From Daphnia pulex (taxonomy: Eukaryota > Arthropoda > Branchiopoda > Diplostraca > Daphniidae): a stretch of DNA of 64,000 nucleotides. The stretch covers positions 3,286,001-3,350,000 of the forward strand of contig NC_060027.1 of the NCBI RefSeq assembly GCF_021134715.1, given 5' to 3'. The notes under the pieces were generated by a model that had not been told where the DNA came from, did not search any database, and saw only the letters and a program-made list of their open reading frames with translations. A program made the translations under genes and the position numbers. Positions 1-64,000 of the stretch are shown here, piece by piece. Every line of letters begins with the position of its first letter. The first letter of the stretch is position 1.

Positions 1-3000
1 ATCTAATTTTTTTTTTTCAGTTATTATTTAATTTTTAGTGTCTGTTTGTTGAGGGTTTTTATCTAATCTTCTGAATACTACGACATCACATATACTATGT
101 GGAGACAAATACTTACAATAATGACGGATCACCATTTTGTAACTCCTGATCTTGGGAATCTTCAAACTTTTTTTTAAACTATTATTATTATTAAGTTTCA
201 CTTATTTAAAAAAATAACCTTATTATTTTTTTTCGATCGGGAATTTGTTTTTCTCTTGCAAAATATTTGTGTGTGTGTGAGTGTGTTGTAGACCAACAGC
301 GAAACATAACCGACGCGTGTGCACTTTGATTTTGCTCATTTTTCTCCCTCTCTCCTTTGGCCCACAACTTTTGAATTTCCTTTTTTTTTTCTTTTTTTTT
401 TTTACTTTTGGGGAAAACAAAATTTCGATATCACGACGTACTTGTAATTTATATAATCTTCATTGATTTCCTTTTTAAAAATCACGAAAAACAATGACGA
501 CGATGACGCGTGTGACTGCAAAACTTTTATTCCTTATTTCCAATGAATTCATTTTTTGATTTTAATTTCAATGCATTTTTTTTTTCAAATTGACAACTAA
601 ATGACCATTGGACGGACGGACAGAGAAACAAAAATACATAAATAAATTAAAAAAATTCATTCGTGCCGGACACGAAAGAAAGAGCTCAGTATAACGCAAA
701 TGACGAAGGTGATGAGACGAAATGCATAGAATGAAAGAAAAACTTTTTGTTTTTCGGTGAAGTGTACATTTCGGATGCGCGCGTATAAGAATTGGTGTTC
801 GTGTATTATTTCGGCAATTCAATCATTGAAATTACAACAAGAAAACAAAACAAAAAAATCCCTATTCAGTTTCATTTCCATTTTCGAGTTGACACTTTCT
901 TCCATTTCCTGCTTCCGGTCAGTTTATTCAATTCCCCCCCCCCCCCACACACATTACTAATATTCCTCCTATATGCCCTACACATATGGAACCCCCCTCT
1001 CCCAATCATTTTTATTTCCCGTCAAAAAAAGAAAAGAAATCCATTCCGTGTATTGTTCATAATTGAATAAATGTGCGGGGGCGTTGTTGGACCTCCACCT
1101 TAATTTTGACGGTTTCACAAAACGCTTTCATCGATAGGAAGTTACTTTAAAGACATTACTGTGCCTCTCATCACATGTTTTATTTTGATCGATTCGCCGA
1201 CCGGAAAGTTCACACAAAAGTGATGGTTGTAAACACTTCAACAACGTGCAACATCATAGGCCTTGTGTAGACACGATGAACCGTGTAATAAATCTATCAA
1301 ATCGTTGTTGTCTTTTTCACGAAAGATAAAAGAGGTCAATAATCACGGCAGGGTCGCGTCATAAACTATAATGGTCGTCCACGACATGTTTTCTTTGTTC
1401 AGTTTTCATCGAAGTCTAGGAAAACGGAAGGAGAATGTGAAGAGAAAAGAAAAGGGAGGCATCACGTTCAACGTGAGCCGTTAAAAAATGGGAAAAAGGG
1501 GGTCTCGAACTGCTGAACGAGTTTCGTATTTCAGCTAATTAGAAACAAGAAACGAAAGAAAACTCACGTTCCTACTCAAAAGAGCATCAACCATCAACAG
1601 CAATAGTCGCTCGAATTTCGTCCAAAGGCGGGTCTGAAAAGGAGAAGGCATGTTATCGTATTGCAGTTGCACGCCATGCGTGTGTTACATATTGACTTGT
1701 CAAACGGGCAAACGATTCAGAATAGTCGGTGGTGTCAGCGAGTCAAGTCGCAGCAAGTGCGGAATAATTTTCTATACTTGCTGCAATTTGAGTTTGTTGC
1801 CACATCACCGTAAAATTCACTCTACAATAATTAATTAAATTGCGCATTAAAAGAAAATAATCAACATAACCAAGAAAACGTTCCGTGTACGAATCAGAAA
1901 TTCGTGTTTTAATAACTAGTCCAATTTTTTGAAACATAAAAATAAATTAAAAAAGACATTTGTAATAAGGTGATATATTTTTTCTTGTCTTGGCCTTTCC
2001 TATCTTTGGCGAGATTGTAGTATACATTTAGGAACGCAAGGTTTTCAATGCTCTTCCCTAATGAACAGTAACCCTGCCTTCAATTCCACGTTCCGTATTT
2101 ATTCAATAACTCTACAATAACTGAATTCAGCTAATCTTTATTGCACTGCCCGATTTTGACTTGACTACCTATCATTTGTCAAAATAAAGGTCATGATTGC
2201 TATTCGTTGGTAATGTTCTTGTATCAGTTGGCGCTGGACAGGATCTAAAAAAAAATTTAACGATTGCAAGGTTCCATAGTTCCATGAGTTTATTCCTTAG
2301 CGCGATATAACTAGAAATGTGACGCACGTGAGTCATTGCAGTGATTATTAATTTCCCAGTGAGAACCATCCAACCCAGTAAAAATGTAGAGGTCGTAAAC
2401 ATATTAACGTTACCGAGAATTTCTGCTATCCGAAATTTGTCACTTCTGGCCGGCATTTATCAACGAACTTGAAAATGTTATAATATGTTATATTTCAACG
2501 GATCCATAAGAACATTTGCGTTAAATAATAATAAATGTTAATAATAAAATTTTCGTTTTCCAAGACTGTAATCATGGACTAGCGAAGCAAATCTAGTGTT
2601 GCCAATATCTAGTTTTATCGTATTATCCGGTTTTATTCCACTTACTGAGTTTTATTTTATTTTATTTTATTTTTGTTTATCTAATCAATTTTATTGAATA
2701 TTTATTTTTTTTTTACAAATAAAAAACAAACAATTGAGTTAATGTTCGACTCACTTTCGAGATCTGACAAATGCAAAACACCGGCCATCCCAGATTGCAG
2801 ACTATAATTTAGAGAACAACACATGAAACGTCTTTTTTAATTTATTTTTGAGAGTGTGAGAAAATTCTATAGAAACCATAGATAAAACCTACAAGGAAAT
2901 AGTGTGTGCACTTCACGATGGTCATTCTACTATTTTGGCAGGTATGATTTGTCTTGATTTTATAAACTTGAGTGAATTATTTTGTAGTGTGTAAAGCTGG

Positions 3001-3581
3001 CAGAGCCCAGAGGCAGCAGACACACTGCCACAGACAGCTTTATTTTTTTGTCAGAGGCCAGGCTGAAGCCCCCATGAACGAATTAGAGGAAAAATGATGA
3101 AGACATTATTTCAGGCATCAGATTTTTCTTTCCAACTTCATCCATGTGAATAAGTCACTTGGTCGTTCTTGTTGGTGAAGCAAATTAAACACTTCTGTTT
3201 AATCAGTTAATAATTCCTATGGCCCATGAGATGGGTTTTAAAGACGAGATTACGCCAACTGATAATGCTAGACCCACTATTCTGCTGATTGTGGTGCTTG
3301 ATTTCAGTGCCATCTCCAGTTTTGCATTAGTGAAACAAGCTGGATTACTATTACTTTACCCGGAAGCTTCCAATGGTCTCTGTTCCGTCCTGGCAATGCC
3401 GTTGAGTTTGAATCTGGAACTCTCGTGTATAGTTTACCCTAGCACAATCTCAGGAGTTCTTATCGCATTTTTTCTAACGTCGCATCTCGTGTCTATCTTC
3501 GGGATTATGTTACGGTATGCGACAGGAGTGCGGGGATTCTTTGGGGTGGGGATCAGATCACATTTTTTCCTGGAGTTAAAC
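1..3581. other. intergenic AT-rich DNA
   Basis: No gene could be supported here. The stretch holds T-rich runs, a short GT repeat near 270, a poly-C run near 927-940 and repeated TTTTA near 2650-2680. Short open frames exist on both strands, including a 94-codon one on the minus strand at 2172-2456 and a hydrophobic plus-strand one at 3219-3644. None shows a recognisable family or a consistent splice model. Confidence 0.5.
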
Positions 3582-3834
3582 ATTGAAATAATAAAAATTA
3601 TTATTGTGTGTGACACAGTGATAATCTTTGTTGGCGGCTCTTAAAATACGGCAAGAATTTAACCAATAAGTTAATAATACAAACTAATTGGTATAGCTTT
3701 AAACATATTGAAATAATAAAAAATATTATTATGTGTGACACCTTGATAATCCTTGCTGGCGCTGTTAAAATATGGGAAGAAATAAACCAATAAGGATAAT
3801 AAAACACTAAACTAATCGGTATAGCTATAACTAC
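3582..3834. repeat. 125-bp tandem duplication, two diverged copies
   Basis: Two consecutive units start at 3582 and 3707. Both begin with ATTGAAATAATAAAAA-like sequence, pass through TGTGTGACAC, TTGCTGGCG/TTGTTGGCG and AACCAATAAG, and end with GGTATAGCT. They differ by scattered substitutions and small indels, so the duplication is not recent. The hydrophobic open frame at 3219-3644 runs into the first unit. Confidence 0.8.
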
Positions 3835-4171
3835 TGCTTCACGTGTAATACTGCTGTAAGGATCGGATAATGGAAGGATCAAATAATTTCGTTTTACTAT
3901 GTGACGGGCGCCACATTATTTAACTTTATCGTAAATTGTTTCAGCTGCGCACGGCGAGAACTTGTAGGATCACGGGAGATTAAATATTTTCATAACCATA
4001 AATTTTTTGAGTCGAAATAGACGTACATGAACACGCAGATAAGATAGATGTGTGTGAATGCTATAGTCCACATCTAACGTCTCTGTTGGAGTTCAACAAA
4101 TAATAAAAGCTGTACTCCAAATTAGATCAAAAGGTCAACAAATAAAAATAAAGTTATCGTTATATTCACAA

Positions 4172-5527
4172 ATGGTTTTTACCTTCAATCGAGATAAGCT
4201 GTCTCCGTTCAATTGTCACCATCATATCGGACATCATATAACACACCTTCGTATTCCGTCGTCATTTTCAGTTGACTTGTTGTATGATATGGAAGTCAGA
4301 GTGAGCAGACGCAGTAGTCTCAAGACCCGACCGGATGTCGGATTTCTTTTTGAAGGTAAAAATGTGAGTTGTCGGAATCGACCGTTGCGTCTGGGTGAAA
4401 GAAGTTGTGATTCTTCCACCATTTACCGCGGAATTTGGAAGGGAATTCCCCCATTGGAACACAAAGCCGCAATCAAAAGAGTTAAAAAAACTGATTGCAT
4501 GGAACACTGGGAAGTAGTTGTTGACTGGCATCAAAGAGGAACCCTCAATCACTCCAATGTCCTAAAATTGTTTGGATTCGAGGAAGATACTGAATGGAGG
4601 TTAACAAATGATTTTATTAAATTAAATTTTAAACAAATAAAGTTAATGTGCAATTATTTTATCGAAACAGATATTTCGCCTTGGAACGATTCGATGCCAC
4701 CCTGGAGCAATTCTGTAACAAACAGTATACAGGGCCGATGCCATATGACAATCAAGTCCTTTATCAAATTTCCAAGGGGCTCATCTATTTGCACAAGAAA
4801 GGCCTGGCTCATGGAAACCTTACTCCGAAAACTATTCTCATTGCAAATTCTGACCCAGTCAAGATGAAGCTTGCAGACTTTGGGTTGTGCCAGGGCATTG
4901 CTGCTGATGGCACGGAAACTACTAAACCTACCATCCATTCAGCAGAATTGAACGACATTATCGAGCGGGATAAGAATTCGGAATTGGATCCAGCTACTGC
5001 CAGTAGTGGCAGCAAAGAAGAGCTTAGCCACTCAAAATTTTGGAAGAGACCCGAAATAATAGGATCGTTAACGAGATCAGTATCGAGCTCAGGATCAAGT
5101 CGTTCCGTCGAATCGACAGTCCCAATCACCAAAGACATCAGCTACTCGATCCCCGGTGCTACAGCGGAAGGAGATACGTTCGCAGCCGGATGCTTGTTCT
5201 TTTATTTCATTAAGCGAGGTCTGCATCCGTTTGGTGACGCGCATTCGATTCTAAACAATATTCAAGAATGGAAACCTGTCAATATAAAAGGTATCGTAAT
5301 ATAAGCAGACAGATAGAAGGCGCTTAAAACTGTATAGGTTTTATCATGTTTTTTTTTTCACCTTTTTTTTAGAATTAGACGAACACCACTTTGCGTACAA
5401 ACCAATTCTCGATCTAATTGGAAACTCGTCAATCGAAGGAAGTCAGCAATTCTTGATTGAGGCAGCATTAAAGTTTCGAGTTGGGGCGTTTGCCGTTGCT
5501 TGGAAAATGAATATGTTGAAAAAGTAA
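4172..5527 (+). CDS. IRE1-like pseudokinase, truncated, no RNase domain
   Basis: Three exons, 4172-4599, 4671-5290 and 5373-5527, join in frame to give 400 residues; a start at 4289 (residue 40) is equally possible. The protein reads as an IRE1-type kinase: a glycine-loop region (LGERSCDSSTIYRG, about 74-87), the beta-3 lysine in AAIKRVKK (K102), HSNVLKLFGFEED, and YFALERFDATLEQF directly after the first intron, a typical IRE1 segment. The catalytic loop is HGNLTPKTIL (190-199) where active kinases have HRDxKPxNIL, so the catalytic Asp, the following Lys and the metal-binding Asn are all replaced. The DFG motif (212-214) is kept. A Ser-rich insert follows it. After the C-lobe segment GLHPFGDAHSIL the protein ends in a short unrelated tail, so the last kinase helices and the KEN endoribonuclease domain are missing. 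There is no luminal or membrane segment. A poly(A) signal AATAAA lies at 5626. It is probably a degenerate or regulatory paralogue; a decaying pseudogene is the alternative. Confidence 0.75.
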
Positions 5528-5977
5528 AATCATTTTGCAAGTAATATTTCTGACAAGCGACTTGCAGATAGTTTTTCTCCATTACATAAATAATTTCTTC
5601 AAAAAAAAATTGTTTTGTAACAGATAATAAATGTTTCGTATGCAAAGTGCAATCCAGAACGATGTTGCAAAAAGAGATGTATTTTCAAAAGTAGAGTAAT
5701 ACACACAAGGGGAAAAATTTGTATTTTTGAAATGATGTCCAACAATTAGAAGACTGTGTATATTGCTATAGAATGGAGAGAACACAGAGGATGCTAAACT
5801 ACTGATGGGCTTCAAGGATTAGCCTACAGGGTGGATAAGAAATATTGAATGAGGAAAAATATTGATGTTGAAATATAAAAATACCAGTACTTTGTATAAA
5901 AGACATACACCGGTATGCTCACGTTAAAAACACTTGTTTGTTTTACCGTGAATTTATTCAATTTCAAAAACAGAAAG

Positions 5978-6611
5978 TTAGCCGAAAGTCTTAACCACAC
6001 CGGCCGGCAGTGGACAACAAAGTTTTTTAAATCCTGTCCAACATCTTTTCCCATTTCCTCTCTTGTCCGTCAAAGCTTCCTGATAAGTCTTGCCGCATGC
6101 TGGACTACAAAATGGAGCAGTTCCACTCCAGAAGCATCCGGAAGATGGATCTAAAGGATTCGGTGGCACTACATTGGACACAATCTGTGGGACGACTGCA
6201 ACTGCAATTTTCGATTGCATTTAATTAAAACATTGTAAATGATAACAATGAAAGAGCAGCGTAAATACAAAATAGAAACAAAATTCTTTTTTGTTCGAAA
6301 TAGCATTATGAAAAGTATAGCTTTACCCTGACGTTTCTCTCTCAAGTAGGCAGTGGGATTATCGCGAGTTTCCACTTCTGCAAAATAATTAAAACAAATA
6401 AATACATGAAAACATTGAAAACTGAAATGGCAAAACAATATTATACCCAAACTGTCGAAATACTGTGCATTGGTGAGCACCATCATAGCCAGCAAGGAAA
6501 CCACCTTAAAAATGGTTACAGAAAATTAGCTATTTTGGGCAAATTTAGCTTTTTTTTTATTCTTTTTAAATTTTCAGTTCAAATTTTTACCAGAGTAATG
6601 AAACAGTTCAT
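5978..6611 (-). CDS. secreted six-cysteine peptide precursor with dibasic cleavage site
   Basis: Four exons on the minus strand, 6611-6591, 6504-6447, 6377-6327 and 6201-5978, all with GT-AG borders and matching phases, give 117 residues. Residues 1-20 are a signal peptide (MNCFITLVVSLLAMMVLTNA). A short acidic pro-segment (about 21-42) ends in LREKR followed by Gln43, a furin or prohormone-convertase type site. The last 75 residues carry six cysteines at 66, 75, 79, 97, 105 and 106, spaced C-x8-C-x3-C-x17-C-x7-CC, around the block GTAPFC. This could fold as a small disulfide-bonded extracellular peptide. I do not recognise the family; hormone-like, antimicrobial or matrix roles are all open. 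An AATAAA signal lies about 20 bases past the stop (minus strand, near 5952). Confidence 0.75.
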
Positions 6612-7636
6612 GGCTGGAGACATTCGTAGAGATTGGTGTTTAAATGTTTCGGCTTTTTCTTCGACACAACTAGGACAAACTTAAAAAGTTGTCTAAACGC
6701 ATCAGATTTCGAGAAACCAATGAATTTTCATTTGGCTTCGAAACATTATACGGAAATGTACGGACAAAGCGGGCAACTTAAAATTTTCGTCTGTTGATAA
6801 GCGTTTACAAAGAAAATTCGTGGCCAAAACATACTACTACTAATGTGGTTTTCCATCCTTTATCGTCAGTTATACTACAAAAGCGGTTTCCGGGCTTAAG
6901 CAATGATTTTTATCACAGCGTAGTGCTTATTTAGTTATTCCTCATCGTTCTAAATAGACCTCCAGATTCGGTATCTTTAAGTTTAAATCTAGGGCTTTAG
7001 AATGAAAGAATAATAAAATAACCTTGTTGCGGTTAGTTGATCTATGACAAATTTCTAGAGACATTCTCCTAAAATTAATTAATTTACTTTTCATGATCTC
7101 AAGACATGAAGTGTTTCAATGCCTACACATATTGCTGCATTGCTGTGTTTATATGTTTAGTTAAGAGTAACACCATTGTTTACCGTAATTTCTATTTGGT
7201 AGATTACGCTAATCTCATACAAGGAGGATATCCGTTTCTGACAAGAAAAAAAAATCAATTTATATTGAAAATTATTAAAGTGGTTAACCAACAGTACAGT
7301 CCAAGACGATAAGAAATCATGGATGATATCATGATGAGGGTTAATATTAAACAAAACTAAGTAATAATTATGGATAAAAATGTTTTGAATACGTCTTAAT
7401 ATTATTGGCGCCATGACATAGCCTACTAGTTCATAAGAAAAGTCAAATATTAAAATTATAAAAAAATGAAACGGCAACGTTGTAAAAAAACAAATACTGC
7501 AGTCGACAAAATACAAAACAAGCGTAACGGCGTAAGCGTAACCTCCAAGTGCGAGTCGACTGGATTTGGTAGGAAGATGGTTTCAGACTAAAAATTAATT
7601 TTACAGTATTGGCTTGAATTTATTCCCTGTTTGCAG

Positions 7637-8096
7637 TAAAGAAATTGCTCGATATGTAAGAACGGAAACCCAGGAACCGAAGGATCAAGCCCACGATTTT
7701 CCCTCCGCTGTGCTGACTCATGGCGCCATTGTTGCTCATCACAAACAAGTGACTCTTGGTAAGCCTATATACCTTTAAATTTGCAGTGATGGTTAACATG
7801 TTACATTCTCTTGTTATTTATTTCTCAGCCAACGTCAGGCTGACTTTTCAGCAAAGAGCGGCAGAGAAGAAGAATCCAATATCAGCTGTGATGTGTAAGT
7901 TGAACAGCATTTCAAGCAATTATTCATCTGTTTTACTCATATTGTATGCAATTTTTTTATCTAATCTAGACTAGTCTTATCTGATGCTGTGATTTCGGCA
8001 AGGAAAAACTTGTTGAATGAGGGTTGTAGTTTGGAGGATAGTGAATTTGGTTGCTTGGTTAATGAGGATGATGCTCTTAGGACCTCGTCTTTTTAA
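7637..8096 (+). CDS. unrecognised gene, last three exons (5' end not found)
   Basis: Exons 7637-7758, 7829-7894 and 7975-8096 have good acceptors (TTTGCAG, TTTCTCAG, CTAG) and donors (GGTAAG, TGTAAGT). All internal junctions are phase 1, so the frame stays open for 102 codons to a TAA at 8094. The conceptual C-terminus starts KEIARYVRTETQEPKDQAHD, continues through LTHGAIVAHHKQVTL and NPISAVM, and ends DDALRTSSF. It is hydrophilic and helical-looking, with no membrane segment. The last exon could also start at an earlier AG, but that puts a stop in frame. The upstream exons were not located between 6.6 and 7.6 kb, so this may be a gene fragment left by rearrangement. No function can be assigned. 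Confidence 0.5.
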
Positions 8097-8284
8097 TTTT
8101 AATTTAACCTTGTCTTAATCCAAATCAAACTCAACAAGGTACTTTATTGTTATACTTATGCAAATTCTTCATTTGTGCGTAGATTAATATGTTTTATTAT
8201 GAAGCCTGTATGAAGCCCCACTTTGTGAGATTTAGTTAGTAGCACTGTTAGTTTACATTATATTGTACAGACAGACATCAGACA

Positions 8285-8360
8285 TTTGGAGGGAGTAACA
8301 ATCGAACCCTGGGTCTTTGTAAGCAACATTTAGTTACTATAACCATTATACCATTTTCGC
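8285..8360 (-). ncRNA. tRNA-like sequence with Pol III A and B boxes
   Basis: On the minus strand a perfect A-box (TGGTATAATGG, 8353-8343) is followed about 35 bases later by a nearly perfect B-box (GGTTCGATTGT, 8308-8298, expected to end in CC). Acceptor and T stems do not close well, so this is not a functional tRNA. It is either a decayed tRNA or the head of a tRNA-derived SINE. Confidence 0.3.
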
Positions 8361-8989
8361 TCATCGTTTGAGTGATCTGCGGAAGTTGTTCATATTATTA
8401 CGAAGAAACCTGTCTGAGAGAGTAAAGGAATGTTTACTTTGATTAAGGTCCATAGTAGTATTAGCTAAGTGGTTCAGTTTAGATTTTTTACGCTTGAGTC
8501 CCAACTCCTGAGTTAATTTCTGGCGCAGGCTATTGTAGACTACATCAGATATTGGTGTATTGTGACATGTAGTAAGTAGGGAAATATATTACAAATTTTA
8601 AGCTTATGTTTGGATGTATGTACAGTATGGATATTCAAACGCTAATTCTCACTAGAGGGTGTCAGTAAAAGGTGAGTACAAGGATTGTTCCAGTGTTAAC
8701 ATTTTTGCAGCTTTTGATAACTTATTGACCGAGAAGAGAGGTTTCTAACAAGGCTCAACTGTGTGCCCATCATGAAATGAATATGGACTGATCATGTGTT
8801 TGTGTTTGAAACTTAGACAGGATTGCAGAGGAATATTTTCAAAAATGCCGACTGTCTTTCAAAAGGTTCGAAATGGAAGATTTATTCATTCACCCAAGAA
8901 ACGAGTCGAAATACTCTAATGTCAATTGGTATAAAGTGAAAAAAGTTTAAGTCATAACCATCTGTATTTGGTATTCATTTTGATATTGG

Positions 8990-9510
8990 TAGACCCATTC
9001 CAATCCCCAGCAACGTCAAACTGCAGAAGGAAAGGCCAATTTGGATTTCCTTCACTTTCGAAGGTCACGGAGATCATTACGTAAAACGTGTGGTGTAGAG
9101 GTTGGGTGAGAACGGGATGTGTTAAATAACCATTTGGTTTTTATTTTGATATTGGTTTTTGTAGACCCATCCCCAGCAACGTCAACCTAAAGAAGGAAAG
9201 GCCAGTTTGCATTTCCTTCACTCTCGATGAAGGTCACGGAGATCATTACGTAAAACTGTCAATGCGGTGGTGTAGAGGTTGGGTCAGAATGACACGTGTT
9301 TCGTCATTATCAAAGCAGGTACAATAGCCGCAAGGGTAAACTATTTGGTATTCATTTTGATTTTGGTTTTTGTAGACCCATCCCCCATCAACGTCACCTG
9401 GCAGAAGGAAAGGCTAGTTTGCATTTCAATCGAAGGTTATGGAGATCATTTCGTAAAAGGTGTCATGCAGTGGTGTAGAGGTTGGGTGAGAACAGTAAGT
9501 TTTGCATCAT
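8990..9510 (+). repeat. three tandem exon-like repeat units
   Basis: Units begin at about 8991, 9161 and 9374, each after a TTTTGTAG acceptor-like sequence. In the shared frame they encode variants of PSNVNLKKERPVCIS followed by EGHGDHYVK and WCRGWVR. Unit two ends at a CAAAGCAG/GTACAA donor-like site. The first unit has a stop and a shortened tail. They look like duplicated exons of a lost or decaying gene; I do not recognise the family. The left outer edge of the large palindrome (about 9156) falls at the start of the second unit. Confidence 0.6.
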
Positions 9511-9564
9511 TATCAAGAAGGTAAAATAACCGCAAGGCTTAAGAGGAGGGGTGAGAAAAAGTCG

Positions 9565-9600
9565 TATAAAAGGCGAGAGAAAAGTCGACAGGGATCAGTC
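9565..9600 (+). promoter_or_regulatory. TATA box and initiator of the tyrosine-rich gene array (left arm)
   Basis: A TATAAAAGG box at 9565-9573 lies 30 bases before an arthropod-type initiator TCAGTC at 9595-9600. That is canonical core-promoter spacing. Related modules without a good TATA box recur near 9815, 10400 and 10750, each keeping the CAGTCGAG initiator region followed by a CTCCGACACGGCAACAGC-like leader. Confidence 0.7.
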
Positions 9601-10325
9601 GAGCGAGTATCTCCGACACGGCAACAGCTGCATTTCTCTATTTGCCATTCAGCTGCATTCTTCATCGTATTATCAGTTCTCAATCATGGGTAAATTTTCT
9701 GTTGTTATATGGAGTTATGTATCAATTTCTATTGTGTTTTTCTCTTTGTTAACATGCCAGATATTTTTGCATATTAATTGTTATTTATTGTTTAGTCGTA
9801 CATAAGGGCAAGGAAAAGGCGAAAGAAATCAGTCGAGTGAGCATCTCGACACGATAACAGCAACTGCAGTGAACTATTTGTCACCAACTGTATTATTCGT
9901 CGAATTGTTAGTTTAAATCATGGGTAAAAATTTTTACATGGAGTTGTGAATCAACTTATTATTTTTTAACATGCCAGTTATAATGTTCAAGCAATTATTT
10001 GTCTAGCAAAATATGGCGTCGTGCTGCATTTGTGTGTTGCATCGTTGATGGCTGGGTCGGCCGCTGGTGTACCGATGTCTCCTGGGCATGGCGGATAACA
10101 AATTGCAACGCCGCCACCTTACTACACAACATACGACACGACCAGTTGCTACACCGAAGTCCCCGAGTACTGCACCAAGGCTTCAGGTTATTATACCACA
10201 ACTTATGCTGCCCTGAGCTACTACACCGAATCCCCGCAGTATTGTTCTTCCCCGAGCTACACTACCAAAGGGTCGATTACTACACCGATGCTCCGAAGTA
10301 CTGCACAACTACATATCATGGGTAA
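9595..10325 (+). pseudogene. tyrosine-rich repeat protein, broken copy 1 (left arm)
   Basis: The leader exon from module 2 ends in ATGG at about 9919 before GTAAAA. It joins an exon after TTGTCTAG at about 10006 to encode a clear signal peptide, MAKYGVVLHLCVASLMAGSA. The frame then meets a TAA in GGCGGATAA within about ten codons. Beyond that, the same frame still spells YYTTYDTTSCYTEVPEYC, YYTTTYAALSYYTE and similar repeats until a frameshift near 10270. This matches the layout of arthropod secreted tyrosine-rich structural proteins: a tiny first exon with the ATG, then a signal peptide and YYT repeats. The stop and the frameshift argue for a pseudogene. The first promoter module (9565-9688) is followed by an intron-like stretch leading into module 2, not into coding sequence. 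Confidence 0.65.
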
Positions 10326-10469
10326 ATATTCTGTTACATAGAGTTTTAAATATTCCAGTTGCTCCTATCTAAATTATTTACTTTAATTGCTGAAGAGAGA
10401 AAAAAGGCGAAAGAAATCAGTCGAGTGGTCATCTCCGACACGGCAACAGCAGCTGCAGTGCCAAGGCTC

Positions 10470-10668
10470 AGTATTACACCACAACTTATGTTACCCCGAG
10501 ACTCTGCACCAAAGCGCCTGAGTGCTATACCGAGGGCACTAATTTCTACACCACCAAGGCACCGGAGTACTACACTGCAGCATACGCTGCTCCAGATTAT
10601 TACACCGAGGCTCCCCAACACTACACCACCAAGGCACTGGAGTACTACACCACTACATATCATGGTAA
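10470..10668 (+). pseudogene. tyrosine-rich repeat fragment 2 (left arm)
   Basis: An open stretch encodes AQYYTTTYVTP, YTEGTNFYTTKAPEYYT, YAAPDYYTEAPQHYTTKAL and EYYTTTYHG up to a GGTAAAT donor-like end. It is fused directly to a promoter/leader module (CAGTCGAG...GGCAACAGCAGCTGCAG) with no ATG or signal-peptide exon between them. It is a chimeric fragment, not a complete gene. Confidence 0.6.
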
Positions 10669-10967
10669 ATATTCTGTTATGTGGAGTTTAATATGGCATC
10701 CACTAAATATACAAATTATTTATTGTCTAGTCGTATGAACGGAGAGAAAAGGTGAAAGAATTTAGCAGTCGAGTGAGCATCTCCGTTACAGCAACAGGAA
10801 CTGCCGTGCACTTTTTGTCATCAACTTCATTCTTCGTCCCATTACAAGTTTAAATAATGGTAAAAAATTTTCCACAGAGTTGTGAATCAACTCTACTATT
10901 TTCTATTTGTTAATATACCAGAACCATAATTGAATTTTAAAATTTATTAATTGTCAAGTAAACTATG

Positions 10968-11335
10968 GCGGCGTGCTGCTGTTGGGTGTTGTATCGTTGA
11001 TGGATGGGTCGACTACTGGTGTACCGATGTCTTCTGGGTATGGCGATTACCAAAGTACAACACTGCTCTGCCGTCTTTCTGGTCTTTCTATTTAGCATCA
11101 ACTTCCGCTGCTCCAGCTTACTACACTGAGGCTCTCAAGTGCTACTCCATCAAGGCTCCAGTTTATTACACCACAGCTCATGTTGCCCTAAGCTACTAAG
11201 CAGAATACCCGAAGTATTTTTTCCCGAGCTACACTACCAAAGGGTCGAGTACTACGTCGAGGCTCCCAAGTACTACATTACCAAGGCACCGGAGTACAAA
11301 AACGGTCGATTACTACACAGAAGCAATCATAGGTT
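10968..11335 (+). pseudogene. tyrosine-rich repeat protein, broken copy 3 (left arm)
   Basis: It begins with an exon homologous to the signal-peptide exon of copy 1 (TATGGCGGCGTGCTGCTG). The leader ATG near 10857 has lost one G, so the junction shifts phase. Repeats such as AAPAYYTEALKCYSIKAPVYYTTAHVALSY end at a TAA near 11198, and further YYT-like sequence follows in other frames. Decayed. Confidence 0.6.
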
Positions 11336-11439
11336 AATATTTTTTATTTTTCATGGAAATGTGAATCAACTCTATTCTTTTCTAATTGCCAATGTGCTAG
11401 TTATTATTGCATATAAAATGTTCAAATTATTTGTCTAGC

Positions 11440-12086
11440 AACTATGGCGTTGTGCTACTGTGAATGTTTTAACGTTGATCGCTGGATGGACCACTGGTGT
11501 GCCGATTTCTCCTGGATATGACGGGCATGAATAATCCGTAGCAACCGGTTATTACACTGGGGCCCCGAATTACTACACCACCAAGGGTTCAGAGTGTAAC
11601 AGAAGTATTTTTCTTCCCAGAACTTCACTACCTTCACCACGCCGATTACTGAACACCTACTTACCATTCGAAGGTCTCCAGTGCTACGCCACAATGACTC
11701 CTGAGTATTAATCTTCAACCTACGACGTTCCAGCTAACTATAATAATGCTCCCTTGTACTGTTCTGTTCCCAGCTACTACACCGAATATTTAACTTGTCA
11801 CACCACTGAAGCGCCCAAGTACTGCACTACAACCTACGTTGCTCCAGCTTACACCACGAAGGCAGCGGAGTACTACACCACGAAGGCAGCGGAGTACTAC
11901 ACCACGAAGGCAGCGGAGTACTACACCACGAAGGCAGCGGAGTACTACACCACGAAGGCAGCGGAGTACTACACCACGAAGGCAGCGGAGTACTACACCA
12001 CCGAGGCACCGGAGTACTACACCATTAACTACGCTTCCGCAACTTGCTACATTCTTTTGCTAATTCTTTTGCAAGATTTTTGGTAG
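11440..12086 (+). pseudogene. tyrosine-rich repeat protein, broken copy 4 with octapeptide array (left arm)
   Basis: The start region again resembles the signal-peptide exon (AACTATGGCGTTGTGCTACTG) but contains early stops in every frame. From 11754 a frame of 110 codons is open: LYCSVPSYYTEYLTCHTTEAPKYC, then TTYVAPAY, six TTKAAEYY octapeptides, one TTEAPEYY variant and a hydrophobic tail ending LLLILLQDFW. The repeats are typical of the family; the tail is not. This frame could still be translated, but no intact leader leads into it. Confidence 0.55.
11853..12020 (+). repeat. 24-bp minisatellite, seven units
   Basis: Six perfect 24-bp units encode TTKAAEYY in frame, followed by one variant unit encoding TTEAPEYY. 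The identical third positions show recent unit amplification. Confidence 0.95.
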
Positions 12087-12509
12087 TAACATCAAGCCGT
12101 CATCATTTCGACAGGTGTCTATTGGTGATGGACTACTTTAAGCCCAGTATCCTGCGCTGTAATATGTATTTTTCATATTTTAGAGGTGACCACTGCCTTA
12201 ATCAGTCTGCATACGGACGTATTCTTGTGTTTTGACGATTTCACAAGGATAGGTTACGAAAGAAACTTGTAACTGTTGATTTTGAAGTCTTATAAGTAAA
12301 ACACAAGTCACAAGTGGATAAACTTTGTATAAATGAAAAACTTGAAGTTGAGAGTAATACATTGAAACAATTCCTAAACACTTGGTATAAATTAAGAAAC
12401 AATGATGTATGTAAAAAAAACTTATATAAAGAATTGTGTTATATTGTCCCACCTCCACCCACAATTCCACCACATTTTACAGTCACATACACACAAACAT
12501 ACACTTAAG

Positions 12510-12779
12510 TTAACCCGTTGGCTGCCACGCCATACAACCCGTGGGTTGTACTCTCTACTACTCTACGCGCCACGTCAGAAGGATCCATGACCAAGGTGGG
12601 ACTTGCCATTGCTGACAAGTCCGGGCTGACAAGAGGGGTGCATGGTGCATTGCCTGAAACAGGCGCCTCGCGGCAAGTTTTGGGCTTGGCGACTTTCCGA
12701 CCCCGCGGCTTGTAAACCACGAGACCGAACAGCGCGGCCCGTGCAGGGGAGAACAAAGGCGTGGCAGTCAACGGGTTAA
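12510..12779. mobile_element. piggyBac-type MITE (left arm)
   Basis: A 262-bp element (12514-12775) is bounded by TTAA on both sides (12510-12513 and 12776-12779). Its imperfect terminal inverted repeats are CCCGTTGGCTGCCACGCC and GGCGTGGCAGTCAACGGG. TTAA target duplication with a CCC-type end is the hallmark of the piggyBac superfamily. It has no transposase and is much more GC-rich than its surroundings. Confidence 0.85.
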
Positions 12780-12786
12780 CTAACAC

Positions 12787-12939
12787 TTAACACAAACGAC
12801 ATAATACCAACAATACGATGATCCACGTTGATGACGAGTCTCGGTGTCTGTCGCGATTCGACCGAGTTTCGTTCGCACCAGGAGCAGGGGCAACATCCGA
12901 CGGAGACCGGTGACGACTGTTAAAGATGAGAAAATCCAT
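12787..12939 (-). CDS. hypothetical 50-residue tail-anchored microprotein (left arm)
   Basis: An ATG-initiated frame of 50 codons, starting MDFLIFNSRHRSPSDVAP, has a hydrophilic Arg/Ser-rich middle and a hydrophobic C-terminus (WIIVLLVLCRLC). It follows a TTATTCAG acceptor-like site. No homologue is recognised, and chance is a real alternative at this length. Confidence 0.2.
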   Translation of the reverse strand: MDFLIFNSRHRSPSDVAPAPGANETRSNRDRHRDSSSTWIIVLLVLCRLC

Positions 12940-13136
12940 CTTCTCGACGTCTCCTCTGCATTACCTGAATAAAGACAAAACAATTCTTATTAAGTGAATA
13001 AGTGACATTCCAATAAAAGTTACATAATAGTCACATGATACATATAGGTATATTGATTTGGTTTTTTTCTCAAAACCTCAAAGGCGCGCTGTAAATTGTT
13101 AAAAATCTACCTTACAATATTGAGAACTGTACACAT

Positions 13137-13524
13137 AACAAAGCTCACTTGCTGGTCTTAAAAAAAAATTCCGGAAGTACACCGGAAGTAACCACAGCGT
13201 CCCAACCATTGAGCTGTTGTCAATTTAAACCACATATTCGTGATCCCCATGAAATTTGGGGTCGATTAGATGTGATTCAAACAAAATCCAAAATTTGACC
13301 AAAATCGAGAATTTTCCTGAACTATAATTCAGGAAAATTCTCAAAACCGGAAGTACGAAAACGTAAAAAAGATTACATGAACTTTACCACAAATTTGACG
13401 AGGATCACGAATATGTGGTTCTTTTGCTCCTCGAATGAATATTTACTGAACTACTGACTGAAATGAGCAAACCGGAAGTAGAAAAAAAAAGCAATTGTCG
13501 AAAATTTAACAAGTGAGCTTTGTT
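13137..13524. mobile_element. 388-bp palindromic MITE with CCGGAAGT motifs (left arm)
   Basis: Terminal inverted repeats are AACAAAGCTCACTTG (13137-13151) and CAAGTGAGCTTTGTT (13510-13524). The interior is an imperfect palindrome centred near 13328, where GAGAATTTTCCTGAA meets its complement. ATATTCGTGATCC/GGATCACGAATAT and several CCGGAAGT copies occur on both sides. There is no coding capacity and no convincing target duplication, so the superfamily is unknown. Confidence 0.75.
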
Positions 13525-14189
13525 GCTGGAATAGTAATCGTCAGTTATCACTAAATATTTCAACAAAATAACTGCCAATAAATGTTTAAAGAGATGTGCA
13601 AAGTAACTGAAACTGACTGTTTTGACAGCTGCAAATTATCAAAAAGCCATCTAGCGTTGGAAAAAAGAAACGTCAAAGTAAAACTTCGTTTGAGCGTAAG
13701 AAGGGCCTGATTTTGGAAACTATTACACAGACAGAGTCTAACGCAACTAGACTATTAATAGATAACCTACGAAAATAAGTCAATTGTTGGGTACCTGGGC
13801 ATAATCCCGTGGTGAGTGACTGCAGGTGTGTAACAGCGGACGGAAGCGATCACTGAAGTGGTCCAGAAACTCGCCAAGTCGCCAGTGAAGTAAAACACTT
13901 AGAAGCAGTGAAGCTAGATGAGCGGGCGTCGCGAAGATAAGGATGGAGAAGAACTTTGATGGAAGTCCCTCTTCCGTCATGGACAAAGGTCAGCATGGGC
14001 ACAAGAATCTCCGTGACAGGACCACACGATTCCATAAAGAAACTGCGTGCTCTGTAAAATAAAATGTTTTACATTAATGAAAATATAACAAAGATTAAAG
14101 CATATCAATCTTTACCTTTTCTAAGTAGCACACTGCAATTTTCATGATGAAAAAACTGTAAAAATGGAATTCACAGCAACCAACAGCCT

Positions 14190-15475
14190 ATCTCTTAGCT
14201 GGGTTGCCTTCTAAACAGAAGTAAAAACAGCCCATAACAACAAGCATTCTGTTGCAGGGTATGCCACCAAAATTGCGAGATTCAGAAAAGATCCTATGGA
14301 TCAAGAATACCTATACGTTCATGAACAAGAACACCTATGTTATGTGAAAATCTGAATTGTAATGGTCTGGTAGCAGTAATGGAGAAATACCTTACCTCTG
14401 CACATTTTTATTCCACTATATGTGTGCTTCAAACATCAGTTTTAGGCTTTTGGCTGCATGAGGATCTAATGGATGGAAATTGACTGAGCGCTAAGTCAAC
14501 TTGTTGGAATGACTGACAGTATACATCTAAAATTTGAAGAAATACGTTGGTACAGTAAAAAATTAAGGAAACTAGGTAAAGATAAACCTACATATGTACA
14601 AAGTTCAATTTGATAATTGAAATCACAGGAATATAAGTATAAATTTGCAACAATTTGTTTCGCTCATTTCGCCTCGTTTCACCATGAAAGAACAACAACA
14701 TGGGCGACACTAGCAACATCTGGTAATGAGTTTTGAAGAGTTCCGTTTGGAGTTGGCAACTTAGGATTCAAAACTTATTACCAGATGTCGCTAGTGTCGT
14801 CCTTGTTGTTGTTCTTTCATGGTGAAACGAGGGAAAATTGGCGAAACAATTGGTTGCTAATTATACTTATATTCCTGTGATTTCATATACCAAATTGAAC
14901 TTCGGAACTTATGTAGGTTTGCCTTGACCTAGTTTCCTTAATTTTTTACTGTACCAACGTATTTCTTCAAATTTAAGATGCATACTGTCAGTCATTCCAA
15001 CAAGTTGACTTAGCGCTCAGTAACTTTCCATCCAATAGATCCTCATACTGTCAAAAGCCTAAAACTATTGTTTGAAACTCGCATATAGTGGAATTCAAAT
15101 CTGCCGAGTTAAGGTATTTTCCCATTACAACTACCAGACCATTACAATTCAGATTTTCATTGTAACATAGGTATTGTTGTTCATGTACTTTTTCCGACTT
15201 TTCTGAATCTCGCAATTTTGGTGGTGTAACCTGAAAAATTATGTTTGCTCTTATGGCTGTTTCTATTTCTGTTTAGAAGGCAACCCAAGTGAGAGAAAGG
15301 TGAACATGTATAATGTGTGTGTACGCATACATGTTCCAGTTCTGCTTGATTCCTTACTAAATTCATCGGCTGTATGTTAAAGGTAAGCATCAATACCATC
15401 TTCTATCACCATGCTACTGCAACACTTCATGACACTTTCTTAAGCATCAGGAAATTTATCTCAACATGAGGAGTA
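14190..15475. repeat. palindrome spacer
   Basis: This is the 1,286-bp single-copy centre between the two arms. Most of it (14200-15287) is itself an older fold-back element. The remaining 188 bp on the right (15288-15475) has no partner on the left, so the spacer is asymmetric. Confidence 0.9.
14200..15287. mobile_element. fold-back element with about 540-bp arms
   Basis: Left half 14200-14737 and right half 14767-15287 are diverged inverted copies, roughly 85-90% alike by eye. Both run from TGGGTTGCCTTCTAAACAGAA through ACCACCAAAATTGCGAGATT, GCTAAGTCAACTTGTTGG and ATGAAAGAACAACAACA to a 29-bp loop. There is no open frame of note. Its symmetry centre (about 14,745-14,752) is roughly 85 bp left of the centre of the large palindrome (14,832.5), so it is a separate, older structure. 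Confidence 0.85.
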
Positions 15476-16140
15476 AGGCTGTTGGTTGCTGTGAATTCCA
15501 TTTTTACAGTTTTTTCATCATGAAAATTGCAGTGTGCTACTTAGAAAAGGTAAAGATTGATATGCTTTAATCTTTGTTATATTTTCATTAATGTAAAACA
15601 TTTTATTTTACAGAGCACGCAGTTTCTTTATGGAATCGTGTGGTCCTGTCACGGAGATTCTTGTGCCCATGCTGACCTTTGTCCATGACGGAAGAGGGAC
15701 TTCCATCAAAGTTCTTCTCCATCCTTATCTTCGCGACGCCCGCTCATCTAGCTTCACTGCTTCTAAGTGTTTTACTTCACTGGCGACTTGGCGAGTTTCT
15801 GGACCACTTCAGTGATCGCTTCCGTCCGCTGTTACACACCTGCAGTCACTCACCACGGGATTATGCCCAGGTACCCAACAATTGACTTATTTTCGTAGGT
15901 TATCTATTAATAGTCTAGTTGCGTTAGACTCTGTCTGTGTAATAGTTTCCAAAATCAGGCCCTTCTTACGCTCAAACGAAGTTTTACTTTGACGTTTCTT
16001 TTTTCCAACGCTAGATGGCTTTTTGATAATTTGCAGCTGTCAAAACAGTCAGTTTCAGTTACTTTGCACATCTCTTTAAACATTTATTGGCAGTTATTTT
16101 GTTGAAATATTTAGTGATAACTGACGATTACTATTCCAGC

Positions 16141-16528
16141 AACAAAGCTCACTTGTTAAATTTTCGACAATTGCTTTTTTTTTCTACTTCCGGTTTGCTC
16201 ATTTCAGTCAGTAGTTCAGTAAATATTCATTCGAGGAGCAAAAGAACCACATATTCGTGATCCTCGTCAAATTTGTGGTAAAGTTCATGTAATCTTTTTT
16301 ACGTTTTCGTACTTCCGGTTTTGAGAATTTTCCTGAACTATAGTTCAGGAAAATTCTCGATTTTGGTCAAATTTTGGATTTTGTTTGAATCACATCTAAT
16401 CGACCCCAAATTTCATGGGGATCACGAATATGTGGTTTAAATTGACAACAGCTCAATGGTTGAGACGCTGTGGTTACTTCCGGTGTACTTCCGGAATTTT
16501 TTTTTAAGACCAGCAAGTGAGCTTTGTT
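16141..16528. mobile_element. 388-bp palindromic MITE (right arm)
   Basis: Mirror copy of 13137-13524. It carries two of the four arm-specific substitutions (16338 and 16463). Confidence 0.75.
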
Positions 16529-16725
16529 ATGTGTACAGTTCTCAATATTGTAAGGTAGATTTTTAACAATTTACAGCGCGCCTTTGAGGTTTTGAGAAAA
16601 AAACCAAATCAATATACCTATATGTATCATGTGACTATTATGTAACTTTTATTGGAATGTCACTTATTCACTTAATAAGAATTGTTTTGTCTTTATTCAG
16701 GTAATGCAGAGGAGACGTCGAGAAG

Positions 16726-16878
16726 ATGGATTTTCTCATCTTTAACAGTCGTCACCGGTCTCCGTCGGATGTTGCCCCTGCTCCTGGTGCGAACGAAACT
16801 CGGTCGAATCGCGACAGACACCGAGACTCGTCATCAACGTGGATCATCGTATTGTTGGTATTATGTCGTTTGTGTTAA
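16726..16878 (+). CDS. hypothetical 50-residue tail-anchored microprotein (right arm)
   Basis: Mirror copy of the frame at 12787-12939. It ends 7 bp before the piggyBac MITE. Low support for the same reasons. Confidence 0.2.
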   Translation: MDFLIFNSRHRSPSDVAPAPGANETRSNRDRHRDSSSTWIIVLLVLCRLC

Positions 16879-16885
16879 GTGTTAG

Positions 16886-17155
16886 TTAACCCGTTGACTG
16901 CCACGCCTTTGTTCTCCCCTGCACGGGCCGCGCTGTTCGGTCTCGTGGTTTACAAGCCGCGGGGTCGGAAAGTCGCCAAGCCCAAAACTTGCCGCGAGGC
17001 GCCTGTTTCAGGCAATGCACCATGCACCCCTCTTGTCAGCCCGGACTTGTCAGCAATGGCAAGTCCCACCTTGGTCATGGATCCTTCTGACGTGGCGCGT
17101 AGAGTAGTAGAGAGTACAACCCACGGGTTGTATGGCGTGGCAGCCAACGGGTTAA
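16886..17155. mobile_element. piggyBac-type MITE (right arm)
   Basis: Mirror copy of 12510-12779 with TTAA at 16886-16889 and 17152-17155. It was copied with the arm and is not an independent insertion. Confidence 0.85.
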
Positions 17156-17578
17156 CTTAAGTGTATGTTTGTGTGTATGTGACTGTAAAATGTGGTGGAA
17201 TTGTGGGTGGAGGTGGGACAATATAACACAATTCTTTATATAAGTTTTTTTTACATACATCATTGTTTCTTAATTTATACCAAGTGTTTAGGAATTGTTT
17301 CAATGTATTACTCTCAACTTCAAGTTTTTCATTTATACAAAGTTTATCCACTTGTGACTTGTGTTTTACTTATAAGACTTCAAAATCAACAGTTACAAGT
17401 TTCTTTCGTAACCTATCCTTGTGAAATCGTCAAAACACAAGAATACGTCCGTATGCAGACTGATTAAGGCAGTGGTCACCTCTAAAATATGAAAAATACA
17501 TATTACAGCGCAGGATACTGGGCTTAAAGTAGTCCATCACCAATAGACACCTGTCGAAATGATGACGGCTTGATGTTA

Positions 17579-18225
17579 CTACCAAAAATCTTGCAAAAGA
17601 ATTAGCAAAAGAATGTAGCAAGTTGCGGAAGCGTAGTTAATGGTGTAGTACTCCGGTGCCTCGGTGGTGTAGTACTCCGCTGCCTTCGTGGTGTAGTACT
17701 CCGCTGCCTTCGTGGTGTAGTACTCCGCTGCCTTCGTGGTGTAGTACTCCGCTGCCTTCGTGGTGTAGTACTCCGCTGCCTTCGTGGTGTAGTACTCCGC
17801 TGCCTTCGTGGTGTAAGCTGGAGCAACGTAGGTTGTAGTGCAGTACTTGGGCGCTTCAGTGGTGTGACAAGTTAAATATTCGGTGTAGTAGCTGGGAACA
17901 GAACAGTACAAGGGAGCATTATTATAGTTAGCTGGAACGTCGTAGGTTGAAGATTAATACTCAGGAGTCATTGTGGCGTAGCACTGGAGACCTTCGAATG
18001 GTAAGTAGGTGTTCAGTAATCGGCGTGGTGAAGGTAGTGAAGTTCTGGGAAGAAAAATACTTCTGTTACACTCTGAACCCTTGGTGGTGTAGTAATTCGG
18101 GGCCCCAGTGTAATAACCGGTTGCTACGGATTATTCATGCCCGTCATATCCAGGAGAAATCGGCACACCAGTGGTCCATCCAGCGATCAACGTTAAAACA
18201 TTCACAGTAGCACAACGCCATAGTT
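17579..18225 (-). pseudogene. tyrosine-rich copy 4 (right arm)
   Basis: Mirror of 11440-12086 on the minus strand, with the same open 110-codon frame (17911-17579) and octapeptide array. Confidence 0.55.
17645..17812 (-). repeat. 24-bp minisatellite, right-arm copy
   Basis: Exact mirror of 11853-12020 with the same unit number in both arms. For a mutable minisatellite this implies very recent duplication or continuing arm-to-arm conversion. Confidence 0.95.
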
Positions 18226-18329
18226 GCTAGACAAATAATTTGAACATTTAATATGCAATAATAACTAGCACATTGGCAATTAGAAAAGAATAGAGTTGAT
18301 TCACATTTCCATGAAAAATAAAAAATATT

Positions 18330-18697
18330 AACCTATGATTGCTTCTGTGTAGTAATCGACCGTTTTTGTACTCCGGTGCCTTGGTAATGTAGTACTTGGG
18401 AGCCTCGACGTAGTACTCGACCCTTTGGTAGTGTAGCTCGGGAAAAAATACTTCGGGTATTCTGCTTAGTAGCTTAGGGCAACATGAGCTGTGGTGTAAT
18501 AAACTGGAGCCTTGATGGAGTAGCACTTGAGAGCCTCAGTGTAGTAAGCTGGAGCAGCGGAAGTTGATGCTAAATAGAAAGACCAGAAAGACGGCAGAGC
18601 AGTGTTGTACTTTGGTAATCGCCATACCCAGAAGACATCGGTACACCAGTAGTCGACCCATCCATCAACGATACAACACCCAACAGCAGCACGCCGC
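18330..18697 (-). pseudogene. tyrosine-rich copy 3 (right arm)
   Basis: Mirror of 10968-11335, with the same defects. The arm-specific base 18250 lies just beyond it. Confidence 0.6.
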
Positions 18698-18996
18698 CAT
18701 AGTTTACTTGACAATTAATAAATTTTAAAATTCAATTATGGTTCTGGTATATTAACAAATAGAAAATAGTAGAGTTGATTCACAACTCTGTGGAAAATTT
18801 TTTACCATTATTTAAACTTGTAATGGGACGAAGAATGAAGTTGATGACAAAAAGTGCACGGCAGTTCCTGTTGCTGTAACGGAGATGCTCACTCGACTGC
18901 TAAATTCTTTCACCTTTTCTCTCCGTTCATACGACTAGACAATAAATAATTTGTATATTTAGTGGATGCCATATTAAACTCCACATAACAGAATAT

Positions 18997-19195
18997 TTAC
19001 CATGATATGTAGTGGTGTAGTACTCCAGTGCCTTGGTGGTGTAGTGTTGGGGAGCCTCGGTGTAATAATCTGGAGCAGCGTATGCTGCAGTGTAGTACTC
19101 CGGTGCCTTGGTGGTGTAGAAATTAGTGCCCTCGGTATAGCACTCAGGCGCTTTGGTGCAGAGTCTCGGGGTAACATAAGTTGTGGTGTAATACT
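18997..19195 (-). pseudogene. tyrosine-rich fragment 2 (right arm)
   Basis: Mirror of 10470-10668. The arm-specific base 19275 lies in the neighbouring intron-like sequence. Confidence 0.6.
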
Positions 19196-19339
19196 GAGCC
19201 TTGGCACTGCAGCTGCTGTTGCCGTGTCGGAGATGACCACTCGACTGATTTCTTTCGCCTTTTTTCTCTCTTCAACAATTAAAGTAAATAATTTAGATAG
19301 GAGCAACTGGAATATTTAAAACTCTATGTAACAGAATAT

Positions 19340-20070
19340 TTACCCATGATATGTAGTTGTGCAGTACTTCGGAGCATCGGTGTAGTAATCGACCCTTTGG
19401 TAGTGTAGCTCGGGGAAGAACAATACTGCGGGGATTCGGTGTAGTAGCTCAGGGCAGCATAAGTTGTGGTATAATAACCTGAAGCCTTGGTGCAGTACTC
19501 GGGGACTTCGGTGTAGCAACTGGTCGTGTCGTATGTTGTGTAGTAAGGTGGCGGCGTTGCAATTTGTTATCCGCCATGCCCAGGAGACATCGGTACACCA
19601 GCGGCCGACCCAGCCATCAACGATGCAACACACAAATGCAGCACGACGCCATATTTTGCTAGACAAATAATTGCTTGAACATTATAACTGGCATGTTAAA
19701 AAATAATAAGTTGATTCACAACTCCATGTAAAAATTTTTACCCATGATTTAAACTAACAATTCGACGAATAATACAGTTGGTGACAAATAGTTCACTGCA
19801 GTTGCTGTTATCGTGTCGAGATGCTCACTCGACTGATTTCTTTCGCCTTTTCCTTGCCCTTATGTACGACTAAACAATAAATAACAATTAATATGCAAAA
19901 ATATCTGGCATGTTAACAAAGAGAAAAACACAATAGAAATTGATACATAACTCCATATAACAACAGAAAATTTACCCATGATTGAGAACTGATAATACGA
20001 TGAAGAATGCAGCTGAATGGCAAATAGAGAAATGCAGCTGTTGCCGTGTCGGAGATACTCGCTCGACTGA
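19340..20070 (-). pseudogene. tyrosine-rich copy 1 (right arm)
   Basis: Mirror of 9595-10325, with the same in-frame stop after the signal peptide. The two arms therefore place the arrays tail to tail, with both promoters pointing toward the palindrome centre. Confidence 0.65.
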
Positions 20071-20100
20071 TCCCTGTCGACTTTTCTCTCGCCTTTTATA
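20065..20100 (-). promoter_or_regulatory. TATA box and initiator (right-arm copy)
   Basis: Mirror copy of the core promoter at 9565-9600, reading leftward. It is sequence-identical, with the TATA box at 20100-20092 and the initiator at 20070-20065. Confidence 0.7.
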
Positions 20101-20509
20101 CGACTTTTTCTCACCCCTCCTCTTAAGCCTTGCGGTTATTTTACCTTCTTGATAATGATGCAAAACTTACTGTTCTCACCCAACCTCTACACCACTGCAT
20201 GACACCTTTTACGAAATGATCTCCATAACCTTCGATTGAAATGCAAACTAGCCTTTCCTTCTGCCAGGTGACGTTGATGGGGGATGGGTCTACAAAAACC
20301 AAAATCAAAATGAATACCAAATAGTTTACCCTTGCGGCTATTGTACCTGCTTTGATAATGACGAAACACGTGTCATTCTGACCCAACCTCTACACCACCG
20401 CATTGACAGTTTTACGTAATGATCTCCGTGACCTTCATCGAGAGTGAAGGAAATGCAAACTGGCCTTTCCTTCTTTAGGTTGACGTTGCTGGGGATGGGT
20501 CTACAAAAA

Positions 20510-20660
20510 TCAAAATGAATATCAAATAGTTTCCCCTTGCGGCTATTGTACCTGCTTTGATAATGACGAAACACGTGTCATTCTCACCCAACCTCTACAC
20601 CACCGCATTGAAAGTTTTACACGTAATGTTTCCCGCGACCTTCAAGCGAGAAGGACATCA
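20510..20660 (-). repeat. additional exon-like repeat copy outside the right arm
   Basis: A further copy of the unit seen at 8990-9510, reading leftward. It contains TTGGGTGAGAATGACACGTG and CAAAGCAGGTACAATAGCC. It flanks the outer palindrome boundary, as the first unit does on the left side. Confidence 0.6.
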
Positions 20661-21149
20661 TGTCTGGACAAACTGGCCGACCTGTCTGCAGGTTGACTTG
20701 CATGCAAAAAAATGTAACGAATCTAAAACTCCTCACATATATTAACTGCAAAGTTACCTCGAGTATGAGTGAGGATTCCCTAGAGTTCAGAGCTATCCTT
20801 CCAAACTAATATAAAGACGTCGCAAAAGGCCAGTAACGGCAACCAGCGCCAACTCCATTGACCACAAGAACGAAATTTATAACCTTAGTGTTTGCAGATC
20901 TGTTGGAAAGAATAAAATGATTATTGTTTATGGATTAAAACAGAAATAAAAATGTTATTATTTCCTATCCTATTCATATTTCCTATTCATATATGTTTTC
21001 ATGCACGAATGTGGTACATGTAGCCTACATAATTATGGCAGGTTATTCACTTCACACACCCTTCATGTCTCTGAAACTCTAAGTGGGAATGGGACAAGGA
21101 AATTCTCTGTTATTTACAAATTTACACAAATTTACCGATGAGCATTAAA
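20661..21149. other. AT-rich stretch without gene
   Basis: No supported feature was seen. A repeated CTATTCATAT motif occurs near 20970-20990. Confidence 0.4.
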
Positions 21150-21663
21150 ACTGTAGCTACCTAGAAGTAGAAACAGCCATAACAGCAAACATGCTGTTGC
21201 AGGGTACACCACCAAAATTGCGAGATTCAGAGATCCTATGGTTCACGAGCAAGAATATCAATGTTATATGAAAATCTGAATTGTAATGGTCTGGTAGCAG
21301 TAATGGGGAAATACCTTATCTCGGCACATTTGTATTACACTATATGTATGCTTAAAACATGAGTTTTAGGCTTTTGACAGCATGATGGGCCTAATGGATG
21401 GAAATTGACTGAGCGCTAAGTCAACTTGTTGGAATGACTGACAGTATGCATCTAGAATTTGAAGAAATAAGTTGGTACAGTATAAAAATAAGGAAACTAG
21501 GTCAAGATTAACCTACATGAGATACAAAGTTCAATTTGATATTTGAAATCACAGGAATAAGTATATAAACTAGCAATAATTTGTTTCGTCATATTTCGCC
21601 TCGTTTCTCCATGAAAGAACATCGACGACACTAACGACATCTAGTAATGAGTTTTGAATCTAA
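21150..21663. mobile_element. solo arm of the fold-back element
   Basis: This matches the left half of the central element (14200-14737) in the same orientation. It shares ACCACCAAAATTGCGAGATT, ATTGTAATGGTCTGGTAGCA, GAGCGCTAAGTCAACTTG and CATGAAAGAAC, and ends GTAATGAGTTTTGAA. It is diverged and lacks the first few bases. The second half and loop are absent. Confidence 0.85.
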
Positions 21664-22202
21664 AGTTAGTTGCACACTTGCACAGTCAGTCTGTCACGGA
21701 CAGGCATGACATTACACGTCGTAACTTTTCTAAGTTATTATTAAATTAACGATGCTGTCCTCTCAGTATTAATTGCATTGCAATTTGTTGTTGAACTTGA
21801 ACAGCTATTTTTTTCAGATCGGACTATCAGACAACGACATAGAAAAAGAGGTTGTCGCCCATTGATTAGTCATGGATTGGTTCTCTATTTCAAATATTGC
21901 ACCAGCTGACAGCCTTACATTTCCGCTTCTTAGAATAAATAGATGCTCTCCGTATTTCTTTCTTTCTTCGATAGATGGTGTAGTAGGTAGGGAATTCCCC
22001 TTGTTACCTCCCAGCTAGCTGCCTCCCAGTCCCAGGTCCCAGCCGTTTTTTTTTTTAAGTATTACAGTTAACGGTTAACCGTACCGTGTGTAGAAAAAAT
22101 AATCAAAGTTTCTCTATTAAGCACTTGATTAAATTTTAAATTACGAGAATTATTTGTATTGTGAACAAAACAATAAAATCATATTCATCGGCAAAAAGAA
22201 AT

Positions 22203-22273
22203 TGCATCGACCGGGAATCGAACCCGGGCCGCCCGCGTGGCAGGCGAGCATTCTACCACTGAACCATCGATGC
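22203..22273 (-). tRNA. tRNA-Gly (anticodon GCC)
   Basis: The minus strand gives a 71-nt cloverleaf. The acceptor stem GCATCGA pairs with TCGATGC plus discriminator A. The A-box region is TGGTTCAGTGG, the anticodon loop is CTGCCAC (GCC), and the T arm is CCGGGTTCGATTCCCGG. A run of five T follows shortly downstream, suitable as a Pol III terminator. Confidence 0.97.
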
Positions 22274-23400
22274 TTATACAATATTTCTCTTGTCTTAAAA
22301 TATAAATGTATAATAAAGATGAAAAGAAAAAAAAATAAAATTTGCAATAATATGACAAACAGATATCCACGAAAAACTCATAAACCTGAGCACTCAGCTG
22401 TGCGAGCATCAAATCAAAACGTTAAATAAATAAATTTGAAAAATAATATGAATTCAGATATCGAATCGAGTCACTGCCACGACAGAGATTGAATAGTTTT
22501 ATATTCGAAAAGCTGTATGTCTTAAAGTTATTGGTAGACAACGATTCTAGGAATACGTCACGACGGTTGAAATTGCTAAGAAATTTAAAACTCCCCGTCT
22601 GCGAAAGATCCCAGGCAATATTGCAATGTAATATGAATAATAAACTAGAAAAAAAAATTAGAGACTCCCACGACCATGAAGAAATCTGCTGCGTACTACA
22701 TTTATAGATTTTACTAATACGTACATTTATAGATTTTAGATATAGAGCATACATTCCCATCTTGTGTAATAGAAAAGGACCGGATGTGACCGGATATTCC
22801 CTGATGTACAACATTAGTAAGAGCAACAGCAGCCGCCGCAATAAAGCCCATTATCGAAAATCAACTATCAAAACACTTAGAGAAGGGAAGACAACAAGAC
22901 ATACACACACAGAGAGAGAGAAAAACAAAATATAGCCTGCTGCTGCTGCTTGTGTTGCCGCCTTCAGCCGTCTGTGTGTTGAGTTTGCTTTTAGCGAAAC
23001 TTTTTTCTTACAGTATATATACGCTACTATACTCTATACATCTAAGCGGCGCGCGCCGATGCAAAGCCCTCGCCGCTCTTTAACAACGACCTTGGTTTAT
23101 AAGACATTCTGATAGAGAGAAAGAAGAGTTTGCGCTGCCCGGCCATCCCCGTGTTCAGTTGGTCCTTTTACGCACCCAGTGACAGAGTTATCTTCCATAA
23201 TCCTCGCTCAGCTTCGTCCACAAGGGGATAGAACCGCCGGTTTGTTTACCAAAAAAATAATAAAAATAAATAAAAGTTTTGTAATCATTTTTCCCCTCTC
23301 GCCTTTACTCGTTTACAATTTTGTGAACACTTGCAACAAACAAATGAGTTATACGCCATCATTTTCTGTTAAATATTAACAGGTGATATTTTTCTTGGTC
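22274..23400. other. upstream region of the KChIP-like gene
   Basis: No coding exon was found. TATATATA-like sequence occurs near 23012, and AACAG just before 23382 looks like a splice acceptor for an exon that would carry about 18 bases of leader before the ATG at 23401. The promoter and untranslated first exon probably lie here. Confidence 0.4.
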
Positions 23401-26400
23401 ATGCCGAGCTTCAGCGACAGCAGCAGCGAACAGGCGAGCATACTCGATTTCGCCGATGTGGACCTCTGCAGTAAAGCCAACGTCACCAAAGTGAGCAACG
23501 GCCAGGAGGACAAGCAAGTTCGACTGCGGCTCAGTTTGGACGAAATTTGCCACCGAACTAATTTCACCCGCAAAGAAGTCCGAGCTTTTTATCGAACTTT
23601 GAAACAGGTCAGTGTATACCAAGTTGTTGTTCAATCTTTCCGTAGTAGATCCAGTTTGGCCTGAAATAGATTGACACGCTCGGCGCCCGCGGTTCAATGA
23701 CCGAGAAATAATTAACCCACTTTGAAAAATAAATTGAAAATAAACCCAGCCATTTCGTTTTAAAAAGAAAACGAAAAAAAAAGGCCAAGCGTCTATATGT
23801 ACACTTGAAGTCGCAGGAGAGAATATCTTTTCATGCGCGCTCACTTTGATGGGTTTTTTCCGCTTTATAGATGGAAGGTTCGATCCCTTCCAGCCCATTA
23901 GCAAATCTTGGCAATATAGTCCATGGTGTATACGATGTTGGCATTTTTTCAATTCGGGGTGGGTGGGTGGGTTTATGTCCCCGGTGTCCTAATGGGATCA
24001 AGTCCTCGCTCCCTCCCAACCCAACAGCAGTCAACATTGCTACACGTCAAAAAACAGTATAGGAAATACTGCCTGGACGCGTGCGGTAAAGATAAATTGT
24101 CGAATAATAAAAGATGTAGGCCGGCGAATAAAAGAAGAGTTTACGGCCGTCATTATTCGACGTCAAATTCTTTAGACGGAGTGGGAGACAAGTTGTCAAG
24201 CCGACTCCGATCGAGAGGATCAATTGGGAGCAGCAGCAGCAGCAGCTCACCGTAAATAAAACGAAGCCGAAACACAACATTTAAATGGCGCTACAACACG
24301 TTCTATAAATACTTAGTCTTATCAAAATCGATGGGCAAACACACACAAACACAGAGTGTTGCTCCGTAATGACGCCGCAGCCTTTGGCGGGGGGATGGAG
24401 GGGAGAAAAAAAACGTTATAGCAGCAAATTGTAGAAACTAAATGGTTCCTTTCGGAACAATAACTTTCTTCATTTTGTGTACCCAGAGGAAATGGCAGGC
24501 TACAGCGGTAAACTCAATTTTCTTTATTGAATCAACAAAGCCGGGGGAAAGAAAAAAAAAAGAAAAGAAAAAGAAGGAAGACAAATTATTGGCGTTTGCG
24601 GACTTGTCGAATCGACGTGACTGGAATAATCTGAACGAATCGGTCCAGCAACGTCCAACGTCCAACCCAAAAGAAAGAAACGAATCACACACTTTTCGGG
24701 TCTAGAATGACTTGATTTCGCAAAGTATAGCATATCCGTGATTTTGCCGCTTATCTACGCACTCAGCTGCTTATCTACTCTTAAAGACCTAGAAGAAGGG
24801 CATAATAGGGCCACGCCCTGGCGACAATCTCTCGTGTAATTTTTCTCTCTTTCTCTCAAAATACTTTGTGATCAAATTAGCCGACGATTGTGCAGAGCTC
24901 GGCACGTCGTGACACGCCAGAGCCATTTCTTACTGTTCCTTTTTTCTTCTTCCTATTATAGTAGTTTGCGTGAATTGCTTTTTTTTTTTCACGTTGGAAA
25001 AAAAAACCCTGTTCGGACTCGGTAATACGTGGACAAAGAAGAAGAAGAAGAAGAAGAAGAAGGGAGATTTTATATGGCGTAAGATTATTCCTATAAAATC
25101 GGGAGAATGTGGAAAACGATAATGGGATGGAACCGCGCCATGGCATCGGCATTGATGGTGGCTTTTGCCAAATACACCGAACGACGAAAAGCAAAAGAAG
25201 GAAAAAAAAGGAGCTAGAGAAGAAGCCAGTGCTATTATATAGATGTAGTATATAGTAGTAGTACCTATCCGAAAAGAAAATGGCCGGAAAGTGCGTCCAA
25301 AACTGTCGATCAATCGATATCGTCACAGCCCCAAGTTTCTTGGCAAAGGATCACGCTTTTTCTGAAATCAAACATCTTTTCATTAACGGAAGTCCTCCGG
25401 CAGCAGTTCCCCCGGCTCTTCTTCTTATACATCCTCCTCCTAAAAAATAAAAAAAAAAATAAAGGATTAAGGATAGGCTGCTGGAATGCCGGACCAGGCA
25501 TAGTGCTTTTCTATGCTCTGCTCTGCTGTGTATATATTCGGTGCTTAGATAAACACTATAGGGTATATAACCTACATATCTCAAAGTTCCAGGTGTTGCT
25601 GGAGGCTACTATGTAGCCGCTCTGTGTGTACACAGAGGCGCAAAGGTATTTTGGTTTCTTTTTAAAAAAAAGCCGCGCGTGAAAGACTTAAAAGAAATCT
25701 AATTTTAAAAAGTGCGCAGCGACGCGAGCGCGCGCGCTAAGTGTCTCGAGTTTTTTTATTATAGCGACCGTTTGCCTTTCCGGCACACACACACACTCCG
25801 GCACGTGCACAGCAGCAGCAGCAGTCTGCTGGGAGGGGGGCGAACAAAACAAACTGCGGCTGATTTATTTTTCGCCGATATAAAGAAGAAGAAGAAGAGT
25901 TCGACGGCGACATTCAAAAACATCTGGCCCTTGCTTCGTTTCTTTTTCTTTTTATTTCGCTTCTTCTTCTTCTTCCACGATAACAAGACGAATTATTGAT
26001 TATCGTATAATCTATAGAGGTCCCGAAATTGTATAGAAATCAATTGACATTCGATCAGCACATCACGGCACACGTCAATAGATTGATCTATGAATCAGAT
26101 CTCAAATTCCCGAGAATACCGTTTGAAAACCGTACTGTATTTGACCTAGAGCAATGTGAATACTTTTTATTACGACTGTCTATTTTTTCAAAATATTTTT
26201 GGTTTGTTTTTGTCTATATCAGGAATGTCCACTCGGAGTGGTGACCGAAGAAACCTTGCGGGACGCCTATCACCGCCTTTTCCCCAACGGAAGTAATATA
26301 TATGATGTGCCTTTGGCATTTATGTGACCATATCTTAAGCCCCATTTCGAATGAGATGGCAAAGAAAAGAAAAATGTATATCTGCACGTAAGCCCACGTC

Positions 26401-27851
26401 TATATCCCCTGCAAGCACAACAATATTACAGTGGGAATGAGCGTTGCCCTCCGATAGGATTACCGCCAGCACCAGCTATGGATTATCAAATTTCATTCTT
26501 TAATTAGATTGATGCCGTTTGGCTTTTTTCTCACGATATACTTAGAAAAATAATGCCGATTGAAAATAAAAAGAGAGAGAAAAAAGGACACAAACAAAAA
26601 AGATAGCATAAAAAGAATGACGTATTACATCCGAGCCCCTTTGACACTGACCTTTTCTACTGGGCGGTTCTATTATCTATATGTATACCAGAAAACTAAA
26701 GTTTTATTACGCAATCACTTTCCCTCCCACTCGTATGTGTATACCACATCAGTCCCTGGCGAACCCGGGCCGCTTTTATTGTCCAATATACATAGAGCCT
26801 AAACACGCAAATGCATATTTGCTGCTGATTCCCGAACCACAACACGTTTCAATATTGAATGGGGGGGGGGGGGCTGGAGAAGCACTATGACTGCACTCTG
26901 TATAATATCTTTTCTATACATTTCCCCCTTTCTATTTTCATACATCAGACGTAGGAATGTACGTGAAATATGTTTTCCGCACCTTGGATACCCAGGGCAA
27001 CGGCAAAATTACTTTCACGGTAAGATCTATAGACGTTCGATCAATGACTAATGCGGCTCCTTTCATTTTTTTTTTTAATATTGGAATTTCGTGCTGCAGC
27101 AATTACTCGTGTTCCTGTCGACCATCAGCAAAGGGTACATAATGTGCATTACTGAAATGAACAGCAGCAAAGTTACATGTCATTCGAATATATTTTCAAA
27201 TTACAGAACTCATCTTGATCGTTTGAAATGGATATTCCGCTTGTACGACCTCGACGGGTATCGTAAATTTGGTTATTAAAATCTTTAAAAGCGCTTATTA
27301 TATTTGTATGAATGTTATCTGTAGGGACGGGGCGATTCAGCATTCCGAACTATTAAAGTATAATTCGACTTGCGAACATTTCGTGAAAAAATGGGAGACT
27401 AATAATCACGTTCTTTTTTTTTAAAATTTCCAATCAGTTTGTGCTGTGCAATTCACGAGCTGGCGGGAACAACGGAAAAAAGAATCTTTCACGAAAGTAA
27501 GAAATCCGGGAAGGAAGAAATGTTCAGCGAAAGCGAAAAAGACAGAAAATTCCGCCAGATCAAACTCTGGGTCGATAAAGTCTTTAGGCGATGGGATTCT
27601 AATCAAGACGGCCAGGTAAAATATGTCAAACTATTCGAGTAAATGTAGCACAGAAATATTAAATGCCTTCGTGATCTGAACATGCAATTATTCACTGGTG
27701 CTTTAATTGTAAGCCAAGTTTTCCTTCCCTGCTGTGTAGGCCTAATGTTCTTATATAATTATCCTAATAGGTAACACTCGAGGAATTCCTAGCAAGTTAT
27801 TCAAATGACGATCTCCTTGAAACTTCGCTTCATTATTTTGATGACTTATAG
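23401..27851 (+). CDS. KChIP / neuronal calcium sensor family EF-hand protein
   Basis: Eight exons (23401-23607, 26223-26292, 26949-27019, 27100-27134, 27207-27257, 27325-27357, 27438-27615 and 27771-27851) join in consistent phases to 241 residues. The core follows the NCS/KChIP pattern: TRKEVRAFYRTLKQECPLG (degenerate EF1 with the family's CPxG), LRDAYHRLFPNG, EF2 loop 106-117 (DTQGNGKITFTQ), EF3 loop 142-153 (DLDGDGAIQHSE) and EF4 loop 209-220 (DSNQDGQVTLEE). EF3 and EF4 are canonical calcium sites. EF2 has Gln at positions 3 and 12, so it is probably weak or dead. The EF3-EF4 linker is longer than usual and highly charged. The N-terminus has no Gly2, so there is no myristoylation signal. 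Expected role: a cytosolic calcium-sensing subunit of A-type potassium channels or a related regulator. A poly(A) signal lies at about 28392. The first intron is 2.6 kb and full of repeats. Confidence 0.88.
25036..25062. repeat. GAA microsatellite
   Basis: About eight or nine GAA units in the first intron of the KChIP-like gene. Confidence 0.9.
26863..26874. repeat. poly-G run
   Basis: About 12 consecutive G in an intron of the KChIP-like gene; it could form G-quadruplex-type DNA and is also a common sequencing-error site. Confidence 0.8.
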
Positions 27852-28104
27852 AATAATTTAACTAATCTTAAAAGGTATGTCACCACCAAGGACGAATGAA
27901 AATTTTGTTTCAATTCAAGTATGTCATTATTTGTCAATCTTTCGATTTCAGGAATCTCAGCATTGTCGTGTGTAACATACTTGAATGAAGATCTGAAACT
28001 AGGACTGAATGAAATTGAAAACAATAAGACGACTCCTAAATGTAGGCCCTAATTCAAAATTGAATTGAATAGACCTCGAAAACAGAGTGATGAGAAGCAT
28101 TAGC

Positions 28105-28272
28105 CAGTGTTTGCTGAATGACGATTTTTTTTGATTTATGAATCAAAATCATAAATCATTTTTTAGAAATTTTAGATGAATCAAAAATTAAATCAATAAT
28201 CATAATTTTGATTTAATTTTTGATTTAATTTAACGAAACGATTTAAAATCAAATTTGATTCAGCAAACACTG
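28105..28272. mobile_element. hAT-type MITE, 168 bp
   Basis: Perfect 15-bp terminal inverted repeats (CAGTGTTTGCTGAAT) are flanked by GCATTAGC on the left and CCATTAGC on the right. That is an 8-bp target duplication with one mismatch. The CAGTG start and 8-bp duplication are diagnostic of hAT elements. The interior is AT-rich and partly self-complementary, with no coding capacity. Confidence 0.88.
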
Positions 28273-28410
28273 CCATTAGCTCTCAAACATAGCCAATAAC
28301 AATATTACACTATATATAAGAAAAATTATTTGTTTGACTTATAGCCTAATGTTTCAATGGGAATGTTTAATAATTGTATACGGATCAACTTAATAAACTG
28401 AATTGTATAT

Positions 28411-29961
28411 GTAAGAAGAGCATTTGTCTGGCGAGACACGTGTGAGGCTGAGAGACAGCCAACCTGAACCAACGTGCAATCGTTTCATTATCCTAAATTA
28501 ATTAACTACATGTACCTGTGCTTTCAAAGTCTGAACACAAGCCTGTCAGTCTGTGTTCGTCTCGATATAATTGGGGTGGTTTCTTACTTTCTTGCTGTCA
28601 ATCGACACTATTCATACACACAGTAGGCCTAAAACACCAACTGCCGGCTTCCGTCGTCTGCTCTTTTTATTGTTCCCTCTTTGTCCGCTAGATGGCGTCC
28701 TCTGCGGCAGGAGTGCGATTTCGATTTTTTCAAATTTATAACGGGAAATGCTAATGTGACTTTTATCATCTGATGCCCTTTGTTGTCATCTGCATTTAGG
28801 GGAACTTGTGTGATGTACGAAGAGATGTGGAAAATGTTGTCAAAACTTTTCCCAACAATCTAAAATGGGACCTCAAGTCCTAGACGAATGTTTCTCCCGT
28901 CACAAAAATGGTGTGGTTGAAAGGTTACACTTAATAATTTTAAGGACCGAGCTGAGCCATTTCGTCCTGGAAGAAGTTGTTAAAGATAGAATGTGAAATA
29001 TAAAAAAAATTCGTCGGAAACCAGTTTGGTGCGCCAAATACAACCAAGTTTGTTACACCGTCATGTATAATAAAAAAATTTGGTAAAAACTTCTCGATGT
29101 TATTTTTCTGTGCGTGTTAACACTAACGACCAACATTTTCGGCTTAAATGGTCAAAATAGAAACGGCTTTCACGTGACTTTTTCTCACGCCAACCTAAAA
29201 GGCGTTCAATAGCACTGCTGGTAGACATATTCCTGGTTATACACCGTGCAACTGCCATGCCCATAAAACAAACAGCGAACTCTGGAGCCTATTAGACATC
29301 AAAATTTCAACTTGAATCCCTCCAACGTTGTCCTCCTTTCCGTCCGTAAATATTTCCGGATGCGCTCCAGCGGATACACTCTAACGGATTCCGTTGGCAA
29401 TCATGGAGAGATCTTTGTGTAACTGTCTTGTTGTAAAATGGATGATGAGTGGATCGATTGCGAACCAATATCAACTAAAAGCCAAAAAAACCACTGTAAG
29501 TTTTCAATAATACTTGAAAGAAAATCATTTCGTCAATTATTGTATTTCGTTAACCAATCTATGTATAATATTCACGTATGTGAAGCAGCCTCACTGAACT
29601 TGTTGAACCAATTACTTTCAAGATGCGACAAATTCTTCGTCATCTGATTTGAAAATTTAAAAACAGAAAAAAAAACGGCGGACCTTTATCAAACAAATCA
29701 AAAATAAAACATGAAATTAATTCACCCTCCTAATTTGCGTTTGAAATGACAAAAAAATTATATAGTTTAATCCAGACATATATCATTTGTTTTTTGTTTT
29801 TTTGTTGTGGACATATAAAAGATTTAAAGTCTTTGTGGCCCAGTGATGACTTGATTGCATCTTCCATACGTTTTCACTGTAATTGAGCCGCTAGACTGTG
29901 TGTGTGTAATCAATTTTTTTGTTTTTAGAAAAAAATTGTAATTTAAGAAGATGTATATATG
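28411..29961. other. intergenic, between convergent genes
   Basis: This lies between the 3' ends of the KChIP-like gene (+) and the PARG-like gene (-). A short frame at 29438 (MDDEWIDCEPISTKSQKN) ends at a CACTGTAAGT donor-like site, but no partner exon was found. Otherwise nothing was seen. Confidence 0.4.
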
Positions 29962-32900
29962 TCACAGTTCGGTTTGTTTGAGGGGATATTGGCCAAGAAG
30001 CTCGTCAAAAAGAAGTCGGTCCGTTCCAGGATTGGCTCCTGGACATTCAGCCGAAGTTGAAAGACTCATGTGTCGCTGGGCGGCATCGACTCCGGAAGAA
30101 GAGCCGGCTATGACGGCCTGATAATGCGTTTCCAATCGACTAATCAAGTCCAATCGGCGGGGGTCGAGACGGGCTCGGCAGTATCGCAACAGAGCTCCTG
30201 CCAAATCACCGACCGTCCATTGTCGATCCATGATGACTCGGCAGACAATATCCAACTAAAACGACAAAAATTGAAATTATTATTTAATCAATCAAATGGA
30301 TTACATTTAGATTTAAATACCTTGACGACGGAACTGGCTCCTGCCGTGTAATAAACCAGACTAGGAGCGCCAGAACGTGAGGCAGCCAGCCACTGGAGCA
30401 TGGACTTGAGTTGAGCATCTCCACCGCCAGAAGAGCCGCATCCCCAGTTACCGGTGATGATGGGCAGGAGACCTCCGTTGACGTGCCTAAATGGTTTCTC
30501 ATCATCCCTTGGATTGCCATTCGTCATCTGTCAATCAAAGAAAAATCAGGAAAATTAAGAATTTTGAATCCATTTTGAGTTTGAGCGCGGATTTCAAAAT
30601 GGCACTCGGTGCAGGAAGCGTTAAGATCAAAAGGAGCCCAGTCAAATGTCAAACGAAGAACATGCAGCACAGCCAATCACAGACAGACTCAAAGCTCAAG
30701 TGAAAGCGAGGGAGAGAAAATGAAAAATAAAGTAGAACCATAGACCACATCTTCACAACCAGCACCAGAGAAAGTCAATTTTGACTAAAAGAGAAAAGAT
30801 TTCCGCCCAGTTTTTTCCCTTTCGCCCAGTTTGAATAAGCAACAGCAGCAGCAGCAGATGTTGTTTGGTTTTTGTCTTTTTCGACAGACAGACTCACTTG
30901 GCCAGCGTCGCTTTCGTCAATAATGCTGGACGTGTTCAAAGATTCGAGCTCGTCAATGGCCCTCAGACTGGGCATCGAAGTGCTGCGGTGCGACCACGAC
31001 ATGGGAGCATTTTGCTGCTGCTGCTCAGCCATGTGCTCGGCGATCGTCTTGTGGATGGCGAAAGTCGGACGTTCCACGCTCTCCTGTTGCGGCTGTTCCA
31101 GCGATCCGCTGTGACTGCGGTGCAGTGAGTCGTTGCTGGAGATCTTGAGAATGCTCTTGCCCGGCAATTTGTTGGCCGGCATCTTGAGCGGGCCGCCACC
31201 GCCGCATTTGCCGACTCCGCCGCTCGGATTGCGACGACTCGGAAGCGAAAGTTGCGTCTGTTTGGATCCGATTTCTTTCAAAATATCTTCGATGATGGTC
31301 TCGGCCATCGTCCAGCTGAATCCTTCGACCACATCGTCGCTGAGCAGCGACTCGCTAGACTGGGCGAAATTCTGCAGCTGGTCGTCGTAGCTGCGATGGC
31401 GTCTCGACTGTTGAGACTCCTGCCGGCTGCTGCTGCCCGGCGTGAAACACTCGTCGTCCTCCTCCGTGTTCTCGCCCGAGACGATGATGTCCGGTATGAG
31501 ACTCTGCTTGAGTTGCTCGGCCATCTGCTGCTGCCAGAGGCTCAGCTGCGACAATTCCATGACGGTGGGCACACTGTTGGATCTGGCCCTCTGGTGTTTG
31601 ATGCCGCCGGGATTCTGGTGGCGCTGCTCTCGCGACTTTTTAAAGAACCACGAGCCTCGCCGGGTGCGCGGAGGCGTCGGATTCATCGGCGTCGGCGTCT
31701 GCGACTCGGAATCCTCGTCGGCTTTGCTGGAGCGGTTAGACTGCGACTCGCTGATGGCCTCGCAGCATCGACCCACCACTCCTTGCAGGAGCAATTCCGT
31801 ATTGCTGGCCCCCTCCTCGCTCTCCACCGGCGACATCCGATCCAGCAACACGACTCTCTCCACCGAATGCTGGGAGCTCTATGATATGATACACAAAATG
31901 TCCGTTGATTTCTAAAAAAATGTTAAAAAGTTAAAAGAAAAAACACCAATTCTCTTTTTCTTTTTCGTTCGTTTCGTTTCGTGAAGGAACCGATGCGAAA
32001 CGATTTGTGGACTCGCTCGGTTGCGCTAAACGCGCCAACACCCAAAATCACGCCGGTTTTTCTTTCTTTCTTTCGACACGGTCCGCGTTCCTTTTTTTCC
32101 CACCCTGATTTCTTCTAGATGGCACAGCAGAAATAATCGAAAAGATTCTTTCTTTTTTGTTTTGTCTTGTGTCTTTGGGGGGGAATTTCACCATTTCGAA
32201 TCAGACGAAGAGAGAGAGAGAAATCAGGCCCTGATTGGGCGTATGTCTAAATAAATGCACTACTATATAAAAAGGGGAGTGTCCTCAGATATCCGAGTTT
32301 AAGGCGTTGATGGCTGACGTGAGGTTTTTTGTTCGGGTGAGATAATGAGCGCAATCACAAAAATGGTCAAATCGATAATTTTAAAACGATGAAAAAAAAA
32401 ACTAAATCAAACCACACGAGAGAAATAACATGCAGACAGGCTCACGAACGGTGTTAAGTCAAAAAATTCAGCGCGCGGACTCGCGGGATGGACTCGGGAG
32501 GGGTTTGAAATGTGTGTGTAGCTGCTGGCGCGCGGCGTCTTACCTTCGCAGCGCTGCCAAGAGGTGATTGATTAGTGCAAGTAGTACTAGGAGTACAACA
32601 AGGAGTAGTAGTGAGAGGAGTAGTAGGAGTAGTAGTGGCCGTCTGCCCTAGTGGGTTTGCCGAGTGGCCAAGAATGGCGGCGAGGCGGCACTTGGCGGCC
32701 GGCCGAGTGGCGGTGACGGCCAGGCCTCGATCGAGTCGAATGTTGAAGGAGCAGGATGGATTTTGATGGTATTCCCAGGCCACCGACTCTTGGGTTCGCA
32801 ACGGTGCTGGGCAACCGCGACCGGGGCAACGGGTGTTTATTAGTGACGGCCTAGCGGCGTGATGATGCGCACTGCTTATACGTGACGAGCCGGGCACCTG

Positions 32901-35900
32901 CAACTCTAATTCTACTTCGGCCAGTCTCTGCTCCAGCACGATACTCACCAGTTGGCAGGCCACTTTCGATTTGCTGTTGCCCAGACTGTCCTTCTTCTTC
33001 TGGTTGGCTGGACTCCTCTCCGGCTGCTCCTGATCCAGCGGATCAATCGCGGTTTCCTCTTCTTCGATGGCGTCGACCGGCAGGAGAGGGACAATGTCCG
33101 GCATGGGCAGAACTTGCTCCTCCATGGGGATTTCGCGCTCCACCATCTCCCTGGCCAGCTGCAAGGCCAGCCGCTCGTCGCCGACGTGCTCGTTGAGACT
33201 CCACGAGCGCTGGGTCGATCCACGCCGGATCTCGCTGGACGACGACAATTTTATGTCCTTCATTCGCGTCTCCGGATGGGCCGACAAGTTCTCAATATTG
33301 AGAGCCACGCTGGCAAACGAGTCGCTCAGCGCCCGCTTCAGGAGGCCGTGAGCAAAGCGGAAAACGGCCGCGTTGCGTCCGTTCTGTTGCCCAGATTCTC
33401 CGCTCTTTGGATCTTCCAGCCAGTGACTAAATTGGTCGTAGAGCTCATCCAGTTCTGTAAGTGTCAAATGGAACTTTGAAATTATTATTTGACAAGTGGG
33501 ACGGGCCATTGGTTTGTTATACCTGAACTGAATTCCGTACTAAAACTGTAGCGGGACGAATCCTTGGATGAAGAAGACGAATCCTTGGGCACGCTGCGGC
33601 TGTTGCTCCGGGGTCCTCGCCGCTCGCGGAAGTGATCCAGCCAACGCTTCTCACGCTCCAGGCCGTCTCCGCTGAACGAATCCTCTTCGTTGTGACTGTC
33701 CAGAGCGAATCCGCGCGATTCCGGACGCCGATCCCTGTGGAAAATTAATGTTAACATTAAGGGTGATGGATTAAAAAAAATTTCGATGGATTTTTACTCC
33801 GGGCTACTGTCCGACTCGGTGCTCTGACTCCTTGACTTGTTATCCTCACGTCCGTCTTTGTTCGAATCTCCGGCGCTGTGTCGCTGCTGCAATCGGTTGA
33901 TGAGAGCCGGACGCATTTCGTCCTCGTCCAGGCTGGTGTTGGCGCTGCGGAACTCTTCCGTCGAGCTGTTGAGCTCGTCGTCTTGAGAGTGACAGCTGGC
34001 GTAGACGGAGCCGGCCTTTCTGGCCGCCACCGACGACGGAAGCTTTGACAAATCCGGCGGTCCATCCTTTACTTTGGCCGGCTGCTGCTGCTGCTGCGTC
34101 AGGATCTGCTTGACGACAGTGGCTTTGGCCAAGGTCAGCGGGGCGTTCCGACCTCCGCCGTAGAGCAAAGTCGGTTGAGTGGCAGCCGCCGCCGCCGCCG
34201 GCCGTCCGCGGTCCGTTTCATCGCCCGGCAAATGAGACTGAAGATCTTGACTGGGCATCGACGGGCAGAGGCTCGGTCTGGGCGACGAAGGATCGCCCGA
34301 TGAGGCCACCAAAGTCGTGCTGCGGGTCAAATCCGCCCAATCTTGACTAATCGTGTGATCTGGGCCGGCAGCAAATCAAAATAAAACAAATAGAAATGAC
34401 AAAGTCACGATGACCGATGCCAAATGTTGTACCAATGATCGTGCTGGCCTGTCGACTGCTCGGCGAAGAGTCCCTGGAGGCGCCGACGGGCGGCAGCCGC
34501 TGCTGTAATTGCTCCTGCGGCTGCTGCTGCTGCTGCTGCTGCTCTAATCCAGCCACCGCTGCATCCGGATAATGTTGGCTAAATCCCAAGTAAGCCTTGT
34601 TGAGCTCACGCAGGACGTTGTCCTCCTCGTACTGGCGGATTGGCAAGTCGCTGTAATCTTCGGCGTCAATCAGACACATGGGCGTCTGCGTCAGTGTCAC
34701 CTACGTATCAATATCGGGGGCCCGGCCAATCCAAAGAATTAGCCCAAACGTCACTCACAATTTCAAACGAGTTTGAAAATGGCAGTTTCTTAAACAAGTC
34801 AATCTTTCTGGATTGGATGGCCCTGGAGTAGTACATACTGTATCTCTTTTATATTCACGAAGAAAAAAGAGAAAGAAAAAATGATGACATAATCATAGCG
34901 AGTCGATTGGCCAGCCACAACTGGGCGCACATCAGTCCATCTGGCAGTATCCATGTCGAATCTATGCAAATAACGTCTATTCAACTTCACGGGGAATCAA
35001 AAAGGGTAAGAAGCGAGAGTCTAAATCGTACTACATGTGACGGTTATCGCCATTGTTCTATTGAGCTCGGCAACCGAGTTATTCTATTAAGACGTGCAGA
35101 CATTCAACGAAAAAGAAAAAACGGGAAATCGGCAACCGGGCAACATTCAAGTTGGCGGCTGGCGCGTCCAGTTGGCTATATAACCAAGGCCTTATAAGGG
35201 GCGGGACTGTTTCTTTTTCTTTCTTTCTATCTCATCTCTCAACTGTTGATTCTCTTTTTTTTTTTTCATGGATCTATTCGAGTTTCTTTTTTTTTTTTTA
35301 AAAGATCGCCGCCCGCCTTCAAAGACGCTCCACTGATCAAGGAGGCGTTTCTTATCCGTCCAGTCTTCTTCTTCTCGAGATGCCGCAGCTTTTTTTTTCC
35401 CCTCTATCCAGCGGAGCAGCTCTATTATATACACGACGCTGCTGCCGACGTCTGCTGCTGCTGCTTCTCTCGGCCGTCGCATTCACGCGTGATTTATGAT
35501 TTACGACAGCCATTCGCTTTTTTTCTTTTCTTCGCCAACTTTTTCTCACGCGTATCTTTTCAGCGCGAAAATATATATTTTTCAGAGTTGACGGATCGGC
35601 GCCGGAATTTCTCCCATCGACTGGCGTGTGACGTCAAAAGTCACCAACACCAAGTCACTTCCAACAGACGACCAGCTTTCTCCTCGTAAATCAATCAACT
35701 TGGAATAGATGTCTCTTTTTTTCTCTCTCTTTGGAGTATCAATTGAAACTGTAGCTGGGCCACAGCCATCTGCTGTGACCAGCTGGGAAAAAAGCCAACC
35801 AGCGACGGCCAGCGGAATTCCCTCCTTTTCCGTGTCGAAAAGAAAAAGAATTGCGGCGACCCCGGACCAACTTCTTCTTCTTCTTCGGTTTCCCAATGTT

Positions 35901-38900
35901 CACAGGGCAACGGACATTCCAAACAGACGACGAATAAGGGAAAAAGGATAGTCGTTCCAGCGTTCAAAAGGTTACAGAGACCCCGCCCGATGAGACGAAT
36001 GGAGGAAAAGAAACAAAAGATGGAACGGGGGGCTAAAAAATCATCGACAGAAAAATTGTGAAAAGTCACCTGTTGGATCGGCGTTGTCGTCGATGTCGTC
36101 GTCGTTTTGGTGGTGGCAGTTTGTTGGCCGGCAGCAGCAGCCGCTTCAAAGACGGCTTTGTTTTTCAGGTCATGAATAATGGAGTAGGTGCAGAGTCCGC
36201 TGGCCGTGATGGCCTCGTTGTCTTCCAGCGATTCCACATAAGGCAAGAGGGAGAGCAGCTCGGGATGACTGCTAAATGCTGCGCACTCCTTTCGGGACGG
36301 ACGGAACCACACGGACGGGCGGCCAAAGAGAAAGAAAACAACAACAGAAAACCAACAAAGTGAAAATATGAATCGACTTTGAGCTAAGCGGTAGTACAGT
36401 AAATTCAAATTATAAAAAAAATAAGAGAGAAAAGCGCGCCAAATACAAAACTCTAATTTGGTTGAACTAAAACAAAAAAAAGAATCAAAATGAAATAGTT
36501 CCACTCGGAAAAAATTAAGAGATGTGCCATGTCGAAAGAATTAAAAAACCTGGGCCAAATGATATGCGCTGGAAACGGTCGTGTTCCGGCTCGCCGTGCC
36601 CAGTTTGTGTGTGTGTTGAATTGAGACAAGTTCTTCCCTTGTGTGTATGTTTGCTGCTTTGTTGCACACACGGCAGACAACCGAAAATGAATCATCCGCC
36701 CATTTTTCTTTCTAGCAGAGACTTTGATTGCGTTTTAGTTGGAATTTTTTGGTGGATTTTGTTTTGTTTGGTTCTTTTGGAACAAAAAAAAAAGAAACCC
36801 TCTGCTGGGCTACTGAATTTCAATAGGGGGGAAATCTCGCACCGGGCCGTCCCTCTCTCAACTGTTTTTTTTTTGTTTTCTATTTTAACATTTTTTGGGG
36901 GGGTTTCATGAATAAAGATGACGTTAGACTTATACACACGCAACGTAAAGGATCTACACTACACATGCTTTTATTGTTCTTCCTCCTCCTCTTTTGAAAG
37001 CTGTTGATGATGATGCTGCTGCTGCCCAGTCTGACCGCCACCCACCCACCTTTTCTTTTTTGAAAACTGAAAAATAAAAATCTAAAAATTTTCCCCCTTT
37101 CCATCTACGAATGACTTGGAAGAAAAACCAAATCATTCCCGCCGCCCTCGGATAATATGGATGAATCGTGGGATGGAAAACAGAGTCATTTGGCACGGAA
37201 TTATACAACAACAGCGAGACCGGCGGGGGACCAGTCCAGCAGCTGCAGAGCCCCGTAACGTTGTTTTCTTATGGGTTTTTTTCATGTTGCCCAGTGCCAA
37301 AAGGTAAAGACAAAAATTGTCTAAGACGATAGAGCACGTGCGGAATGGAAGGTCGGCGGCCATTCGGGATAAGGAAAAGGCCGGGCCCCGCAACTTGAAT
37401 ACAAAAGAACGTCGCCGGACAAATATGGACACAGCCATGCCTCTCAGAAATGGCAGCACTACTACATACAAGAAATCTGATGAGGTGTTTGGCGAGATGT
37501 GAACAGATTCACTTCCAACATGTTCAATTTCTTGTGCGTGTGTCTTTACCTGGGAAGTGCCGTCGTCGAGGAAAGTTCCGCCAATCCGGCGGCTGGCGAA
37601 GCAAACGCGAATTCCGGCCGGCGGCTCAGTCGACTGGCCGACGGTTGGCCGATTGTTGTTGTTGTTGTTGGACAGCGACGACGACAGGTCCGACGACGGA
37701 TACTCGACGCGTCCGTCGTGACGTACCACCAGCGGGCACAGCGGGCGTCGGCACTGCAGCCACTCCTCCAGCGTGCACCACTCCCGACCCGACATGACCT
37801 GACCTCGTGAGGAAAAATGGAAAAAGAGCAACAACAAACATCAAATAATAAATAAAAACAGGGCCGTTATACTCGTCGTGTAACACACCATCACATTGTA
37901 AATAATCAGCATTTGTAATCGAATGGTTCAAAAGAAAAATTCGGCGCAAATCTTTCACACGATCCACACGCCCCGTGAGCGAGCGGACGGGATCGAATAA
38001 TCCTACACACACCCATCTTGATTTACATGACTATTGTTGGGTTGTTGTGTTGTTGTTTTACTTTTTTGGGGTTTGTAACGGCGCTGGCCCGCCACATTTA
38101 AATGTAAATATCGATATCACCGCATATATGAACACACACTACTATATGAATTACTGATGACTTTTAACTTGATAATTCTTCGTTCGGACAGTTGGAAATA
38201 TGGGAGAGAGAGAGGTTGAACCCTCCTTTAATTGAATCTCGAATGTTTTACGATCGACGGTTCGATTATCTCTCCGACTCCATCCGAAACTCCACACGAA
38301 ACTAGTCGGTTGGGCGCGCGCGCGCGAAAAATACAAAAATTCAAAAATAAGAAAAGAAAAAAAAGGAATTTTGTTTTTTTACACAATGTGAATGGCTGCA
38401 TTGATCACGTCCAGTCATCCAATTAGGAATGAATGCGAATGGTTGAATCAGTGGCCATATTGGGGATGGGAGAGAGAACAAAAAGAAGAGGGGGGTGGGC
38501 ATTTCGGATTATAACGTTATTGTTATTTATTTATCTTCTTCTTCTTTGGTGGAAAAGTTGACGGTCTTTTTTTATTTTTTGTTTCTGCGCTGGCCTCGTC
38601 GAATTTTGGCCGTTTGTTCCTCCTGGGAGGACAAGACAAAAGAACCCAGAAACGACTGTGGCAAATGCGAACGAAAAAAAATTCCTCCTGCTGGCCGACG
38701 TAGTAATTGAAAATGTTTGGAGAAATCCAAATAGGGAAATTCCCCCAACGAGGAATTTCGAGTGATGTGTCTATTTTTTCTTATCTATTTCCTTTTGTTC
38801 AAAAACAAAAAAAATTTTTAAAAATCATCATCCAACACTATAATAGCTGGGCAATCATTAAACAACGTAGGTTATCTGGCGGAGAATATACAAGTTGAGA

Positions 38901-41900
38901 GTCTGCGTGATGGTATAAAAAGGTTCATCGGGTCTTGGGTATAACAAGCCAACGAGTAAAAGGTGCCCGGCTCTCTTTCATCTCCTGTTTTTGTTTGTTG
39001 ATGGACAGAAGAAAAAAAGAAATCGCTGGCCATCATTTCATCCCGCATCAGAGCTAACAGAGTTTGACTCCCCCCCTGGAGCCGCGCGGTACATTTTCCC
39101 TTTTTTTTTTTAAATAAAATAAAAATAAAATTCGCTCCGTTTTGTTTGTTTTAATTTTCTTTTGTTTTCTACCAGCTGGAACTTGTCTATTTCAATCGCT
39201 GGGTCACGTCAAACGAAAAGATACGCATCTCGCTCGCGCTCAGGGGGGGACAAACATCGTCGTCGCATCTCCCCGTGTATACGTGACGAGCCTACGGGAC
39301 TAACCGACCACAAGGAAAAATAAAATCAAAATAACTCGGCGACGAAAAAGAGAATCGAAAAAATGTTGAATTTCCAAACTAAGAAAGAAGAAAAATAGTT
39401 GGGACAACAGAGCAGCTAGCCAACCTTGCCTATAACGTGTGGCCAGTCCAGTCCCGGCCAAACATGGACGTGATTTTTCCGTCATCAACGGCGGCGGCTG
39501 CAGCGGGAGGAAACGGTAAACCAGACAAAACCTAATGGGGATGTAACAATAGCGAGAAGAAGCCAAAAAATAATAGGAGGGAGGAAAAACTGGTCATTCG
39601 ACTCTTTTTTTTTTTTTTTCGCGGGTTGGCCCGGGATGATGATGAAGCAACACACAACCAATCATCCCCCCAACGCTGATTAGGCAGTTGTCAAAGTTCT
39701 TTTTTTATAAGTTGACGAATTCCGTCCAATCTTTTATTTTTAATTCAAACATTATTCATTTAATTTCTTTGTGTTTTTTTAGCCCAAAGCTTTTGCCGAA
39801 TCGACCGGTCCTGGTCCTGGAAGAAATTGTTGCAACAGGTGTGCAGCTATCCATGGAAAGAGATGATGATGCATTCGTAATAATCCCATCAAACGACAGG
39901 AATGGCAGAGCGAGCAAGAGAAAGAGATGTCTAGAATGCTACTTTTCTGAAGACTGGCGTCTGTAGCTGTGGGCCATTTTCCAATGATGTCCACGTCGGA
40001 GCAAAGTGACTGGTGCTGGCCCCGAAAGGCGAATATGCCAACCAAGATAGAACCAGTCCTCCTCCTCTTTCATTATAGACGGGGCTCCTGCCTATACACT
40101 ATCCATACACACACACACAACGTATTATATAGCCCATATAATATATGGTGTGATATAGGCTCTTCTTTTAAAAAAGAAAACATTTTACAAAACAAAATCT
40201 TAAAAAGACAAAAAAATAAAATTCTTGTTTTTTAAAAAAAGGCAACGCATTCCTTTTCAACGAGTTCCATAGTGACCGAGCCTGTGGGAAAGATATGGAC
40301 AGCCATGCTTCACAGTATGTGTGTGTGTGTTATTTATACAAAGAAGAAAAAAAGGAGAGAAAGAAAGAGAGACCTGGCTAGGCGCTAGAGAGATCCGGGA
40401 TTGCGATCAAGGATGGCATCATTGACTAGATAAATGCACCATCTATGGACACACACACGGGCTAAAAAAACCAGTTGACATGGCCCGAGCTCTTTTCTTT
40501 CTCTATCTCTCTCTCGCGTTCGTTGGTTCGTTCGTTCGTTTCTCCTATTATGAAATCTCTTTCCCCTTTGGACTATTGTCTCCTTTTCTCTCTCTCTCGC
40601 TCGCCATAAAGCCGATGGAATGGATAGACTCTGAGTAAATACGTGTGTCTTTCACATTCCCTCGGCTAGACTCTCTCTCGAGAGAGATAGAGCGCTATAT
40701 AACGTCTATAAATATGAAAAAAAGAGTGATCGATACCATATTTGCCAGATCATCATGAATAAACAATATGATACTACATCTCTGGGGCTAGAGAAAAGAA
40801 TTCTTTTTAGAGATAGAAATAGTTGGAATGGTTTTTTTTCTTTTTGATGTGGTGTGTGTGTGTGTGTGTGTGTCGGTATTGTCTCTCTCACCTGCCTGGC
40901 AAAGGTCACGTGTCCCTCGGGCGGACGTTCGTTGAGTCGCTGGAAGTAGTGCAAGACGGAGCGCAGCTTGGCCCGCTGCGATCGCCTGGATGAGACGATA
41001 ACCAACAAAACACACACAAAAAATTAAATAAAAAAAGGAATTAGGAATAAAACAAAACAAAATAAGAATTCTAGTACACACGGTTGCTGGCGCACAGTTG
41101 GCAAACACAATAGCTATACACGACGACTAATCATTTCGTCTAACTAAGATTTGATTCTCTTTTTAGTTCTTTTTTTTTCTTTTCTCGGTTGTTATTATGA
41201 TTCCCTCGACCTTTATTGGCTATAACACGCAGAAGAAAAACAAAATATATATACATATAATAGTATCGATGGCAGATTTCGGGATTTGTTCGGGAGACTT
41301 GATTGCTTTTTATTTTTTGGTTTTGGTTTTGGCCGGCAATCATAAATCACGACCAGAGTTTTGGGATGCTGTTTTGTGTGTGTGTGTGTGTGTTGGAAGA
41401 GATAAATGGAACTTTTTTTTTACAATCTCTCACAAGAAAAACAACGACGATTACATGGGCCGGGTAATTTTCTCCAGACACCATTTATAGCCGCGTCTAT
41501 TTTTTTTTTTTTTTTTTTTCGTGAGTGTGTGTGTGTGTGTCTATACGCTAGTCGCCAGCAATAAGGAACGAACAAAGATTAGACCGTCACACATGCACGG
41601 AAAAAGCTATTCATCATCCGCAAAGGGGATTTCTATGCAGCTGCATATTTTTTCAGTATACATAATATAACCGAGGGAATAAGAAAAAAACATGAACAAA
41701 CCACATAACCCGCTCACTCATCATCATATTTCGCTCTTCATTTCTTTTTTTTTCGTTGGGGGGATTTGTGCGCGTTTTTTAAATATAAATAATGAACTAC
41801 ATACGTGGTCAAAGTACCTCAAATGTTTGTTTCTGTCTGAATTATTCTTTTTATTTTCAAATTTTATAATTTGTGAAATATATTGAGTTAAACATTTCTT

Positions 41901-44900
41901 ACCTGTGCAGGTGCTGGAAGAAATGGCCGGCAAAGTTGAAATCCTGCAGAGTCGGGTGGGTCTTGAGAGTCCGTCGCGGGAAAGTGGAGAAGAAGGCGTG
42001 GGCCACCAACGAGGCCGCAAATCGCCTATCAATCTCCACTCGATCGCCTGGCCCAACAAAATGAATCAAATCCAGTCAAATTTGATCACAAATCTTTTTT
42101 CTTTTTTTTCTTTGATATAATCTTCGGGAGTGGGGCGTGAAAGAATTGTGCGTCGATAATAATCCCAGGATCTCACAGCGAAAGAAACAAAACAACAAAA
42201 CGAAATCACACAGAAAAACAACAAAAAAACCAACAGCCTCAGAATTTTTCTTCCTTTTCTATAGGAAAAACGCGAAAAACACGACCGTCTCGGACGATGA
42301 AACAGTGTCGACTGATCTCTTTTTTGTGTGTATGCGCTCCCAGTCCCGCTGCTGCTGCTGCTGCTGCCACTTTGTTAAAGAAAAGAAAAAAGAGAGAGAG
42401 AGAAGGGGCGCTCTCTGGCGTGTCTCTTATAAGGGCATCCGAAAAGGAAAGAAAGAAAAAAGGAGGAAAAATAAGAGAAAAAAGAAGTATAAAAATGGTG
42501 GGCAGCCCAACGTATCGTAGAGAGAGAGAGAGCAAAGCTCCACGCCATAAATTCCCTTTTGCCTGTTTGGGTTGTCCCGTGCAAAAAAGTTCCGAGGAAG
42601 GAACGAACTTTCGTGTCCTATAAAAATTTGTGTGATCAGTCGGGAGAGACTACTCCTACCTACCTTTACCCCCATTCGGCCCGAAATCGGTTTTGAATTT
42701 TTGACTTTTCCCGCCGTTGTCGTCTCCGTTCACTCCCGTTTTCAAATTTTTCCTCGTTTTTATTATTCACGTCCTTCGTGATCATTTTGAAAAATGCGCC
42801 AAAAAAAAGGGAAAATATTTGCGGGAAAATGTCGCCCTTAAAGAAAAAGAGATACACACACATATTTTGGTCGCTCGTGCTCTTTTTCTTCACGAGACAT
42901 AATCAGCGTTGAGCCACGCGCGTTCGTGGGCGCCAGTGTCCGTCCCTCATTTGCTTACGTAACCGCATCCCCCCCGCCAACCAAAGGAGTGAGACTCGCC
43001 CCGTTCTTTTCAGTTTCTGCAACGGGTAGAATACAGAGGAGAGCAGCCGTAATGTGGGTCACATTTTTTCGTTTGTAACTCCGCGCGCGCCAGTTGGTCG
43101 CCAATGTTTGTCAGCATTGACATTGGAATGTTTGTTTCATTCTCTCTCCCGTTTTCTTCTTTCCATCACTGTTCAAGTTCTTTCTCTCTCTCATTCCCGA
43201 AAAACCGTCTGGTTTTCATCTTTCATCACTATATAAAGTGGGGTCCCCCCCACCACCACTATCACTATCACGGCTCTCCTGCTGGCCAATGCTGACGCAT
43301 TATCTACTACTCCCGGCCACCCCAGTTTCTTGATTTCGCTAACCAGTTTCACAATTTTTATTTTTGTTTTGTTTCTTTCACGATTTTATTTTTTGTTTCT
43401 TTCACAGAGTATTTTGCAATCCGTTGGCTTTCCAGGTGGTCGTCCCTGTGGGTTGCCGAAACCCTTTTTTGTTTCATTTCCTTTTTAGAGATGATGGAAG
43501 AAGAAACAATCGACGGTCATAAAAATAATTCAGAAAAAATATGTACACGGACCCTGAAACCCCGTGCGCAATCAACCGTTCGTGTCATTTCTTCATAGAT
43601 TCTGATCTATACGCAGGCGCATTCATTTCTTATATTTTCCATCAGAAGCCCCTTTTTTTTAAAAAAAAAAAGTAGCTAGAGCTCTTCTCTTAGCTGCGTG
43701 TGCGTGAGTTCGTTCGGGTCCGTGCGCTTAGACATTTTTCTCATTACAAACAACCACACGGCTCCTACTTTTTTAAAAAAAGATGATAAGAGGTGGTCCT
43801 TTTTTCTTCCGAAAAGTTCAACGTTTTCAATGGCCTTTACATGTTATAAAAATACAGCCAGACTTTAGGAAAGCTATATCACATCATTTTCTATTTTTCT
43901 ATTTTCAATTGAGGGGGCCACACCAAAAAAATCGCTGCAACAGGAGGGAGACAAGTTGAACATCGGGGTGGGCGGATGCTTTTGATTGAGAAAAAAAGGA
44001 CTCAACATGGCAACTAGAGTTGGCCATGTATAGGACAACTGGCCCAGGATAATCTCTAAAGGAGAAAAATGAAAAATCAAATTCACGGCGAGTCTGCGTG
44101 ACTAATAGTCATCGCCCCGTTACGCAAAAATCAAAAGTGGGATGACAAATCCGTCCCGTCTACCAGAAAAATATAAAATGGAAAGTCTAGTCCCGTTTTT
44201 TTTAGTAGCCTGGGCGACGAAATGTTTTAGGTACCTAGAAACAAAAATAATCGACCAGCTTCTTATTTCTCGAAATTTATATATTTATTTATAAGATGGG
44301 GGGCTTCTACTACTACTTATCAGTGGCATGTCTTTGTTTGTTGTTTTCTCGGGATTATTACGCACTGCTTCACGTGTAAATGGCGTGCGTGCAATCTTTG
44401 GTGGCTGCTGCCAGCGCAACTTTGCGTGAGTGGAGAGTTTTCAAAACTTGTGTGTATGTACACAGACTTTTTCTCGAGAGTTTTGTTTTGTTTTTTGGGC
44501 TTCTCTGATGGAAAATTGCCTTTTTTGAAACGGCGAGGGACTGGAGCGAGCACACGGCGACAACAACGACGACGACGACGACGACCCGAGAGTTCTAGTG
44601 GCGGATATTTACGATCTATCGTTAAGTCTACACACATCTCGTCGCCAGCACTACTGCTGCTGCTGCTGCAGCTGCTGCAATCAGCGTGAGAAGAAGAAGA
44701 AAAATTCCCGTTGATTGAAAACGGATAGTCCCGACTCGGATGGCCATACAACGTTTTTTTTTCCTCTCGACAGATAAGAATTCACTCCGCCCATCTCTCT
44801 CTACTCGACTCGTTTTTTATTCTTTTCGGCGGGAAATTCGATTCGAAAAAGATTCGCCTTCTCTTTTTTCGGCATTCGGAGAAGCTGTTAAACGGGAAAA

Positions 44901-47900
44901 CAAAAGAGAAACAGGTAAAAAAGAAAGAAAGAAAGAAAACGAGCTAGAGATATCCATTACCGAACGTCAATTATCGGTAAAGAAAAATTAGAGATTCCGT
45001 AACCGATGAAGATGAAACAGGATTGAAAACTACTGAACCTTAAACACAAAAATGCCAAATGTGGGCGAGGGAAGTGGGAGTCAACAGGTGGAATGGGCGG
45101 CCGGCTCCCGCTTCGACAGATATCCCCTGTCGTAATCATTGGGTTAGAAATCGACGAAGGTTATGTACAGGCAACAACCCGAAAAAAAAGTTACGACACG
45201 GACGAGAGTCGTCATCCACAACAACAACAACAACATCCCCCGACAACGAGAAGTTGCCAACATTATTATTATTATTATGCGCTGCTGCTGCCGCCGTCTT
45301 GGTTCTATAAAATTATCCAGAGGAAATGATTTTTAAATAAGAAAAGAAAACCCCGGGAAAAATAATACGCAACGTCGTAACAAAATGGAGAGTCGTAACA
45401 AGTTGTTGATGGATCGAGACGGCCATTTTGGTGCTGTATACGCTGGCGAATCGAAAACAACAACAACAACAACAACCAAAAAAATCACAAAGGATAAAGC
45501 GCTTGAACACGAAGAAAGAAAAAAAAAACAAACTGCACAGATGACGATTGTTGCGAGCGCGTCGGAATTTCCCATCGGCCGCAAACACACGTCGAGCTGG
45601 AAAAACCATCAGACTCACACCTTCTCCCGCTGTTATTTCTGATAAACATGTCCGTTTGGTTGCGCGTTTTTATTGCGATTGCGAATTCACTTTAGAGTTT
45701 GTCTCCGTCGTCTGCTCATTACCATTTCTTCGAAAATTCTATTCGACAAAAATCGTAAAAATCGTAAAAATTCAAAATAAGCGCTTCTTTTTCCCCGCTT
45801 GTCGTGGCTGCTGCTGCTGCAGCCTCTTATATATACTCCTCCCAAATGTATGGCACCATGTCTGGCCACATTAGCCGAGCCAAAAGGCGCTGATGCTGCC
45901 GGGAGAAAGTAGCTAATACACGGCGCGCAGCTATCGAAAAGGAAAAACAGCCACACGAACATTATAGCCAAAACGATGCCATTATATTAGAAGAAAAACG
46001 GCAGGGTCGCTTGTTGTGTCTGATTTTTATACTTAGAAAAATGTTGGGTTTTATTTTGTATTCGAGTGGGGGGGACTGCATCCACATCGGGAGACACTAA
46101 ACGACACCATGGAGTGTTATTGTCGTGCAAAAGTCGAGGAATAATATCGATGGAAAAACCGCAGCCGAACTTTGACGTCCAATAGAAAAAAGGATTGAGA
46201 GTGAGTGACTTTGATGGCCGATTGGCCGCACAAAAGAATCGGGAAAACATTTACAAAGAAAAAAAAAATAAATGATTTAATCATGATAAATGATTGGTCG
46301 TTGGAGTGAACTTGAAAATGCCGCCAGAATTTGAAAAATGGGGATTTATGATTTCGGCGCGCGCGCTCAACAATTGAAACTTGATGATGAAGTTTTTTTC
46401 TTTTTAAAATAAAAATAAATGAAAAGATTCAACGTCTTGTTAGATCTCGGTACGAGATTCTTGATTTTTACTCGGGCGCACCTGCTGCTTGTTTTGAATT
46501 TATTCACGAGCCAGCAGAGAGCCCCTGATTAGCAATTCCAATATGAGCTCGATATAATGCAACGACGCTATCGGAAGTCATCGATCAGCCAAAGTACAAG
46601 ACCCACCCCGAAAGGAGAAAAAGATAAAGAACCAGCACACAACACATTCGCTGATTATCTATTCAACATTATGTATAGAAGAACGAGCGCGCCATAGCAT
46701 CTATATGATGATGGCGACCAACAAGAAGAAGAAGAAGCTCAAAATCAATTTTTTTAAAAACAAAAAGGGCGTCCTCAGTTACCATCGGCTTGTAAAACTT
46801 AACCACAACAACAACAGCCAAAAAACAAAAAAGAGACAAAATAAATTTTTTAAAAAAGAAAGAAAGAAAAAGAAACCGGATCGAGAGAAAGATGATCGCG
46901 TCACGCCGACATTGCCAAATATAGGCCGGCCTGACTAACATAACACAAGGCGGCGAGAGCTTAGATTATTTATTTTTCTCCCCATTTCATTTCATAGTTC
47001 AAAGTCGCTAAAAAAAAATGAAATAACCGACCGGATTGACTCCATGAAAATATTCTTATTTTTCCGCCAGCCCCAAAAAAACAACTTTGCGACGAGCGTG
47101 TACGGAACGTGATGAAGAAAAGAAAGGACATGCAAGGAAAAGATAAAAACAAAATTCCCGGCTGCAAAAATAAAAAAACGGGCCACTAACCGAATAATAG
47201 ACGCCAAAAAGAAACATCTTTTCTGTTAAAGAGCTATAGCAAGCTAGCTGTAGCTTAGGTCTAGGATATGATGTACGGTTCATTGGCCCGATTGCTTAGA
47301 CAGTTTTTGGTGGTGGTGGTGGCCGGGTGGGCCTTATAAGGAAGCGCCGGATTTATTTGACTCTGGTCCGGGCACAGCTGTTTCGAAACGGAAGGGGCGG
47401 GTGTGGGCGAAATTTGGCCAAGGGTGCATGATGATTGCACACACATCACACACGGTGCACGCTAGAAAGGCTAGAGAAAACGGCAGCAGCCAATAAGAAT
47501 AAACGTTTTTTTTTCGCCGGGTTACATTCTCTCGTGAGTGTGTTGTGTGCCACGTCAGATTTTTTCGTCGAAAATGTCCAGCATCGCCAAACAACATTAC
47601 TATCGCTCTCTTATATCATCGCACACCTTCGGGCGCTTGGTAGACATTTTTTAGGGCGATCCTCGACTCTATTTTGTGTTTTTTTCACGGAGTCTCACGC
47701 TGGGCTCTCGCCAGTGATCCCCATCGTTTTTATTTCAATTAAGATTACGTCTCCCCTCGCTGAGAAGTTGGAAAACAACAAAAACCTTGAGTGTACAACT
47801 GGACTAACCCAATTGACTTTTCGTTTGTTTTTTACTAATCACAAAACTTAGCCCAACAATAAAACTACACATGTAATAACGAGATGGGAATCAATGGGGA

Positions 47901-50900
47901 ACTTACTGAGAATTGGTTGAAATTATATTCCACCAGTCCATCAACGCGGTCGGTCGGGAATGAAAAATGGCGCGAAAGTGGAGAGCTCGAAAGAATAACG
48001 ACGTCCGCCATCGATTAGAACAAGACTAACAATGAATTGATTCGACCGGAGCTTGGTTGCAATTTTCAACAATAATTCAATATTATTATTGATTTTCATA
48101 GATAAATACCAAGAATATTTTTTTAATTAAATGTTTTAATTTGCTGACCATAATTTCATGATTGTGATTCAATATTTTCTAGAATTAAATTCATCGTGGT
48201 CTTTGACAACGTGGGTGGGTGAAAATATGGAAAAGGAGGGGTGAGTAAAGAAAAACTACCAATCACAGACCTCCTTTGCCCCACGTGTTCAATGCCAACG
48301 ATTCATTGAATTTGGAAACACTCAGAATTAAATCAGAATTGTGAAAGAATGGTCAGTAAATAGATAAATTTTTTAGTAAAAAATATTTATAATATTTATC
48401 TTTGAAATTAAAAATTTATATTTAATCATTGTTGAAAAATTGCAACAGAGCACCGGTCGAATCATCGGGGACCACTTCATTGTCAGTATTGTTCGTTCGT
48501 CAATGGAGGACGTCGTTGGCGCCTTTTTCATTCGCCACGCGTCGATCGATGGAGGAGACCCACACTGGATAATAAATTTGTCGTCCATTTCAAAGTAAGT
48601 TCTCCATTTCTAGCATGTTGTTTTTATTAGCTTTTATTGTGATGTCGATACATAAAACGAAAGGAAATGATTTGGTCATGGGTCGGGTCTGGGGGTCGAC
48701 ACCTTTCACGACCTGTTGGGATCCTCACCATTGGCAAAAGAAATCCCCCCCAAAAAATCATTCAATAATTCTCTCCTTTTTTTTTATTTTATTGGTGAAA
48801 AGAAACTATGAATAAGGAGCGAAAAAGATGTATGACATAAAAGTGTGTCTGTACACGTTGGACGAAAAAGAAGGGCGACACAGAGTCGCCGGGTGTCCCA
48901 AAAACCAGCCCGAAATTCTCTCGTGTATTATGTATATAATTTATATTATGATTCGGGTTTTTTTTTGTTTTTTCTTGTTTGCTGGTTTTTCCCTTCCAGT
49001 CGGTTAACTTTGTGAAGGGTTCAGCAATCTTGTATCTGCGATCCATTTCATTCAAAAAGACTTTTTGTATTTTTTGTTTTTTGTTTCGCCGTAAACGGGC
49101 AAGATCGGGGCGGCCCGTTTTTCTTTTGTTTTCTGGTTTTGTTTTGTCGTTGGGACGCGCGCGATACGATCGATGGTATGGAAAACAGTGAGGGGATAAA
49201 AAGAAGAACCAAAGAGAAAATGATCACGAAAGAATAACATTAGCAATATAGCCAGCCCAACAAAAAAATCAAAACTTTTTTTAATATTTTTACTTTTAAA
49301 AAGATCTCTACAAAGTTTTGTTTTTTCCCGAATCGGTAGCCATCACACAGCTGCTGCTGCTGCTGTGTTGTTGTTTTTCTTATTTATTTATTTTCATATT
49401 TTTGTGCGTGCGTGTGATGAATGAACTCGGTTCCATCATCTGACAGGTTTGCGGGGTTATCCGCACGGCTTTGCCCTAATCAACAAGGCATCCGCAGCAT
49501 ATTCAAAGAGGTTCGGCTTTTTAACATAATGAACGGGTTCGGCCCCCGAGAGATAGAGCGCACACACAGCTGTGTGCTCTCGTGTGTACTTCATAGACTT
49601 GACGGTGTCTATTCACGAAAAGAAAAAGAAGTCTGGCGCTTTTTTTGAAAATAATACACACCCGACACTCCCAAATGAGGCGGCAGAAAACCGAAATCAT
49701 CCACCAATCCGATTCGTTTTTGTAGATTAGAGAAATGGCCAAAAAGAAAAGAAAAATTTTAGTTTTGGTATTTTTTTTTTTCTTACTCTGCTGTTGGAGG
49801 CTAAAGTGGAGCCCTCGCAGCGGTTTGAGGCTCTTGAGTTGGAGGGCGTAGTCGACCATGGTGGGCAGTTGGGTGTCGAACAGGTCCTGGCGCTCGTCGT
49901 CGCTGAGCCAGGTGTCGACCACCTCATCGCAGAAAACGTCAAAGACTTTCTGGTCACCCAGAGTTTCCTCGTCCGGCTCCAAACTGGTACTGGAAGAAAA
50001 ACAAATGGATGGCATTATTCAATTTGAGATTTATTTGAAATTTATTTTTATTTGAAATTTTGAGCGCAGCTGCGTGGAGACGTTGGGAAAAAACGAGAAA
50101 AGTCACATTCTCTTTAGAGGAATTTTCTTTTGAAAAATGTTCAATGAGGGAAACAACTAATTTATAGACACGAGATGTAACCCATACGTATAAAGCAAAG
50201 TAGGTTCTGAATTCAAACTCTTTATTGGCTGTGCGTTGGCCCTTTGAATTCGCTCACAGTCGTGGTGGGTGGGCCATTATTATCATTCAGATCGGGTTGC
50301 ACAGACCAATTTCAGCAGTATAGATGTATATACTACGCACATTCAATCAAGGGCTGGTTCTCTCCTATGTGTGTGTGTTTAGTCTCTTTCTCTCTCTTTT
50401 GTCGCTCCATAACAAAGAAGTCCTTAATTCGGGACTCACGATTTCACGTTGTTGTTTGGCTGCTGCTGCTGCTGCCTCAAACAAAACAGCAGCAATTTCG
50501 GAAAAGAAAAGGAAAAATAAAACTCATTGTCATTTATATGAAAAAAAGAAAATAGCTTTGTATAGTATCTAGTGACGTAACACATAACATATCAGAGACA
50601 TATAAGAAACAACCATTCCCGGGGCTGCTGCTATGTAGTAGCCTCCGCTCTGCTGCTGGTCCGGGACCATACGGGCTTTTGTTCTGCGTGCAGTTTACAT
50701 ATTATACATCTATTTTTCTTTCCTTCTTTTAAAAGTCATCGTATAGTCTTTCTACCCCACCGTTTTTCTCTCTCTCTCTTTTCAAAATGTTTGCTTATTT
50801 ATTGTTACGATTATGCGTGCAGCAGTTTTTATTTTATGACGTTTCGAGGAAATGTTGAAAAGAAAAGAAGACGAAAAATGCGTTTGTTCTTTTGTTCCGG

Positions 50901-53900
50901 CGAATGAAAAATCATTTTCCTTTTGTTGATTTTTGTTTTTGGAGGAGTTGGTTCCTTTTATTTTATTTTATTTTTTGGCGAAATTTATTTGATTTCACAT
51001 TATTTTTATTCGGGAATGAGAGTTGTTGAAAGCAACAACTCTGAGCGTGCATTTGATACACGAGTTTTATTTACACTGCGACTATAATACAAAACTGGTG
51101 GCCGAGCCACTCACACACGCACACACATATGGACTGCGGACCTTGAAGTCACATTTCCAGCGAAACGGACAAGAGGGGAAAAGAAAAAATAATAATTTTT
51201 TATTTTATTACAAGAAGAAGAAAAAAATTATAAATATACATCTTTTTGGGTGTGCGATTGTGACGTGGAGGATATAACCTGAGAGAAAGAGAGGCAGAGA
51301 GGACGCGGTCAAACAGTTGAAGAGCGTTAGATGTTGTTGTTGTTGTTAGCTGCTGTGTTAGCCTAGCTGCTGAGCTGTTACTAGCGGCTCGAATTTATGG
51401 CGCAAAAAACTGACATTTACCAGATGGGCGTCGACCGCCCGATGTCTTTTTGACGCGCTTCTGCGTTTCAAAAATGGCTACGAGATATGAAGAAGAAGAA
51501 AGGCGAAATGTATATACTGTATAGCCCAAGAGAAGAAGAATTATACACGGCGTCTATAAAAATATATATTTATTTATATAGGTGCCGTGTGTGTGTGTGT
51601 GTGGTTCCTTTTGAGTTTCGGCTGGTCGCGATTTGTTAGCTAATGAGCTCCAAAAAGAAAAAAAGACAAAACTTTTTATTTTTATTTTTTGGCGCTTTTG
51701 TGTGTGTCCTTTCCCAGTCACTCCACCCGTCATAACACCGCCGACCCATTCTAATCAATTATCTCGAACTAGTAAAAATAAAAAAAAACCTTGAGAAAAA
51801 ATAAAAACGTCCCCGACAACACCAATAAGGAATCGCCAAAAAGACCAACTAAATCTAAAAATGAATTTTTAAAACTAATAATTCAAAAATCAAAAGAAAT
51901 ACATTTTGCCAAACAATCTCAAAGAATCAGATAAGCAACCCCCTCCGACAACAAAAAACTATATGGTAGCCACATAACAACCCAGCAGCACTAAACAACA
52001 TGAGCCGCTGTTGTTGTTGTCTAAATATTTCTTTTGATGTCGATTCATCGACCCCCAAGTTATTTGATTTTTTTCCTTTTTTTTTTTACTCTGTAGGAAA
52101 AGGCCGAATTTACGAGCGTGAAGAACATTTCAACCGATCTCGAACGAACGAACGAACGAACGAAAAAAGAACGCGTTAAGGAGGTGAAATGGTTTGTTGT
52201 TTTCTTCTTTTCGGTTGTTGTTGTTGTCGAGCTGCTGGAACAGCAACACCATTCATAGCTATTTACCCGTTGGTGTGTGTGTGTGTTGTGTAGCATTCTG
52301 GGCACGTCGTCTATATACCTATAGCTGCTGCTTTTGTTGGCCCGTTTATTTGGGTTTGAAGCTCGCATTTGTGTGTAGATTTCCCGCGACTGGTTTACAC
52401 GCAGGAACCTTTTTTTGTTTTTCCTTTCTCACCGCTCGTTGACCTTTTAATTCTTTGTCGGGTTTTGTTTAATTTTCACAAGTCCCAAGTGTTTGCCCGC
52501 GTGTCGTTATTGTCGTTCTCTTTTACTTATCTGGAAGAAATTGCGCCCGCATAATAATAACGGCGAAGGTTATGTGACTGCGCCATTTCGGGTCCCGAAT
52601 CGCTGCCAAAAAACTTGGCTCGATTAGTCCAGTAGTATGAACTCCCTTTTATTTCGCTGGAGCTCTTCTTCTTCGCAGAGCGAAATAAAAAGAGGTTCCT
52701 CTCTCTCAAATGACGGCCAGCAACGCCAAATACATCTCTATATAATAACGTCTTAAAAGAAGAAGAAGAAAAACCGACCTAACGGCCTTATAAGGAGCTC
52801 GACTTTTTCTTTTTTTGGTGTGGGGGAGTTGTGTGCGATTGTTTTTTGTCTTTTTTTTTTCTTGTCCGTTTGTTTGAAAATGGGGAGAGAGTGTAGTGGG
52901 TTTAGGTTCTAGTGATACTTTCGGGTAGAATCTCAACCAAAGTATCGAATCGAAAAAAGAGAAAAGTGCTGGGAATCGAAATATGTGCGCACAGTTGGTT
53001 TTGGGTTCAGTCTCTGTTGGGACATGAGGAATGAAGGCGGGATATAACGTGCCAAGTGTTCAACAACAAGGTAGAAAGGCAGAGGTGATGATGAAAGGGA
53101 TTGAAATGGGTTCCCCCAGCAACTCTCATTCCCATAAGAGAGAGATTTCATATTTATGATGGCGCATCTATAAACATTTGAAAAAGAAGAATTTTGTTTC
53201 TTCTTCTCTTTATACACACACGCGTATAGGTCGTCGTCGTCGAAAAAGTTTAATCGCGTGCCAGGATTGCCACAGCCCCGAACGAGCTCTGAGAAAAAGT
53301 AAAAAAACCTTACTGGTTTCATCCATTTCCAATCGATAGAGATTCCCATCTCTCGTTCGGGAAATGAAACAGTCCCGCAACAACAACAACAACAACCAAC
53401 CCAAAAGAAGAATAGAGAGAAAGAGATAAAAAGGTGATTTGATCGCGCTATGCCGCGCCCGGCAGGGGGAACTCTTTTGAAAAATAAAAGAGATAAGAGA
53501 ACATCAACAAAAGAGTCGCGGATATTTACGACGGCCATCAGTCGCCACAGTTCAGTTTGATTTGTTTTTTTGTTTTTGTTTTTCTTTATTTTTTTCAGTT
53601 GATTTCGTCTTTTTATTCCTGGCAATTTTATTTTTTTCGAGCGTTATCGACACTGGGCGAAAATTGCGTTTTGGGTCCGTCCCAAATGCAAATTATCCAA
53701 TTCCAATTGCATCGCGCCATTTCAAATTCGATCAAAATCAAATGCTGACCAAATCAAATAGCTCGATCGTGACGCGGGTGCTAGTTATTCCAGTTCATTG
53801 AACCGGTCACATCAAAACACATCCGGACGGCCGCCACTGGGGTGATTAATGAGACTCAATTGGATTTTTATTTTAACGTGTGCGCAAAATATGTCTGGTC

Positions 53901-54340
53901 CGTGTAATTGACCGTGTTGAAAACTCGTATCCGGGACACCTCTCTCTACATGTGTGTGTCCACTCGACAGTTATGGGTGGGTAATAAGGACTTTTTGTGC
54001 TGGGATGAACATTAGCAATTGAGTCGACTGGACAAGAAAAATGACAAGGTGAAATTCCCCTTATCCCCCCCCCCCTGGTTTTATTTGAACGCGGATGTGA
54101 AGGTGACGGTGCGAAAATGACGACACCAGCAAACGTCAAAATAAAAATTCAAAAAAGAAAAATAATAATTTCCGAGTGATGAATAGAGGACACTTTTTTT
54201 TTTTACTTGCATAAATTGTAGATCTTGAGCAGGGCGTCTTTGAGCTGGACGGCCGTCCGCACTTCCCGTTTCATGGCGTTCAGGTGACGCTGGAGCGTTG
54301 GCCAGGTGGGCAAATCGCACGGTAGGAGCACCAGCGCCAT
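29962..54340 (-). CDS. PARG-like protein with degenerate catalytic motif and about 955-residue insertion
   Basis: Thirteen minus-strand exons join without a phase break to 1,492 residues: 54340-54207, 49989-49787, 42047-41903, 40985-40892, 37798-37550, 36288-36070, 34700-34433, 34359-33798, 33734-33523, 33454-32544, 31878-30898, 30527-30321 and 30255-29962. The PARG family (poly(ADP-ribose) glycohydrolase) is recognised from ordered blocks: VLLPCDLPTWP near the N-terminus, LPTMVDYALQL, ASLVAHAFFSTFPRR, LRSVLHYFQRL with GHVTFARQ, IRVCFASRRIGG, ELNKAYLGF (to residue 388) and TGNWGCG (from 1351), then RQWTVGDLAGALLRYC. The signature GGG-X6-8-QEE reads IGGTFLDDGTSQEC (264-277), so the second glutamate, needed for catalysis, is Cys. 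The region 389-1345 is Ser/Gln/Ala-rich and likely disordered. Exon 10 may be split at a GTGAGT at 32948. Probably a nuclear or cytosolic pseudoenzyme that could still bind ADP-ribose; hydrolysis is unlikely. Introns reach 7.7 kb and are rich in simple repeats. Confidence 0.85.
35190..35199. promoter_or_regulatory. perfect CArG box (CCTTATAAGG)
   Basis: A palindromic serum-response-factor type site in the intron between exons 6 and 7 of the PARG-like gene. It lies next to a TATATAA (about 35177) and a GGGGCGGG GC-box (35198-35205). The cluster resembles a promoter, possibly of a shorter isoform. Confidence 0.45.
40852..40873. repeat. GT microsatellite
   Basis: About eleven GT units, 19 bases past the donor of exon 4 of the PARG-like gene. 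Confidence 0.9.
41500..41519. repeat. poly-T run
   Basis: About twenty T inside the intron between exons 3 and 4 of the PARG-like gene. Confidence 0.9.
44563..44585. repeat. GAC microsatellite
   Basis: About seven GAC/ACG units in the second intron of the PARG-like gene. Confidence 0.85.
47332..47341. promoter_or_regulatory. perfect CArG box (CCTTATAAGG)
   Basis: Same 10-bp site inside the large second intron of the PARG-like gene, just after a GGT repeat. Confidence 0.4.
52786..52795. promoter_or_regulatory. perfect CArG box (CCTTATAAGG)
   Basis: Third copy, in the first intron of the PARG-like gene, followed by GAGCTC. A one-mismatch version (TCTTATAAGG) lies at 42425. Confidence 0.4.
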
Positions 54341-54934
54341 CTCCAAGTCGATCCTTTCACCGCTTCAAGCGCTCACCCAAATATCATCCGCCTCAACAAC
54401 AACAACGGCCAACAACTCGACGGACCCAATTTTTTTTTCTGTCCACCGCCCAGCAATCTGGTTCAATTATCTTTTAGCACATCCAAAAAGATGATTTCTT
54501 CTTTTTTTTTTCGGCCAGCGCAGGGCCAGCCAAAGTTCGTTCGGTACAAACGGACGAGATCTAAGAAACACGGCGAATCACAGGCTCACATCATTTCGCA
54601 CTACTAAACTTTGGAGACGGACATTTCGACTGCGGAGATTTTCAAACTGGAAACTGGTTTGTAGTGTGATAGCCTTGCAGTGTGTCCGGTCAGTGACTGT
54701 GCAAAGGAGGTAGAAGAAACGGACCGATGCTGCCCGACACAACTGACGATGGTGTCCGACACGAGCCGTCTGCCTTCTGCCCGTTTGTTGCGGGACCTCC
54801 CTCCCTCTCTCTCTTTTGGCTGTTCTGTTGCAGTGCATACGTGCTTATACCCATAGAGCTCCTGCCCAGCTTCTCTGTCTCCTTCTCCATCCTTCCTTCT
54901 CTCTCTATTCCTTCTTAGCCGAAACGACTTATTT

Positions 54935-54944
54935 TTATAAATAG
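54935..54944 (-). promoter_or_regulatory. MEF2-type site upstream of the PARG-like gene
   Basis: CTATTTATAA on the minus strand fits the MEF2 consensus YTAWWWWTAR. It lies about 600 bp upstream of the start codon at 54340 in the presumed promoter or leader region. Prediction from consensus only. Confidence 0.3.
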
Positions 54945-55714
54945 ATCCCGGGAGAGCCAACCGACGAAGAAGAAGTAGAAGGGAGGTCGTTCGTCTAAAG
55001 GACTCACGCTCGCTCACTCTCTTTTCTGATTCTTTTCGTTTATTCTCTCTCTCTTTGATTTCTTTTCCTTCTTCTTCTTCTCTTGTGTTTTCTTAGCGTT
55101 CGTTCGTTTCTGAGCTGGGCGGCGTCGGCACTGCTGCCCGGCTCCCGTCCAGCAGCACAAGCAACAGCAGCGCATTCTTCAATTTTCTTGTTGTGTCTCT
55201 CGGGCCAATTAAACCTCGCTGGTTATGCCGTGGGTTTTTAAAAGGACCCCCCCTTTTTTTGTCTTTTGACTTGTACGGGTGGAGAGGGGGGTCGTGTATA
55301 GTCACGGGCAACTGTGTTTTTACCAATTTTTTTTTGCCCGGCCAGCAGCAGCAGCAGCCGGCGGAGAATGGCGCCAACATCGTCACCTCGTTGTCGCCAA
55401 GGATATCAAAACGTCCGGACTATTTTATTTTTATTTTTATTTTTCTTTTCTGTTTTGGCGAAACGGGTAATCTTGTGTTTCGCCCAGCACCAGCACATCC
55501 TTGTTATTTTCTCGTTTTACAATTTCGGGGGTCTTGTGTGTGTGTGTCGCTTGTCGCCGTGATCGTTTCAATTGTAAACGTCGCGGACGGCCGTCGTTTT
55601 TCGTGACGGATAACACACAAAATCACGGCCAGAAAGAAAGAAAAAAAGAAGAGTTTCCAGTGTTTTGCCCCGTCTCGTCTTTCTCCATCTGTTTTTAGAC
55701 GGACGTGTATACAC

Positions 55715-55743
<29 letters not shown>
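55715..55743. repeat. CA microsatellite
   Basis: About fourteen CA units upstream of the PARG-like gene. Confidence 0.9.
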
Positions 55744-55745
<2 letters not shown>

Positions 55746-58700
55746 GTAACAGTAGATGACACTGGGGCTGAGCCGGTGACAGCAACAAAACAACTTTAAA
55801 TAGATTAACCCCCCCAACCGAAAAAGAACCTAGCTTGTCGCTTCGACTATCCTTAAACCCATCAAAATAAAAGGGGCCTATGAATAAACTAGAATTCTAA
55901 ATTTATTTTAATTACAGGGGCCGCAGTGTACGGTGCGTTCAAAAAATTCTCCTATCCGTTTTCACCGGGTTATTGGTTTTTTTAAATATTATTACGGCGG
56001 GAGAAAATGTTGAATATCCTGGCGGGGAAAAGTCAAAAGTCAAAATGTTTTAATTCTAAATAAGATGTGGCAGGTGTCAGGGCTCTGTCATAATCCATGT
56101 TCCACCAGCTTCCAGACATCCGCCAGTTTTTTATTTTATTTTATTTTTTTACTTTTTTCGGGACTTGTCAAAACGGACGGCGGGACTCTCACGGACATGT
56201 GTCTGAAAAAGTGGAAAACCGATCCCGTCCCTTTTTGCTTTAAATTTAAAAAGAAAAAATTGACTGGGAAATCTTGAAAAAGTTGACGTTACACGTCAAA
56301 ATAATAAACGAGATGGCGCGCCGAAACTTTTGAAATCTTCTTTTCCCGAAAATAACTAAATCAAAAAGGCGGAACTTGTATTATCGTCGTGACTTGGCTG
56401 GCCGAAATGGCTTTAACGTGCGCCCGCTGATTTGTTTTAAAATAAATGATTGAGATTTGCAAACGTGTTTTGATCGGCTGTGTGACGCCTCGATCGAATC
56501 CGAAACGCAATTAAATATTTTGACCCTTTATTTTCCCGCGTTCACATTTCGTCACGCGATGACGACACATTAGTGAATTTAAAAATAATGAATATCAACC
56601 ACGTCCAAGTCATAATTACAGTGACTCATTTTTAGTGCGACACTCGATGGTCGAGCAGTTGCGCAATGAAGTCGTCGTCATAATAATGATCGTTCATTTC
56701 ATGTCTAAGATGATGGTGTTATTTTCAATGTAACGGGGCGTTTTTTGTAATTGGTAACACGCAAAGAGGGCGGAACGCGTCGTCTTGGAAAAGTGGAATG
56801 ATTACATTCGATGTAATTAAAGGAAATTGGATTTCACAAAAAAAAAAAACTAAAATTAAACGCGGGTATCCTCCCAAGTTTCTCGTTGGCACCGTCAAAA
56901 GTCACGAACTTATTCGAACGAAGAATCGATTCAAACCATTTTCGAACTCAGCTGCAAGTTTTAAAAATTTAAAAATTGTTTTTAAAAAATCCGGGTCATA
57001 TTTTTTGACGGTTTTATTTTTTTTCAAACAGCCGTACGGTACGCAACATTGGCGTCGGTTTTTCTTTGAGTGGAAGGGAGTTTTCGCATGCGACGCGGGA
57101 CTTCCCACGACGCCTCCTCCTCCTCCCAGTATAGATCCACATCCACCATCTTCTATCTATCTATGTAGAAGCGGGTGAAAGAAGGGTGGTATATCTACCG
57201 TACACAACATCCGTCATGGAAGGAAATGACATTGAATCTCTGGCGCCCGCCAGCGATATCATCTTGCAGCAGAGCCTTTGACGTGTCGTCCCAAAAATAA
57301 ACGACACCTCACGCCCAAAATCTTGCTCTTGCAGTTGCCATTGCACAAAATCCCAATCCAAGCCCAAAAGAAAAATGTCCGGATTCCCTCTACCGGGTGG
57401 GATAATTGAATCGTGTCGATTGCGTCTTGTTTTTTCCCTTTCTAAAAATTGCGTTGCCCCTAGCAACGACACACAGCTTAAAATGTAATATACCAACAAG
57501 TTGGGGTTTGAGATATGGGCGAGTTGTTAGTCCGTCTCGCCAAGATGGTGCCAATAAAAATCGAGGCATAGAAACACACACACGACCATTTTACCGTATC
57601 AATCACGTAGTCAAGAATATTCGCCGTAAAGGGGGGGTGGTTGGGGGGGGGGCCTTGTATATAAATATAGCCGAAGGTATTTATAAATATGTGACATACC
57701 AAGACGTCTGGAATGTTTTTCGACCGATTCCGTGCTGGTGGCATTGAATTCAATGTCAATCGGTGGGTGCGCCGTCGCTGCTTGCCGCTGCGGTTGTGGC
57801 CGTCTCACACGCAAAAATGTTCGGTTCTATTATCATCTCTCGTTATCTTTTAGTAGCTGTTTTATTTTATTTTTTTTAATTATTAGAAATAATGAAGTGG
57901 AATGAAGTGGAATGAAACGAACATTGGGGTGGTGTTTGGTTTTTTTGGGTCCGGCGGTTGTCCCGCACGACTTGTACAATTATGTATTATGGAATGATCT
58001 CTTCCGCATCGCCAAATCTCTTGATACAAATCCAAATAATGAGATAGAAAAAGGTATAGAAGAATGTAAGATGTAGAGAGAGAGAGATGAGAGTTTTTCA
58101 AAAGAAAATTTCATAAATGGTCGGTGAGGAAATGGGGTGGTTAACTCTCATTTTTTTAAATATATATGTTAAGGTTGTGTACAAATTCAGTTGGTCTCCT
58201 CCCTTGCCCGTCGTCTGTCTGTGTAGTAGGTGTGTAGTGTAGTGTGTAGTGTAAGTATGTAAATGTCTTGTGTGTGTGTGTGTGAATAAATAATAGAAAT
58301 GTATATATCAAACCGCCCCAGAAGGATGTAAAAGATCAAAAGAAAGCCATACTTAACGGGAAAAAATTCGGAAAACATTTTCAGAATTCTGCCCGGTGGC
58401 GGAACAAAACCCAAAGAGACAGAGAGAGATAAATAAATAAATAGATATTTTTGAAAAATAAAATGGAAAAGTGCTCGGTATCCAACCGACCGAAAAAATA
58501 ATCAAAAAATGAAAAGAAGAAGAAGAAGATCAAAATGAGATTATAGGAGGAGATGTAATTGAAGGCATTTTTTGAGCATATATCGAATACGCAACGAGAT
58601 AGAGACTTGATGGGGGAAGGAAATTAGAAAAATGGTGTCCGGCGGTGTATAGGTGTGTATAAGGTGTAGGAGGAGGAGGAATAAATTAAAAAAAATAAAC

Positions 58701-59236
58701 GAGACAAACCCTTTTGCGTTTCGGGGAAACTTAATTAAAACACCCAATATTAGAAAGGAAGGAAGAAAAAACCCATACAAATTTTGTTTTTGTAACATAA
58801 ATGAAATCAAAAGATGATGGGAGAAATCCAGCCGATAGCGATTACTTCATCTTAGTCAATAACTCTCGATCGAGAATCGCCCATTCTAGACATCTCCTCA
58901 TCAAAAGAGTTTTGTGTGTTAAATCAAACTGAATTCAATCAATAAAAACCTCATTTAACCGGTCCAGCAGATGATTTCAAATAGAGCCAAAAAAGAAAGA
59001 AAAGAGATAGAGAGAACTGGACAATGCCAAGATTCCAAATGAATACGACTCAATGTAGGGAGGGGGGGCTCGTCTAATGAAATTTAAAAATAACAATATT
59101 AATTAAGTGGATTAAAAATTAATTTTTGTTGGTTTGTCCCGTCTCGTCCTATTCGTTGTGTTTGAGTCTTAGTGGTTGTTAGTTGAACTTTTAAAATATT
59201 TAATCAGCTTCATTTGTTTTATTTTGTTTGTTTCTT

Positions 59237-61472
59237 TTAAGACTGGGTCTCCACGACGGACTTGCTGGGATTCCGGATAAAGTGGACGGTGCTCCAGTCG
59301 CGGAAGGGGACGGACGGCGTGACGACGCTGCCCATGCTGACGTTCATGTGCGGATGAGACGGGCCGTCGTGATCGGCCTTTTGCAGCTGCCGGTGGTAGC
59401 AGAGGAAACTGGCCACCAGGACGGAGATGACGACGCACATGGCCAGCAGGACGAACAGGGCCGAAAAGCCCGGTGCCGGCAGGCAGATGCCGTAGACGAC
59501 CTCCTCGCGGATCTTGCCCTGGAAGATGGTGACGCTGGGCACGTCGCCGTCTCCGTTGGTCGAGTTGCTGTTCAAAGAAAAGGCCAAATCGACGGCCGAA
59601 ATGACTTCGTAGCCCACTTTGACGCCGACGTCGGCGCTGCGCACGTGACGCTCGTGAATGGCGTACGAACGCTTCGATCGGCTCTTGACGCCCTCGGACT
59701 TCTTCTGCCGCACTTCGTATTGGCTCAAATCGTGAATGTGGGCGATGCTGAAATTTGAAAAATTGAAATTTTTGAATTTTTGAAAATTTTGGCGGGAAAA
59801 AATTAGTTTTTGAAATTTTTACTCGAATTTGTCGAAATTGAGACTGCGGGGTCCGTGCGGGAATTTGCCGGGTCCTCGTTCCGAGTATTTGTTATCTTCG
59901 GATTTTTTCTCTTCTCTTTCCAGGGGCCGGTCGATTGGCGATGGTAGAGCGACGCTGAGTCCCTGGTCCTGGGTCTGGCTGCCCGGAATGGGGATCGGGA
60001 CGTCCACCACTTGAGCCTGGGCTTGAGGCGGAGGAGGTGCCACCTGGGCGGAGGCCACCGGACTGAAATTGTCCTTTTTCTTCTGGAAGAGTCCAGGGCG
60101 GGAAGAGCGTTCGGGAGAGCTGGGCTTGTTGCGGCCCAGCAGACCAAAGAACGGACGTTTGCTGCTGGTCTGAGGCTCCGGTTCGACTTCGCGGGCTGGC
60201 GGAAGTGGATTCCTCCTCTGGGCCGGATACTGCTGCTGTTGCTGGGCTACAGGCGGAGCCACCGGCAAGTTGCGGCCGGGCAACGGCTGAGGCGGCAGCT
60301 CGTAGGCGGATGAAGATTTCTGCTGGGCCGGAATGGGAACGAATGAGGGAACGGGTGCGGTGGCGGCCGGATTGTAGGAGGCCTTGGTCTCGGTGTAGGC
60401 CAGCTGCTGCTCGGCCGCCCGGCTGATGGTCTTGTCGCAGTGTTCCGGGCATCCGTGCCGGCAGATTTCCACCTTGCAGCGGATGTAGACCTGGAGCGAG
60501 TCGGGGAACTTGAAGGCGTGGAAGAAGGCGTAGCTCATGACGGTCGAGCGGCCGTCGTTGCTGCGCAGCTTCAAGAATTTCGAGACCATCTTGGGCCGGA
60601 GGACGCAGCCGTGCTCGTCCGACAGCTGGATGGGCCGGTTAACTCCGTCAGAAGCTTCGCACGACTTGACGCGCATGTCGAATTCACCTGGAACCGAAAA
60701 GAAGATCGGAATAATAAAATCAGCGACCGCAGTTATAACAACAACAAGAAGCCGGCCAAGTCAAACGGCGGATATCCGCTCGATTAATCCGCCGCCCGTT
60801 CAACTGGAAACTGGGAATCAATCGAAACAATTTTCTCTTCTTACCCGCTAGATCGTTGATGGCGACTACCATCGTCAGAGTGGAGCCGAGTGGAACGATA
60901 CCACTGATTGGACTGGCCCACGGCCCTTTGCCGTTTTGAATTTCCATCCAGCAGTCGACGTTATCACCTGGTGAGAGAAATGACCGTTGAGTCTTTAAAT
61001 TTCAAATGATTTCAATTTGATAATAATGAAATTAACCTCTGAAATTGAGCTCGACGACTTCGAGGTCGGCGATGACCATGGGCGGTTTGGTGGCCGTCTT
61101 CTCGTAGTCGTTGTACCACTCGCAGCGGAGCCGTTTGGCCTCGTCCCAGACTTCGATGAGCTCCTCGTCGTACTGGACGACGACCGTGTTCTCGTAGAAT
61201 TTGCCCTTGGCGTCCGGCTTGGTCCCGCACCCGTTGTAGATGATGGAGAAGCGGAAGTTGGTCCGGCTCGATTTCGGGTGGACGTAGACGCAATTGTCCT
61301 GGCCGAATTGGCCCTTGGAGAAGACCAGACCGGTGAAGGGCTTGTCGAACGACAGCTGCACTTCCATGTGATCCTTGGCGCACATGACTTCGAGATTTTG
61401 AATTTGCGGCAAGTTGACGGGCCGCTCCTGTTGCCACGGCTCCTGACCCAGGGCGTTCTGCCCATTTCCTAC
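59237..61472 (-). CDS. ZP-domain transmembrane protein, cuticlin type (5' exon missing)
   Basis: Four minus-strand exons (61472-61037, 60967-60845, 60687-59823 and 59747-59237) join in frame to 644 residues plus a missing N-terminus. The first exon holds the ZP-N half, with LPQIQNLEVMCAKDHMEV, FDKPFTGLVFSKGQFG and DNCVYVHP. The second and third give ZP-C: DCWMEIQNGKGPWASP, IVPLGSTLTMVVAIND, GCVLRPKMVSKF, SYAFFHAFKFPDSLQ and CKVEICRHGCPEHC. A Pro/Gln-rich linker of about 190 residues follows. Then come RSKRS, a furin-type site, a single membrane helix (FSALFVLLAMCVVISVLVAS) and a short cytoplasmic tail. Such proteins polymerise in the apical extracellular matrix under the arthropod cuticle after furin release. 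The exon starting at 61472 begins in phase 0 after AATTAG, so a signal-peptide exon must lie upstream, probably beyond 64 kb. Confidence 0.88.
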
Positions 61473-63759
61473 CTAATTTTCCAGCCCAAAACAGAAAATG
61501 AAGATGTTGATTAGTGAAGATTCTAATATCCAACCGAATCATTAATGATGCCATTAAAACTTGTTTGGTCCGTCGTAAAATATTAAAAAAACGACTGGGC
61601 TGTATAGAGGAAAGGATATTTAATTATTTATATATGGATCAACCGTCGTGGGGTGTCTTGTGTTGGAAGAATGGAAAAAAAAGCAAAAGATGAAAATGGT
61701 TTTTACTTTTTTAAATTGTGGCGAGGTACTGGCGCGAGCGCGCGCTCGACTTTCATCTTTTTTTTTTATTATTATTTATTTTCACGACAGCGTCAACTAT
61801 GCGCGCAAGTCGTTATAGATTAACATTAGCCCAGCTCTCTCTCTCTCTCTCCCGTCGTGATATGTCGGGGTCTTAATTATCTGCACATAAACCTTCGGGG
61901 TTTGTTCTGTATACCTGTCTACCTGATAGACGCTCTAACTGAATTTGAATTTGTCTCTTATTTTCTGTCGACTGCTTCCCAGTAATTATACACGGGCTAT
62001 ACAGCGCGAATAAATAATCATTTACCATTTAAAAAAAATCAAAAGAAATCGAATCGAAAGTCGATTGGCATTATTCGTCGCTTGTCATTTCAGTTTAATT
62101 TCGCCAACATTTTATTTCTTTTCAGAATTTTGACAGTTGGCCGAGGATGACAGATGGAGATTGGGACTCGGCAACAGCCAGTGCACAGAGTGATATGAAG
62201 AAGAAACCGTTTTTTTATTTTCTCCGGGTGTACCGGTGGGGGCGTTATATACGATCCGGGGCCAAATGATTTCAAAAAATCCGAAGAAAAGAATTTGATT
62301 TGGGTTTAAAAAAGGCGGATGGTGCACGCGATAGGGCGCTTCCTATATATCAAACGCCGTGACCTTTTGTCCCTCCACGCAATACGACTATTAACGCACG
62401 CATGTTTTAAATTATTTGAAAAATATAGCTACAGCAGCTCTGTTATTCTTGATGGTTTCATTTAAATTTCAACGCCAAGGCAAATAAACAAACGAGAAAT
62501 CGGTAGACCGCGCGCGATTGCAATTCATGTGAATTGAAATATACCGGTGACTGAAACAGTTAGAGACTTTCTCAAGGATATCTGATGGTATGTAGCGACT
62601 AAATCTTTTTTTTCAAAAATGTCTAGAAAAAGGTGGACATTTGTTGTGTGCATTTCCGAAAAAAAGAATAATATTAGACGGATGGTTCAATAAGAACAAG
62701 GTGTATAAATATACACACACACACAGACACACAATCAGGTGACCGCAAAAACCTAACTGCACTTTTCCACCAGGCACATGCAACTTCCTCTTTCGTTCCT
62801 TCTTCTTCCTCTTTCGCCACCTTGCCTTATCCGCCTTCTTCTCCGCATTGTCAAGGGCCGTTTCCCATCAGAAACCCCCCCACGCACAATTCCACTCTTC
62901 GTCGTGTATAACTTCACCAACCAAAAAATCGTCAAGGTTCCCTCTCTCTCTTTCGCTTTCCAACAGGGGGCAATAGACGCCGAGCCCAGTGAATTTCAAC
63001 CCAAAAAATAAAAATGAAAATCTTTTTTTTTTTCCATATTATAGGCTATATTCCCAGGGCTTGTATACGTATACATTCGATATACCATCGAGAGGGAGCC
63101 AGCCGGCGGATACACATATGCTTGACAGCCAAAACGGCACATGTATCTACTACCAGTAACTTTTTCGCTTGTAACTTTTTTTGGTACCGTTAAAAATACA
63201 TGTATGAGCGCCGGCGAAACATTTGAAAAGAATTGCCAAGAGGAGACGAGTCTTTGCTTGTCACGGAACCCGCCAGGCATTGAGAAATAATGTTTCTTTA
63301 TGTATCGACTACTTCCCCATGTGAAATATACATATGGGATAGCATTTTACGCTGACGCAAAAGGCTTGGCACATTTCGCATTTTCCCAACCTGTGAGACA
63401 TTCTATTTTCTGATGATTTCGCAAGCGAATAATCAATTCTTCTCGAGGGCAGATGTTATTTTTAAATTGTTCTGATTTAGTTTTTTTTTTTAATTCGAGC
63501 GCGGGTGAAAAATCGCGTTTGTATTGTTTGAGAGGTTTGAATTTAGGCGGGACGATTTTTAATTATGTTTCGATCGATACCTAAGAATGGCTATGGCTAA
63601 TTAGAATATTAGTGTCGTCTGCTTTTTTTTGTTTCTCAAGTTTCACAGTTTCGATAAGGAGACAGTCCACGTGTAAGATTATCAAGAAAATAATCACTTT
63701 TTTGGAGACGTATACACGTGGCTAACACGAAAAATAGCACAGCAAATAAATTTACAAAA
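61473..63759. other. intron or upstream region of the ZP gene
   Basis: AT-rich with CT repeats (about 61834-61852) and a CA-rich stretch near 62712. No exon was recognised on either strand. It is probably the first intron of the ZP gene. Confidence 0.4.
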
Positions 63760-63831
63760 ATGTGGTCGTCGTATCAACTCTGGTTGTGTCTCTGTAGCAT
63801 CGTTCAATCCACACTCCATGCTGTTTCTCAG
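63760..63831 (+). CDS. possible signal-peptide exon of a new gene
   Basis: An ATG preceded by CAAAA opens 24 codons, MWSSYQLWLCLCSIVQSTLH then AVSQ, and ends exactly at a CAG/GTAAAA donor in phase 0. The composition is that of a signal peptide ending near HA. The rest of the gene would lie beyond the window. A minus-strand frame overlapping it (MIIPFLFLVFLPEKQHG) is also hydrophobic, so strand is not certain. Confidence 0.35.
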
Positions 63832-64000
63832 GTAAAAAAACCAAGAATAGAAATGGAATGATCATGAGAGCTTTAAATAGAAGAGTTAAACCTGTTCCAA
63901 AGTTGGGAAATTTTAGCTCCTGAGTCCTGACTAGCATTTGTCATGTATGCCCTCTGTCGCTGCATGGCAGTTTGTTTCCACCATGTAACCTTTTCCCTTA

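Follow-up and report, generated by a model that had tools for sequence, protein, structure and literature searches.

A near-perfect palindrome of Daphnia pulex, with arms probably kept alike by gene conversion, belongs to a large family of related palindromes dispersed over the genome

An 11.35-kb palindrome located in a 64,000-nucleotide stretch of Daphnia pulex DNA (contig NC_060027.1, positions 3,286,001 to 3,350,000, hereafter the window) has many palindromic relatives dispersed through the genome, with which it forms a large family. Evidence from one assembly indicates that this palindrome is probably old and that its arms are most likely kept alike by arm-to-arm gene conversion, which would fail near the fold. 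Active conversion was one of three origins offered by a sequence-only reading of the window and is the best supported of them, whereas the other two, i.e., a recent duplication and a fold-back artefact, are disfavoured.

Direct pairing of each position i with position 29665-i upheld the claim of that reading that the palindrome is near-perfect, with 5,034-bp arms and no indel. The arms (9156-14189 and 15476-20509) differed by 4 mismatches per 5,034 bp and 0 indels (99.92% identity), the only mismatches being at 10390, 11415, 13202 and 13327 (mates of 9156-14189 run from 20509 to 15476), and the perfect runs along the arm measured 1234, 1024, 1786, 124 and 862 bp. By the same pairing, 71-83 of 100 positions were mismatched in 100-base bins that lay fully outside the arm or within the centre. 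Inverted 25-mers numbered 10,014 in the window as opposed to 0 in each of 5 mononucleotide shuffles. The 1,286-bp "spacer" between the arms (14190-15475) was an inverted repeat too, with 83.6% identity over 1,143 bp by BLAST and 86% in a second alignment, so the palindrome extends through the full 11.35 kb and is diverged at its centre, here called the axis. The features of the locus and its flanks were as follows.

9156..14189, + strand: left arm, 5,034 bp (position-by-position pairing)
15476..20509, - strand: right arm, 5,034 bp (position-by-position pairing)
14190..15475, no strand: axis, 1,286 bp, an inverted repeat that is kin to the axes of other loci
9128..9537, + strand: ~203-bp repeat, 2 copies, at the outer end of the left arm (TRF)
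20128..20644, - strand: ~205-bp version of that repeat, 2.5 copies, at the outer end of the right arm (TRF)
9542..9569, + strand: anchor B, a conserved promoter-like block with a TATA-like word, left arm (genome-wide word search)
20096..20123, - strand: anchor B, right arm (genome-wide word search)
11712..12086, + strand: YYTT-repeat gene copy of decayed appearance, left arm, oriented towards the axis, with an open stretch of 124 aa
17579..17953, - strand: mirror YYTT-repeat gene copy, right arm, convergent with the left copy
11850-12024: 24-bp repeat, 7.3 copies, in the left YYTT copy (TRF)
17641-17815: 24-bp repeat in the right YYTT copy (TRF)
12429..12456, + strand: anchor A, a conserved 3'-side word, left arm (genome-wide word search)
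17209..17236, - strand: anchor A, right arm (genome-wide word search)
7360..8900, no strand: left-flank DNA related to sequences at other places in the genome, without a mirror on the right here
21041..21738, + strand: axis repeat of ~700 bp, third copy, present in the right flank alone (sequence match)

The near-perfect symmetry of the arms would suit an assembly or fold-back-read artefact, but such an origin is extremely improbable. A fold-back read copies one strand and is symmetric up to its tip, whereas the axis was asymmetric, and the two flanks were different DNA. In addition, the same build was noted at 14 more loci, each with its own arm differences and several with unequal lengths of repeat array between the arms.

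The family was delineated by a search of 133.19 Mb on 13 contigs, in which hits merged into at least about 246 groups; 15 loci (i.e., the window palindrome and 14 others) were read. The 14 further loci, on seven contigs, were palindromes in every case (14/14), with longest arm pieces 96.8-99.9% alike, and their similarity to the window palindrome was roughly 70-91%, most being 10-27% diverged from it. The build shared by the loci read consisted of convergent gene-like arms, outer repeats of ~200 bp and a related axis of at most about 1.3 kb between the 3' sides. A probe from locus Q1 detected the ~200-bp end repeat close to each of the two outer ends in all 15 palindromes read, the match being weak (70%) in P10. 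A reverse-transcriptase frame was seen within the ~6.2-kb unpaired centre of P7b. Genome-wide matches at 3 or fewer mismatches, all of them listed, numbered 90 for anchor A (control 0) and 82 for anchor B (reversed control 0), and together the anchors formed 48 distinct convergent pairs on nine contigs, 1 divergent pair and 0 same-strand pairs, a count that would miss partners with more than 3 mismatches. Convergent pairs at 48 places on nine contigs are at odds with the view, put forward in the earlier reading, that such arms are rare outside sex chromosomes. Hits were unpaired in 24/57 anchor-A groups and 22/52 anchor-B groups, one of each being paired via the other anchor. No description of this family was found in the open-licence literature on Daphnia palindromes, inverted gene pairs and the repeat, which does not prove that none exists.

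A recent inverted duplication, in which the second arm was made from the first a short time ago, would be consistent with arms that are 99.92% identical and without indels, this identity corresponding to about 0.9-1.7e5 generations at 2.3-4.53e-9 per site per generation. The centre left by such an event should, however, be either perfectly palindromic or not palindromic, and the axis is instead an 83.6% inverted repeat. The same architecture and a related axis were also present at other loci, whose divergence from the window is 10-27% in most cases, and recent independent duplications would be required at each of the 15 loci read. We therefore regard this origin as highly unlikely.

The axis was less alike than the arms in 13/13 loci profiled, Q1 and Q2 being left out of the profiling. 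A 500-bp promoter/exon segment had a mean identity of 99.8% (minimum 98.7%) within loci, based on 10 loci with both arms, and of 85.3% (range 79.8-98.7%) between loci. In a tree of the inner arms, arms paired by locus in 12/12 loci with both arms (the right inner arm of P7b was missing from the alignment), with weaker identity, i.e., 92.9-97.3%, in P9a, P9b and P2. The inner-arm segment of the window contained 23 private substitutions common to both arms compared with 2 arm differences. Over the 12 loci there were 192 private-shared changes and 184 arm differences, and 177 of these differences fell in P9a, P9b and P2. Those of P9a and P9b sat in a diverged zone reaching 1.25 kb from the axis while those of P2 formed a separate patch 1.0-1.5 kb from the axis, which poor conversion at the fold, in its simple form, does not explain.

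A different pattern appeared in the axis tree, from which P7b was left out and for which P8a was unreliable near the axis, one side having been reversed by the aligner and the other being too short for the tree, to which P8a gave one usable side. Axis sides grouped across contigs for P7c and P11d (P7c_R with P11d_L at 0.999, P7c_L with P11d_R at 0.962) and between loci on C9 (P9a_L with P9b_R at 0.978), unlike the arms of these four loci, which paired by locus. The axis sides of the window were also apart, W11_L grouping with P11a and P11b at 0.960 and W11_R being placed elsewhere, weakly (0.40, 0.56). Axis sides still grouped by locus in 6/12 loci (P7a, P11a, P11b, P3, P2 and P10). Thus, support for active conversion comes from the diverged axis as opposed to the near-identical arms, from the clustering of arms by locus and of axes across loci in two locus pairs, and from the excess of shared locus-private substitutions over arm differences in the inner arm of the window. 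P7c and P11d were about 93.6% alike in the centre compared with 70-85% in outer pieces, which suggests that exchange between loci probably occurs as well.

If arm-to-arm conversion is responsible, recurrent non-reciprocal copying between the two arms would erase arm differences, in events within the locus that could proceed either by folding back or from one chromatid or homologue to another. Conversion would be poor over the few hundred bases nearest the fold, and these would preserve a record of how old the palindrome is. Copying that overran the outer end of an arm would account for mirrored flanking DNA at the C2 locus, where 1,450 bp of mirrored sequence were found at exactly two places in the genome, one per arm (2/2 candidates scored).

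A palindromic unit that has tandem repeats close to its ends and is dispersed over the genome might also be seen with a Foldback-like transposon, in which the whole unit moves and arm identity is remade at each transposition (e.g., through a single-stranded hairpin) and not by later conversion. The unpaired anchor hits are consistent with such movement, as are Q1 and Q2, which lie 80 kb apart on C11 and have nothing in common but the unit (95%), one being next to a PRP8 gene and the other next to a CLIP-domain frame. A hairpin copy would, however, leave the axis as identical as the arms, yet the axis was the diverged part in each of the 13 loci profiled, and the DNA mirrored at C2 is unique to that locus and lies outside the unit. 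No common word of at least 7 was found between the outer flanks chosen for the window palindrome (8881-9000 and 20631-20760), although the ends varied between loci, and no transposase domain was found in the frames scanned, few of which were within units (i.e., 10 ORFs of the window, of which 2 lay in the arms, and 7 of 40 frames of at least 170 aa from the loci read, one of the 7 scanned in part). Movement of the unit and conversion of the arms are compatible, and the transposon account competes only over the upkeep of arm identity, for which it is unlikely.

Under conversion, the palindrome would be older than the identity of its arms suggests, judging from the diverged axis and from two locus pairs in which axis sides group across loci. 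Axis divergence was about 0.185 after Jukes-Cantor correction and exceeds the silent divergence of ~0.134 between D. obtusa and D. pulex quoted in an excerpt of PMC12926508, so a palindrome is predicted at the orthologous site of the sister species. Since the axis repeat occurs elsewhere (i.e., the third copy at 21041-21738), the 83.6% identity of the axis could partly date that repeat and not the palindrome. At conversion equilibrium c = 2u/d, and the arm divergence of 4/5034 gave a conversion rate of about 0.6-1.1e-5 per site per generation. This is of the same order as the rate of loss of heterozygosity in D. pulex (6.47e-6), which appears with mutation rates of 2.3-4.53e-9 in the same excerpt (PMC12926508), an agreement that is suggestive only.

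The left flank of the palindrome (7360-8900) was 84% identical to C11:3875685-3877234 over about 1.5 kb, and several relatives of this flank adjoined other family members. Tandem segmental duplication of a ~80-kb unit in which one palindrome was included by chance would fit the fairly even spacing of loci in some blocks, but this explanation was contradicted at the places tested and was rejected as barely credible. Thus, 24800-30800 was without a match elsewhere longer than about 180 bp (32/32 candidates scored), and the flanks of Q1 and Q2 were unrelated. Weaker evidence of the same kind came from 20750-24750, without matches outside 21009-21738 (40/566 candidates scored), and from 4900-8900, without matches outside 7360-8900 (40/121 candidates scored).

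Few groups lay closer than 45 kb among the groups listed. Spacing was compared, for listed positions in five blocks chosen for density (the list being one from which groups are missing), with random gaps of at least 25 kb, matching the merging of data positions closer than 25 kb. Two or three of the five blocks were more even than chance and two were not. Random placements that reached the minimum gap and those with gap variation as low or lower were, respectively, 0/5000 and 153/5000 for C7 0.02-1.16 Mb, 34/5000 and 13/5000 for C7 11.20-12.21 Mb, 156/5000 and 139/5000 for C10 2.22-3.06 Mb, 70/199 and 91/199 for C7 10.22-11.04 Mb and 3028/5000 and 4403/5000 for C9 0.81-1.78 Mb. A view of the family as a structural component of Daphnia chromosomes that has so far gone unrecognised, i.e., as a self-spreading palindrome that avoids the vicinity of its own copies, has a conserved promoter-like block and is maintained by arm-to-arm conversion whether or not its gene copies still code for protein, is decidedly doubtful. 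In that case, something akin to target immunity, or a role in the chromosome linked to domains of 50-100 kb, would set the spacing.

The YYTT-repeat gene copies in the arms of the window look broken, their frames being short or interrupted, so upkeep of intact proteins is unlikely as the reason for arm identity at this locus and was rejected as an explanation there. Loci that keep open frames encode the YYTT-type 24-bp repeat behind a signal-peptide-like stretch, and long open frames were present at other places outside the window locus. Searches of Rfam at gathering scores revealed no known structured RNA in the palindrome and only a tRNA in the window. Integration associated with this tRNA-Gly (22203-22273) was considered and rejected, ARAGORN having found 0 tRNAs in 30 other locus pieces.

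Likenesses to known systems were noted in the excerpts available of the papers cited. Active maintenance was inferred in Caenorhabditis for paralogous gene pairs that form long inverted repeats (Zhao et al. 2007, PMC1803023) and that, like the loci described here, involve convergent or divergent duplicate genes of an invertebrate with intergenic DNA in the inverted repeat, arms closer within a genome than to orthologues and structure more conserved than sequence. The window palindrome likewise holds a convergent pair of homologous genes inside the repeat, in broken-looking copies. Unlike the present case, the excerpted account (PMC1803023) concerns a few gene pairs, the intergenic arms measuring 124-160 bp in two examples, as opposed to one dispersed family with arms of several kb and a diverged axis usable as an internal clock. 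Mammalian Y/X palindromes (PMC3723533, PMC8981503) resemble the present ones in having multi-kb arms of >99% identity kept by arm-to-arm conversion and differ in that many small related palindromes occur here, on nine or more contigs. Foldback/Galileo elements (PMC3573991) are also dispersed inverted units with internal tandem repeats (~210 bp), solo and chimeric copies, and two repeats that are 98-100% identical within a copy, and long inverted repeats with internal tandem repeats were found here as well. Over-long copying in break repair has likewise been proposed to extend the repeats of those elements, in their case towards the inside (PMC3573991). The present loci differ in their ~5 kb arms, gene-like copies, promoter-like block and wide spacing, and no transposase or target-site duplication was found in what was scanned here. 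Palindromes were likewise discussed as a conversion route in clonal animals in a survey of parthenogenetic animals, notably Adineta vaga and Folsomia candida (PMC7953838), which, as excerpted, reported collinear gene-block palindromes, 19 in A. vaga and 15 or 16 in F. candida (its table and its text disagree), and omitted D. pulex for lack of annotation. Unlike the arms in those two species, the arms described here belong to one repeated family.

Palindromes kept by conversion have mostly been discussed for sex chromosomes and, to our knowledge, D. pulex mostly lacks differentiated sex chromosomes. Related palindromes on many chromosomes would let the rate, tract length and bias of conversion, as well as the effect of distance from the fold, be measured by comparing many loci in clonal lines of an animal whose rates of mutation and of loss of heterozygosity have already been determined. 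These palindromes are also a potential source of error for short-read variant calls and for counts of genes and of copy number in this much used model.

Base-by-base comparison confirmed the pairing rule proposed in the sequence-only reading (paired positions sum to 29665), 9156-14189 mating with 20509-15476 with no indels and four mismatches. Inverted 25-mers numbered 10,014 in the window as opposed to none in each of five shuffles. The between-arm DNA (1,286 bp) included 1,143 bp that formed an inverted repeat of 83.6% identity by self-comparison, which indicates that the palindrome continues to its middle and that its centre has diverged. Features of the window, on forward-strand coordinates, are listed here.

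7360-8900, left of the palindrome: DNA related to that at other sites of the family, no mirror copy on the right
9156-14189: left arm
12512-12790 and mirror, both arms: inverted-repeat-like stretch, TTAACCCGTTGGCTGCC ... GGCAGTCAACGGGTTAA (by eye)
13136-13524 and mirror: about 390 bp with AACAAAGCTCACTTG and its complement at the ends, in either arm resembling a small inverted-repeat element (by eye); contains the inner arm's most conserved word
15476-20509: right arm
21041-21738, right of the palindrome: third copy of the axis repeat
59819-60676, outside the palindrome: ORF with a zona pellucida match above cut-off and a cuticlin C-terminal match below cut-off

Read inwards, each window arm contained repeats of about 200 bp, a TATA-containing block, exon-like pieces and a 24-bp array. 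The first of these pieces, by eye an apparent short first exon, ended in ATGG|GT; later exon-like pieces carried a signal-peptide-like stretch, and the array encoded YYTTKAAE-like repeats. In D. pulex, tandem repeats of the 24-bp class are described as denser in coding DNA than elsewhere (PMC3152781), a pattern that the YYTT-coding repeat of the arms would follow. Frames of the window arm were short or interrupted, and from the sequence we infer that the window gene copies are probably pseudogenes. A composite protein query gave at least 174 matches (150 of 2,770 candidates scored), many of them equal-scoring convergent pairs and some retaining open frames 300-617 aa long; the sole Pfam match, Cornifin, was sub-threshold (24 versus 34.8 bits). 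At C7:9301367-9315084, possibly an intact and more complex locus, three YYTT-repeat frames of 399-461 aa and equal protein score lay in the order minus, plus, minus.

The genome searched comprised 133,188,837 bases in 13 contigs, with the window at C11:3286001-3350000. The arm's outer 1,345 bp had at least 132 matches (40 of 591 candidates scored), many of which were plus/minus pairs spaced roughly 9-16 kb apart. Fourteen other loci were read wholly or largely, namely P7a, P7b and P7c on contig C7, P11a, P11b, P11d, Q1 and Q2 on C11, P3 on C3, P2 on C2, P9a and P9b on C9, P8a on C8 and P10 on C10. All 14 were palindromes, although loci picked by arm similarity, and mostly because they were paired, are not a random sample. 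Their main arm pieces were 96.8-100% identical by BLAST, with an additional outer piece at 87% in P8a, and the 10 loci first read were by and large colinear with the window, starting at about 9132-9228 and reaching the axis or, mostly, further, at 73-91% in the listed pieces.

A pair of short, conserved anchor words was counted genome-wide with up to three mismatches, every match being listed and reversed words serving as controls. The word from the promoter-like block matched 82 times and that from the 3' side 90 times, as opposed to 0 for reversed controls. Neighbouring matches grouped into 30 convergent pairs, no divergent or same-strand pairs and 22 singles for the former word, and into 32 convergent pairs, one divergent pair, no same-strand pairs and 24 singles for the latter; since 14 loci were common to both sets, the convergent loci number 48 in all, spread over nine contigs. 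The sole divergent pair (C1:4613101-4617244), reversed in orientation relative to the convergent loci, had a pair of 357-aa frames, equal in score, lying between its anchors. Two further words had 509 and 484 genome matches and no control matches, the first 100 of each being listed. Among the matches listed in all searches, 549 positions merged within 25 kb into 246 groups on twelve contigs, a rough count in which palindrome structure is demonstrated for only part of the groups.

Three origins had been proposed for the likeness of the arms, namely a very recent inverted duplication, a palindrome kept alike by conversion and an assembly or fold-back read artefact. Four lines of evidence favour continued copying over a recent origin. 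Firstly, the bases nearest the axis were less alike than the arms in all 13 loci profiled, identity being 46-96% in the first 250 bp and mostly 99-100% outwards of 0.25-1.25 kb; in P2 identity also dropped to 92-95% in a patch 1.0-1.5 kb out, and the centres of P7b and P8a were non-homologous. In P7b (C7, 10.92 Mb), the unpaired centre of about 6.2 kb included a reverse transcriptase domain within a frame of 1,220 aa, and a retrotransposon seems to sit in this axis. Secondly, in a 500-bp promoter/exon segment, arms within a locus were 98.7-100% identical (mean 99.8%, 10 loci) versus a mean of 85.3% and a maximum of 98.7% between loci, P7a and P7b being close relatives in the tree. Arms also clustered by locus in the inner-arm tree.

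Thirdly, in the axis tree the right side of P7c grouped with the left side of P11d (0.999), the left side of P7c with the right side of P11d (0.962) and the left side of P9a with the right side of P9b (0.978), P7c and P11d being on different contigs. Thus, judging from this tree, the axes of P7c/P11d and of P9a/P9b appear to descend from a common ancestral palindrome, the arms having been made alike separately at each locus afterwards. The cross-locus signal is not general, since axis sides clustered by locus in six of 12 loci; those of the window fell apart, the left grouping with P11a and P11b (0.960) and the right forming a long, weakly placed branch (0.40, 0.56). Fourthly, over 1,253 inner-arm columns, 23 window-private bases (present in both window arms and absent from every other aligned locus) were found versus two arm differences. 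Sums over 12 loci were 192 private-shared changes versus 184 arm differences, 177 of the latter falling in P9a, P9b and P2.

The outer end of the mirrored stretch differed between loci. The C2 palindrome ran from about 896,543 to 910,997, on either side overrunning the unit common to the loci by some 1.8 kb. A 1,450-bp part of the extension was found genome-wide only there, once per arm, indicating that unique flanking sequence had become mirrored. A conversion tract that overran the arm end and was then joined would yield such a flank; a like mechanism is proposed in PMC3573991 for Galileo repeats, acting inwards as opposed to the outward overrun proposed here. Q1 and Q2, 80 kb apart, had only the palindromic unit in common (95%); Q2 adjoins PRP8-domain and cyclophilin-domain frames and Q1 a CLIP-domain frame, so the unit reached separate places.

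Few neighbouring groups among the matches listed were closer than 45 kb (of 234 distances, three were 25-45 kb and 45 were 50-80 kb). Compared with random placements that likewise kept gaps of at least 25 kb, groups at C7 0.02-1.16 Mb and 11.20-12.21 Mb were spaced more evenly than expected by chance (0/5000 and 34/5000 placements reached the minimum gap), with a mean spacing of 76-77 kb and a minimum of 45-51 kb among the matches listed. A C10 block was weakly so (156/5000); no such evenness was seen in a C9 block or in another block on C7.

Palindromes maintained by conversion are already known, as are inverted gene pairs; the nearest known system is the inverted gene pairs reported in Caenorhabditis (PMC1803023). 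No description of a dispersed palindrome family of comparable number was found among the results listed in searches of open-licence literature.

At equilibrium, the conversion rate is c = 2u/d. Taking u, the mutation rate per site per generation, as 2.3-4.53e-9 (PMC12926508), four differences in 5,034 bp yield a conversion rate of 0.6-1.1e-5 on the same scale, similar to the D. pulex loss-of-heterozygosity rate of 6.47e-6 in that source. At these mutation rates the window axis divergence (about 0.185 corrected) would take 2-4e7 generations to accumulate, all of these figures deriving from one locus in one assembly. This divergence exceeds the silent divergence of about 0.134 given there between D. 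obtusa and the D. pulex complex, and orthologous palindromes are therefore predicted in D. obtusa.
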